DNA of 64,000 bases from Lycium barbarum (taxonomy: Eukaryota; Streptophyta; Magnoliopsida; Solanales; Solanaceae), in assembly GCF_019175385.1 (NCBI RefSeq), contig NC_083339.1, positions 82,262,120-82,326,119 on the forward strand, in the 5' to 3' direction. Both the position numbers and the translations under genes were made by a program. Positions 1 to 64,000 of the stretch are shown piece after piece. Position 1 is the first letter of the stretch, and each line of letters begins with the position of its first letter. The notes below the pieces were generated by a model. The model was not told where the DNA came from, ran no database searches, and worked only from the letters and a program-made list of their open reading frames with translations.

Positions 1-754
1 TAATTAAATCGAGAAACGGAATAGAAATAAATACGTAAATCTCACGATATATTTATAGAGTAGAATATTGCGGAATAATAATAATAACCCAGGGTCTAGT
101 CTGAGCAATACAAGAGCATCTAAAAGGGAAATAATACAAGTCTGGAATAACAAGAAATAAAGTGTCTATGTCTCTGAATAGAAATAGGACATAATGATAG
201 AGAAGTCTTCAAGGCAATGAGCGGCCATGCTCACCATAAAAACTCGAGAATAATGCTGAAGCGACAATCAGCCACGTGTAACCGAAGCAGATCAAACCTG
301 ATACTCTGCATTTATAAAGGAATGCTACAAGTGCAGGTCAGTACAAAACAACAGTAATGGTAGGCATCATCGGCCTACTAAGCATAGTTAACACAATTCA
401 GATAATAAAGCAGATAGACAGATAAACCAACAAGTATAAATCAAATGTAATCAAATCCAAGTACACATCATCCCCTATATAGAGCATCTAATCCCAAATG
501 TGCCAAGTCTGAATATATCAAGTCTGAATTCAACATCGCAAGTACAACACGAACACATCTTAAATAAACCATGGTGCAATGCAATGGAATAATGTATGGA
601 TGCCATGCAAATGTTGTGTACACATGTACTCTGGACGAAAATATCGACATCTCGGTAGCACAACCTAGTGTGACTCGCGAAGTCTAAGTGCCACCCGTCC
701 CGGATCTTTCCCGAACAGACAGATGGGACCCCTGATCTTTGCCCACGGGGGATT
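1..754 (-). mobile_element. LTR I, 3' portion (minus strand), runs off the left edge
   Basis: This is the R/U5 end of a minus-strand LTR whose U3 end lies at 3630-4792. Read on the minus strand, the stretch near 300-400 resembles the segment near 21085-21150 of LTR G, including a tract reading GGCCGATGATGCCTA. The window cuts the LTR before its end is reached. Short open frames near 468-663 have no recognisable content. The two halves are separated by solo LTR F and its GGATT duplication. Confidence 0.55.
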
Positions 755-1220
755 TGTCACAGCCTAACAGTGCTAGGGCATGACGGGCACCCGACTCTCA
801 TCAGAGTCAAGTGAACCCTTAGACATTCGCTCTATCAAAACCTGTCATTTCAAAAACTTTTAAAAACATGAAACTTTTCCAAATAGAAATCATTATCTTT
901 ATAACGATTATGAAAAATTTCAATCAAATAAGTACTTTAAACCAATTGAAATCATCTAAAATACATACTCTTTTAAAATCCACAAACGACTCAACTGATA
1001 GCACTTTGTCGACATCTCGACGAATATACCACAGGACACTGTCTGCAGAAGTCTCTAAGAAGTAAACTGAACATTATGAGTCAGGACAGGGCCCTGACAT
1101 ACCCATAATCATACATATCGATACATGACTCAGCACAGCTCCAGAATGAGGTGGAACTTGCCAATCCCAGCTGACGTTCAAGCATCCGAGCTATACACTT
1201 AACATGCCAAACAATCTGGG

Positions 1221-1291
1221 GTTGCGGGCATGAACGCAGCGTCCCCAGGCAAAAGGACGTCAGTACGGACAATGTACTGAGTATGTAAGGT
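1221..1291 (-). promoter_or_regulatory. R-region double stem-loop of LTR F
   Basis: On the minus strand, CAGTAC and GTACTG flank a 7-nt loop. CGTCC and GGACG follow and can form a second stem, and then comes the conserved tail GCGTTCATGCCCGCA. The same arrangement recurs in most LTRs of the window. A role in RNA 3'-end formation or reverse-transcription transfer is inference. Confidence 0.6.
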
Positions 1292-1454
1292 GGTAACAAG
1301 TCATAATCATAATTTGACTTAGGAGAGAAGAAATCGCAACATAACTCAATACCTGCAGCCTTCGCTGGAAGAAACATAAATGTGCACACAAACTCTCAAA
1401 ACAATATTTAAGTAAATAATGCAATCCAACACATATGCCGCTTCTGACATCTTA

Positions 1455-1604
1455 ACAGAATAGTCCCTTCGGACAGCCGCTTCTGGCTAGTATCACAATA
1501 GTCCCTTCGGACGGCCGCTTCCGGCATAATAATGATGGCCCCTTCGGGCAGCCGCTTCCGGCTTAATAACGATGGCCCCTTCGGGCAGCCGCTTCCGGCT
1601 TAAT
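1455..1604 (-). repeat. Four-copy 37-bp GC-rich tandem repeat in LTR F
   Basis: Four units contain variants of CCCCTTCGGGCAGCCGCTTC. Each unit is partly self-complementary (CCTTCGG/CCGCTTCCGG), so it could form small hairpins. The block lies just upstream, in LTR sense, of the R-region stem-loops, the same relative place where other LTRs here carry different tandem repeats. Confidence 0.75.
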
Positions 1605-3629
1605 ATCAACTCAAACTCAATACACAAATATCAATTTCAATTCATATCATAAGTTACTAATCAAGTCATCACAATCCAGTTATTAGCCTTAGGCTTTCAT
1701 AAGAAGTTATCAAATTTGTATCTCACTACACTTAGAAGGACATACTTCTAGGTTTAAGGGTAGAATTGTTATGAAATTCTTACTACTTATATTCTAATCA
1801 ATTTCATCTTATTGCCCTACCCAAAGAATAAATGATCATATCAATATAAAGGGATGATACTATGGAATGTAAACAGAAATCGTAAATGAAATGAAGTAGT
1901 AAAATCTCGCACCCCTTTCGGAGTGGTTTTGAAAATCAAACTTTATGTTTCCTTTAGTATAAAACCCATTTCTTCTAAATCAATAGTAAAACCATATACA
2001 CAACTCAACTTGGCACCTTATGGGTGTTCCCTTTGGAACAGAATAGGAGTACAATATCAATAAGCCATCAACATTTAGACCTTATTCGTCTAAGAATGGA
2101 ATCATATGGAGTACATATAGAATGAATAATAGAAAGAATCATGCCAAAGGAAGAAAGGTTTGCCTTACATACTTTTAGTATCGAACCTTTACGGATGACC
2201 TTGAAACCAACCTTCTCTACATGTTAGTCTTGAATTCGAGCATAAAGGTCCAATGACGAATTCCCAGGGAATTCCACTACTTCACTTAGTTTATCAAGGG
2301 AAGATTATTTGAATGACAAAGTGGATCCATTTCCATCATGGAATGCCTCACTAGCTACATCTATCTATAGAAAGTTGGTGCTGGAGAATTCTTATTGATG
2401 ATGAAGTTCATACAATCTCATACAAAATAGGATTTCATGGCAGCATATATTCTTGGCTAAAACGTTGATGTTAATGATTATTACTCTATCTAATTAAATA
2501 TCATTGGCTGACCACAACTAATTGTTAAGGAACGGATAAGCTTATGGAAGCAAGTATATGTATACAACTATGACACAAGAATACTTAGTTGTGAAGGAAG
2601 TAGAAGGGACGGCTAGATTTATATAAATGGATGTCTAACTTAATAGGATCTATGATGAACATTCCAAAATTGTTAATACTCACTATTTGTGCCTTGCCAT
2701 TAAGCCACGTGGAAAGAGGTGTTGTCAACATAGTACTTAGCCCTTCATCTTTATTTAGTTTCTTGTAACCCACTAAACTCAATATGTAACTAAATTGTCT
2801 AGGTAATTGATAATTTCTCTACATAGCTGGACTTTAATATCGCCAATAAATTATAAATGTCTTATAAAAGTAATACATATACTAATATTTCATAAAAAAA
2901 ATAAGATATGGATAAAAATTATATCTTACCAAAGTCTACTTATTCCAACTCAATATCAAGAGTTTAATTTTTCGTACTATAAGTTCTCAAAATGGTGAAA
3001 AGATAACTTTCATACGAGCATATGTGTATATATATATATAATGCATATCTTCGCCTGCTCGCATCCCCTTCGGGTATCATAATCATCGTATTAGTCACTG
3101 ATCAGGTGGTTTTCATGTATAATGCCATAGCCCTCCCCCTTTTCCATAAATCATGTCATAGATATATAGAAGTGTGCCACTGCATGATAATCTTTGTAAA
3201 ACATTAAAGACTCCCTTTGGAGCAACTTTTAGTTCAAAATGGGAACTTCTTCCCCCTTTCATTTGTCTCCTTCGAGGCTTAACAAAATCAAATATGAAAT
3301 GCATATGAATAAAGAAACCTTATAAATATCCACTTCGGGATTTAGACACCGTTATGGAAACAAACAACTTATGGATGCCCCCGCGGGACTTAAGAAGTCA
3401 AGGAACTCAGGATATGAACAACACCAATATAAACATAGGGACATGAGCTCCTACATGTAGGAGTGGATTCATTATGAGTATCACTACATTTCGCACTTGT
3501 CATAGATCATGCCAAAATGAAAGAAGGAATAGCCTTAACATACCTTTATAGTTGTAATATTTCCTCCTCCTTGAGCTCACATTAAGCTGTCTGCAGACTT
3601 AGTAACGCGAAATTTTCTAGGGTGTAACA

Positions 3630-4792
3630 GGATTCTCACCAGCACCTCTGTGGGGGACCTGCAGAGTTCATGCAGCCACTCAATCAACGATTCCGGAACT
3701 AACATCGGATAGCAACCTCTCACGTCACTCAAGTAAAAATCGAGTCTAGCTCATCACAATGTTTCATCAAGTATCACCGGTATCTCAACAATATGTCATG
3801 AAGAATGAAAGTGCGTGCAATGGATGTACCCACATCAATAATCATGCTCAATATCACAAGTACCAACAATGGGTACGCCCTCAATTTCACCATTAATAAG
3901 CCTAGAGAAAATATTCATCAAAACCCACTTTCATCTTTCATTACTAAGGGATTATTAAAGGAAAGGGGGAATCCATGATGAGAAGGATTAATGGAATAGA
4001 AGAGGGATAGCAAGATTTACCTCCAAAAGGATTCCCAAAATATCTTCAAGAACAATTCCCCAAAGCTGTAATTTCGAAGTGGAAATAAATGAGGGTCTAA
4101 AGGCATATTTAAGTCACACTTTATGAAATAACAGGCCCATTACCGTCACGGTGGTAACGGGGCCACAACAGCGAAGCCGGTACAGCGCCCCCAGGCCGCC
4201 CCAGCGGTCTGGGCCAAGATACACATGGCCGCCCCAGCGGCCAACACGCCGCCATAGCAGTACCGCTGGGATGGCACTGGTGCCGCCAATGTGGGCACCA
4301 GGTACCAGAATCCACTAGATTTTTCTAAGTCTCAATCGAAATCCCAAACCAATCCCAAGGCCGTCTGCTCACAAACCACATACACAGACCCATACAAAAA
4401 TTCGCTACGAACGCGTTGGTGGCCTGGGAATTCCAAATGGAGGTCTCGTTGACCGAGTCAACCTCTGATGCCTTAATTCTAATTTCCTAATCCAAGTCCC
4501 AAAATGCATCCAAGTGCATTGGGACCGTACCAAAGATACATACAAGAGTTATAAATGACCCTCCGGGCCTCTCGGAATTGACAAAATTTTAAAAAAGGTC
4601 CGTTTACCCAAATGTCAAATTTGGGTCAACTTTTTTTTCACTTTAAGCTTATATTTCACAAAAGTTGTCCGAATCCGGGCTTGACACCTTGGGAAGTGTG
4701 CCAACGGTCCTCTCAGGTCAAAAGTGAGCTAATCAATGCTCGAGAAAAGGCAAAGTAGCCAGAAAAATATAATGACCAAACGGGTTATTACA
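3630..4792 (-). mobile_element. LTR I, 5' portion (minus strand)
   Basis: On the minus strand the LTR begins at 4792 with TGTAATAACCCGTTTGGTCA, closely matching the start of LTR G at 18403. About 500-650 bp inside the LTR start (4120-4300) is a GC-rich tract with inverted repeats such as CCGTCACGGTGG and several copies of CCGCTGGGGCGG-like sequence. LTR G has a GC-rich tract in the same place. The unit was broken at 3630 by solo LTR F. No TATA box could be assigned with confidence. Confidence 0.7.
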
Positions 4793-6740
4793 GGTATCTA
4801 GGAGGAATCTTGAATAAGCTAATATTATAGTGATTAGGTGAGTGAATTAGTAGAATGAGGAAGACAGTTGGTGGAAGGAAAAACCTGGGAGAAATTATAA
4901 ATACCTCTTTGACTAAAATTTAACCTCGTTGAGGATTAGTATGCCAGCAAGAATATATGACCATCTATGTATATATGAACTCCAATAAATTTCCTCAGAG
5001 AAACAAAGGTTACCCTCAGAATAATCATAAGCTACCAAGAATACAAATATATGGACTGGAAGACAAGTAGGATTTTAAGTGTGGGACATCGAACCATTAC
5101 GCTAAGGGGGGAGATGATACAGTGGTATCAAACGCGCCTTGTCAGTGACGAAAAGATGGAAAGACTGTGACAAAAGGGGATTAGAAGCAATTTTAAGGTA
5201 ACGCATGAGTACAAATGACAAGGAACGAAAATGAACTGGTGATAGACATGGTCAGACACTGTATACACAAAAATATCAACCTGAGCAATAAGTTATGGCT
5301 AGGAGATATAAATCCAAGAGAAATTTCTGAAATTGAAAGATAAAGGAAGAATGACGAAATGATCATAAGAGGTTAGAAAGCGACTCAAGTATGATGGCAC
5401 TTGAAATTAAGGATAGACCATAGTAATACTCCAATACTGTAGTCATTTTAATTTGGTCATACCGTTATGAAGTTATAACCATTAGGGATAGTCGAGATGG
5501 TAGAAGCGACAAAGGAATTAGTCCAACATTTTAAGGGGATCCTAAAGGATATAAACCCTCAAATTTGGGAAACAATAACGTCAATATTGAAGGTAAGATG
5601 TGGACTTGACAAAGAGATGGACGGATCGAGAAGGAGTTAATATAAAAATAAGCTAGTATACGATGACATATCTTCTACATCCAGAATAACCTATGATGGA
5701 ATATGACAAACACATATGGTAACATGAAAGAAGAAGCCAATAGATGATGTCTAAAATTTCATGCACAGGAAAACTAGAACGTGAGGGAACTAGAGTCGAG
5801 TTGCAAACGAAATATAATAAGGTAAGCTTAAATGAGAAACTGTTGGCTATTGATGGTAGTATGAAAGATGAGGAGAAGTAATTTCACATAAGACGGCTAG
5901 TTTAAATAAAAGTGAGTAAAGATAGAGCTAATATCATAACGAATTCATTTATTCGTAAAGCCACAAGTGATTGACAAGCGAGCAAACTAAAGATTGTAAG
6001 ATAAGTTGTTGGATAATGCAAACTACGTATCGCGGAATAGTACAAGTGCATGAAAATCCGATTGGGCAGATGTATAACTGCAATTGGCAGAGTATAATGT
6101 GGACGGAAACGATAACAGATAAAGTGTAGTATACACCGGGAAACTCAGGGAACAAGGGCATAGTGACCCAGAATGAGCAGAGTTACTTTTATAGCCAAGG
6201 AAGGAAGGATATCGATGGGAATATTTCATTTTAATTTAAAAGAATGGCCAATAAGGAGGGAGTTACAACTTGAAGTTATTAAGAAGACGGTAGACATCAG
6301 GGCCGAATACGTGCTTCAGGTATGACAAGAACTGCAAGATAGAGTAAGGCAAGGATCTATTATCCACTCTATTCCATTTACCTCTGAACGTCGAAGACAA
6401 ATCACACGATATCAAAGAATTAAATCGACAAGATGATATAAAGAAGAGAATTGCAGAACGTCAAGAGCATGGAAGATCAATTTAAAATATGATAATTGAT
6501 ATCGAAATGAGGAATGATTAATATGAAATTATCAACCCACAAGTCACCAAGGGTTACGCGAAGTGATAAAGTACGAGAAGTAGTTTGGATGTATAAGTTA
6601 TTCCCTATGTAGCTTCATTGATGAATGATTGAGAATAATATAAGAATTAGCCGATCAAAGAAAATGTATTGCGAGGAAAGGCCCTAAGCTTCACAAAGAG
6701 ACGGATAGATCAACTACCACCTTGTAAGTTGGCGCATACA
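4793..6740. other. Purine-rich degenerate non-coding DNA
   Basis: No reading frame here encodes a recognisable domain. The plus strand is strongly A/G-rich, like the internal region of element D (11700-14850) and the stretch 27532-29932. Near 5100 there is an AAGGGGGGAG tract followed by TGGTATCA, which resembles a purine tract and a primer-binding site, but no LTR end is adjacent. The best reading is a decayed internal region of a non-autonomous LTR element, perhaps belonging to LTR K on its right. Confidence 0.4.
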
Positions 6741-7870
6741 ATAACCATCACACTATCTATAGTGTTACAAACTACAAGAAGTCACTTCTATGATGTTGTG
6801 GTGTGAATGAGGGTTGTTGTGGGCTGAGCAAGGCTTACGATTCAGGTTGTATCTTCTGTGTAACATAAGTAAATTACTACATTTCATGTGCTTAATCTTA
6901 TTCATGTGTTGGTTAAATTTGTTTGATGAATAATCTACAAGCTAGCACTTTCAATGGCGTAAGATGTTGTTGGTTCTTGTTGGACTGTTTTGATGTGATG
7001 TATATGACTTTTTGTGGTTGGAAATTATTGAAAACAGTTTGATTATTTTATAGTTATTGTTTCTATGCTTATCTATATGTTGATCATAAAAGTGATGTTA
7101 TAAGCTAGAGGAAAATTGGCCATAGAACACTTGAAAGGTTGTTTATAAAGTTGTTGAGTTGTGTAGGTTGTTTTCATGTTGTTTAAGTGGCGTATAAAGC
7201 TGGAAATCACATGTATACGTATTTTATTTATTATGTTGCTCAAGTTGTTGAGTTAAAGTAAAGGATACTTAAGGATGACATGGGTTAAATTGGTTCCAAT
7301 CCGAGCTTGCCGCTCGTCGTGGGATATTGATGACTTGTTGTCATATATATGTTGTGCCTTGTTGTTAGTGATGTGCTTTTTGGGTTTCTCTAATTGATGT
7401 TGATATGTGGGGTTAGAGGAAGTCAATGTTGTAGGGGAGATGCTGCCCAAATTTACTTAGATGAGCTACTATCTTCGAAATACAACTTAGTCCCTTTTTG
7501 ACACTAATCAAGGACCCTATTGTGTTAATGCAGATTAAACCATATTGCGTGCTGCACAGGAAATGTTGTGGAGTCAAGGAGATTGAGGTATGTTAAGGCC
7601 CCTTCTTTAATTCTTTTTGGCATGATTCCAACGAATGAAGCGTAAATGAAATAATGATACTCATAAACAACTCTAGGCTTAGTAATTGTAGGAAGCTTAT
7701 GTTCATTATCTTTCATGACATATTTCTGATCCATAGAATTGATCTTTAACTTTTATTGAAACATATGGTGATAATGTTAGTTCCATAATCATAATTGGAG
7801 GTGTAACAACGTTACGTCACTTGGATAAGTTAATGATGTGCCTTTATGGCTCTTGCACATGCATATATAT
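6741..7870 (+). mobile_element. LTR K, 5' portion (old, U3 not recognisable)
   Basis: This is a plus-strand LTR fragment identified by landmarks shared with LTR D: GGGGAGATGCTGCCC near 7436, a GGTATGTTAAGGCCCCTTC-like tract near 7585, and a segment ending TCTTGCACATGCATATAT that matches D at its own 9408-9420. The left edge is uncertain because neither TGTTAC nor a TATA box is visible. Insertion of element D interrupts it at 7870, and it resumes at 17423. Confidence 0.55.
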
Positions 7871-8360
7871 TGTTACACCCTGGAAAATTTCATGCTACCA
7901 AGACTGTAGACGGCTTAGTATGAGCTCAAAGAAGAGTAAAGTCATGCAAGGATTAAGGATAAAGATTATATTACATGAGTAGTACATGGGAAGTTGAGCA
8001 AGTCTTAAGAAGGACCCTTAAGCCAAATATGGGCATAAGCCCTCCAAAAGGATGATTTAAGGAGATGTTTTCGGACAGTCTGACTTGAAGTGACCAAAAC
8101 ACCATTATAAGTTTGGAGTTTAAAAAACACCAAAAATGAAAGTTGTAAATAATTGAAATAGCTTTCCAACCATAGGTCGTGGGCCCTCATACGATATCGG
8201 GATCAAACGTTATGGGCATTTTAAGACAGTCTCTCAGGGTAGGAAATTAACCCTGCACGAATGCACCAGCATATGGCACGAACGCGTAGGGCAAGACCTT
8301 ACGACTCAGCCCGATCGCGCTGAGCAAATTTTAAGTCGGTCCAGGTAGAACCTGGACCAT

Positions 8361-8370
8361 TATATAAAGG
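8361..8370 (+). promoter_or_regulatory. TATA box of D 5' LTR
   Basis: TATATAAAGG is followed by GGTTACCCC, and the same block recurs at 15379 in the other LTR. It is the only strong TATA element in the U3 and sits directly downstream of the GC-rich cassette, so RNA polymerase II transcription probably starts about 30 nt further on. Confidence 0.7.
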
Positions 8371-9429
8371 GGTTACCCCCTTATTTTTCAACTCAAACTC
8401 TCTCTAATATTCTGGAAATTTCCCCCAAATTGCCAATACCAAATTTATGTTTAAACCAGGTATAATTCCCGAATTTCGGTCCAGATAGCACATAGTTGCG
8501 ATTATAAAATAATATAGCGACACATTTCGGCTTAAGTTCAAGGTGGAGGAGTGAAGATATAGCAATATTATCGCGAGAAAGGTATGAACCTCTTATTATT
8601 AATGCTAATCTTGGTTTATTTACGGAGATAGGACGGTTAAATAGTTATAAAATGATTTTTGTTGGTAAAAATATGGGATAAACAGTATATGAAATGTTTG
8701 CGGAGTATTGTGATATTGAGAATATTATGGGTGGTGTTGGTATTGTTGTTTTTGTTGTTGGTTGTTGAATTGTAATTTTGGGCTAGGCATATAAACAGAG
8801 GAGATGCTGCCGAAATTTCGGCAGATTCTAGAAATATTTATTTGAAGGCTTAGGATAAGTATATAACAATGGGCCTAATCATAGTATGAATGGTATTATA
8901 TGTATACTTGCTGGCTCGGACGGATAAGCGTAGGTAGTTGGAGGCTGAACAGGTATGTTAAGGCTCGTCCCTTGCTTTCAGAGGCATGATTCCTATGTAT
9001 GACTCTATATATATTTCCATCCTCTTCTTACCTCAAAAGCTTAGACGTTCATGATTCTTAATAAGATTCTTATGGTACCAAAGAGGAGATGTTTTCTATG
9101 ATGATTATCCAAGCTTATGGTTTCAATGTGAATATGAATATGAGAATGTTGAGCTATTTCTTGATTCTCAATTTTATTCATTAATGATGTCTCTTTTTCT
9201 AAAGGTTCAAAAGTGTATAAATTGACGCTTTATGAGAATTATGATCTTATTCTATGTTTTCCCTTGATGTTATTCTTCATTGATAGTCTCACCTCATAAT
9301 GCTTGCTCCTTCAATGTGAGACATGACGGTCATGATTATTCCATAACACAATCGGAGGCTACCGACCTTATGTCACTCCGATAGAGTCATAGCTTTTGAT
9401 TGGGCTCTTATGCATGCATATGTGATGAA

Positions 9430-9640
9430 GATGACACTGCGCCTATACGGCCGGTCAACACCACTACGGTGAGCGTAATGGGTGGCTTATGGATAATTAC
9501 ACTATGCCTATATGGCTACGGCCGGGCAGCACCACTATGGTAGTCGTAGTGGGCAGCTTATGGATAATGATAATAACACCGTGTCTATATGGCACGGACA
9601 GCACCACTGGTGGGCGGTGTGAGATGATTACCCCAGATGC
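9430..9640 (+). repeat. Three tandem GC-rich units in D 5' LTR
   Basis: Three units of about 60-70 bp each contain a version of GGCAGCACCACTACGGTGGG and end in GGCGGCTTATGGAT or a variant. CACCACTACGGTGG is an inverted repeat, so each unit can fold back. The matching block in the other LTR is at 16495-16690. Confidence 0.7.
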
Positions 9641-10372
9641 GGGCTAATGATGTTATTTGATTAAGATAGTTATGTGTGTATGTATGATATGTTTTAAAGG
9701 TAAAAGTAAGCATGCATGATTCTGTCTGAAAAGGCACTCAGATGTATAGGTTACTCTTTTATCTCATGATATGCTCTATATTTCCATCATGTTATTATTC
9801 ATGCTCTGTATCCCTTACTATGTTATTATTCATGCCTTACATACTCAGTACATTATTCGTACTGACATCCTATTTTGTGGACGATTCGTTCATGCCCGCA
9901 GGATCAGGTAGCTAGCCGAATGAGCCAGACCAGTAGAATCTCTCGTCCGTCTCAGCTAGGGAGCTCCATTTGGACCGGAGCAACCAGCCTTTTGGTATGC
10001 TCTTTTTGATATACGGGTATGACAGGGCCTTGTCCTGTCTTTTCTACAGTATGTATTTTATAGAGGTCTGTAGACAGTGATATGTAGCTGTAATGTTATG
10101 CAGCCTTGTTGGTGCTTGTTTTGTTGTACAGTATATGTACCGGCCTAATCGGCTTGTGCTGCTACTCTATGTATTTATGTTTATATGTATGCGGTTCCAG
10201 GATATCTCGAGACGGTGTTTCTTGTGTCAATTGTTCAGGAGACCGTATAGCTCAGTTATAAATAATTTATGGGCCTATGTTAATCAGTGAGAAGTAAATG
10301 CAAGCATAGGAGTGCTTAACCGATAGTGGTCAGGCACTAATCATGGCTCATCGATTTGGGTTGTAACAAAAG

Positions 10373-10384
10373 TTGTATCAGAGC
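10373..10384 (+). other. Primer-binding site of element D
   Basis: TTGTATCAGAGC differs by one base from TGGTATCAGAGC, the complement of the 3' end of plant initiator tRNA-Met. It begins 4 nt after the LTR, as in elements A and B. Confidence 0.85.
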
Positions 10385-10428
10385 TGTTCGTCCTAGGTAT
10401 TCTCTACAAACCGTGTCCGGTAGAGTCC

Positions 10429-10464
10429 TGTTTATGGGTGTGAAGCTGGCTACACTTATAAATA
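10429..10464 (+). ncRNA. Leader hairpin of D, candidate RNA dimerisation site
   Basis: The arms TGTTTATGGGTGTG and TACACTTATAAATA pair over 14 positions, including G-U pairs. The 8-nt loop is AAGCTGGC, whose last six bases pair with another copy of themselves if two central G-U pairs are allowed. It begins 45 nt after the primer-binding site, as in elements A, B, C and E. Confidence 0.65.
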
Positions 10465-10559
10465 GGAGGCTGCGGGGCATTTACGAGTCACTGACCTTTC
10501 CTTCTATCTTAGATCGTGCGATAGAGCCAGAGGCTAGGAAAGATTATTTCTGACACTAT

Positions 10560-11101
10560 TTCCCAGTAGGTGAGCACGGATTGATAAAGATAAAGAGATC
10601 GGCCTCAGACACTGTGGGTGCTAAGAAGACCCCTTGAGTAGATTCAGGACCACAGGCTCCAAGGCCGAGCAGGAGTAGCCTTAGCTATTCAATCAAGACT
10701 GATCCCTCTGAGGACCCCACGACAATTCCGCCATAATTTATAACTTCTAGAGAGGAGGATCCACCGAAGGGCAGCTATGACACGGACCCGTCCGAAGGTT
10801 CGTATGAGACACGGGAAAAGGAGATCCCCGAGGTTGTACCAACCCAGAGCCAACTCCCCCAGCTGCTCCTGTGGCAGTGCACTATGTCAGGCCAGCTACG
10901 CCTGAGAATGTTACTGAACATTCCAGCCCTCTATCTTGGCCGTCAGTAAACCAGGAGTTGCCCGGGTATCCGTATTCCTCGGGTTCAGATGAGAGAGATG
11001 AGGATGGCCAGACTAGCCGGTGGTGGGAGGATAATGGAAAGGAAACTTCACTTTATAGCCCCCTAGACCGAGCTCAGGACAGGTCGATTACAGGTATATG
11101 A
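10560..11101 (+). pseudogene. Broken acidic open frame in element D, function unknown
   Basis: The stretch reads as a degenerate coding region rich in Asp, Glu, Pro and Ser, with short acidic repeats of the type DPSE and SEGSYET. A stop codon follows an early KKTP segment, a second lies near 10738, and a one-base frame change occurs near 10850. The last part (10871-11101) stays open and encodes ARG-poor, Glu/Asp/Ser-rich protein containing RPATPENV and SGSDERDEDG. I recognise no Pfam-type domain. By position it replaces gag, since it follows the leader and precedes the 5S-like segment. It could be a decayed gag N-terminus or an element-specific protein; the evidence does not decide. Confidence 0.4.
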
Positions 11102-11443
11102 GTTTTTATTAAAATGTCCTATGTGCGTATGTAATTGCTACAGGGTAATACTTAATAGTGATGAGCAGAAATTCTAGAGGGCACAATAACTTAAGTATTT
11201 ATAAGTAACTGCGATCAAGGTGTTTTCGCCACCATTGGGAATCTTGAAATTTGGGATGAAAAGTAGTCATACATGCAGATTGAAGGTGATTGTTGAGAAT
11301 TTCAAAGGACAAATTAGCATTTGTTTAGTCGGAGAGTAAGAGATCCCTTTTAATTCGGAGGAAGATGCATTACGAGAATTTATTGGAATCCGTTAGAACG
11401 TCAATTTGTTCTAGGTCATCCGATAAAGGTCACGCAGTTGGAT

Positions 11444-11560
11444 GAATGCAATCATACCAGCACAAAAGCACCGGATCCCATCAGAACTCTGAAGTTAAGC
11501 GTGCTGGGGTGAGAGTAATATTAGGATAGGTAACCCCCTGGGAAGTGTACTAAGAATCCT
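11444..11560 (+). pseudogene. 5S rRNA-derived sequence inside element D
   Basis: About 117 nt align along nearly the whole of plant 5S rRNA. Shared blocks include ATCATACCAGCAC, GCACCGGATCCCATCAGAAC, AGTTAAGCGTGCT and CCCCTGGGAAGT. The 3' terminal stem strand is not conserved, so a normal 5S fold is unlikely. The internal promoter region is partly preserved, with changes in box C (GGATAGGTAACC instead of GGATGGGTGACC). It lies in sense orientation about 1.07 kb after the primer-binding site. Related copies in elements C and E show it belongs to the element and is not a genuine 5S gene. Confidence 0.88.
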
Positions 11561-14500
11561 ACAAATGCGGACATAAGAAACAGATTAGAAGGTAGAGTAG
11601 CCTAGGGGAAATTGAAGTATGCAGAGTAGTTAGAAACCCTAAAAGGTCGCGAAGGATGAGGCGGGCTAGACCGGCAAAGAGAAAGAAGGCGCATCACAGC
11701 TCTAGAACTAGGATAAGTTCGAATAGTATTTGGAAATACTTTGTAAGTGAGGTGTTAGTAAATATATATATGTATGTGTAGGACATCCCATATGTGGCTG
11801 CGCCAACTGATATGTGTGTCCTAGCAACCAACTTTGCTACATACTGAAGGCATTAATCGAACAGGGTAATGATGTTCAAGTGACAAAAGTGGTACAAATG
11901 TTACAAGGTAAGTTGATGTTATTTTCACTACAGGTTAGAGCTGAAAAGTCCTAATGCAATAACATCACGGAAAGGAAGAAAGTGAGTATCAAAAAAGTAA
12001 AGAGATTAGAATGTCTTGAGAAAAGGAAGAAAAAAAAGAGAGAACTAAGAAATGAGGGTGATTGAAGCTTCCAATAGAGACGACGGGCAAGGCAAGGGAC
12101 TATTTGGATAAAATTTTAAAGTAGGCACGTGAAAGGAATAGAGTAGGGTAGCACGGATAGAAGATGAATGTGCAGGGTTAGAAGAACAGATGTTGATCAA
12201 TGGGACTGAAGGGAAGTAATCACGAATAGGAAGGGGAAATGAGAAAGAATAAGCAGGTTTGGCAACAATGTTAAGGGATTCCCAGCTCTTGAGAGGCAAT
12301 CGAGGATATAAACGCACGTTGTACTGACACAATCACCTTGAACATGGAAAACCGTCCTTACAGATGATTTAGAAATAGAACGGGTTTACAATTTAGGAAG
12401 GATATTCTATAAACTTCAAGGTAAATGCTATAACAGGATGAGGGGAGGAGAGCATTTAGGAGTAAAGTAACTGAAAAAAATTTCACCACTGAAATAAGAA
12501 GGATACTTTAACGATTTGGCTGTAGGAAACCGATCAATTATTAAGGATGAGAAAGAGGATGATTAGTTGACACAACTGATTAGAAGATCAGTGACATGGA
12601 ACAAGAATTCCTGTAAAGACCGTAGAGATTCGATCATAGAGGAAATAGAACGATATACAGGGAACGTGTATGGCAGACAACCCAGATGGCAGACAACTCA
12701 GCCGTAGCGTCAGAAAGACGGATAAAGACTCGATGAATGAAGAATGGAGAGAGTGTAAACTCTAAGAATTCTGTGATAAGAGCATGAAGTAGCAGGACAC
12801 TAGGAAAACATTGATGCATAGCTGCAACACAAACGCGTAGTTAAGAAGAATTACAAGTAAATGAGCTAAACGAGTGAAAGGACTAGTAGTGGATGGAAGG
12901 GTATGGAATATTGAAAAAATGGTATGGTATAGACATAAATGAAAGGAGAACTCAGGGTAAGAATAATTTTAAAGATGTTATAAATAAAGTCGGGAAGTAA
13001 GACGAGGGATAAAAGAGTAAGGTATAATTGAACCCTTCGTAAAGGACGTAGTGAATCCCGATGTCCCCATTAACTCGTTTGTCTAGGAAATCATTAGCCA
13101 TAAAAGACAAAGTTATGGAAAGACGGTAAAGAAGGCATTGGAATTAGATCTGACCCTTATAAGTATTCCGATTGAATACAAGATTGTAACTAGCAAAAAG
13201 ATAGATAAGTCAAACCATACGATGACGAAACTCCGGCCTTAAGAATATCGTAAAGGGCGGCAGATAATTATCGAAGACAATGGATACTCAAAGGCTTTTG
13301 GTGTATAAAGATCTCCTTAAAAGGGGGGGGGGGGGGGGGGAGAGCACATTAGACTTGAAAGGAATTATAATGTTCTCAAGCTCCAGAAGAAGAAATTTAT
13401 TAGCTCGAGGCCAAAGCTCAAGGCGTATTGGCATATCAAGAAGGTATCAGAAAGAAGCAGAAACAAATTGAAAATAAGCATGCCATGAGGCCGATATAGG
13501 AAGAAAGTATGGAAAGAAACTCAAGAGAACACTTTACGCCGACATGAGCTATGACATTTCTAGACCATTAAATCCCTCGTATCGGGAAACATTGCACCGT
13601 ACCTGAGTATGCAGCGACATGTCCTAAAGTGTAATAAAGAGAGTAAGAAAAGTCTCCAAGCTAAATTCACAAAGGATGATGGAGAGGACAATGAACCCAA
13701 AGGACACTTGGGATGACAACAAAAGGAAATTTTAGCATCAGAATGGATGAAAATTGTAGCAAAAGGAACAACGATTGGTAGTTTGGCAATTTTCAAAGAA
13801 AGGAAGAACGCTGCTCTTATGAATGAAAAGAGACCCATACCACCGGATATTAGAAAACATTTCACGGATCACTGATTATACTGAACATGAGAGCATATAC
13901 TATGAAATTATATGAACCATCAATGTGATGTTATGCCCAACTACAATTGCAAGAAGGCCACACCGAAAATCCAAAAAGAATAACTACTGACGAAGTGATC
14001 GCCAGTACAAGGAAATAAAAGATAAATATACTTACGTTGCAAGAGAGTCGTGATGGAGTAATAATTGTCGTAGTCCTATGCTTCTGGCTTTGTATCACGA
14101 GATTTGAGGGAAGGAAACTAAAGAAAAAGTTATGGCAGAAGCTTAAAGATGTTGTGAGCTATGAAATTAGTTTGAACTCGGGTTATAGATTGTCCCAAGA
14201 GATATGTATCGGAAAAAAAAATGGTGTGGAAGCATTATGTATATACGTATTTTGGATATTGATATAACTGGTCTTGGAAAGGAATTGGGGAGAATAGCTT
14301 AAGGAACATAACCATTATGCTCACTAGCGACAAAGTAATGTTAGATAAACATTTGGAATGTAAGGGTAAGAGAGATTGTGACAAGGATGTAAAGGATTAA
14401 AGAGCCTGACTAATGAACTAAAATGAGTCATTACAGTGTATATCTAAGATCAACGGGTACAAAAAAGATAGCTCGAGATGGCACAAAAGGAGTAAACGCA

Positions 14501-14854
14501 AAGAGGGCGCCGTATTTGAGAAAGGTAGCTACCCACTAACAGGGAAACAAGGAGTGAGAAAAAGGGAGTACTCGCGAAACGACGAGTAGTTATGGCATTA
14601 AAAGGAAAAACTACGGTAATGGAAAAAGAACGAGAGCGGGATATTAGTTAATTTTCGATTATGTACATGAGCACAAAAAAGAGAAAGAAGTCGACTGAGT
14701 GCATTAAAAGAGTTAAAGAAGAACGAGAAGAGACTGACCCAATTTATAGTCTAAGCACATGGTAATCAGACTCTAAGGGGAGGATAACCGTTCTGGGGAA
14801 TCAAAGATGATGTCGTGGGTTTACAAACTACGACATTCGAGGACGAATGTTTTT
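11561..14854 (+). other. Long purine-rich non-coding internal region of D
   Basis: No recognisable protein is encoded in either strand across about 3.3 kb; the plus strand is markedly A/G-rich with many stops. A block at 11645-11690 (GATGAGGCGGGCTAGACCGG) is shared with elements C and E at constant distance from their 5S-like segments. The 3' end has CATTCGAGGACGAATG, a motif also found just before the 3' LTRs of A and B. A run of 18 G residues lies at 13323-13340. Confidence 0.7.
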
Positions 14855-14867
14855 AAGGGGGAAAGGA
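14855..14867 (+). other. Polypurine tract of element D
   Basis: AAGGGGGAAAGGA directly precedes the 3' LTR and would prime plus-strand DNA synthesis. Confidence 0.85.
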
Positions 14868-17422
14868 TGTTACACCCTGAAAAGTTTTGCCCTACCAAGA
14901 CTGTAGACGGTTTAGTATGAGCTTAAAGAAGAGTAAAGTCATACAAGGATTAAGGATGAAGATTATATTATAAGAGTAGTATATGGGAAGTTGAGCAAGT
15001 CTTAAGAAGGACCCTAAAGCCAAATATGGGTATAAGCCCTCCAAAAGGATAATTTAAGGAGATGTTTTCGGATGGTCTGACTTGGAGAGGCCAAAACGCC
15101 GTTATAAGTTTGGAGTTTGGAAACACACTAAAAATTAAAGTTGAAAGTAATTGAAATAGCTTTCCAACCATAGGCAGTGGGCCCTCATACGATATCGGGA
15201 TCAAAAGTTATGGGCATTTTAAGAAAGGCTGTCAGGGTAGGAAATTAACCCTACGTGAACGCGCCAGGAGATGGCATGAACGCGCAGGGCAAGACCCTGC
15301 AACTCAGCGCAAATGCGCCACGTGGTTGCGCGATCGCGCTGAGCAAATTTTAAGTCGGACCAGTCAGAACTTGGACCGTTATATAAAGGGGTTACCCTCT
15401 TATTTCTTCAGCCCAAAACCCTTAAACTCTCTCTAATATTCTGGAAATTTCCCCCAATACCCAACACCAAATTTTAAGCTTAAACCAGGTATAATTCTCG
15501 AATTTCGATCCAAATAGCGTATAGTTACGATTATAAAATTGTATAGCGACGTGTTTCGGCTTAAGTTCAAGGCGGAGGAGTGAAGATATAGCAATATTAT
15601 TAGGAGAAAGGTATGAACCTCTTATTATTAATGCTAATATTAGTTTATTTACGGAGATAGGACTGTTAAATAGTTATAAAATGATTTTTGTTTGTGAAAA
15701 TATGGGACAAACACTATATGGAATGTTTGTGGAGTATTTTGATATAGAAGATATTATGGGTGGTGTTGGTATTGTTGTTGTTGTTGTTGGTTGTTGAATT
15801 ATAATTTTGGGCTAGGCATATAAACAGAGGAAATGATACCGAAATTTCAGCAGATTCTAAAAAGATTTATTTGAAGGCTTAGGATAAGTATATAACAATG
15901 AGCCTAATCATCGTATGAATGGTCTTATATGTAGACTTGCGGGCTCGGACGGATAAACGTAGGTAGTTGAAGGCTGAACAGGTATGTTAAGGCTCGTCCC
16001 TTTATTTCAGAGGCATGATTCCTATGTATGACTCCATATATATTTCCATCCTCTTCTTACCTCCAAAAGTTAGACGTTCATGATTCTTAATAAGATTCTT
16101 ATGCTACCAAAGAAGAGATGTTTTCTATGATGATTATGATGACGATGATGATCTCATGTTTAATGGTTCAAAGCTTATGGTTTCAATGTGAATATGAATA
16201 TGAGAATGTTGAGCTATTTCTTGATTCTTAATTTTAGTCATTGATGATGACTCTTTTTCTAAAGGGTCCAAAGTGTATAAACTGACGCTGTATGAGAACT
16301 ATGATCTTATTATATGTTTTCCCTTGATGTTATTCTTCGTTGATAGTCTCACCTCATAATGCTAGTTCCCTCAAGGTGAGACATGACTGTCTTGATTATT
16401 CCATAACACAATCGGAGGTTAGCGACCTTAAGTCACTCCGATAGAGTTATATCTTTTGATTGGGCTCTTATGCATGCTTATGTAATGAAGATTACGCCGC
16501 GCCTATACGGCTGGACAGCACCACTACGCTGTGCGTACTAGGCGGCTTATGGATGATTACACCATGCCTATACGGCCAGGCAGCACCACTACGGTGGGCA
16601 TAGTGGGCGGCCTATAGATAGTGAGAATAACACTGTGTCCATATGGCACGGGCAGCACCACTAGTGGGTGGAGTGAGATGATTACCCCGGACGTGGGTTA
16701 ATGATGTTATTTGATTCAAACAATTATGTGTGTATGTATGGTATGTTTTAAAGGTAAAAGTGAGCATGCTTGATTCTAGCTCAAGAGGCACTCAGATGCA
16801 CAGGTTACTCCTTTATCTTATGATATGCTCTATATTTTCGTCATGTTATTATTCATGCTCTGTATCCCTTACTATGTTATTATTCATGCCTTACATACTT
16901 AGTACATTATTTGTACTGACGTCCTTTCTTCTGGACGCTGCGTTCATGCCCGCAGGATCAGGTAGCTAGCCGAGTGAGCTAGACCAGCAGGATCTCTCGT
17001 CCGTCTCAGCCAGCAAGCTCCATTTCGACCGGAGGGACCACCCTTTTGGTATGATCTTTTTGATATACGGGTATGACAGGGCCTTGTCCTGTATTTTCTA
17101 CAGTCTATATTCTATAGAGGTATGTAGACAGTGATATGTAGCCGTGATGTTATACAGCCTTGTCGGCGCTTGTTTTGTTGTACAGTATATGTAGCGGCGT
17201 AATCGGCTTGCAGTGCTACTCTCAGTATTTATGTTTATATGTATGCATTGCCAAGAGATCTCGAGACGGTATTTCTTGTGTCAATTGTTCAAGAGATAGT
17301 ATAGCTCAGTTATAGATCATGTATGGCGCCTGGTTAATCAGTGAGAAGTAAATACAAGCATAGGAGTGCTTGGCCAGTAGTGGTCGGACACTCGTCACGG
17401 CTCATCGGTTTGGGTCGTGACT
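14868..17422 (+). repeat. 3' LTR of element D
   Basis: It starts TGTTACACCCTGA and ends GGGTCGTGACT, where A is expected last. It keeps the TATA box (15379), the GC-rich cassette (15245-15345, with a CACGTGG G-box and GCGCGATCGCGC), tandem units (16495-16690) and the R-region stem-loops (16891-16956). Compared with the left copy, the cassette here has additional sequence containing the G-box, so the two LTRs differ by an insertion or deletion as well as point changes. Confidence 0.9.
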
Positions 17423-17977
17423 TATATATTATGATATTGATGGCCACAGTGGTTTGACACGTTATATACGCATATATATAGTACGGCAGTGCTATAGACA
17501 TATCCCGGATAAGGTGGATATTATTAGGATGATGATGATGCCCACAGAGGCTTGACGACGCTATAGGTGCATATACATATTATATGACGATGGCCCTATA
17601 TGCACGTATATACTGTATTCATGCATATCATGGCCCACGGTGTCAATATAGAGCCAAGGTTGAGTTTCTTGTTCCTCTATTACATTGATGTCTTTTTTTA
17701 TGTTGTTATCTACCTTATATAAATGTTTTGTATGGCCTTGTCAGCCTGTTGTTTTTGAGGTACAAATGTTCATGCCGGGCTTATAGGCCCGTATATCTCA
17801 TGTATATCCTGTTGGGGTTGTCCTTTGTCGAGTACTCCTTATTTTGATTTCGATTGTCTCATGACGGCCTTTCCAGCTCACTTATTTCCAATGTTATGGT
17901 AACGAATGTATGTCATATTCGTGCTCAGCATATTAGGTCCAGTTGCCCATCGCGGCCCTCAGATTTGCGTTGTGACA
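17423..17977 (+). mobile_element. LTR K, 3' portion
   Basis: It continues the LTR interrupted by D. A segment GGCCTTGTCAGCCTGTTG resembles U5 of LTR D, and the unit ends TTGTGACA at 17977. The R-region stem-loop pair is not recognisable. The stretch beyond reads in the opposite sense as retroelement protein, so K probably inserted into the remnant that follows. Confidence 0.5.
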
Positions 17978-18402
17978 AAGGCTTCACATTCTTCAATGTC
18001 GTGCCCAGGTGCCCCAGAATTAAACAGACAGATCCTTCTTCGGCTTGGCCCGCTAAGCGAGGATTTCTAAGTGGTCTTAATTGGGCAGATTTTTCCTGTC
18101 CTTGCCAGCTTTTGAAAGATGCGTGCATACGAGTCCTTGAAGATGGTGAAGTATTAACACAAGACATGAGTATCTAGCGTGATTCCTTCACTTTGGATGA
18201 TTGAGTCATGGACCAACAAAGATTGCGGTCCCCACAGGTTGTGGATTATCATGTCATCGATCAGTCTTACGATCCTCCTATTGAGGGCCACGCATTCATC
18301 AGCAGTGTGGCTAGGTTGATTCTTATGGAATGGGCACCTTTTATGTGTATGGATTGGAGCATAAGGTTGTAGCTTCTCATAGTTGTGGCGTGTCCGCCCA
18401 AC
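17978..18402 (-). pseudogene. gag-like zinc-knuckle fragment of an Ogre/Tat-like element (minus strand)
   Basis: On the minus strand an open stretch contains CPFHKNQPSHTADEC followed by VALNRRIVRLIDD. The spacing of Cys and His (C-X2-H, then H-X3-C after a short gap) and the helical follow-on resemble the CCHC/CHHC knuckles of Athila/Tat/Ogre-type Ty3/gypsy gag proteins; this assignment is from memory of the family. Downstream residues read through with few stops to about 17930. The upstream edge is cut at 18402 by LTR G. The rest of gag, protease and polymerase are absent, so this is a relic. Confidence 0.45.
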
Positions 18403-20529
18403 TGTAATGACCCGTTTGGTCATTATAGTGCTTCTGATCGATTCACCCCCATTGACCCTTCCCCGAGTCCTGTTAGTATGATTTTGACCTGCAGGGATGG
18501 GTGGTACGGTTCCCAAGGTGATTAGGCGAGATTTATGATGGCTTTGTAAAATAGAGGCTGAAAGTCAAAAATATTTGACTAATAGTTGACTTTTGGGTAA
18601 ACGGACCTTTTTCTAAAATCTATCGATTCTGGGAGGTTCGGATGGTCAATTATGACTTAGTGAGATTTTCAGTTCAGTTCTCGAGGCACTCGGGAGCATT
18701 TTGAGTTATTTGTTGGAAAGTTGGTCTTTGGCCATTGGGTGTTGACCCTGTCAAATAGATCTCCTTTGAGAATTTTGAGATCACGAGTGTGTCCGTAGTG
18801 TGTTTTTAGGTATGGTTGCATGTCTGGTTTGGATCTGGGAGGCCTCAGGTGATTGTCGAATTTTTGGGATTGAGATTGTGAAAACCAGAAGTTTTTTGGT
18901 GTCTGGTGTCTGCTGTAGCGGCACCCGATGTGCTATAGCGAACCACCCGCATCGGCAACCTGGTCCACTATGGCAAGTGATGTTTGGTTTGTGGTGGGTC
19001 GCCATAGGGGACTGGGATCCGCTGCAGCGGGTGATGGGACCAGAATCCTATTTAATTGCCTAGTTAAATCCTTCATTTCATATTCTGTCATTTATTGTTC
19101 CTAAGTATCTTTGTGGCAATTTGAGGAGGTTCTTGGCTCATTTGTCTTGTGGGTAAGTTCTCTAACCAAGAATTCATTCCTTTACCTTTCCTAAGCTTGA
19201 ATCCATGCTAGAAACTCCATAGAACTTAAGAAGGAAGATGGGTTTTGATGTCTATTTCATTATTTGAGTTTTAGACCTTCAAAATGAGATTTGTTGGTGG
19301 ATTTGACTAATCTAACCAAGGAATTTGATGAATTGGTGACTAATAAGATTGAACCTTCCATTTATGTTGATGAATTGAAGGTTTTCAAGTTAGGGTTTAT
19401 ACCCAAATTGGGGGGTTTTAACTTGATGATGAAATTGACCTATTCTTGGGTTAATGTAGCAATATAGGTATCGTTGTTTCTCGTTTGTAACATAGAATTA
19501 GATAATGGATAGACTATGAGTACTTGGAGGATATCTGAAAAGCCAAGGCGAAGTGTGATTGTTCGTGGCTCCCGATCAGCTACCAGGTAGGTTATGGCTT
19601 ACCTTTTGATTAGACTTCAGTTAACGAAGCATATGTAGAAGTTAGTTATTGATAGAGAAAGCATGTTAAGCCTTCGGGTATGAAGTTGGGATGGATATCA
19701 TTAGGTTGGTATTGTTGATTGACTAATGTGGGCTAGTCGCCATGATTGGGCATGATGCCCTACTGGCTATGTGTGATATTCTTTTGACTGACATACTTGC
19801 CCCTCTGCCTCTTGTTATCCCATTGTTATATGAAAGTGAATTGTTGTTTTTGAGAATTGGAATGTTGAACCGCATATTATAATATAAATCTGAGGACTTC
19901 TAGGATTGATGTGTCAAATTGAGGCTGAGGAATTGTACGGGATGGATTCCATACTTCATGTGTGATCGTTTCCTCTTGTTGTGTATTGGTTTGATGCCAT
20001 ATGTGTGATATTGCACTCATTACTTAGTTGTCATTTGTGATTATGATACGGTTGTCTGTCACTTATCTTGACATTATCATGTATAATGGAAGGGCTTGAC
20101 TTGATATTGATATTGTGATATGTGTCCATATGTGGCACGACAGGGATTGATATGATTATATTGATATTGTCATTTTGCATTGCATTTATCCTCATTTCCT
20201 GATACATTGATATTACCTGTGTTTGGTGCTGATAATGATAAGTGAGAAAAAAAACCATCCGAGGTCTTGTTGGATTATGAATGAGAGACAAGAATCTGTG
20301 ATCCGAGGTTGTTACCGGAGCAGAGGATTATGTGCAGTATGATTAGGAGGGCTTGTCCTCATTATTTATGCATTGATTTACATATGGTGCTTGATGATCT
20401 CCATAGCATCTTCACTGATTTCATGGATTTCTTGCATTTATACATCTCATGCATTCATTTGAACCTATATATTTGGATCGGGTTGCGCGCCGTAACATAT
20501 ATATACATATTGGATTGGGTTGCGTGCCG

Positions 20530-20569
<40 letters not shown>

Positions 20570-21568
20570 GGGTTGCGCGTTGCAATATATATATACATAT
20601 TGGATCGAGTTGCACGCCTCAACATATACATAGATATTTGGATCTGGTTTCACGCCGCAACAAGGTATATGGACCTCGCGAGACCCCATGAGTCATGACT
20701 ATCAAGACATGGAGGTATTCCATCTGTAGCATGTGTGCACCGTATGAGACAGTTAGCCAGTGCATTGCATTGCATCACATCGCATGTGCATTCATATTAC
20801 ATCCATTCACATCTCTAATTCTGGTTGTTGTATTTATTGCATTGCACAGTGTATTTCAACATTGATTCCTTGGTTGATTATTGATTTGAGTTGTCGTGTG
20901 ACTGAATAATACATGTGAATTGATGGACTCGAGGATTAGATACTTTCTCCTAGGCTACAACTTGATATTACGAAGATGGTTCTCATTACCGTGAGATGAC
21001 TTGTATTTTCTTAATAACCATATTAAATTGCTTACTTGCCTATTTGTTGATTTCTTTCGTTTATATATGTGAACTAACTGTTGTCGGCCTATGATGCCTA
21101 TTCAGTACGTGTCGTTTGTACTTATGCTACCTTGCTACACTCCTTTTCGAGGTGTAGAGTTTGAGAAAGGTTCCACATCCTCTCCTTGTGATTGATTTCC
21201 GAGGCCTTTGCTGACGAGTATCTAGGGTGAGCACATGGATGGTTCCGCAGCCCGGATGACCCTTCATTTATTACATGTCTTATTTTTTATTTCAAGACAA
21301 TATTTCACTTATTCAGACTTGTGTATTTCATATTCATATTTGTAGTAATGTAGTGGTGGCTTTTGTGCTGCCTTAGACCAGATTCCTTGGGATTGTATGT
21401 ATTATTTCCGCGCTTATCTACCTATCCTTATTTATATCTATATTTATGACTTATATTTCTATTTTCTTTATTTCTTTATTGTGGTTGAATGAATAATTTG
21501 GGAAAGGGTTCGCCTACCAAGGTGGGAAATGGTAGGTTCCCGTATAACCAGTGATTTGGCTCATGACA
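18403..21568 (+). mobile_element. LTR G (3,166 bp), no matching target duplication
   Basis: It starts TGTAATGACCCGTTTGGTCA, as LTR I does on the minus strand, and ends GGCTCATGACA. Flanking pentamers differ (CCAAC on the left, TCCTT on the right), so it is not a clean solo LTR. A GC-rich cassette with GCTGCAGCGGG-like inverted repeats occupies 18900-19050. Five units of about 37 bp or more, containing GGGTTGCGCGCCGTAAC-like sequence separated by TA repeats, occupy 20465-20665. A weakened R-region stem (AGTAC/GTACT) lies at 21113-21131. Minus-strand retroelement protein sequence lies on both sides. Confidence 0.7.
20465..20665 (+). repeat. Five-unit tandem repeat with TA microsatellite in LTR G
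   Basis: Units of TTGGATCGGGTTGCGCGCC-type sequence alternate with TA-rich linkers; the second linker has grown to about 30 nt of TA at 20534-20563. Open frames reading as repeated Tyr-Ile stretches are by-products of this repeat. It sits upstream of the R region, as the tandem blocks of the other LTRs do. Confidence 0.75.
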
Positions 21569-22030
21569 TCCTTAGTCTTCATTTTCTCATAAATTTCCTC
21601 GCATCGCACATGCTTTGGTGTTACTCGGTAGGGGCACGCATAGGCTTTGAGGCAAATTTCCCACCAATTTGGTGATGGTGGACGAGTGAATCCTTGAGGT
21701 ATCTCATAACTATCGGCTTTGGCCGCAGAGGCAGCAGTGGTGGCCTCTTTGGATGGCTAGCTTTGTTCTTGCTCATAAGGCCCGGATTCATCTTCGGGAT
21801 CCCCAGACTCTTCTATAGGTGTTTCAGATTTGACCAGAAGTGATACGTAGCTTTGTACCATTCCCGTGACTTTGTCTGAGAGGTTCTCGCTATAGTGTTC
21901 CAACTCAGTAGCCTCTTTTGGCCGTGGGCTCCCAGCCAAATCAAAGATTCGGTCGGCCTCTTTGATTTTAGCTTTGACCAAATTGGTTTTTCCTTCTAGC
22001 CTACGGATCTTCCTACAAAGCGACTCTTTA
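21569..22030 (-). pseudogene. Acidic/coiled-coil gag-region fragment of the Ogre/Tat-like element
   Basis: On the minus strand an open frame (21757-21981) encodes a segment with KAKIKEADRIFDLAG and a Glu-rich end, followed past one stop by residues reading TPKHVRCEEIYEKMKT up to the edge of LTR G. It looks like a charged helical region of a retroelement protein. It is co-oriented with the zinc-knuckle relic on the far side of LTR G and with the ORF1-like relic upstream. The central gag domain expected between this part and the knuckle is missing. Confidence 0.4.
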
Positions 22031-23724
22031 TTTTTTTATCCGCTAAATGTGTTGACCACGGGGGTGGTGTCAGTTTGGTTTGAACGTCCATGATATCAAG
22101 TCAACCTTTTAAAGAGGTGTAAACGGTTAATCTTTAGCTGATGGAGGCTTTAGGCTATTTAGTATTGCTTGTGTGTTTCTTTGGGGTGGTAATTGGAATA
22201 TAGGATCAATCAATCATTTAAACGGAATACATGAAGCATATAAATACATAATCACACAATCCATAATTGTAATAAATTATGCTACCCGTGTTCTTAAGAC
22301 CATTTTAAACCAAGCTCTGTCTAATCATTTTGAAACAGTATTGTGCTATTTGCATTAAACCATTGCCCCTATAACTCATGGTTTTCATTAATAATATTTT
22401 CCCCTAATGGGTTACAAAAGATGATAAAGCGTAAAAATAAAATCAGCAGAAATGGCCACCAATGGCAGAGGAAGAAGCTCTCTTGGTCCTAACCTTCTTG
22501 GCCCTTCGAACGGCGGTTTGAATCCGAAGACGAGTCAATGTCAACAAAGCATCCATCAAGAATCCTTTCCCTGTGAATTTCATGGCTGCGGTCTCGTCTA
22601 TTGCTTTCTTCATCGATCATCGAGATCCTCCAAGTATTCATGTGTGAACCCTAACTCATGTGTCAAGCTAGCTATGATGGCTTGATCATTCGATCTTCTC
22701 CAAGTATTTGGCGTGCTTATCATCATCTCACCTTTTAGTCAAGTGGTCCTTGATCTCGGCCATGGAGGACTTGTCTTGAACACAGTGAAAAAGGTTGGGT
22801 CCAGGGGTGAGGGTGCCTTGAAATTGTGCCCTCAACCAATCTTTGTAGTTTTTGTCACACCTAGGGTGAAACCTATCATAAGCAAAAATCTTAGGACCCG
22901 AATTTATGTGACCATTCCACTCTCAGACTATATCCCTAGCATATTGAATCTTATCCTCCTCGTAGTCTATCATATACTCTCCCATGTTCCCAACTTGGGG
23001 TATTACTTAGGTTCTACCAAATTGTCTCAAGACCTTAGCAGGTGGTGAAAAGGGCGGATCCCTCGGATCTCCGTAAGTGGTAAGAATGGGCATTTTCTTC
23101 TTCTAACTATAACCTTGGAATATATCATTTTAGGGAACATCCGTTGATGTTGTCTTCTTTAAGCCTTGATGAAATGAAGGCCCAACCCTGTTTTGTCTGA
23201 TACCCAAAATTTGGATTGAGGGATTTGAGCCTATCCTTTATATTTTAGTCGCTTAGATATTAGGGACCCTCGGATTTGTTCAAATGTTTGATGATCCACC
23301 ACTGTAATAGCAAGTTGCGCCCTTAGCAGTACTTATAGTGGTTTCTACATAGGCTTAAGGCTCGGTATATATCAATAAAGATGATGGGGACCAAGTCAAA
23401 GTATTTGGTTTCTTCATTTGTGGTTATTCCATGAAAGATAGCATGGGTGATAGAAATGACTAGGGTATCTATGGCTTGGTGTCTGCCTTTGGGAAATACA
23501 ATGATTCCCAAAAAGGCATATGCCAAAGACTAAAGGTTGGGTAGCTTCACAATCAGCAAAGGTTCGGAATTCTGTTGAATACTCCATGTATCGTCTTTTG
23601 GTTCAAAATCGGTTGTACAAATCCCTAAAGGCTACGGTCGGATAGATGGTCAAATTGGCATAGGATAAGGAGAGTAGTTTCAGGATTTGGTCAGGGGTAG
23701 GTTTATATGGGATTAAGAGGTTAT
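22031..23724 (-). pseudogene. ORF1-like relic of an Ogre/Tat-like element (minus strand)
   Basis: Minus-strand reading recovers discontinuous protein-like stretches. An open piece at 23323-23526 contains AYAFLGIIVFPKGRHQAID and later LVPIIFIDIYRALSLC, a pattern I associate with the plant DUF7745-type domain found in ORF1 of Ogre-like elements. Further along, another frame reads SGPKIFAYDRFHPRCDKNYK. Several stops and frame changes separate these. There is no intact gene. The left limit at 23724 is where LTR A starts. Identification is from memory and moderate at best; a profile search would settle it. Confidence 0.4.
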
Positions 23725-24330
23725 TGTTAGACCTCGTAGTTTCGTCCGTTGAGATTCGTTAGGCGTTAGTTGTCCTAATCGCGGAAACGGGAGTTACCTA
23801 AGGATATATGAGATTACATGTTCCCATATTATGGTTATACGGGTTTAAGCCCATAAAATGAGCTATGGAAGGATTTAAGTGCAAACAAATAAAGAAATGG
23901 AGTTTGTGGGAACTTTGGTAAAACTTGGCAAACCTTTCGGACATAATTTTGGTCTAAATTGGTGGGGGAATGTCTCCTAGAATATGAGGAGTTTTGGTAA
24001 GTTTATTTCGTCCAAATTGAAGTTCATCGAGTCTAGTTTCCAATGCAACAAACCGCTCGTCAATGTGACGTCTGAGTAAAAAGTTATGGCCATTCTACGA
24101 CAGACTGTCTGAGCAGAAAAAATTTCTGCGGACCATTTGACGGCCCGCAGGAATTTTGACGCCCCGCAGAAAATTCTGCGGTCCGTCAAATTGACACAGC
24201 CCAGCGTAAAATGGTCACAGTGACCCATATTTGACTGGGCAGTTCTACGGACCATTTTGACGGTCCGTAGGAATTTTGACGGCCCGTCAAAATTGGCGCA
24301 GAATTGCCCGACGGGATTTTAAGTTCCGCT

Positions 24331-24340
24331 TTATATAATT
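24331..24340 (+). promoter_or_regulatory. TATA box of A 5' LTR
   Basis: TTATATAATT immediately follows the GC-rich inverted-repeat cassette; the same block lies near 55306 in the 3' LTR. Confidence 0.65.
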
Positions 24341-25574
24341 TACTCCACTTCATTTGGACATTTCATCTTACCAAATCAGATCCAAAAGCTCTCTAAAAAC
24401 CCTCTCTTCCACTCCCTAAACTAATCCAAGCCAAAATCCAAGAGAGATTAAATATCAATAAGCAAGAATCAAGATACCCATGTGCTAGAGGTCTTGCTAG
24501 GGTTAATAAGCTCCAAGAATTCTTTGGATATTCAAGCAAGGGTTTTTCTTCAAGTGGAGCATTGCTATCCAAAACCCATTCCTACACTATCAAAGGTAAG
24601 TTTTATGGTCAATTCATGTTATTCAGAGTATTGAGGGGTTGAAAAAACTAGATTATAGAAGGAAATGGAAAATGAGTTACAAATATGAGAATAGTGACAT
24701 TTTTGAGTTGTAGCTTAATATGAATCATGATTCTTCGTATGTTACGAGTATAGCTATGTTATAAATGATATCAAGAACACAGGAGAAACATTATATGGGG
24801 ATGAAGGTAATGTTGTATTAGGACCATTTTTATGGATGCCCTTGAAATGGAAGTAGGAAAATTGAATAATGTATGGTTGATGAAGATTATTGAGTATGGA
24901 TATTGTTGTTGACATTTGGGAGTTGATATGTAATATGAGAAAAGTTTTATAAACAAAGGAAATGCTGCCCAATTTTCTCTAGCATTAGTAAGCACGTTCA
25001 TATAATCGATTAGCTAATGTTAATGCGAATTCTCTTGAAGGTAGAAATGTGAGCATTAAAGGAGAACAATCAAGTGATGGAATTGTTATACAAAAGAGGT
25101 ATGTAAGGCTAATCCATTCCTCTTAAGGAATGAAACTTCCTAATTTTCCATGATCTTCCTATATAATGGAAATTATGAGTCCATGACCATACAGAGCTAC
25201 TTACGCACATGATAAAGAAAGGAGATACGATACGAGTATGTTAATGATGATGATGAATTTAAGTATGAAGAATCCTAGAGTAATATAAAATGTCCATGAA
25301 GCTAATGATCCTAAGTATAGTTCCATTGATGATTTCCCTTGTGTACACTCACCTTAAAATGCTAGTCCCTCTAAGGTGAGGTATGACAATTATGATCACT
25401 CCATAACGTAGTCGGGGGTCCACGACCTTATGTCACCCCGACATAGCCATAGTTGCCTTCAAGCTCTAATGTATGTTTTGATGATAAATGTATAATGATG
25501 CTAAGTTATGATATGATCATGATATGCCTATGAGATATGTAATAACGAAACTTTTATGTTGACAATATAACGAT

Positions 25575-25790
25575 ATGATTCCACCGTGCCTAGTTGGCTG
25601 GACATGTCACCGCGAAGGCGAGCTGCTTATGGTTCCACTGTGCCTAGTTGGACGGACATGTCACCGCTAAGGCGGGTTGCTTATGATTCCACCGTGCCCA
25701 AAAGGCCGGACATGTCACCGCTAAGGCAGGCTGCTTATGATTCCACCGCGCCTAGAAGGCCGGACATGATCACCACTAGTGGGCGACATA
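25575..25790 (+). repeat. 54-bp tandem repeat, four units, in A 5' LTR
   Basis: Each unit carries a version of CACCGTGCCTAGTTGGCC followed by GGACATGTCACCGCTAAGGC. Because 54 is divisible by three, the repeat stays open as an 18-residue reading frame, which is not evidence of coding. The 3' LTR has six units. Confidence 0.85.
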
Positions 25791-26404
25791 TGATGGTTAC
25801 CCGGACGCGGGTTAATGACGATGGTATATATATGATATGGTAATGTATGTGCTATGACGGTATACGTACTACGAATATATATATGAAATGCAACCACTCT
25901 TATAAGTCAAGCAGGTTATATCTTCATCTTATGTCTTATGATTTCTCTGTTGTATTCATTTCATTCATACCTTACATACTCAGTACAATGTTCGTACTGA
26001 CGTCCGTTTTCTTTGGACGCACTGTTCATGCCCACAGGTAGACGGGGAGGTGATCCAGACTCGCAGGAGCTATTAGCTGACTTGAGGGCACTCTATTGTT
26101 CCGGAAGTGCCATTGACTTATTCTTTTGTGTATGTCTAGCATTCTAGTAGAGGCTCATAGATACGCATGTGTGGGTAGTATGTTCTCACAATGTTACTAT
26201 AGTATATATATAATTAATTTGATAGCCGAAGGGCTTATGTACATTAAGTAATTATGCTTCCAAATGAAGAATGGTTTCTTTCTATGATTTAAGTATAAAA
26301 TTAATTAATGTACGCTTTATGAGTATGATGAGTAATAGAATGAGTGGTACTCGGTGGTTATCCCCGGGTACCCGTCATGGCCCCTAGTCGGGTTGTGACA
26401 AAAG

Positions 26405-26416
26405 TGGTATCTGAGC
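26405..26416 (+). other. Primer-binding site of element A
   Basis: TGGTATCTGAGC matches the initiator tRNA-Met complement with one change (A to T) and starts 4 nt after the LTR. Confidence 0.85.
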
Positions 26417-26463
26417 AGTTCAGTCCTAGGAAGTGTCTACGAGCCGTGTCTAATAGAGTCTTT

Positions 26464-26494
26464 TTTATGGTGTGTTGCGCGCCACACTAATAAA
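26464..26494 (+). ncRNA. Leader hairpin of A, candidate RNA dimerisation site
   Basis: The arms TTTATGGTGTG and CACACTAATAAA pair with one G-U and one bulged A. The loop TTGCGCGC ends in the self-complementary hexamer GCGCGC. It starts 48 nt after the primer-binding site, and the conserved block AGATCGTGCGATAGAGC follows at 26543-26559. Confidence 0.7.
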
Positions 26495-26613
26495 TAGGAG
26501 GCTACAGGGCATTTAGGAAAAATGACCATCTTTTATCTTAAGAGATCGTGCGATAGAGCTGTATTATAAGATTATCCCCTCCCTAATTGTGCGTTATCAT
26601 TTTAGCAAAGCTG

Positions 26614-27531
26614 ATGAAAGGAAAAGCTACGGTAGCCCAGAAGGGCAAGATAGTGGTTGAAGAAGAGCTTGAACGGGAGTCGTCTATGAATATGGAGGAG
26701 AGCGAACCCCAGAATAAGGCCCTACCTCGGTTTTCCCATACTTCGCCCACTTTAGAGGATCAAAGGGGAGCCTTAACTTTAGCTCCAGCACCCCTAGTTC
26801 CTCCCCCAGATCCCTCGGGCCAAGAGATGAGATAGGCCATTCTTCTATTGACTCAATTAGTAGCCGCTCAAGCTCAGCGGCAGGATGTGGGCCACGGTAA
26901 CAGGGGTTGGAGAAAGAGAGCTAGTTCTTCAGGGTTTGATCGTGAGTTTAGGGGTGCTCCGGGGCAACAATTCTCTAGGCCCTCAGTTCGTTCAACAAGT
27001 AATGCCCCTCCACAGTTTCCCAGACCCAGGTTTGATAGATCTACTTATTCTAGGCCACCCCAGAGTCTCAGAGTTTCCAGTTCTCGGATTTGGAGTGGTT
27101 CTAGTCAGACGAGATCACCGGTACCAGGATGTACTCAGTGTTCTAGGTTACATTAGGGACCGTACCGCTTGGGCTCGTATGTTTGTTATGCCTGTGCTCG
27201 GCCAGGCCATTTCAAACGCGACTGCCCATTGCTACATGGTAAAGATAAAGTTCGGACGATGGGAGTGGTAGCTGGCTCTTCATCATCGGTACACGCTCAA
27301 AGGCAAAGGCCACGGATGTTAGTAGACGGTGATAGAGACCGAAGAGAAATGCCCAGTCCAAGTGGATCCCAGCATCATATCCATGCGTTAGCTGAGCGAC
27401 AGGATCTTGAGTCTTCCCCCGATATTGTCCTAGGTATATTGCTAGTATCCTCTTATGATATGTATGCATACATTGATTTGGACCCTATGCTGTCATGTAT
27501 CACTCCCGATGTGATGATTGTGTTGAGGTGA
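26614..27531 (+). pseudogene. gag relic of element A with the capsid core deleted
   Basis: The likely start is the ATG at 26614, aligned with the MPPKK start of the B gag (here MKGKATVAQKGK). One frame runs to 27531, broken by TAG codons at 26833 and 27154. N-terminal Glu/Pro-rich sequence leads to LLTQLVAAQAQ and then jumps straight to RASSSGFDREF, so the whole retrotransposon-gag domain of about 230 residues is missing. The nucleocapsid knuckle CYACARPGHFKRDC (C-X2-C-X4-H-X4-C) is intact. The frame then enters a damaged protease start (AYIDLDPMLS where B has ALIDPGSTLS). The product could bind nucleic acid but not assemble. Confidence 0.75.
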
Positions 27532-29932
27532 AATATCTGAGCCAATCCAACAATTTGAGATGACTATATTTGTTAGTGACCTAGTGATAGTCAAAATCGT
27601 GATTTAAGAGTAAGTTGATTGACAGTGAGTGAACTGTAATATGTGTATGTATATATGTTGAAATTCTAGACCGAGAGTGCAGGCACAACTTATGAGACAA
27701 GCTCTATTATTTATATCCTTTAATGGTAAGTGATCTTGTGTTGCTGAGTTGCATATTATGTGTGGCTCGATATATGTCCTATTGAGGCATCGAACGTGTT
27801 TTCTGGACTATGTGCAGGTTTGGGTTTGTTATGCTTACAAGAGAAACTCCGCCGAAATTTTCCTAGAATCTAAAGGAGATAAGATATAAGCTTTTAAAAT
27901 GTCCTAACGGGAAAAGATGTTGTGCCAAAAAGTAATGGCAGGACGATATTAAGTTAGGAGTATCGTCAACAACTACAAGAGATGAGTTAAATACTATTGA
28001 ATTGATAGTAATGGCAATTATAAGACTGATATTGATACGGTAAAGATAAATACTAGAGTAAATTAGGGAGACTGGTAGTGCTAAAACACGACATAGGAGA
28101 GGAAGGGTAACTCTAATAGAGTGCGATACTGGAGTATTGATTGGATGGATAAGCACGAGTAAGATATGATTAGTTTATTAGCAAAATAAAGTAACAGCAT
28201 GACTAAGGCAGGGGTATGAAATACGAAGGGGTATAACGAATGTGAAACCATTGGTAAAACAACTTATATGGTAAGTGTAATAGGGCTGATTAGAAAGAGT
28301 AACAGGTTGAGTATGCTTACTTCGCAAGGTTTATTCTATTTTACGAGTAGGCTTGCGAACGAGGTAAAGAAGTGGCACTCTATAGCGTTGATTATGATCA
28401 AGATATAATGAGAGCGTGGCAAGAATTGCAATACAATGTAAGTAAAGTATAGTGAGGAAACGACTAAAGATGTGACATGTTCTATATGAATAAAGAATGA
28501 ATGCAAGTGTGAAACCAACAAGTGAGCCATGGGGCAGTAGATGAGAAAGCTTATAAGACCTTGTTAAGGGAAAGTCCAACATAGAGGTTCCTCAATGACA
28601 GAAATGATAGCAAGCAATGACAAAAAGCGAAGACAACTTGAAAAAGAAATTAGGGAAGAGTGATATGGCAAAGTAGTAACAGTTGGTGATTTGTATAATC
28701 GAGATCACGAGTGATATCTTTGGCTAAATGTAAAAGACCAAGACTATGGAAAGGTGAATAACGAAATAGAACAATTGTTAGGAGAAGGATTAACATAATA
28801 AGGATGAGAGGGGATGATAAGAGTGAACAGAATAAGTTTTGGAAGCGAAGAACGAATTGTATAGAGGAAATATATTCTAAAGGACAAAGCGGTACTGAGT
28901 TAAGAATAGGATTCCTTGTGCGAAGAATAAAGGATTGATTATAAAAAGGGAGGTAATAAGATAAATTGAGGAGGAAAGAATGTAATGGAATAAGTGCGGG
29001 CATAGAAAGAAAAGGAAATATACGAAGTGTGCGTGCTTAAGAAGTAGTCGTATTATGAGAAAAGGAAGATGCATCTCCTACGAATATCCTATACCAAGTT
29101 AGAACGAGTAAAGTATATGACGTAATGAGTTGAGAGAAAAAATTGTGGCCATGAATTACCAGTTTACCGTACGATGATAAAGCGATAGAGCAAAGCTATC
29201 ATAAACGACAAATACAATATGATTATGATTGTTTTTGAAATGAATGTTGAGTGAGAAACAAGAGTAAAAGAGTATGAGGCATAAGGGGTATTAGTTGCGC
29301 ATGTAACTTAGGCCCTGGAAAACAAAGATGACGTTACAAGTGAATTTTGAGCATCGAAGAAGAGAGCAAGTGACATTGCATGTATGGTATGGATAACTAA
29401 GCATACTACTATTGTGAGCATCCCTATGGGAGCAAATAACTTGGGTAATATTGTAAAGGATAGCGATGCTATACTGGAATAGAGGCGAGGGAATTGACAG
29501 TAGAGTCGATTGTTAATGATATTGCGAGTTATAAGTGACAAATAAGAAGAGACATCAAGTTTTCTATAATAAAATATAAGATGTGATAATCAGAGGACTA
29601 ATAAAGGAGAGAAAAGAGTATGACGGGATAAGTTACATCAGATAGACAAAAGAGTTTTGGTATACGTGAGATACGAAAAATAGAACTGAGCAAACGAAGG
29701 GAAGTTTACGAATAAATTTAGATGTTCGTACACGAATCACACAAGAACGGTTATGTAACCTGTAAGTATTTACATATTGAGAATGAAACCAATGGCGTAC
29801 GTAGAAAGAGGAGTAGGGGGTAAACAAGAATAGTGTATTTGTGATACTCCGGGTCTGTTGAGGGAGAATATATGGTAAATTAAGTCGAAATGTTGAGTCG
29901 GAATTATCATTGAGGACAAATAGGACAATTAC
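27532..29932 (+). other. Non-coding purine-rich internal DNA of element A
   Basis: No reverse transcriptase, integrase or other domain is readable on either strand; the minus-strand open frames are hydrophobic by-products of A/G-rich plus-strand sequence. Near 27846, GAGAAACTCCGCCGAAATTTT matches a stretch downstream of pol near 54625 of the same element. The end reads CATTGAGGACAAATAG, a possible decayed form of the CATTCGAGGACGAATG motif found before 3' LTRs. That leaves open whether 29933 is a 3' LTR and not the start of a separate insertion. Confidence 0.5.
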
Positions 29933-32391
29933 TGTTATATCCCGTATTTTGCACATTCAGATGTTTCAAGATAATCACGATAAGTTAAGGGCAAGGCTAT
30001 TATTTTCCTTTCGATTTTATTTTATTACACAAGTTGTTTATTAATGGTATGGAAATATTGAGAAAGGCTAGGGGTAAAAAGGGAAAAATTTCAAAAAGGT
30101 TCATGACAATAGCCACCATGGCCGTGTGGCTCAAGTGGGACCCACCCATGTCTTGGCCAATTAACTCAAGCCTTAAGTGGGGGCATGTGTCCACCTTATA
30201 TTTGTGAGAGCTATATATATATATATATATATAGATAGAGATGACCAAAGCAAGACATTAACACTAATCATCTTTCACAAATTCAAGAAACTTCAAGAAA
30301 GAGGGAGGAGCCATATTCGGCCATGGCTAGCCGAATTTGAGGCCATAGAAATTGATCAAGAAAAATAATTTTCTTCTAGTATTCCAACCAATTGGAAGGC
30401 CCTTATTAACGTGGAGTATTTGTTGGAGCAAGCAAAGCATTCATTTGTGCAATTACCAACCCTAGCCAAGTTGAGAAGTGAAAGGGTAAAGGTAAGATTT
30501 AATCTCCTTTTCTATGTGTTAGGGATGATTTGTGAGTGTTTTAGTATGTAGAAATTTATGAAATTCATGAAATATGTGTCTGTTGGTTGTGGCCGAATAG
30601 GGGCTATGTTGGTAAGGTGTGATAAATTGATTTTATTTAGTATTTTGATTGTTGTTGTTGTGGATTCCATGATAAAAATGAAGGTTTGATGGCTTGAAAT
30701 GAAGTTGTAATCGTTGTGGAATTGTTGAAGAAGTTGATGTGACACTAGCATGGTTTCTTATATTTGTATGAATGATGTTGTTAATGTGTGGTTGTTGGTG
30801 TAATTCATGAGCTTGGAAGCGAGGGATGTGTTGTTGTTGTTCTTATTGAGTTTGGAAGATTGTAAGTTGGGTTGTTGTGGTTAATTGGAATGTAAATGAA
30901 ATGCCGTTGAATTATGTAGAAAGGGTTGCTAATGTTAGAATGCATTTTGAATTAATTGTTGAAGTTGTTAATGTGGTTGATTGGTATTGTTGTTGATGAT
31001 TTGGCCGAGTTGAATTCTCGGGGTTGGTTGAATTTATAGGGGAGATGCTGCCCAAATTTCTGTAGGTGGATTGCTAGCTTAAAACCGGATTCCTAAATAC
31101 CTATAGCTAATGTTTAATATCTTTTGACGTTGTTGTAGATCTTGGAAAAGCCGAGACTTAAGTTCGGATTAACCTAGGAAGCGGACAAGGTATGTAAGGC
31201 TTACCCTTTCTTTCTTTTGGCATGTCCTAGAGCCAAGTAAGGTATGACACGCATCTTGGGGTAACTCTATTCTTTAATTCCGAGCTTGTTTACGATTCTT
31301 ATTCACTTCTTGACATGAGCATACTTGGTATAGTCGAGTCTATTGTTTGATTGACTAACGAGCAAAGCATAAAGAGTCCCTGTTCCTAAAAGGGTTCTAT
31401 AAGGATTAATGTCCCTAACTTTCATAGGCAGTCTCGGATTGCTCGGAAACGTTCATAGAGATTTCTGTAATGAATAACGTCCATAACTTTCTTATGCTAA
31501 CTCGGATTGACTCGAAACGTGTTTATGATCCTTCAAGTGTCGATTATTGTACTTACCAATCGAGTCTTAAAAATTGATTTATATGCATATAGTTTCTCAA
31601 TACTCTGCTCGTGCATGCCTCAATATATCTTTCACTGAGTCCCGGGCCAGGACACGTTCTCGTGCGTACTCCACTGCATTGTTCCCCGAGTCCCTCAATA
31701 GAGGGCCGGGACATGTTATATGTATATACATTCTGGAGTATGATGTGTTATGGCGTTATGATGTGTTATGGCGTTATGATGGGTTACAGAGTTATTCCCT
31801 ATTCTGGAGTATGATGTGTTATGGCGCCAACGGCGGGGTGGCGACCATGTTTTGTTCACCGAGTCCCATAAGGGGCCGGATATGACATATGACATTGACA
31901 TGCATGCTTTGTGTTTTAAAAGTAAGCATTTTGGTATTCTGGATAATGTACTTACTTTTATATTTCTTGTTCCGATTATGGCTCTGTTTACTATACTTCA
32001 TGCTTTACATACTCAGTACATATTCCGTACTGACCCCCGCTCTTCGGGGGCTGCGTTTCATGCCACGCAGGTGTATACAGATGAGTAGAGGGCATTGCTA
32101 GGAGATGTACCAGCGGGATTGGCGAGCTCCATTCCCTTCCGGAGTGTTGCCGAGTCAGAGTATTCATGTTATGGTATCTTGATTGATGTTAGAGACTTTG
32201 CTGACAGAGTCATGTGTATAGGATGTCAGTCTTGTAAGCGGCTCTGCAAGCCGACGTATCATTATGCTTTATGTTACAAATTCCATATGATTACAGATTT
32301 TACTTGACTTGAGAATGACGAAAAGAATGGTTTTGACAAATTTCTGTTATGCATTTCATTTCGTAACTTAAGAGTCCAGTGAGGTTATGAA
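29933..32391 (+). mobile_element. Element C 5' LTR, first part, split by element B
   Basis: It starts TGTTATATCCCGTATTTTGC. Landmarks are a TATA-rich promoter (30212-30232), GGGGAGATGCTGCCCAAATT (31040), tandem units containing GATGTGTTATGGCG (31740-31830) and R-region stem-loops (32013-32070). It is cut at 32391 by element B, whose ATGAA duplication is shared, and continues at 52937. The joined LTR is about 2.54 kb and is followed by a primer-binding site, so it acts as a 5' LTR. Confidence 0.8.
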
Positions 32392-35313
32392 TGTTATGTC
32401 CCGTGTTTTCGTATAATTGGAAATCGTGAAATAATTACGACTTGTGGATAATAAGGACATATTTTGATTTTAGTGAATATGACTATGTTGGTTACGGAAT
32501 TATTAATGTTAAAACCTCGGGGAAGGCCGAGAATAAATTTGGAATTTCGGAAATTAGTTTCGGGAATTACAAAACGGGACTTTTGTGAATTGGGCCAAGA
32601 ATTAGAATACAAAAATTGAAGCCCAAGAATTTTGAAGGGTGGCCGGCCTTAGCCAAGCCCAAACCCACCACTTTAATGTCATGTGCTATGCACATGACTA
32701 CTAATGGATATATATCACTATGCCACACTTAGTATTTTTCAAGAAAATAGATCAAATTCAAGAACACCACAAAAAGGAGCTCTCGGCCGTGAGCTAGAAA
32801 GGAGGAGAGAAAAAATTATTTCAAGCTTGTTGTTGATCCAAAAATCTGAATTTTTACATAATTGGGAAGTACTCAAGGCCCTCTTCAACGGGGTATAATT
32901 AGTTTGGCGCAAGAACGACGTTTGCGACAAGTCGGGGTTTCAAGGAAAGGTAAGAATTTTGCCCCTTTTATGTTATAGAATTGATGTGAATATGTTAAGG
33001 ATTGGAAGTAGATGGAGATCCCGTAATTTTGATATAAATAGAAAGTCGTGGGTGTGTGTGTATAGTGTGTATTGGCCGTGAGCCATAGAGAGGAAAATTG
33101 ATGTGAATTGATCTTGGTTAGGTTGGTATAATGTGTTGTTGTGAACCTTATGTCGTAAATGATTAATTGATGAATTGAATTGGCGTTGAAAAGTGATTTT
33201 TGGATATTATCGGAAAGTGTATACCTTCGGTATCATTATGTATATCATTGTATATTTAAGGTGCTAGAGACTTTAGACATGAATCTATAATGATGTTAAT
33301 GAATTCGGAATGAAACGACGTTAGTTAGAATGTTCGTCGTGAATTTTGATGTTTTGAAGGATTATGGAAAATAATGGATTTTTGGTGCAATTTCGTGTAT
33401 GGCTTGAATTGTAGTTGGGATGTGATTGTATAAGTTTGAATGTGGAAATGAATGCAATGATGTAGATGTAGAATTGGAGTTTTGAAAGTTTGAATGAAAG
33501 TTGCCAACTTAGATAACAAAGTAGAATTTTGAAGCTAGAATGTTTTGATTGTTGTTTGTTGACGTGTGGGCTGTTGTGATTGATGTATTTTGAGCCGAGC
33601 TAAGCCTCGGGGATGTTAGACTTATAGGGGAAATGCTGCCGAAATTTCGGTAGGCAAAAATTGGAGTTAAAGGCATTTTTAAGCCTAAGAATCTCAATTG
33701 GTAACTTTGACCATTTGCAGATTTTTGACGAAACGGGACTGGACTTTCGGGAGAGCTTACGACGTCTGTGAGGTATGTAAAGCTTCCCACTCCTTCATTT
33801 GGCATATCTTAGTGTGTTAGACGAGTATGAGAACTTCCGGAGCATTTCTGCTCCTCGAAACCCGATCCACAGAAAAGTTACTATTCATTCAATTCGATTG
33901 AAGCCTAAAGGCTCTATTTTGGCTAGAATGCCACCAATCGTCCGAAACCTATCGAAATGTGATCGGGTCACCTGGTAATGATTATGTATGACCCTTTCGG
34001 CCTGTTAATGTTCGTGAATTATGTTTGCCACCTCAATTCGACTCGAGGTGGGCCCGCTAACCCCGAGACGCCCTATTTATCCTATCGGGCTCTCCTTTGG
34101 AATAAGATTTGATATGAACCCTTTGATTTTGAAACGTTCTGCTATGGGCTATGTTTTGAATATTATGATACGCAAAGTTACGTTTTGAGCCATACGTAAT
34201 ATTTTGGAAACGTTTCGTGAAATGAAACTTTGTATCGACTAGGTATTCGATTATTTTGTACTATGAAATGACTTATGAGACTACTAAGTTTTGAAAGGCT
34301 ATTTTGAAATATGGATTGCATTTGTTTGCTCACGACTCCGCTCGTGCCTTATGATGACTTCGTTCACCGGTTCCCGGGCCGGTTTTGATTCGTGCGCCTT
34401 ATGATAATTCAGCCGTATGCTGTGTTACGGTTCCCGAGGCTTCGCCATAGGGCCGGGTTCCGTTTGGAGTTATGCTGTGATATGGCACGTGATGCGATAC
34501 GCTCACCTATGACTATGTTTGTGTTCGGGGATGTACGGAGATTTGAAACCTTCTGGTGTTATGCTGTGTGTGGCGCCAGCGTCGGAGTGGCGACCACGTT
34601 CCTAAGCGTTTGCATGATTCATTGCATTATGTATACGTATATGATTTCGATATAGATTTTGATCTACCCATTTGTACTCCACTTTGACATTTGATTTGCT
34701 TTCGGTTTTGATCCATATTTCTGTACTCCGTGCTTTACATACGCAGTACATATTTCGTACTGACCCCCTTTCTTCGGGGGCTGCGTTTTATGCCCGCAGG
34801 TGCAGATATCGGTGATCCTCCGCAGTAGGCTTCACTTCTTGCTATTCCGGAGTACTCCTATTTGATCCGGAGTCCACTTTTGGTACAGACTCTTTTTGCT
34901 TTGTATATATTCGGTATATTTGACTATTTGGGTACGGCGGGGCCCTGTCTCGCCATATGTCTTTGTTTTGAGTTCGTAGAGGCCTGTAGTCATATATGTG
35001 GGGCGAGGGTCCTATGTATGTTTGTCTGATTCCGTTTTCTGGTCTTAAGGCGGTCTGTTTGTTATGCTGGCCCCAAATGGCCCTTATGCTTATATTTGCA
35101 CTTTGGACCGGCGATGTCCATTCCGCCGCTCAGTTTGTATTTGATATGATAATTTGATTTGGCACGACCGCTTAAGACATATTTGATATCAATTATGTTC
35201 GATATGATTTCGAAAAATTATGAAAAAACGTTTGGATTTGAGAATGAATGTATGATTCGGTCTGGGTACCCAGGTAGGGTGCCAGTCGCGGCCCACGGGG
35301 CTGGGTCGTGACA
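32392..35313 (+). repeat. 5' LTR of element B (2,922 bp)
   Basis: It starts TGTTATGTCCCGTG and ends GGGTCGTGACA. Promoter landmarks are GGCCGGCC (32641), the inverted repeat GTCATGTGC/GCACATGAC (32680-32700) and a TATA tract GGATATATATC just after it. Further on are GCTGCCGAAATTTCGGTAG (33635) and the R-region stem-loops (34743-34800), where the second stem is CCCCC/GGGGG. Confidence 0.95.
32680..32715 (+). promoter_or_regulatory. E-box palindrome plus TATA promoter of LTR B
   Basis: GTCATGTGC and GCACATGAC form an inverted repeat around TAT, giving two facing CANNTG E-boxes (CATGTG and CACATG). The TATA tract follows within about 10 bp. Element E has the same arrangement on the other strand (39843-39863), and LTR P a variant. 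Binding by bHLH-type factors is inference. Confidence 0.6.
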
Positions 35314-35317
35314 AAAG

Positions 35318-35329
35318 TGGTATCAGAGC
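35318..35329 (+). other. Primer-binding site of element B
   Basis: TGGTATCAGAGC is a perfect complement of the 3' end of plant initiator tRNA-Met, 4 nt after the LTR. Confidence 0.95.
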
Positions 35330-35373
35330 GGTTTGTCCTCGGAATGTCTACAGGCCGTGTCTCGTAGAGTCTT

Positions 35374-35407
35374 GTTTATCGATGTGTTGTGCACCACATC
35401 CATAAAC
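35374..35407 (+). ncRNA. Leader hairpin of B, candidate RNA dimerisation site
   Basis: The arms GTTTATCGATGTG and CACATCCATAAAC pair over 12 of 13 positions (one C-C mismatch). The loop TTGTGCAC ends in the palindrome GTGCAC. It lies 45 nt after the primer-binding site and before gag. Hairpins at the same place in A, C, D and E differ in sequence but keep both the stem and a self-complementary hexamer in the loop. Confidence 0.75.
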
Positions 35408-35516
35408 GGGAAGCTACAGGGCATTTAGGATGTTACTTTCTTTGGAATCTTAGATCGTGCGATAGAGCTGTGCTATTAGGATAATTTTGATCTGACTCGC
35501 CTTTGTGTTTGCAGTG

Positions 35517-36917
35517 ATGCCTCCGAAGAAGGCAACGGCGGCCCAGAAGGGAAAGGCGAGGATTGGGGAGACTAGCCAGGCGCAGCGAGCTACCCGGGCT
35601 CGTGTTTATGATTTGCCTGAGGATGTGCCTCATTCTGAGGGGTCAGCTACACCCCCACTAGTACAGCCTGGAGCAGGACCTTCAGCAGCTCCAGAGGTCC
35701 GTGTATCCGCACCTGAGACTCCAGCTCCTCAGCCAGGGGCGGAGGATCGGACCCTGAGGGAGGCTGTACAGTTGCTGACTACGCTGGTAGCATGGCAGGC
35801 TCGCAGACGCGGGCGGAGGGATGATGATGACGATGACAGGCGGGACAGCCTGAGAGTTCGGGAGTTTCTGTTATGTGGCCCTCTAGAGTTCTTCGGGTCT
35901 AAGCCCGATGAGGACCCCCATGACTTTATTCGGGGGATGCGACGCTCACTGGACTTGGTCAGGGCTTCAGAGACCGAGTCAGTTGAGCTGGCTTCGCACA
36001 GGCTTCGAGATGTGGCTACCCACTGGTACGAGACTTGGGAGCTATCTAGAGGAGAGGGTGCCCCTCCAGCCACTTGGGATCAGTTTGTGACAGCATTCAC
36101 CCGCCACTTTTTGCCACCAGAGTTACGGCGGGCACGGGCTGATCGTTTCTTACGTCTGCAGCAGAGGGGTCGGAGTGTTCGCGAGTATAACCTTGAGTTT
36201 GATTCTCTGGCCCGATATGCACCGGCGGTGGTAGCAGATATGTCCGATCGGATGCACAGATATGTTATGGGATTGGACCGGTATTTGGTTGATAGCTGTA
36301 TGGCAGTGTCATTGCAGGCAGACATGGACATTGCCCGACTTCAGGCCTATGCGATGGGTATGGAGGACCGTCGCAGGTCTGATCCTGCTGGCAGAGATCG
36401 AGATAGGAGGCCGCCCAAGAGGGCTAGGTCCGCAGGTTATTCTGGAGATTCTCGAGGCGGACAGCCTCAGCAGCAGCAGTCAGACAGGCATTTTCCTTCG
36501 TCCGGCCGGAGTACTCAGTCAGGCAGCCGGAGATTCGATAGTACAGGACCGTCTGGGGCCGGTCAGAGCTCCAGAGTGGCAGGTTCGCAGGTATCCAGGG
36601 GTCCCAGCCAGGCCAGACCACCCAGACCCCATTGTCCCCATTGCGGGAAGTCTCATCCCGGGGAGTGTTATCGAGCAACTGGAGCTTGCTTTTCGTGTGG
36701 TGGTCAGGGCCACTTTATGAGAGATTGTCCTTTGGCTAGCGGTTCTGGTAGTGCTGCTCAGCAGACAGGGTCAGCCGCCGGTTCTTCTTCTGCTCCATTA
36801 GTTGCACGCCCTGGAGGGCGAGGTATTTCAGCACCGGCAGGACGCGGTCGAGGCCGCGGTGGCGCTTCAGGTTCTAGCGGTCCCTCGAACCGCATATATG
36901 CTTTGGCCAGCCGCTAG
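35517..36917 (+). CDS. gag polyprotein of element B (capsid and nucleocapsid)
   Basis: This gag would form the cytoplasmic particle in which element RNA is reverse transcribed. The start at 35517 (MPPKKATAAQKG) is preferred to an ATG four codons upstream because the same start is conserved in A and E. In order: a basic/acidic Pro-rich N-terminus; an Arg/Asp-rich patch (RRGRRDDDDDDRR); a retrotransposon-gag domain around residues 115-235 (GSKPDEDPHDFI, then HWYETWELSRGEGAP and REYNLEFDSLARYAP); a Ser/Gln/Gly-rich linker; and the knuckle CFSCGGQGHFMRDC (residues 391-404), preceded by a second Cys/His cluster, CPHCGKSHPGEC. It ends at TAG (36915-36917), a C-to-T change of a glutamine codon, since the same frame continues into protease. 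Length is about 466 residues. Confidence 0.92.
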   Translation: MPPKKATAAQKGKARIGETSQAQRATRARVYDLPEDVPHSEGSATPPLVQPGAGPSAAPEVRVSAPETPAPQPGAEDRTLREAVQLLTTLVAWQARRRGRRDDDDDDRRDSLRVREFLLCGPLEFFGSKPDEDPHDFIRGMRRSLDLVRASETESVELASHRLRDVATHWYETWELSRGEGAPPATWDQFVTAFTRHFLPPELRRARADRFLRLQQRGRSVREYNLEFDSLARYAPAVVADMSDRMHRYVMGLDRYLVDSCMAVSLQADMDIARLQAYAMGMEDRRRSDPAGRDRDRRPPKRARSAGYSGDSRGGQPQQQQSDRHFPSSGRSTQSGSRRFDSTGPSGAGQSSRVAGSQVSRGPSQARPPRPHCPHCGKSHPGECYRATGACFSCGGQGHFMRDCPLASGSGSAAQQTGSAAGSSSAPLVARPGGRGISAPAGRGRGRGGASGSSGPSNRIYALASR

Positions 36918-37081
36918 GATCAGGAGGCATCGCCAAACGTCGTCACAGGTACATTGCTGGTTTTCTCCAGATCTGTATATGCATTGATTGACCCTGGCTC
37001 TACTTTATCATATATCTCCCCGCTTGTTGCTAGTAAAATTGGGATAGTGTCTGAGCCTATAGAGCCATTTGAGGTAGCTAC
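36918..37081 (+). pseudogene. Protease start of element B, cut by element E
   Basis: The gag frame continues past the TAG into an aspartic-protease start with the catalytic segment ALIDPGSTLSYIS (Asp codon at 36990), as in Ty3/gypsy proteases of this branch. It would cleave the gag-pol polyprotein. The frame stops at 37081, where element E is inserted with a GCTAC duplication. The other part of protease lies at 46615, in the same frame once E is disregarded. Confidence 0.88.
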
Positions 37082-40000
37082 TGTCACGACCCAACCCCAT
37101 GGGCCGCGACTGGTGCCCTACAGGGACACCCCAGACAAACTCACACCCATATCATCGAAATCAGACTCGTCCAAACACAACATACGATATTCAGACTCAA
37201 CATCGTAATCAGACATCTACCGGATACTGATCCTAAGCAGTCGCCCGTACAGATCAAACAAATCGCAAATCAGAAAAGAGGCGGAATGTACTTCGCCAAA
37301 TTTTCACACACACACATCCGAAGGGTGGCGGAATGTACATCGCCCCCACAAGCATACACATACATACAAAATCAGAGGCCGACTTGGCCATAGTAGTGTA
37401 CGGGCCGCTTAAGAACACAAAACAGGCTCACATACGAACACACCGGACCCACGACCCACAAATCTGACTACAGGCCTCTAGACAAAACAGAACATAAGAC
37501 ATATGAACATAGGACGGGACAGGGCCCCGCCGTACCCACTCATCCAAGTATACAGAATACAGACACAACAAAAGATATGTACCAAAAGTAGGCTCCGGAT
37601 CAAGGGGAGCTCTCCAACACAGCAGACTGAGTAGCCTAAATCGGAGGACCACCCAGACGAGCTTCTGTACCTGCGGGCATGAAACACAGCCCCCGAAGAC
37701 ACGGGGGTCAGTACGGGAGAAGTACTGAGTATGTAAAGCAGAGGGTACAGAAATCACAAACACAGCTGGAGTCAGAAAGAACAAACACACCGACATCGTA
37801 GACAAAGCAAACCTGTGCGGGAGGCGAACGTACAAAATGCAAATCAAATCATGTATAGGGTTTAGGAACGTGGTCACCCCCCGACGCTGGTGCCACTACA
37901 CATCATAACTCCAGAAGTTTTCAAATATCCGTACAGTCTCCAGACACATCATATCACACACACATCATATCATCAAAACATATCAAATGCCATATCACAT
38001 CATAACTCCATAAACGGTAACCGGCCCTATGGCGAGGCCTCGGAAACCGTAACACATCATAACTCCCGAATATATTATAGCGCGCACGATCACAAAGTCG
38101 GCCCGGGTACCGACGAACGAAGTCATAGCAGACAGCACGAACAGAGTAGTGCAGAAACCATATGCATATTAAAATAATTTGTCAGACTCAACATATAATT
38201 TACGTACAAGTATATACTGACGCCAGAAGGCTCGGAATAGGAATCAGATTGATCAAAGTTTGCGTATATAAGTTACGAAGTGCCAAACGGCTAAATTCTC
38301 AAGAAAAACTGTTCATACGTCATTTTCCGAAAATCTCACATCGTTCAAAGTACAGAACGTACATTAATGGCATAGGAAGTTTCAAACACATCCTTGGGTC
38401 ATAAACAGAAGGTTGCGAATCGTAACAGACACAAGCGAATCAAACAAACCGAATAAGGGGAGCCTCGGGGCTCGCGGGCCCACCTCGGGTCAAATTGAGG
38501 CGGCGGACACAAATCGCAGATTTTTGGTTCCATAGAGTCATTTGCAAAAGTTTCGAAGAGTTTCGGACTCAACAGCACAAGTTATGGAGGTACGAGCGTT
38601 CTTTTACCCAAATGGGACCAAAAGGTTTCAATCGCGCTGAATGAATAGTGCTCGAACTTGAACCTCGATTTCCAAGAGCAGAGTTATTCCCGAGATTCCG
38701 AAATTTACCTAGTGGGTCTAGGACATGCCAAAAGAATGAGAGGTAGGCTTTACATACCTGGTTGGCGCCTTACGCTCCTCAAATCGCAATTCCCGTTTCG
38801 TCCAGAAACTGCAGATGGTCACTTTTACCAGTTACTATTCATGAGAATTAACATTTTAGTCTTTGGGCTATATTTGGCTACCGAAATTTCGGCAGCACTT
38901 CCCCTATAAATCTAACACCCCCGAGACTTAGCTCGGCTCAAAATACAACGACAACAACAACCCCAAACATCATTAAACCATACAAACCACAATCATACTA
39001 CATTAACTTCAAAATTTTACTTTAATACATGAGTTGGCAAATTCTTGATTCAACTTCAAAATTCCAACTCTATTTCCACATTAGTCCATTCATTCACTCA
39101 TTCTCAATTATTCAAACACACTACATACAAGTTCCAAATCACATACAAACATTCCCAAAGTTCACTACTTTCCAATTTTCATTCAAAACACCAAAAGTTA
39201 CGACGAACGTTCTAACTTGCGTCGTTTCATTCCAAATTCGTTATCATCAACCATAAATCTTATTTAAAGTCTTTAGTGTCATAAATATACTATGATATAC
39301 ACAAATATACCAAATGTATACGCTTTCCGATAACGTCCGAAATTATTTTCCAACACCAAATCAATTCTCCAAACATTCATTTACGTTATAAAGGTTACAA
39401 CGACACCTCAAACGACTAAACGGAATTAAATTCACATGGTCTTGCACTACATACAAGCCACGGCCAAACACACTCTTTTTGCACACACATGCCAAGCACA
39501 AACACAACACCATTCCAAAATCTTCATGCTAATTCAATCACTAACACATATGTACCCATTTCATAACATAAAAACATTGAAATCTTACCTTAATCTTAAG
39601 ATCCCGATTTGCCGCAAACGAGCACCTTACGCCAAACTAATTGTACCCCGTTGAAGAGGGGCTCGAGTACTTCATAATACGTTAAGGACAAGGATTTTTA
39701 GATCACCACAAAGCTAGCAATTTTTTTTTTTTTTTTTCTTTCCCTATACCCTTCGGCCGAGAGCCATTTTTTTCTTGTTCTTGAATTTTTTTCTTTTGTT
39801 CTAGATAATTATCCATTACAATGTGATATATATCCACTTATAGGTCATGTGCATAGCACATGACCTTGATGGAATGGGCTTGGGCTTGCCCCCCCTTTTG
39901 GCCGGCCACTTTCCTTCCTTTGGGCCTCAATTTTTGTATTCCATTTTCTTAGCCCAATGCATAAAATGTCCCGTTTTGTAATTCCCGAAACTAATTTCTA

Positions 40001-40157
40001 AAATTCCAAATTCACCCTCGGCCTTCCCCGAGGTCTTGACATTAATAGTTTCATAATCAACACGCGCATAGCGACTTAAACCAAAATTTCTTCCTCAATA
40101 CACACAAGTCTTATTTATCTCTTGATTTCCCGTTATACGAAAATACGGGACATAACA
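37082..40157 (-). repeat. 3' LTR of element E (3,076 bp)
   Basis: In element sense it starts TGTTATGTCCCGTATTTTCG at 40157 and ends GGGTCGTGACA at 37082. It contains GGCCGGCC (39900-39907), the E-box inverted repeat (39843-39863), a long T tract on the plus strand (about 39720-39737), CTGCCGAAATTTCGGTAG (38880) and R-region stem-loops (37670-37731). Confidence 0.95.
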
Positions 40158-40170
40158 TTCTCCCCCCCTT
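40158..40170 (-). other. Polypurine tract of element E
   Basis: On the minus strand AAGGGGGGGAGAA directly precedes the 3' LTR, as in element B. Just before it is the conserved ATTCGAGGACGAATG motif (plus-strand CATTCGTCCTCGAAT). Confidence 0.9.
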
Positions 40171-40474
40171 AAAAACATTCGTCCTCGAATGTTGAATCGA
40201 ACTCATGGGTGTCGTACTACTCCGGGAGGGTTCTCTTGATAGTTGTCCTTTATTGATTTCTCCGACATGTCTTCTTTACCAATACTAGGGTAGATTTTTC
40301 ACATCACTGACTCAAATACCTTCATAATACATTTTCTCATACTCTACGTAATCACCGAACTCTGCACTATATTCTTGTAAGGGACGGACGCTTTCCAGAT
40401 ATCATCGCCAATATCATCTTCTTTTCACACTCCTGAGTTTCCTTACCACATCGTCGTAATCTCACTTTACTTCA

Positions 40475-40960
40475 TATCAGACACTTCATGCCCAACAGAC
40501 TCAGAACTAAAACCGAACGGATTCATAATCGGAAGCAGACATACTCAACGATGGCGGACGGATTCGTAGTCAACATCGAAGGTACGGAAGCATATCAGAC
40601 ACATCTGAGATCGGAGTCAGACGTACAAAGGAGTATCGGACGAATTCGTAAGCAGAATCAAACACACGAAGGTATACCAAACAGATTCACAATCGAAGTC
40701 AGACGTACGGACTCATATCGGACAGATCCGAAATCAGAATCAAATATACAGGATTGTTTCATACAAAGTCGTGACCAGTCAAACCGAAGTGTATCGAACA
40801 CACACGCGGTCAAAATCAAACGCACCGAAGCATATCAGATGAATTTATATCCAGAGTCAGACCCACAGAGGTGTGCCAGACAGAAACGGATTCAGAATCA
40901 AACACACAAAAGGTTCATCGAACAGGAACGTAGTCGAACTCAAAAATATAGAGGCGTACT
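40475..40960 (-). repeat. Degenerate 42-bp tandem repeat in the 3' region of element E
   Basis: On the plus strand about a dozen units of 41-42 bp share the pattern GAATCAAACACACGAAGG / CGGACGAATTCG with drift. Translated antisense to the element, they give a 172-residue open frame (40488-41006) made of 14-residue repeats rich in Arg, Gln, Ser and Thr. The open frame is most simply explained by a stop-free unit whose length is a multiple of three. No known protein repeat is recognised. It occupies the place where pol would be. Confidence 0.7.
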
Positions 40961-41340
40961 AGGTAGAGCCTCATCGGCATCGGAAGTGCAGAAGCACTAT
41001 GGATAGAATATCAATTTGGGATTAAATCATTTATATTAAGGCTCCAATAATTCATGAGAATTTCCCTTTATTTGCAACTCACTCACCAAGTCGTCACACA
41101 ATTCGCCTTGCGTCTTACGTATCGACTTCCTTCAAAAATTTCACTTACTCACACTGCTTATCTTTTATTTATCACTACATTAGTTTCCGGGGCTCGGCTC
41201 TTAGCCCTCATGGCCCTGAATGGAAATCATACACACACACATACACATACACATACACATACACACGTTTACTCATACCTTACTGGCGAACATCTCTGAC
41301 TGTTATTCAAATTCGTTCAATTTCCCAAGCGGTGGCATAC

Positions 41341-41396
41341 CCTTTTCCTTTTTGCCCATTTAGTCCGCCTCGTTCCGCGCGGCTCTCGCGAGGGCA
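41341..41396 (-). other. Conserved block downstream of the 5S-like segment in E
   Basis: On the minus strand CGCGCGGAACGAGGCGGACT, then AAATGGGCAAAAAGGAAAA, align with 11645-11690 in D and 54141-54190 in C. In all three the block starts 83-85 bp after the 5S-derived sequence. No coding function is apparent. Confidence 0.65.
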
Positions 41397-41480
41397 CTAA
41401 TTATTCCACACACATTCTATTTATTCTTGGTTACCCCAAATTCTCATTTACATTAATCATACTTACACTTGTGCAAAATT

Positions 41481-41555
41481 TTGCATTACTTCCCAGGGGG
41501 TCACCCATCCCTGAATTGCTCTGGCTTGAGCATGCTTAACCCCGAATCTTTTACG
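41481..41555 (-). pseudogene. Partial 5S rRNA-derived sequence in element E
   Basis: On the minus strand GGTTAAGCATGCTC, then GGGATGGGTGACCCCCTGGG and AAGT, match the middle and 3' part of plant 5S rRNA, covering the internal control region. The 5' third is not recognisable. It lies about 300 bp after the end of gag, in sense with the element. Box C is identical to that of the copy in element C. Confidence 0.7.
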
Positions 41556-41858
41556 TATTTTGACGCGTTAGGGTTGATATAATTTCGTCAATTGCCCCGC
41601 ACTACCTTTGTCACGCAATTTTAGGCCAAACGGGGTCTTAGCAAATTTTTCGGAAATTTTTCGTAGCGGGTCCCCCTTTGTCCCAAAGAAGTCGTTTGCT
41701 TTTCTGGCTATGTGGTCTATCGTTCTAGCCTTCCAACTCCCATATATTTTCCTCACACACGTACAGATAACTGCCTCAGATATTTTCATTAATTCAGATT
41801 CTTACCCTACCTTTACTGACACACACAAAAGAATATCGCATAATACTGAGGTACAAAC

Positions 41859-43331
41859 CTACCATTGCACATATTCATTAAACAAAAGGGTTAGTAATAT
41901 ACCTGGGTCTGTATCTGGGGGTGCCTCTGGGTCCCGATGACCAGTCAAAGCGTAGATGCGGTTCGAGGGACCGCTAGAATCTGAACCCCCACCACGGCCT
42001 CTACCGCGGCCCGCTGGTGCTGGCATACCTCGCCCTGTCGAGCGCGTGGCCGAAGGGGTAGATGACGAACCCGCAACAGATCTCATCGGCGGTGCTGCGC
42101 TACCGGAACCGCCTGCCCACGGACAATCCCGCATGATATGGCCCTGGCGGCCGCAAGCAAAACAGGCCCCTGTGGCTCTGAAGCACTCACCTGGGTGCGA
42201 TCTTCCGCAATACGAACACTGGGGTATGGGTGGCCTAGACTGACTGGGACCCCTGCTCGACTGAGGACCTGGGGCTCTGGAACTCTGGTCTGCCCTGGAC
42301 GGTCCTGCTCCATCAAACCTCTTACCAACAGACTGTGCGTCCCGGCCTGACGGAGGAAAGTACCCGCTGGACTGATACTGAGGCTGCCCGCTCCGAGAAT
42401 CTCCAGAATATCCCGCTGATCTGGCCCTCTTGGGCCGTCTCCCATCATACTCTCGGCTGGGCCGATCTGCTCGGTGCCGGTTCTCCATCCCCTGGGCGTA
42501 GGCCTGTAGACGGGCAATGTCCATATCTGTCTGCAATGACACCGCCATACACCCGTCAATCAAGTAACGATCCAGCCCCATAACATATCTATGCATCCGA
42601 TCTGTCATATCTGCCACCACGGCAGGGGCGTACCGGGCCAGGGAATCAAACTCCAAATTATATTCACGGACGCTCCGACCCCTCTGCTGCAGATGCAAAA
42701 ACCGATCAGCTCGCTCCCGTCGTAACTCTGGGGGCAGGAAGTGGCGGGTGAAAGCAGTCACAAACTGATCCCACATAGCTGGAGGAGCACCCTCACCCCG
42801 GGATAGCTCCCAAGTCTCATACCAATGCGCGGCAACATCCCGAAGCCTATGCGAAGCTAGCTCCACCGACTCGGTCTCTGAAGCCCTGACCAAGTCTAAT
42901 GCACGCCGCATCCCCCGAATGAAGTCATGGGGGTCCTCATCGGGCTTAGACCCGAAAAACTCTGGAGGGCCGCATAACAAGAACTCCCGAACTCTCAGGC
43001 TTTCCCGCCTGTCCTCATCATCATCGTCTCTCCGCCCGCGCCTGCGAGCCTGGCCGGCTACAATCGTAGTCAACAACTGTACAGCCTCCCTCAGGGTCCT
43101 ATCCTCCGCCCCTGGCTGAGAAGCTGGCGTCTCAGGAGCGGGTACACGGACCTCTGGAGCTGCTGAAGGTCCCGCTCCCGGCTGTACTAATGGGGGTGTA
43201 GCAGACCCCTCAGAATGAGGTGTAACCTCAGGCAAATCATAAACACGAGCCCGAGTAGCCCGTTGTGCCTGACTGGTCTCTCCCACCTTCGCCTTGCCCT
43301 TCTGGGCCGCCGTTGCCTTCTTCGGAGGCAT
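41859..43331 (-). CDS. Intact gag of element E
   Basis: This minus-strand frame of 490 residues starts at the conserved MPPKKATAAQKG; an in-frame ATG four codons earlier is less likely. It is very similar to the B gag throughout: Pro/Glu-rich N-terminus, Arg/Asp patch (RRGRRDDDDEDRR), retrotransposon-gag domain around residues 115-240 (FFGSKPDEDPHDFI; HWYETWELSRGEGAP), basic linker, the cluster CSYCGRSHPGEC and the knuckle CFACGRQGHIMRDC (42123-42164). No stop interrupts it, unlike the gags of A and B. After the PDTDPGILL segment the match to B ends abruptly near 41895, ten residues before a stop, marking the junction where protease and pol were replaced by non-coding DNA. It is probably translatable. 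Confidence 0.93.
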   Translation of the reverse strand: MPPKKATAAQKGKAKVGETSQAQRATRARVYDLPEVTPHSEGSATPPLVQPGAGPSAAPEVRVPAPETPASQPGAEDRTLREAVQLLTTIVAGQARRRGRRDDDDEDRRESLRVREFLLCGPPEFFGSKPDEDPHDFIRGMRRALDLVRASETESVELASHRLRDVAAHWYETWELSRGEGAPPAMWDQFVTAFTRHFLPPELRRERADRFLHLQQRGRSVREYNLEFDSLARYAPAVVADMTDRMHRYVMGLDRYLIDGCMAVSLQTDMDIARLQAYAQGMENRHRADRPSREYDGRRPKRARSAGYSGDSRSGQPQYQSSGYFPPSGRDAQSVGKRFDGAGPSRADQSSRAPGPQSSRGPSQSRPPIPQCSYCGRSHPGECFRATGACFACGRQGHIMRDCPWAGGSGSAAPPMRSVAGSSSTPSATRSTGRGMPAPAGRGRGRGGGSDSSGPSNRIYALTGHRDPEAPPDTDPGILLTLLFNEYVQW

Positions 43332-43447
43332 CGCTGCAAACACAACAACGGGTCAGATCAGAATGATCCTAATAACACAGCTCTATCGCACGATCTAAGA
43401 TTCCAAAGAAAGGGCAACACAACATCCTAGATGTCCTGTAGCTTCCT

Positions 43448-43481
43448 GTTTATAGATGTGGTGCACAACACATCGATAAAC
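43448..43481 (-). ncRNA. Leader hairpin of E, candidate RNA dimerisation site
   Basis: On the minus strand the arms GTTTATCGATGTG and CACATCTATAAAC enclose the loop TTGTGCAC, which ends in the palindrome GTGCAC. It is nearly identical to the B hairpin and lies 44 nt after the primer-binding site. Confidence 0.72.
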
Positions 43482-43525
43482 AAGACTCTACTAGACACGG
43501 CCTGTAGACATTCCGAGGACAAACC

Positions 43526-43537
43526 GCTCTGATACCA
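43526..43537 (-). other. Primer-binding site of element E
   Basis: The minus strand reads TGGTATCAGAGC, a perfect initiator tRNA-Met complement, a few bases from the LTR end at 43541. Confidence 0.93.
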
Positions 43538-43540
43538 CTT

Positions 43541-46500
43541 TGTCACGACCCAACCCCATGGGCCGCGACTGGTGCCCTACAGGGACACCCCAGACAAACT
43601 CACACCCATATCATCGAAATCAGACTCGTCCAAACACAACATACGATATTCAGACTCAACATCGTAATCAGACATCTACCGGATACTGATCCTAAGCAGT
43701 CGCCCGTACAGATCAAACAAATCGCAAATCAGAAAAGAGGCGGAATGTACTTCGCCAAATTTTCACACACACACATCCGAAGGGTGGCGGAATGTACATC
43801 GCCCCCACAAGCATACACATACATACAAAATCAGAGGCCGACTTGGCCATAGTAGTGTACGGGCCGCTTAAGAACACAAAACAGGCTCACATACGAACAC
43901 ACCGGACCCACGACCCACAAATCTGACTACAGGCCTCTAGACAAAACAGAACATAAGACATATGAACATAGGACGGGACAGGGCCCCGCCGTACCCACTC
44001 ATCCAAGTATACAGAATACAGACACAACAAAAGATATGTACCAAAAGTAGGCTCCGGATCAAGGGGAGCTCTCCAACACAGCAGACTGAGTAGCCTAAAT
44101 CGGAGGACCACCCAGACGAGCTTCTGTACCTGCGGGCATGAAACACAGCCCCCGAAGACACGGGGGTCAGTACGGGAGAAGTACTGAGTATGTAAAGCAG
44201 AGGGTACAGAAATCACAAACACAGCTGGAGTCAGAAAGAACAAACACACCGACATCGTAGACAAAGCAAACCTGTGCGGGAGGCGAACGTACAAAATGCA
44301 AATCAAATCATGTATAGGGTTTAGGAACGTGGTCACCCCCCGACGCTGGTGCCACTACACATCATAACTCCAGAAGTTTTCAAATCTCCGTACAGTCTCC
44401 AGACACATCATATCACACACACATCATATCATCAAAACATATCAAATGCCATATCACATCATAACTCCATAAACGGTAACCGGCCCTATGGCGAGGCCTC
44501 GGAAACCGTAACACATCATAACTCCCGAATATATTATAGCGCGCACGATCACAAAGTCGGCCCGGGTACCGACGAACGAAGTCATAGCAGACAGCACGAA
44601 CAGAGTAGTGCAGAAACCATATGCATATCAAAATAATTTGTCAGACTCAACATATAATTTACGTACAAGTATATACTGACGCCAGAAGGCTCGGAATAGG
44701 AATCAGATTGATCAAAGTTTGCGTATATAAGTTACGAAGTGCCAAACGGCTAAATTCTCAAGAAAAACTGTTCATACGTCATTTTCCGAAAATCTCACAT
44801 CGTTCAAAGTACAGAACGTACATTAATGGCATAGGAAGTTTCAAACACATCCTTGGGTCATAAATAGAAGGTTGCGAATCGTAACAGACACAAGCGAATC
44901 AAACAAACCGAATAAGGGGAGCCTCGGGGCTCGCGGGCCCACCTCGGGTCAAATTGAGGCGGCGGACACAAATCGCAGATTTTTGGTTCCATAGAGTCAT
45001 TTGCAAAAGTTTCGAAGAGTTTCGGACTCAACAGCACAAGTTATGGAGGTACGAGCGTTCTTTTACCCAAATGGGACCAAAAGGTTTCAATCGCGCTGAA
45101 TGAATAGTGCTCGAACTTGAACCTTGATTTCCAAGAGCAGAGTTATTCCCGAGATTCCGAAATTTACCTAGTGGGTCTAGGACATGCCAAAAGAATGAGA
45201 GGTAGGCTTTACATACCTGGTTGGCGCCTTACGCTCCTCAAATCGCAATTCCCGTTTCGTCCAGAAACTGCAGATGGTCACTTTTACCAGTTACTATTCA
45301 TGAGAATTAACATTTTAGTCTTTGGGCTATATTTGGCTACCGAAATTTCGGCAGCACTTCCCCTATAAATCTAACACCCCCGAGACTTAGCTCGGCTCAA
45401 AATACAACGACAACAACAACCCCAAACATCATTAAACCATACAAACCACAATCATACTACATTAACTTCAAAATTTTACTTTAATACATGAGTTGGCAAA
45501 TTCTTGATTCAACTTCAAAATTCCAACTCTATTTCCACATTAGTCCATTCATTCACTCATTCTCAATTATTCAAACACACTACATACAAGTTCCAAATCA
45601 CATACAAACATTCCCAAAGTTCACTACTTTCCAATTTTCATTCAAAACACCAAAAGTTACGACGAACGTTCTAACTTGCGTCGTTTCATTCCAAATTCGT
45701 TATCATCAACCATAAATCTTATTTAAAGTCTTTAGTGTCATAAATATACTATGATATACACAAATATACCAAATGTATACGCTTTCCGATAACGTCCGAA
45801 ATTATTTTCCAACACCAAATCAATTCTCCAAACATTCATTTACGTTATAAAGGTTACAACGACACCTCAAACGACTAAACGGAATTAAATTCACATGGTC
45901 TTGCACTACATACAAGCCACGGCCAAACACACTCTTTTTGCACACACATGCCAAGCACAAACACAACACCATTCCAAAATCTTCATGCTAATTCAATCAC
46001 TAACACATATGTACCCATTTCATAACATAAAAACATTGAAATCTTACCTTAATCTTAAGATCCCGATTTGCCGCAAACGAGCACCTTACGCCAAACTAAT
46101 TGTACCCCGTTGAAGAGGGGCTCGAGTACTTCATAATACGTTAAGGACAAGGATTTTTAGATCACCACAAAGCTAGCAATTTTTTTTTTTTTTTCTTTCC
46201 CTATACCCTTCGGCCGAGAGCCATTTTTTTCTTGTTCTTGAATTTTTTTCTTTTGTTCTAGATAATTATCCATTACAATGTGATATATATCCACTTATAG
46301 GTCATGTGCATAGCACATGACCTTGATGGAATGGGCTTGGGCTTGCCCCCCCTTTTGGCCGGCCACTTTCCTTCCTTTGGGCCTCAATTTTTGTATTCCA
46401 TTTTCTTAGCCCAATGCATAAAATGTCCCGTTTTGTAATTCCCGAAACTAATTTCTAAAATTCCAAATTCACCCTCGGCCTTCCCCGAGGTCTTGACATT

Positions 46501-46614
46501 AATAGTTTCATAATCAACACGAGCATAGCGACTTAAACCAAAATTTCTTCCTCAATACACACAAGTCTTATTTATCTCTTGATTTCCCGTTATACGAAAA
46601 TACGGGACATAACA
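43541..46614 (-). repeat. 5' LTR of element E (3,074 bp)
   Basis: It is nearly identical to 37082-40157. Differences seen include single bases near 44385, 44630, 44866, 45124 and 46522 and a T tract two bases shorter near 46180. It drives the leader and gag on the minus strand. A 149-residue open frame within it (43887-44336), repeated in the other LTR, spans the structured R/U5 region and is not credible as a gene. Confidence 0.95.
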
Positions 46615-49600
46615 GCTACGCCAGTTGGGGATTTTGTTATAGCATGACAGATCTATAGAGATTGTTCTGTGACCATTTATGATCGTAGCACTAAGGCTGA
46701 CTTGATAGAGTTAGATATGCTTGAGTTTGACGTTATTATGGGCATGGACTGGTTGTCTTCCTGTTATGCTAATGTCGACTGCCAGAAAAAGGTAGTCAGT
46801 TTTCAGTTTCCAGGGGAACCAGTCATAGAGTGGTTCGGATCTACAGCATCGCCGAGGGGTAAGTTTATTTCATACCTCAAGGCTAAGAAGATGATCCAGA
46901 AGGGGTATATCTATCATTTGGTTCGTGTGCACGATGCTGCCGCGGAGGTACCTACCCTTCAGATGTATTTCCTGACGAGCTTCCTGGCCTTCCGCCTGAG
47001 CGGGAGATTGATTTTACTATTGAGTTGATGTCGGATACGCAACCTATATCTATTCCTCCGTACAGGATGGCACCAGCTGAGTTGAAGGAGTTGAAGGAGC
47101 AGCTGAAAGATTTGCTGGATAAGGGTTTTATCAGGCCCAACACATCACCCTGGGGAGCACCAGTATTGTTTGTCAGAAAGAAGGATGGGTCGTTACGGAT
47201 GTGTATTGACTACCGGCAGCTGAATAAGGTGACTATTAAGAATAAATATCCCCTCCCCCGGATTGATGAATTGTTTGACCAGCTGCAGGGTGATAGACAT
47301 TTTTCAAAGATAGATCTGCGTTCTGGTTATCATCAGGTGCGGGTACGGGAGTCAGATATCCCGAAGACTGCTTTCAGGACCCGGTACGGGCATTATGAGT
47401 TCAGAGTTATGTCTTTCGGGCTGCCTAATGCTCCTGCAGTATTTATGGATCTGATGAACCGGGTATTTCGGCCTTTTCTGGATATGTTTGTTATTGTGTT
47501 TATTGATGATATCTTGATTTACTCGTGATCAGCCGAGGAGCATTCAGATCATTTGAGGACGGTACTTGGCATCCTCCGTCAGCAGAAGTTATATGCTAAA
47601 TTCTCTAAGTGTGAGTTCTGGTTGACTTCTGTGGCATTCTTGGGCCATATTGTCGGCGCAGACGGTATTCGGGTCGACACGCAGAAGATTGAGGCTGTGC
47701 AGAATTGGCCCAGGCCTACTACACCGACAGAGGTGCGCAGTTTTCTTGGATTGGCTGGGTATTACCGCAGGTTCGTGGAGGATTTCTCTTCTATTTCAGC
47801 ACCACTGACAAGGCTTACCCAGAAAGCAGCAAAATTCCAGTGGTCGGATGCCTGCAAGCGCAGCTTTCAGATGCTGAAGGAGAGATTGATTACAGCACCA
47901 GTTCTGGCTCTTCCAGAGGGATCTGATGGGTATGTTGTCTATTGTGACGCCTCTGGTATTGGGATAGGATGTGTATTGATGCAGCACGGTCGAGTCATAG
48001 CCTATGCTTCCCGGTAGCTCAGACCGCACGAGAAGAACTATCCCACTCATGATCTTGAGTTGGCCGCGGTGATTCATGCTTTGAAGATTTGGCGGCATTA
48101 TTTATATGGGGTCCATGTTGATATCTATACGGACCATAAGAGTCTCCAGTATATTTTTAGGCAGAAGGAACTAAATTTGCGGCAGCGGAGATGGCTTGAG
48201 CTACTAAAGGACTACGACGTTGATATTCTGTACCATCCGGGGAAAGCCAATGTGGTAGCTGATGCGCTTAGCCGCAAGTCCGTGGGCAGTCTGGCTGATG
48301 TTCCATCTGATAAGAGAGATTTGGTTCGTGATATTCATCAGCTGGCCAGCCTCGGAGTCCGTTTGGTGGATTCTGGAGATTCTGGGATTTCTGTTCGTCC
48401 AGTTGCTGAGTCATCTATTATTCAGGAGGTAAAGCAGCGCCAGTTTGAGGATCCTCTTTTGATTCAGTACAGAGATGTGGCCCTTAATAAATCAAAGACT
48501 CAGTTTGAGATCTCGCCTGACGGAGTATTATTATATGACGGGAGATTCTGTGTACCGGACGTTGCGGGCTTACGGCGGCAGATTGTGGGCGAGGCCCATA
48601 ATGCACGGTATTCTGTTCATCCTGGTTCCACTAAAATGTATCGGGACCTCAGGTGTTTGTATTGGTGGGACGGCATGAAGAAAGATATTGCTGAGTTTGT
48701 TAGTCAGTGCCCGAACTGCCAGCAAGTTAAGATCGAGCATCAGAAGCCCGGTGGATTATTACAGGAGATGGAAATTCCAGCCTGGAAATGGGAGATGATT
48801 AATATGGATTTCGTTGTTGGATTACCGCGCACTCCACGCAGGTACGACTCTATCTGGGTTGTTGTTGACAGGCTGACGAAATCAGCCCATTTCCTTCCGG
48901 TTCGGACTACTTATTCGGCTGAGGACTATGCCAGATTGTATATCAGAGAGATAGTCAGACTTCACGGAGTCCCTATATCTATTATTACTGACCGAGGTAC
49001 CCAGTTTACAGCAAATTTCTGGAGGTCATTTCAGGAGGGATTAGGGACTCAGGTGAGTCTCAGTACGGCTTTTCATCCTCAGTCCGACGGGCAGGCCGAG
49101 CGCACTATTCAGACGCTCGAAGATATGTTGCGGGCCTGCGTTATTGATTTCAGGGGCAGCTGGGATGATCATTTGCCGCTTAGTGAGTTTGCCTATAATA
49201 ACAGTTATCACTCCAGCATTCAGATGGCTCCGTACGAGGCCCTTTATGGCAGGAGATGCAGGTCTCCTATTGGCTGGTTTGACGTGGGCGAGACTAAGTT
49301 GATTGGGCCAGATGTGATCCAGGAGGCTGTAGATAAGGTAAAGCTTATTCGAGAACGATTATTGGCTGCTCAGAGTCGACAAAAAGCTTATGCAGATAGA
49401 CGACGTCGACCGTTAGAGTTCCGGATTGGCGACTGGGTATTCCTGAAGGTGTCTCCCATGAAGGGTGTCATGAGACTCGGTAAAAAGGGTAAGTTGAGCC
49501 CCCGGTACATTGGGCCGTATCAGATCGTGCGAAAGATAGGCGAGGTCGCCTATGAGCTAGACTTACCATCCGACTTGGAGGCCGTACACCCGGTGTTTCA

Positions 49601-49889
49601 TGTGTCTATGTTGCGGAAATGTATTGGTGATCCTGCCAGGATATTCCCAGTAGATGACATTGAGGTGACGGAGCAGTTATCTTATGACGAGCAGCCTGTA
49701 TCTATCCTGGATCGACAGGTGCGGAGACTACACACTAAAGAAGTGCCCTCCGTCAAAGTCCTGTGGCGCAACAATAATCGGGAGGAGATGACTTGGGAGG
49801 CGGAGGACGAGATGAAGAAGAAATATCCCCACTTGTTTCCGACACCCACAGGTAATTTAATTTCTTTTTCAGTTTGTTGTGTTGATTGA
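46615..49889 (+). pseudogene. pol of element B: protease end, RT, RNase H, integrase, chromodomain
   Basis: Domains in order: protease remainder (to about 46960, with IMGMDWLSSCYA); reverse transcriptase from 47025 ([12 protein letters not shown]; active-site FIDD at 47499-47510); RNase H with Asp (YCDAS, 47946), Glu (LELAA) and Asp (YTDHKSL); integrase zinc finger (HHCC, about 48595-48719); integrase core with Asp 48807, Asp 48990 and Glu 49098, the last two 35 residues apart as required; and a chromodomain-like tail ([16 protein letters not shown], near 49760-49805). It would copy RNA to DNA and insert it. It is broken by TGA at 46645, a small deletion near 46960 that changes frame, TGA at 47526 and TAG at 48015. 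All catalytic residues that can be checked remain. Confidence 0.93.
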
Positions 49890-50000
49890 TAAAATGAACT
49901 ATGTATGTCATTATTAAAAAGGGACACTCCTGCCTTGATCATAAGACCTTATAAGATTAATTTAACATTCGGGGACGAATGTTCATAAGGGGGGGGAGAA
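49890..50000 (+). other. 3' untranslated region and polypurine tract of element B
   Basis: CATTCGGGGACGAATG (about 49968) is followed by a purine tract AAGGGGGGGGAGAA ending at 50000, next to the 3' LTR. Between the pol stop and the motif nothing else is recognised. Confidence 0.9.
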
Positions 50001-52931
50001 TGTTATGTCCCGTGTTTTCGTATAATTGGAAATCGTGAAATAATTACGACTTGTGGATAATAAGGACATATTTTGATTTTAGTGAATATGACTATGTTGG
50101 TTACGGAATTATTAATGTTAAAACCTCGGAGAAGGCCGAGAATAAATTTGGAATTTCGGAAATTAGTTTCGGGAATTACAAAACGGGACTTTTGTGAATT
50201 GGGCCAAGAATTAGAATACAAAAATTGAAGCCCAAGAATTTTGAAGGGTGGCCGGCCTTAGCCAAGCCCAAACCCACCACTTTAATGTCATGTGCTATGC
50301 ACATGACTACTAATGGATATATATCACTATGCCACACTTAGTATTTTTCAAGAAAATAGATCAAATTCAAGAACACCACAAAAAGGAGCTCTCGGCCGTG
50401 AGCTAGAAAGGAGGAGAGAAAAAATTATTTCAAGCTTGTTGTTGATCCAAAAATCTGAATTTTTACATAATTGGGAAGTACTCAAGGCCCTCTTCAACGG
50501 GGTATAATTAGTTTGGCGCAAGAACGACGTTTGCGACAAGTCGGGGTTTCAAGGAAAGGTAAGAATTTTGCCCCTTTTATGTTATAGAATTGATGTGAAT
50601 ATGTTAAGGATTGGAAGTAGATGGAGATCCCGTAATTTTGATATAAATAGAAAGTCGTGGGTGTGTGTGTATAGTGTGTATTGGCCGTGAGCCATAGAGA
50701 GGAAAATTGATGTGAATTGATCTTGGTTAGGTTGGTATAATGTGTTGTTGTGACCCTTATGTCGTAAATGATTAATTGATGAATGGAATTGCTGTTGAAA
50801 AGTGATTTTTGGATATTATCGGAAAGTGTATACCTTCGGTATCATTATGTATATCATTGTATATTTAAGGTGCTAGAGACTTTAGACATGAATCTATAAT
50901 GATGTTAATGAATTCGGAATGAAACGACGTTAGTTAGAATGTTCGTCTTGAATTTTGATGTTTTGAAGGATTATGGAAAATAATGGATTTTTGGTGCAAT
51001 TTCGTGTATGGCTTGAATTGTAGTTGGGATGTGATTGTATAAGTTTGAATGTGGAAATGAATGCAATGATGTAGATGTAGAATTGGAGTTTTGAAAGTTT
51101 GAATGAAAGTTGCCAACTTAGATAACAAAGTAGAATTTTGAAGCTAGAATGGTTTGATTGTTGTTTGTGTTGTTTGTTGACGTGTGGGCTGTTGTGATTG
51201 ATGTATTTTGAGCCGAGCTAAGCCTCGGGGATGTTAGACTTATAGGGGAAATGCTGCCGAAATTTCGGTAGGCAAAAATTGGAGTTAAAGGCATTCTTAA
51301 GCCTAAGAATCTCAATTGGTAACTTTAACCATTTGCAGATTTTTGACGAAACGGGACTGGACTTTCGGGAGAGCTTACGACGTCTGTGAGGTATGTAAAG
51401 CTTCCCACTCCTTCATTTGGCATATCTTAGTGTGTTAGACGAGTATGAGAACTTCCGGAGCATTTCTGCTCCTCGAAACCCGATCCACAGAAACGTTACT
51501 ATTCATTCAATTCGATTGAAGCCTAAAGGCTCTATTTTGGCTAGAATGCCACCAATCGTCCGAAACCTATCGAAATGTGATCGGGTCACCTGGTAATGAT
51601 TATGTCTGACCCTTTCGGCCTGTTAATGTTCGTGAATTATGTTTGCCACCTCAATTCGACTCGAGGTGGGCCCGCTAACCCCGAGATGCCCTATTTGTCC
51701 TATCGGGCTCTCCTTTGGAATAAGATTTGATATGAACCCTTTGATTTTGAAACGTTCTGCTATGGGCTATGTTTTGAATATTATGATACGCAAAGTTACG
51801 TTTTGAGCCATACGTAATATTTTGGAAACGTTTCGTGAAATGAAACTTTGTATCGACTAGGTATTCGATTATTTTGTACTATGAAATGACTTATGAGACT
51901 ACTAAGTTTTGAAAGGCTATTTTGAAATATGGATTGCATTTGTTTGCTCACGACTCCGCTCGTGCCTTATGATGACTTCGTTCACCGGTTCCCGGGCCGG
52001 TTTTGATTCGTGCGCCTTATGATAATTCGGCCGTATGCTGTGTTACGGTTCCCGAGGCTTCGCCATAGGGTCGGGTTCCGTTTGGAGTTATGCTGTGATA
52101 TGGCACGTGATGCGATACGCTCACCTATGACTATGTTTGTGTTCGGGGATGTACGGAGATTTGAAACCTTCTGGTGTTTTGCTGTGTGTGGCGCCAGCGT
52201 CGGAGTGGCGACCACGTTCCTAAGCGTTTGCATGATTCATTGCATTATGTATACGTATATGATTTCGATATAGATTTTGATCTACCCATTTGTACTCCAC
52301 TTTGACATTTGATTTGCTTTCGGTTTTGATCCATATTTCTGTACTCCGTGCTTTACATACGCAGTACATATTTCGTACTGACCCCCTTTCTTCGGGGGCT
52401 GCGTTTTATGCCCGCAGGTGCAGATATCGGTGATCCTCCGCAGTAGGCTTCACTTCTTGCTATTCCGGAGTACTCCTATTTGATCCGGAGTCCACTTTTG
52501 GTACAGACTCTTTTTGCTTTGTATATATTCGGTATATTTGACTATTTGGGTACGGCGGGGCCCTGTCTCGCCATATGTCTTTGTTTTGAGTTCGTAGAGG
52601 CCTGTAGTCATATATGTGGGGCGAGGGTCCTATGTATGTTTGTCTGATTCCGTTTTCTGGTCTTAAGGCGGTCTGTTTGTTATGCTGGCCCCAAATGGCC
52701 CTTATGCTTATATTTGCACTTTGGACCGGCGATGTCCATTCCGCCGCTCAGTTTGTATTTGATATGATATTTTGATTTGGCACGACCGCTTAAGACATAT
52801 TTGATATCAATTATGTTCGATATGATTTCGAAAAATTATGAAAAAAAGTTTGGATTTGAGAATGAATGTGTGATTCGGTCTGGGTACCCAGGTAGGGTGC
52901 CAGTCGCGGCCCACGGGGCTGGGTCGTGACA
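50001..52931 (+). repeat. 3' LTR of element B (2,931 bp)
   Basis: Same organisation as the left copy: GGCCGGCC at 50251, E-box inverted repeat and TATA near 50290-50325, R-region stem-loops at 52362-52418. It differs by roughly 18-20 substitutions by eye and a 9-bp insertion near 51170 (an extra GTGTTGTTT-type repeat). Confidence 0.94.
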
Positions 52932-52936
52932 ATGAA

Positions 52937-53019
52937 CATAACGAGAGTTAAAGGGGTTCGCTCTGCTCTGAGTATGGAGTCGGGTGCCCATCATGCCCTA
53001 TCAATATTAGGGTGTGACA
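52937..53019 (+). mobile_element. Element C 5' LTR, second part
   Basis: The last 83 bp of LTR C resume after element B and end GGGTGTGACA. Sequence around GGTGCCCATCATGCCCTA matches the end of solo LTR F, supporting a true LTR end. Confidence 0.8.
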
Positions 53020-53022
53020 AAT

Positions 53023-53034
53023 TGGTATCAGAGC
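53023..53034 (+). other. Primer-binding site of element C
   Basis: TGGTATCAGAGC, a perfect initiator tRNA-Met complement, 3 nt after the LTR end. Confidence 0.9.
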
Positions 53035-53079
53035 AGTTCGTCCTAGGGGTTGTCTGCAAAGTCGTGTCCAGTAGAGTCC

Positions 53080-53115
53080 TGTTTATGGGTGTGAAGCCGG
53101 CCACACTTATAAACA
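53080..53115 (+). ncRNA. Leader hairpin of C, candidate RNA dimerisation site
   Basis: The arms TGTTTATGGGTGTG and CACACTTATAAACA pair over all 14 positions with two G-U pairs. The loop AAGCCGGC ends in the palindrome GCCGGC. It lies 45 nt after the primer-binding site. Confidence 0.72.
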
Positions 53116-53943
53116 GGAGGCTGCAGGGCATCTAGGGATCATTGACCTTCTTTCTGTCTTAGATCGTGCGATAGAGCCAAGTCATAGGAAATGAGATTCC
53201 TTATACTAACCTTTGATTTAAGTAGAAGCACAGTATCGACGGGAGAAGGTGAGTGATGATATGGAAAGTCACAGGGGTAAGTTTTGATATTTTCATTCTT
53301 TTACCTGAAATTGGGAGCCCTGGGTGGCTGGGACATGTCGTATACATATGTATGCCCTGTAAGGCATTGTTGGTATTTGCTGCGTGTAGATTTTGGATAG
53401 TAAGAAACATAAAGGAGAATCTGTCAGAATATTTTTTTAAAATCAGGTCGTTTAGTTAAGTGCACCTAACAGTAAGGAACGTGGAAAGGAAACATCGTAA
53501 ATAGACAATAAGTGGGATGCGTTGTTTTAGAGGAGTTATGGACTTGTCATGGCATGAAGAATAATTGCGAGAAAGACAATTAGCAGTCCGAAGGATTTAA
53601 ATGGGTTACATTCGAGGTTTAGTAGGAGCAAGGTCTGTTGGGGGATTCAGGGAAAGTCGACAATGAGTTCTGCTGTAGATTATTAGATAAGAGTGGCGAG
53701 CGGAAGTCCAAAGAGGTGGATAATCGAGTTCTGCTGTAGACAATGAGGTGTGTTCGCTACCATCGGGAATCTAGAAATCTAGGATGAAAGGTAGTCATAC
53801 ACATAGGTGAAAGGTGAATATTGAGGATTGAAAAGGTTAAAATAGTAATTATTAAAGGAGGGAGATGTGTTACGAGAATGTTTTGGAATCTGTTAAGACT
53901 TCAACTTGTTCCAGATTATGCGGTGAAGGTCATGCGGTGAGGT

Positions 53944-54060
53944 GGATGCGATTATATCAGCATCAATGCACCGGATTTCATCGGAGTTTCAAGGTTAAGC
54001 ATGCTACGGTGAGAGAAATATTAGGATGGGTGACCCCCTGGGAAGTGTACTAAAAGTCCT
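53944..54060 (+). pseudogene. 5S rRNA-derived sequence inside element C
   Basis: GGATGCGATTATATCAGCAT, AATGCACCGGATTTCATC, GGTTAAGCATGCT and GGATGGGTGACCCCCTGGGA follow plant 5S rRNA in order over about 117 nt. The box C region is preserved better than in D. The end (AAGTGTACTAA) is shared with D and differs from real 5S, showing common descent of the two copies. Confidence 0.87.
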
Positions 54061-54229
54061 ATAGATTTAGACATAAGAGGCGAATGAGAAGCTAGAGTAG
54101 CCTAAGGGAAATGAGAGTATACGAAATGGTTGGAAACCTTAAGAGGTCGCGTAAGACGAGGCAGACTAGACCGGTGAAGAGAAAGAAAGTTCATCCCAGC
54201 TCTGGAATTAGGATGAGTTTGAACAGCGT

Positions 54230-54701
54230 TTGGAAATATTTTGTAGACGAGATCCTTCTAGAATTGTGCCAATAGATGATGTGCAAGTTACTAAACAATT
54301 TTCTTATGAAGAAATTCCCATTGCCATTTTATATAGGCAAGTACGAAAGCTCAGAACTAAAGAGGTAGTTTCAGTTAAAGTTATATGGAAGAATAATAAA
54401 CAGAGGAAATGACTTGGGAAGCCAAAGAGGACATGAAGTCCAAGTACCCGTATTTATTTTCACCTTTAGAAGAGATTCAGGCAGAGATGCTATTAACCTC
54501 AGGTATGTAATGTTTTTCTTGATGTTTACTTGGTCGTGTGTGGCCATGGTTATTGTCGTGTTGTTATATCCCTGTGAGGCGATGTATTTTGGGTTGCTGT
54601 GCAGGATGGTAGTGCCATGTTATAGGGGAAACTCTGGCGAAATTTTGTAGAATCCCTAAGAGTCTATCATTCGAGGATGAATGTTTCTAAGAGTGGGAGA
54701 A
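54230..54701 (+). pseudogene. pol tail (chromodomain region) and 3' UTR of element A
   Basis: From about 54248 the frame encodes DPSRIVPIDDVQVTKQ, then VRKLRTKEVVSVKVIWKNN, matching the C-terminal part of Tekay-type pol up to the chromodomain. A one-base deletion near 54400 shifts the frame before MTWEAKEDMKSKYPY, and the coding trace ends soon after. The first codons (54230-54247) come from element C and are only a chance in-frame fusion. The 3' UTR has GGGGAAACTCTGGCGAAATT (54625), CATTCGAGGATGAATG (54669) and a purine tract (54689-54701). Confidence 0.8.
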
Positions 54702-56955
54702 TGTTACACCTCGTAGTTTCGTCTGTTGAGATTCGTTAGGCATTAGTTGTCCTAATCGCGGAAACGGGAGTTACCTAAGGATATATGAGATTACATGTTC
54801 CCATATTATGGTTATACGGGTTTAATCCCATGAAATGAGCTATTGAAGGATTTAAGAGAAAACAAATAAAGGAATGGAGTTTGTGGGAACTTTGGTAAAA
54901 CTTGGCAAACCTTTCGGAGAGAATTTTTGTCCAAATTGGTGGGGAAATATCTCCTAGAATATGAGGAGTTTTGGTGCGTTTATTTTGTCCACATTGAAGT
55001 TCATAGAGTCTAGTTTCCAACGCAACAAACCGCTAGTCACTGTAACGTCTGAGTAAAAGGTTATGGCTATTCTACGACAGACAGTCTGAGCAGAAAATTT
55101 CTGCAGACCATTTGACGGCCCGCAGGAATTTTGATGCCCCGCAGAAAATTCTGCGGTCCGTCAAATTGACACAGCCCAGCGTGAAATGGTCACAGTGACC
55201 CATATTTGACTGGGCAGTTCTAAAGATCATTTTGACGGTCCGTAGGAATTTTGATGGCCCGTCAAAATTGGTGAAGAATTGCCCGACAGGATTTTAAGTT
55301 CCGCCTTTATATAATTTACTCCACTTCATTTGGACATTTCATCTTACCAAATCAGATCCAAAAGCTTTCTAAAAACCCTCTCTTCCACTCCCTAAAATAA
55401 TCCAAGACAAAATCCAAGAGAGATTAAATATCAATAAGCATGAATCAAGATACCCATGTGCTAGAGGTCTTGCTAGGGTTAATAAGCTCCAACAATTCTT
55501 TGGATATTGAAGCTAGGGTTTTTCTTCAAGTGGAGTATTGCTATCCAAAACCCATTCCTACACTATCAAAGATAATTTTTATGATCAATTCATGTTATTT
55601 AGAGTATTGAGGGGTTGAAAGACCTGGATTATAGAAGGAAATGGAAAATGGGTTACAAATATGAGAATAGTGACATTTTTGAGTTGTAGCTTAATATGAA
55701 TCATGATTCTTCGTATGTTACGAGTATAGTTATGTTATAAATGATATCAAGAACATAGGAGAAACATTATATTGGGATGAAGGTAATGTTTTATTATGAC
55801 CATGGTTATGGATGCCTTTGAAATGGAAGTAGGAGAATTGAATAATGTATGGTTGATGAGGATTATTGAGTATGGATATTGTTATTGACGTTTGGGAGTT
55901 GATATGCAATATGAGAAAAGTTGTATAAACAAAGGAAATGCAGCCCATTTTTCTCTAGCATTAGTAAGCACGTTCATATAATCGATTAGCTAATGTTAAT
56001 GCGAATTCTCTTGAAGGTAGAAATGTGAGCATTAAAGGAGAACAATCAAGCGATGGAATTGTTAAACGAAAGAGGTATGTAAGGATAATCCATTCCTCCT
56101 AAGGCATGAATCTTTCTAATTTTCCATGATCTTCCTATATAATGGAAATTATGAGTCTATGAACATACAGAGCTACTTACGCACATGATAAATAAACGAG
56201 ATACGATACGAGTATGTTAATGATGATGATGAATTTAAGTATGACGAATCCTAGAGTAATATAAAATGTCCATGAAGCTAATGATCCTAAGTATAGTTCC
56301 ATTGATGATTTCCCTTGTGTACACTCAACTTAAAATGCTAGTCCCTCCAAGGTGAGATATGACGATTATGATCACTCCATAACGTAATCGGGGGTCCACG
56401 ACCTTATGTCCCCCCGACATAGCCGTAGTTGCCTTCAAGCTCTAATGTATGTTTTGATGATAAATGTCTAATGATGCTAAGTTATAATAAGATCATGATA
56501 TGCCTATGAGATATGTAATAACGAAAATTTTATGTTGACTATATAACGATACGATTCCACCGTGCCTAGTTGGCCGAACATGTCACCGCAAAGGCGGGCT
56601 GCTGAGCGTTCCACCGTGCCTAGTTGGCCGGACATGTCACCGCTAAGGCGGACTGCTTATGATTCCACCGTGCCTAGTTGGCCGGACATGTCACCGCGAA
56701 GGCGAGCTGCTTATGGTTCCACTGTGCCTAGTTGGCCGGACATGTCACGGCTAAGGCGGGTTGCTTATGATTCCACCGTGCCCAAAAGGCCGGACATGTC
56801 ACCGCTAAGGCAGGCTAATTATGATTTCACCGCGCCTAGAAGGCCGGACATGATCACCACTAGTGGGCGGCATATGATGGTTACCCGGACGCGGGTTAAT
56901 GACGATGGTACATATACGATATGGTAATGCATGTGCTATGACGGTATACGTACTA

Positions 56956-57007
<52 letters not shown>

Positions 57008-57025
57008 GCAACTACTCTTATAAGT
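54702..57025 (+). repeat. 3' LTR of element A, truncated
   Basis: It starts TGTTACACCTCGTAGTTTCG and matches 23725-25905 well. Match to the 5' LTR ends at ACTCTTATAAGT near 57025, so the R region and U5 are lost. The cassette lies at 55075-55280 and the TATA box at 55306. It carries two more 54-bp repeat units than its partner and a TA repeat of about 45 bp at 56959-57003. Confidence 0.88.
56548..56870 (+). repeat. 54-bp tandem repeat, six units, in A 3' LTR
   Basis: Six units of the CACCGTGCCTAGTTGGCC type. The last four match the four units of the 5' LTR in order, so two units were gained here or lost there after insertion. Confidence 0.85.
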
Positions 57026-57600
57026 GTTAATAAGAAATATTATATAAGTGTCAATAAGGTTCTATAAGGACTGGGAGTTGAATGAATGGACGCGAGAAAA
57101 TTTCAAATTATTTTAGGTTGTATGACCACTTGTATGGACCGTATAACTTATACGGCCCGTATAACCATTCCAGTGAAGGGTGCAACCATGGTGGGATTAT
57201 GCGGTTCATTTATACGGACCGTATAAGTTATACAGACCGTATAAATGGTCGTATAATCGGGTCAGGTAGTTTTTTTTTCTTTTTATATATATAGGGGACC
57301 GTTGTTCTTATTTTTCATTTCTCACTTTTCCCAAACTCTTAAAAGCTCTAGAAACTTCCTTATAGCATATTCCACACAAACCCAAGAGAAATCAAAGATC
57401 AAATAGCAAGAATCAAGGTATTAATGTGTTGGGAGACTCACTAGGGTTTGTAGAATTCAAGAATTCCTTGGAAATTGAAGTTTAAGGTTTCCCTCAAGTT
57501 GGTAACTTGATCCAAAGATCATTCTTGTGAGATAGGAGGTTAGTTTTCATGTCTATTTCACGTTATTAAGCATGCTTGGTTGTTGAATAACTTGGATCGT
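57026..57600 (+). mobile_element. LTR fragment L (U3 and promoter, plus strand)
   Basis: A cassette with ACGGACCGTATAAGTTATAC-type inverted repeats occupies 57120-57260. It is followed by a TATA tract (TTTTATATATATAGGGGACC, about 57280) and a 5' untranslated tract resembling that of LTR A (CACAAACCCAAGAGAAATCA). Both edges are breakpoints: LTR A on the left and an inverted LTR fragment on the right. No LTR terminus is visible. Confidence 0.6.
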
Positions 57601-57860
57601 CTGGCTGGCTACCTGATCCTGCGGGCATGAATGCAGCGTCTGCAAGAAAGGACGTCAGTACGAATAATGTACTGAGTATGTAAGGCATGGATAATATCAT
57701 AATAAAAAATATAGAACATAACATGAGATAAAGATAACATGTACATCTGATTGCCTTTTAAGGAGGATACTATGGATGCTTAAACTTTTAAAGAAAACAA
57801 TTTTCTTGCATGTATACACAAAAATAGTAATGCTGCGGAACGTGCAGCCCAATCCAAAAG
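57601..57860 (-). mobile_element. LTR fragment M (R region, minus strand)
   Basis: On the minus strand it contains CTCAGTACATTATTCGTACT, then GACGTCCTTTCTTGCAGACG and GCATTCATGCCCGCAGG, the R-region stem-loop pair. It lies head to head with fragment L and is cut at 57861 by LTR H. Confidence 0.65.
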
Positions 57861-59876
57861 TGTCACGACCCAACTAGTGAGCCATGACGGGTACTCGGAG
57901 CTTACTACCGAGCACCACCCTTCATGCTACCTATCATAATTGACCTCTACATACATCCTTCTCAACACAAGACTTATTATGAAACAATCTCCAAGCATCT
58001 CCCAAAATATGTATATGTGCATAAGCCCACGAGTCTACAAAAATGATGTACAAAATATACAATGAAGAAGTCACATAGCACCTACAACCCACACATTAGT
58101 ATCTACGAGCCTCTAACTGCAATAATATAAGCATAAGTACGGGACAGGACCCCGCCATGCCCCAAATATATACACAAAGAATATACCAATACCAATAGGC
58201 TGCACCTCCGGAGTAGTGGGGTGCTCCTGTATATCTGCTGAGTAAGCTCCTAAGCGTCTGCACCATCTCCCTGTCTACCTGTGGGCGTGAACATAGCGTC
58301 CATAAAAGAAAAAGACGTCCGTACGAATAATGTACTGAGTATGTATGGCATATATATCAAACATAATAAAGAAGTAAGAGAACATGAGATGAAAAGATAA
58401 CCTGTAACTGATTGCCTTTTAAGGCGGAATCATGCATGCTAACATTCATAATAAACAACATCATATCATGTATACATATATAAACTGCCCGCCCATATAG
58501 GTACGGTGTGATTATCATTAGCTCGCGTCCGGGGTAAACATCTCAAGCTGCCCATTAGTGGTGTCTGCCTGACCAATTAGGCACGGTGTAATCATCATCA
58601 TAGCTGCCCACTAAGCCTGTCGTAGTGGTGACTGCCCGGCCAACTAGGCACAGTGTAATCTCACATATACATAATCTAAAGCATGCATGAGGGCATAATT
58701 AAAAGTTGTAACTCCATCGGAGTGACGTAAGGTCGGGAACCTCCGATTATGTTATGGAATAATTCTCATCACTCTGTCTCACCTTGGAGAAACTAATATC
58801 ATGAGGTGAGATAACAACAAGAAGTAACATCAATGAAAGCATAAAGATAAGATTATCAAGCTCATCATAGCATCATTATCATCATCATTATCATGGAACA
58901 TATCTCATCTCTATATCGTAAGTAGCTCTTAAGGAACTTAACTTTCATCCTTTGGGATGTAAGAAGGTCATAGAGATATGGAAAAGAAATCATAATATAG
59001 AAGTCATGCCTTTGAAAGGAGGGGACTAGCCTTACATACCTTTACGTCTCCTTAACAACTAAGTGTTCTCCTTACAAGCTCACAACTCTACATTCAAGGG
59101 AATTCGTACTACATTAGATCATTAGAAACATGCTTAAGGCTAAACTAAAGCGACTAAGGGCTAACAAAAATTGGGCAGCATTTCCTTTGTTTTGACAGCT
59201 TTCTGCGTATAACGTAACAACTCCCAAACATCAATAGCGACACTCATAATATCATAATCAATAGATTTCTCAAGTTAAATATTATTCACTTCTCAAATTC
59301 ACTTCCAACCCATCCGTAACTATAAGTACAATACAACACCATTTTCATTCTTGATATATTACTTCTTCAACATTACTAACATCATTCATAACAATTTTAT
59401 ACTCACCTCATACTAAGAATTATGTGTCAAATTAATTTACTACTCAAAGTGCCATTATTTCCATATTTGAGCTGATATTCTACATTCTTCTCCAGTCCAA
59501 GTCTTTAAACCACTCAATACCTTTAATAACATGAAATAAGTATAAAAATCACCTTTGATTATGTAAGGATGAACTTTCGATGAATATATTCTTCTTGAGA
59601 GAAGCCCTAACTTCAATACCAATAGAATTCTTAACTTCTATCAACCCTAAAGAGTCTCCTTTTCCCATAATTCTCTTGATTCTTAGTAGTTAGTCCTTGA
59701 TTCCCATTGGACATATGTTAATACAATGTAAATAATATTCTAGAGTCTTCAAGACATGTAAAGAAAGTGGAAACTGAAAAATAATAGCAAGGGTTATCTA
59801 TTAATAGGTGGAACTGGAAAGTTCAAGCGAGGCGGTTCGACGAGCGGGTCGACGATCCGTCGACTTGTGCCTGTAG
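57861..59876 (-). repeat. 3' LTR of element H, U3 truncated (minus strand)
   Basis: In element sense it ends GTTGGGTCGTGACA at 57861. It has the R-region stem-loops (58275-58350), tandem units with GGCCAACTAGGCACAGTGTA-like sequence (58480-58670) and GGAAATGCTGCCC (59180). A short cassette (GGTTCGACGAGCGGGTCGACG, 59833 onward) lies next to the pol 3' end. The expected TGTTAC start and first part of U3 are missing. Confidence 0.65.
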
Positions 59877-60086
59877 ATTGCAGATTATAGAAACATATTG
59901 ATGTCACAAAAACCCCAAAATAACATCGCCTCACAGGGCTACAATAGCAGCAGGAAATCATGGCCACACATGACCAAAAACATTCAAAGAAAGCATTGCA
60001 TACTTAGGAACAATGGTGTCTTATCTTGAACCTCTTCTGGGGTGGGAATAAATACGGATATCTGGACTTCATGTATCTTCTTCTTC
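59877..60086 (-). other. 3' untranslated remnant of element H
   Basis: On the minus strand it resembles the region after pol of element A (GTGTGGCCATG..., CTGTGAGGCGATGTT). The polypurine tract and CATTCGAGGACGAATG motif are absent, consistent with a deletion reaching into the LTR. Confidence 0.5.
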
Positions 60087-62265
60087 CTAAGTCATTTCTT
60101 CTCTGTTGTTGTTTCTCCACAAAACTTTAACTGAGGCTACATCTTTGGTTATGAGTCTCCGCACTTGCCTATGTAATATGGCAATGGGCACTTCTTCATA
60201 ATCCAATTTCTCAGTAATTTGAACGTCATCTACTGGCATGATTCTGGCAGGATCTCCAACACATTTATGGAGCATCGATACATGAAAAACTGGATGGACT
60301 GACTCAAGTTCTGGAGTTAAATCTAGCTCATAAGCTAGTTGGTCCACTTTACGCACAATCTTATAAGGCCCAATATATCTAGGGCTAAGCTTGCCCTTCT
60401 TGCCGAATCTCATTACACCTTTCATCGGCGACACTTTTAGAAATATCCAATCATTAACTTGGAATTCCAGGTTTCGTCAACGATTGTCCTTATAAGACTT
60501 TTGGCGACTCTGGCTATCAACAATCGGTCCTTGATAAGCTTTATCTTTTCCACCGCCTGCTGAATCAATTCTGGACCTCTTAATTGTGTTTCTCCGATTT
60601 CAAACCACCCAGTTGGCGATCTACACTTCCTCCCATATAGAGCCTCATATGGGGCCATCTGGATACTGGAATGATAAATATTATTATAGGAAAATTCGAT
60701 AAGTGGCAAATCTTCATCCCAATTACCTTCGAAGTCTAATATACATGCCCGCAACATGTCTCCCAAGGTCTGAATAGTGCGTTCAGCTTGTCCATCAGTC
60801 TGCGGATGAAATACTGTGCTAAATCTCATTTGCCCAAACCTTCTTGAAAAGACTTCCAGAATTTAGCAGTAAATTGTGCTCCCCTGTCTGTATGGATACC
60901 GGAACATCATGAAGTCGCACTATCTCTTGAAGATTCAATTTTGCATAATCTTTTGCTGAGTATGTAGTTTTGACTGGAAGAAAATGGGCCGATTTCTTGA
61001 GTCTATCAACAATCACCCATATGAAGTCATACTTACACCGAGAACGAGGCAAACCTAAAATAAAATCCATGTTGATCACCTCCCATTTTCAGGTTCGAAT
61101 TTCCATGGCTTGCAAGAATCCTCCTGGCTTTTGATGCTCAATTTTCACTTGTTAGTAATTTGGACACTGAACTACAAATTCTGCTACATCTTTCTTCATC
61201 CCATCCCACCAATACATTAACTTGAGATCATGGTACATCTATGTCACTCCTGGGTGAATAGAATAACAGGAATAATGAGCTTCTTCCAGAATCTGACGAC
61301 GTAGTGCTGTAACATATAGAACACACACATAGCATGCCTCGGTACCTGAGAACTCCATCTGCAGAAACCTCAAGTGGTGACTTCTCTTTCTGAGGAAGTG
61401 TATCTCTATAGTGACTCAACTGAGGATCTTCATATTGGCACCTTTTCACTTCCATGTCTAGGAATGGAACAGTTGGGTTGTGAATATCAACCCCTGCATT
61501 GCCTGAATCGATCAAACGAACTCCTAGGCTAGCTAGCTGGTGGAGCTCACGAACTAATTCTTTCTTCTCTGGTTGAATGTCACATAAAATGCCCATGGAT
61601 TTGTGGCTAAGAGCATCAACCACCACATTTGCTTTTCCCAGATGATATAGAATACTCACATCATAGTCTTTCAATAGCTCTAACCGTCGCCTCTGCCGTA
61701 GATTCAACTCCTTCTACCTGAAAATACATTGCAGACTCTTGTGATCTATATAAATATCTAAATAAACACCATACAGATAGTGTCTCCATATCTTTAGTGC
61801 ATGAATAACTACAGCTAATTCAAGATCATGGGTAGGGTAATTCTTCTCGTGTTTCCGCAGTTGCCTGGAAGCATATGCTATAACCTTCCCATGTTGCATT
61901 AAAACACAGCTTAACCCAACACCATAAACAACATAACCTTCTTATCCTTTCGGAAGCGTCAGGACTAGGGCTGACGTCAATCTACCTTTCAATTCCTGGA
62001 AACTACTTTCACAAGCATCGTTCCACTGAAATTTGGATGATTTCTGAGTTAGCTTTGTCAATGGGGCTAAAATAGAAGAAAATTCTTCCACAAATCTTCT
62101 ATAATAACCCGCTAATTGCAAGAAGCTACGGACCTCTGTAGGCGTTGTAGGCCTTGGCCAAGTCTTCACAGCCTCAATCTTTTGAGTATCTATGCGAATA
62201 CAATCAATTGAGATAATATGGCCTAGAAATGTTATGCCCAATACTTCTGGAAAAGCACTTGTCAA
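60087..62265 (-). pseudogene. pol fragment of element H: RT end to chromodomain (minus strand)
   Basis: On the minus strand the order is: end of reverse transcriptase with the connection segment ([19 protein letters not shown], 61942-62265); RNase H ([23 protein letters not shown], 61714-61899); the linker to integrase ([13 protein letters not shown], 61228-61707); integrase core (NMDFILGLP, 60819-61079); its C-terminal part ([16 protein letters not shown], 60437-60829); and the chromodomain tail ([14 protein letters not shown], 60087-60434). It is broken by a stop after LPKG, a stop before KELNLRQRR and frame changes near 61300, 60870 and 60480. The one near 60890 looks like loss of 4 nt and removes the second catalytic Asp. 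The reverse-transcriptase palm is absent upstream. Confidence 0.85.
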
Positions 62266-62661
62266 ATCTAAGTGTAGGTATGTTGAACTATGGTTGAGTA
62301 AGAAAACTTAGGAATATAAGGAGTAAAACATTATTATGTATATTTTACAAGTAAAGGATGTATATAAGGAATACTAAAAGGTCTTACAAGGATGTGAGTG
62401 GAAGAATTTGAGTAATATGACTTTGGAGAAAAGATAGGCAAGGTTTCATATAATAATTTTTTGTCCAATTTGAGGAAAGGATATCTCTTAGTATATGAGA
62501 AGTTTTGAAGTAAAACAAAATTCTAAATTGAAGTCACGAAGTGTAGTTTCCAATGCAATAAATCGCTCATCGATACGACATCGGAGTAAGGAGTCATGGA
62601 CGTTACAAGTTGGGCTGGTGGAGCAGAAAATTGATCTTTCCTAATGCGACCGGAGGGCCGT
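62266..62661 (+). mobile_element. LTR fragment N (U3 part, plus strand)
   Basis: It resembles positions about 230-400 of LTR A: TTTTGTCCAATTTGAGGAAA, then a stretch like AGTTTCCAATGCAATAAATCG. It ends inside its GC-rich cassette (GCGACCGGAGGGCCGT), where LTR O begins. Confidence 0.6.
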
Positions 62662-63305
62662 TGTTACACCTCGGAAAAGTCCCCGTACATGTACAAGGAA
62701 TAGACCAACGAAGGGTATGAGTGTGTGGTGTTTTACTAAGTAAGAGGTCATGATTCATGAATTTGTGGAAATAAGAAAGTGGTAAAATTTTATCCAGCCC
62801 AGTGGTCGTAAAGTGATTTACGGCCCGCAAAGTGATTTACGGACCGTAAATCACCATCATCCTCCTGCCTTCCAAAATCTCAACTTTCTGTTAAGTGTGG
62901 AAATCGTTAAATACGACTTGGTATACGGCCCGTAAACCTCGATCGTAAACTACCATGATCACTAGCCAACCTTTCTGTTTTGGACATGGTTAAATACGAC
63001 CACACTATACGGTCCGTAAACTGTGGTTTACGACCACTGTTCACCCCGACAATTGTTCATTAAAAAATCAGATTTCGAGTTATTAAAAAGGGACCCAAGC
63101 CTCATTTTATTTCATTACTCATCCATACCATCCAAGAACACTCTAGAATCTCTCAACACTTCATCCCTAGAAATTCAAGTGAATCAAAGGAAAACTAAGA
63201 TCATCAACACCAAATCCAAGCAACAAAGTGTATGAAACCTATTTGGAGGTCATCTTCTTCAAGAAATTCCAAAAGAGGTGAATGAGGGTTTTATTGCTAG
63301 AGGAG
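62662..63305 (+). mobile_element. LTR O, 5' part
   Basis: It starts TGTTACACCTCGGAAAAGTC. The cassette (62805-63050) repeats the motif TTTACGGACCGTAAA and variants (ACGGCCCGTAAA, ACGGTCCGTAAA, GTTTACGACC) in both orientations. A leader-like tract follows (CAAATCCAAGCAACAAAG). It is interrupted at 63305 by LTR P. Confidence 0.7.
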
Positions 63306-64000
63306 TGTTATAACCCGTGTTTTCACACGTTTGGAAAAATTCGATAAATAATGGATTCTTTAGATACGAGGTCAAATTTGATATTTTGTTGAACATAGGA
63401 GTTATGCATGAAAGAATAGAGTCATGAAAGTGTGGGACAAGGTTAAGGGTAATTTTGGAATTTTGGGAATTAGTTTCGGGAATTACAAAATATGAATCAC
63501 AAGTTATTGGGCTCAAAAATTGAATTGAAATTTAGGCCCAAATTAAGGGACATGGCCGGCCACTTAAGGCCATGATCCAAGCCCAATTTAGTTGGTCATG
63601 TGCTTGGTCATGTGACCAAGCACTACAATTATATAACTAGAAGATGAATACTTGGATAAGCATAACACAAAACAAATCAAGAACAAGAGATAGAGAAAGT
63701 GAGGCTCTCGGCCTTGAGGGCAAAAATTAACCCCCAAAAATATTGTTCAAAAAATTCATGTCTTGTGGTTTTCCTAATAAGATAAGGTTCCTTTGTAACT
63801 TGGTATAGTTGGATTGGAGTGGGGAGCATTAGAATCATCAAAGTGACTACATCTCCAAGTGAAGAAAACTTGAAGAAAAGGTAAGAATTTCTACCTTTTT
63901 ATTGTGTTATGAAGTTTTGTTTGTGTTGTAGTATGTAGAAATGTGTTGATTATATGGAAAAATGGAAGTTTGTAATGTGGGTTTGGAATTGGAGGTGTAG
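63306..64000 (+). mobile_element. LTR P, 5' part, runs off the right edge
   Basis: It starts TGTTATAACCCGTGTTTTCA, similar to LTRs B, C and E. It has GGCCGGCC (63554-63561), a duplicated GGTCATGTGC(TT) E-box region (63594-63622) followed by TTATATAAC, and then GGCTCTCGGCCTTGAGGG as in B and E. The rest lies outside the window. Confidence 0.75.

What the first reader, a model, noticed from the sequence alone, without database searches (positions are those of the whole stretch)
35374..35407. Candidate kissing-loop (dimerisation) hairpin conserved in the leaders of five LTR elements
Seen: 44-48 nt after the primer-binding site, elements A (26464-26494), B (35374-35407), C (53080-53115), D (10429-10464) and E (43448-43481, minus) each have a hairpin of 11-14 pairs with an 8-nt loop. 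The stem changes in a compensatory way: GATGTG/CACATC in B and E, GTGTG/CACAC in A and C. The loop is always two bases plus a self-complementary hexamer: TT+GTGCAC (B, E), TT+GCGCGC (A), AA+GCCGGC (C), AA+GCTGGC (D, self-pairing with two G-U). Known: the HIV-1 dimerisation initiation site is a hairpin between the primer-binding site and gag whose loop shows GCGCGC or GTGCAC. Inference: these plant Ty3/gypsy RNAs dimerise by the same kissing-loop logic, reached independently or kept from a common ancestor. I know of no description of such a site in Tekay-type elements.
Basis: partly seen in the sequence, partly recalled or inferred. Interest (0 to 1): 0.9.

Follow-up and report, generated by a model that had tools for sequence, protein, structure and literature searches.

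The report
Kissing-loop hairpin in plant retrotransposons
The RNA leaders of these plant jumping genes carry a hairpin whose tip is a short self-complementary word; related families use different words that are mostly still self-complementary, which suggests that two RNA copies pair tip to tip, as HIV RNA does before packaging.

Summary
Confirmed, and stronger than reported. All five elements carry the hairpin at the stated places, 44-47 nt after the primer-binding site. It is the tip of a 67-68-nt domain (27 paired columns, three helices, 8-nt loop). In the window's own genome (1.67 Gb, probably Lycium barbarum) two anchors outside the hairpin match 19,214 times. Of the first 100 listed, 84 have a perfect palindromic hexamer in the loop (GTGCAC, GCGCGC or GCCGGC); no other testable six-column block passes 35%. 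Leaders upstream of a related pol class add GGGCCC and GGCGCC, and less clearly GACGTC and TGATCA. At loop pair 2/5 all four Watson-Crick pairs occur; stem pairs also covary. G-U cells outnumber A-C cells 384 to 24, pointing to selection on sense RNA. Best explanation: a dimer-initiation (kissing-loop) site working like HIV-1 SL1; no dimer was measured. Against: a further pol class (3 of 3 copies read) lacks the hairpin, two lineages are ambiguous, and palindrome switches are few (5 on a poorly resolved tree). Nine paper searches (capped listings) showed no such site in plant Ty3/gypsy elements; sites in yeast Ty1/Ty3 and a signal in plant Copia BARE are known.

The parts
35357..35424 (+). Element B: whole hairpin domain (basal, middle and apical helix)
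35387..35394 (+). Element B: 8-nt loop TT+GTGCAC (palindrome 35389-35394)
35318..35329 (+). Element B: primer-binding site TGGTATCAGAGC (initiator-Met type; tRNA assignment recalled, not tested)
35452..35468 (+). Element B: 17-nt leader motif AGATCGTGCGATAGAGC downstream of the hairpin, identical in all five leaders; its last 16 nt were used as outer anchor
35517..36914 (+). Element B gag frame (Retrotrans_gag, Ty3_capsid, zinc knuckle); starts 92 nt after the hairpin domain
26446..26512 (+). Element A: hairpin domain; loop TT+GCGCGC at 26475-26482
53064..53131 (+). Element C: hairpin domain; loop AA+GCCGGC at 53094-53101
10413..10480 (+). Element D: hairpin domain; loop AA+GCTGGC at 10443-10450 (self-pairs with two G-U)
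43431..43498 (-). Element E: hairpin domain; loop TT+GTGCAC at 43468-43461
43526..43537 (-). Element E: primer-binding site
32389..35314 (+). Element B 5' LTR (pair with 49998-52932, 99.0% identical)
37082..46614 (-). Element E, lying inside the pol of B; LTRs 37082-40157 and 43541-46614 (99.8%); gag at 43331-41946, no pol match with the queries used

Best explanation
The hairpin is a kissing-loop dimer-initiation site of the genomic RNA of a large set of plant Ty3/gypsy LTR elements. Shown by sequence: a conserved RNA domain between primer-binding site and gag, its apical loop exposed in most predicted folds, and loop letters that differ between families but mostly stay self-complementary. 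Inferred: two genomic RNAs meet by pairing these palindromes loop to loop, and Gag (which has a zinc knuckle) then selects or matures the dimer for packaging. D, which has no gag or pol match, and C, which has no gag match (a short pol-end remnant at 54242-54459 is of unclear ownership), keep the domain with 27 of 27 pairs, as expected of a cis-acting signal that lets an element use the particles of others.
For: Loop hexamers are perfect palindromes in 84 of the first 100 anchored leaders: 57 GTGCAC, 22 GCGCGC, 5 GCCGGC. With the five added, loop pair 34/37 is UA in 45, CG in 37, UG in 2 and unpaired in 3 of 87 distinct rows. Upstream of 19 copies of a related pol class: GGGCCC in 8, GTGCAC in 4, GGCGCC in 3, AGACGTCT in 3, TGATCA in 1. 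On 17 representatives (some from one family) 91.8% of cells pair (84.4% shuffled, 0 of 500 as high), 11 pairs change on both sides (6.5 shuffled, 4 of 500 as high), loop pair 2/5 shows CG 5, GC 5, UA 5, AU 1, unpaired 1. The whole-leader fold leaves the octamer open and closed by the stem in 91 of 100 leaders. Stem cells: G-U 384, A-C 24 (87 distinct rows, pair 24/45 left out): RNA, sense strand. More than 20 nt away from the loop the leader offers it no partner of over 4 Watson-Crick pairs, in 7 of 7 leaders tested. Loop words include two of the three main HIV-1 DIS palindromes, GCGCGC and GUGCAC (PMC5874298 passages). Gag with zinc knuckle in B and E.
Against: No dimer was measured. Switches of palindrome are few: 5 on the best tree (17 non-palindromic rows of 105 left out), which is poorly resolved (62 of 98 inner branches open); the independent-pairs test had 3 supported pairs and could not reach significance. 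Another pol class (3 of 11 listed copies read, L138-L140) has no such hairpin. In the AGACGTCT type the fold closes part of the palindrome and leaves a 4-nt loop; in the TGATCA type (1 leader) the loop is open only when the 64-nt domain is folded alone. The two bases before the hexamer are TT in 73 of 100 loops (my count), not the purines that matter in HIV-1. 16 of 100 leaders lack a Watson-Crick palindrome (one of them pairs with wobbles); they lie farther from their nearest neighbour (0.049 against 0.036, p 0.038), which fits decay of dead copies but weakly. Counted as distinct states and not as cells, the strand signal is weaker: G-U 21, A-C 13, other mismatches 32.
Confidence: 0.82

Rival explanations
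1. A structured Gag-binding or packaging (psi-like), export or translation element in which the loop is read by a protein; the palindrome is incidental.
For: The whole domain and a 17-nt motif downstream are conserved, not only the loop; internal loops and position fit a packaging element; a dimer site and a packaging site can be one.
Against: A protein reading the loop would keep letters rather than self-complementarity: five clear loop words with changes at both partners.
Confidence: 0.1
2. Shared ancestry plus chance: one ancestral palindromic loop drifting, with families too few to show selection.
Against: Drift from a palindrome would mostly give non-palindromes (of 135 two-letter changes of a hexamer 9 keep Watson-Crick self-complementarity, own arithmetic), yet GGGCCC and GGCGCC turned up in leaders fetched by pol similarity without regard to the hairpin; shuffled leaders give 18 of 2400.
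Confidence: 0.03
3. A DNA-level dyad (protein-binding site, cruciform) or small-RNA precursor hairpin.
For: Long inverted repeat, present in the DNA of both strands.
Against: G-U against A-C cells 384 to 24 (as distinct states only 21 to 13) and model scores 82-92 sense against 29-53 antisense point to sense RNA; the palindrome sits off-centre in the loop, of no use to a dyad of the stem.
Confidence: 0.02
4. Intramolecular pseudoknot: the loop pairs with another leader stretch, such as the GTGC of the downstream motif.
For: By eye, GCAC of GTGCAC can pair with GTGC of the motif; one search gives 4 pairs as the longest match for the three GTGCAC leaders tested.
Against: Longest Watson-Crick partner elsewhere is 3-4 nt in 7 of 7 leaders; with GCCGGC and GGGCCC it is only 3, yet these loops are palindromic.
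Confidence: 0.03

Closest known systems
HIV-1 SL1 / DIS kissing-loop hairpin (PMC5874298, PMC4588261: passages read)
   Same: Hairpin between PBS and gag start (HIV-1 position recalled), internal loop in the stem, loop with a GC-rich 6-nt palindrome; GCGCGC and GUGCAC are the same words.
   Different: Mostly 8-nt loop (2+6, no 3' flanking base) instead of 9; TT before the palindrome in 73 of 100 loops rather than purines; other palindromes in use (GCCGGC, GGGCCC, GGCGCC). Homology was not tested.
Yeast Ty3 DS/PAL6 (PMC11381356: passages)
   Same: Ty3/gypsy element; 6-nt palindrome (CUGCAG) in the apical part of a short hairpin, needed for dimerisation in vitro, kissing loop proposed.
   Different: By those passages it is at nt 391-396, in the group of palindromes in the GAG frame; here the site is in the untranslated leader. 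Sequences were not compared.
Yeast Ty1 kissing-loop / palindrome model (PMC5454406: search listing; PMC4974528: passages)
   Same: Palindromes in the 5' part of an LTR-element RNA proposed to start dimerisation.
   Different: Another superfamily (Ty1/copia, recalled); a pseudoknot nearby.
Barley BARE (Copia) dimerisation and packaging signals (PMC3735527: passages)
   Same: Cis-acting dimerisation and packaging signals claimed in a plant LTR element, conserved in a parasitic partner.
   Different: Other superfamily; the passages only refer to the signals; their sequence was not compared here.

Membership tests
Retroviral-type kissing-loop dimer-initiation site | Hairpin between PBS and gag start codon | tested here: met
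   Domain starts 27-29 nt after the 12-nt PBS in the five elements and ends 92 nt before the gag ATG in B
Retroviral-type kissing-loop dimer-initiation site | Apical loop exposes a palindrome of at least 6 nt | tested here: met
   Palindrome in 84 of 100 leaders; octamer open in 91 of 100 folds
Retroviral-type kissing-loop dimer-initiation site | Self-complementarity kept while letters change | tested here: met
   few events on the tree
Retroviral-type kissing-loop dimer-initiation site | Purines flanking the palindrome (HIV-1) | tested here: not met
   TT precedes the hexamer in 73 of 100 loops
Retroviral-type kissing-loop dimer-initiation site | RNA dimerises through the loop, in vitro and in particles | not testable with these tools
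   needs an experiment
Lentiviral SL1 by descent | Common descent of the hairpin | not tested
   no lentiviral leader compared; Rfam at gathering cut-offs finds only a 5S rRNA in the window
Ty3/gypsy chromovirus | gag with CCHC, RNase H, integrase, chromodomain at the integrase end | tested here: inconclusive
   Gag, zinc knuckle, RNase H and integrase met; chromodomain 23.0 bits, below cut-off 25.1
Tekay clade | Position in a reverse-transcriptase tree with reference elements | not tested
   no reference set at hand

The most novel reading that the evidence does not exclude
The loop word is a partner-choice code: each family of these elements has its own palindrome, so that its RNAs, including gag-less hitchhikers, preferentially pair with their own kind inside shared particles, and a switch of palindrome helps to found a new family by lowering co-packaging and recombination with the old one.
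Probability: 0.2. Interest if true: 0.88.

Novelty: new variant of a known kind. Interest (0 to 1): 0.77.

Why it matters
LTR elements make up to 90% of some plant genomes (abstract of PMC12786077), yet that December 2025 review of their life cycle has no occurrence of 'dimeri' in its main text: how their RNAs pair and are chosen looks little studied. If this site is real, one plant genome holds 19,214 anchored leaders (98 of the first 100 distinct) in which kissing-loop rules can be read, and a short in vitro test decides the matter. It would also give a cis-acting signal by which autonomous and non-autonomous elements can be matched.

Tried and rejected
Viral contigs: the 17-nt motif gave 4 stretches without a PBS-like leader, as chance would give; the PBS pattern 0; gag 0 relatives; an integrase alignment one contig that begins inside the integrase (L006). 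Genome contigs: one contig, 3173 bases, which I read as plant contamination (L005). The domain model finds nothing in L005 and L006. Window-wide scan for hairpins with palindromic loops: swamped by simple repeats, output cut; kept for its Markov control. Independent-pairs test: too few pairs. L138-L140: negative. Lycium/Tekay paper search: 0 papers. Genome-wide counts of the loop words were planned but did not complete (and 131 for one word). Alignment A3 had ends one base off and was replaced by A4.

Full report
What is there. The window is a nest of Ty3/gypsy LTR elements. B (LTRs 32389-35314 and 49998-52932, 99.0% identical) has gag at 35517-36914 and pol, split by E (37082-46614, minus strand, LTRs 99.8% identical), which has gag but no pol match with the queries used. 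D has LTRs of 87.6% identity and no gag or pol match. A has a gag remnant. C has a leader and no gag match; its 5' LTR appears cut off by B, and a pol-end remnant at 54242-54459 may be its own or another's (the joints are my reading). Named gag relatives are all from Lycium, Solanum or Nicotiana. Five contig lengths of the window's genome (C4, C7, C8, C11, C12) equal those given for Lycium barbarum proteins; five others (C1, C2, C3, C6, C10) differ from such lengths by 3-15 kb. The host is therefore probably that species, in this or a closely related assembly.

The observation. They are part of a longer domain: GTGTCY ... GGRCAT (6 pairs), a 1x1 mismatch, GTAG ... CTRC (4 pairs; one broken in A), a 2x2 AG/RG loop, an apical stem of up to 17 pairs and an 8-nt loop. 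B, C, D and E fold at z -5.1 to -6.4; A at -1.5 with the same shape. Between the LTRs of B and D there is no match of 150 nt or more at E 1e-10, while about 170 nt from the PBS to the motif AGATCGTGCGATAGAGC are 76-83% identical in the family pairs listed, so the leader is constrained as a whole.

More copies. Two anchors outside the hairpin (TATCAGAGC and GATCGTGCGATAGAGC, 110-140 nt apart) match 9,608 and 9,606 times, 0 and 0 for the reversed control; 18 more have a spacing of 141-171. The first 100 places listed (all on contig 1, so not a random sample) were read in full (98 distinct). Loop hexamers: GTGCAC 57, GCGCGC 22, GCCGGC 5, other 16, of which 12 are one letter from one of these words (my count). 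Of 104 six-column blocks with at least 80 ungapped rows the loop block is 85% palindromic with three words; the next are 35% and 26%, each essentially one fixed word. The whole-leader fold leaves the loop open and closed by the stem in 91 of 100; z of the hairpin piece has median -4.9 and is below -3 in 85 of 100, with a worst value of -0.1.

Covariation. On 105 rows (87 distinct) 94.5% of cells pair (92.5% shuffled, 0 of 500 as high), 55 cells are changed on both sides (21.1 shuffled, 0 of 500), 8 pairs have such changes (4.9 shuffled, 21 of 500 as high) and further pair types are 36 (32.5 shuffled, 18 of 500); slid controls pair 35-54%. Related rows inflate such shuffles, so events matter: 5 changes of palindrome type on the best tree built without the loop, 17 non-palindromic rows left out, most forks unresolved. 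Stem cells without pair 24/45: G-U 384, A-C 24; as distinct states 21, 13 and 32 other mismatches. Pair 24/45 is unpaired in 43 of 87 rows and gapped in 22.

Other lineages. A pol protein of a related branch (P0066) listed 44 places in the genome: 11 of 66-68% and 33 of 63-64% identity. I read the leader of 3 of the 11 and fetched upstream pieces for 23 of the 33. In the 23 a PBS was found in 19; 4 pieces held none. Loops in the 19: GTGCAC 4; A+GGGCCC in a 7-nt loop on TTTATATGTGTG/CACACATATAAA 8 (two with changed stem letters, L151 and L155); TA+GGCGCC on GTTCATGGGTATG/CATACTTATGAAC 3 (one mismatch in L157); GG+AGACGTCT 3; CC+TGATCA+C 1. The first three types are clean. In the AGACGTCT type the fold uses part of the palindrome and leaves a 4-nt loop; in the TGATCA type the 64-nt domain folded alone opens the loop, the whole leader does not. 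The 3 leaders of the 66-68% class have no such hairpin. One more leader, just right of the window (L137), is GTGCAC. Of 40 listed copies of the GGCGCC family 20 were fetched: 18 keep the palindrome, one has GGCGAC, one GGCGCT (L173, L177 and L178 read by eye because the script's pattern missed them). On 17 chosen representatives loop pair 2/5 takes all four Watson-Crick pairs, and stem pairs 10/59, 21/48, 25/44, 26/43 and 28/41 each change on both sides in three rows, partly rows of one family. That alignment puts an indel of the GGGCCC type at the basal helix, which may cost pairs in its lower arm.

Chance. Shuffles of 12 representative leaders give such a hairpin in 18 of 2400; 7 of the 12 real ones (A, B, C, E, L137, L142, L146) have it with a Watson-Crick palindrome, D with a wobble, 4 not (L138, L140, L141, L161).

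Reading. A loop that changes letters but keeps self-complementarity, on a conserved stem between PBS and gag, with a zinc-knuckle Gag next to it, is best explained by pairing of two copies of the RNA. Two of the words are main HIV-1 palindromes (PMC5874298 passages), and yeast Ty3 has a palindrome in the apical part of a hairpin that is needed for dimers in vitro (PMC11381356 passages). By self-pairing energy GGGCCC ranks 1st, GCCGGC 2nd, GGCGCC 3rd (level with 2nd), GCGCGC 5th and GUGCAC 21st of the 64 palindromic hexamers. C and D keep 27 of 27 pairs although D has no gag or pol match. Steps shown: conservation, predicted fold, covariation, signs of selection on sense RNA. Steps inferred: dimer formation, Gag recognition, packaging.

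Prior work. Nine full-text searches listed no description of a dimerisation hairpin in plant Ty3/gypsy elements. Listings were capped (for example 25 of 2,623 papers, 30 of 149, 10 of 259, 15 of 36), only passages of nine papers were read, and the library lacks most subscription papers. BARE, a plant Copia element, is said to have dimerisation and packaging signals (PMC3735527 passages), so the idea is not new for plants as such.

Noticed in passing
window 11444-11560 (+) and 53947-54062 (+): 5S rRNA-like sequence over the whole Rfam model about 1 kb after the leader in both D (64.6 bits) and C (36.9 bits, just below the cut-off of 38). D has no gag or pol match. Unlike Cassandra (5S in the LTR, PMC10886601 passages) it lies in the internal region: perhaps a long non-autonomous element that captured a 5S gene.
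   Followed up: partly
window 37082-46614 (-): Element E has an open gag frame but no pol match in its 3.4-kb internal region: apparently a gag-only element nested in the pol of B.
   Followed up: no
window 35452-35468 and the same place in A, C, D, E: 17-nt leader motif AGATCGTGCGATAGAGC identical in all five; with the PBS its last 16 nt match 19,214 times in the genome; function unknown.
   Followed up: partly
G000 C4:138757954-138770509: Seven listed copies of the GGCGCC leader, mostly at 888 bp or multiples of it, so a tandem array may have formed from a leader piece.
   Followed up: no
L138-L140: Leaders of another pol class lack the hairpin but hold GCATATGC (3 of 3) and CATGTACATG (2 of 3), self-complementary words that might serve another dimer site.
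   Followed up: no
L005 (Robertmurraya contig) and protein P0014 (named Corynebacterium): Plant-like retrotransposon sequence in bacterial records, presumably contamination.
   Followed up: no
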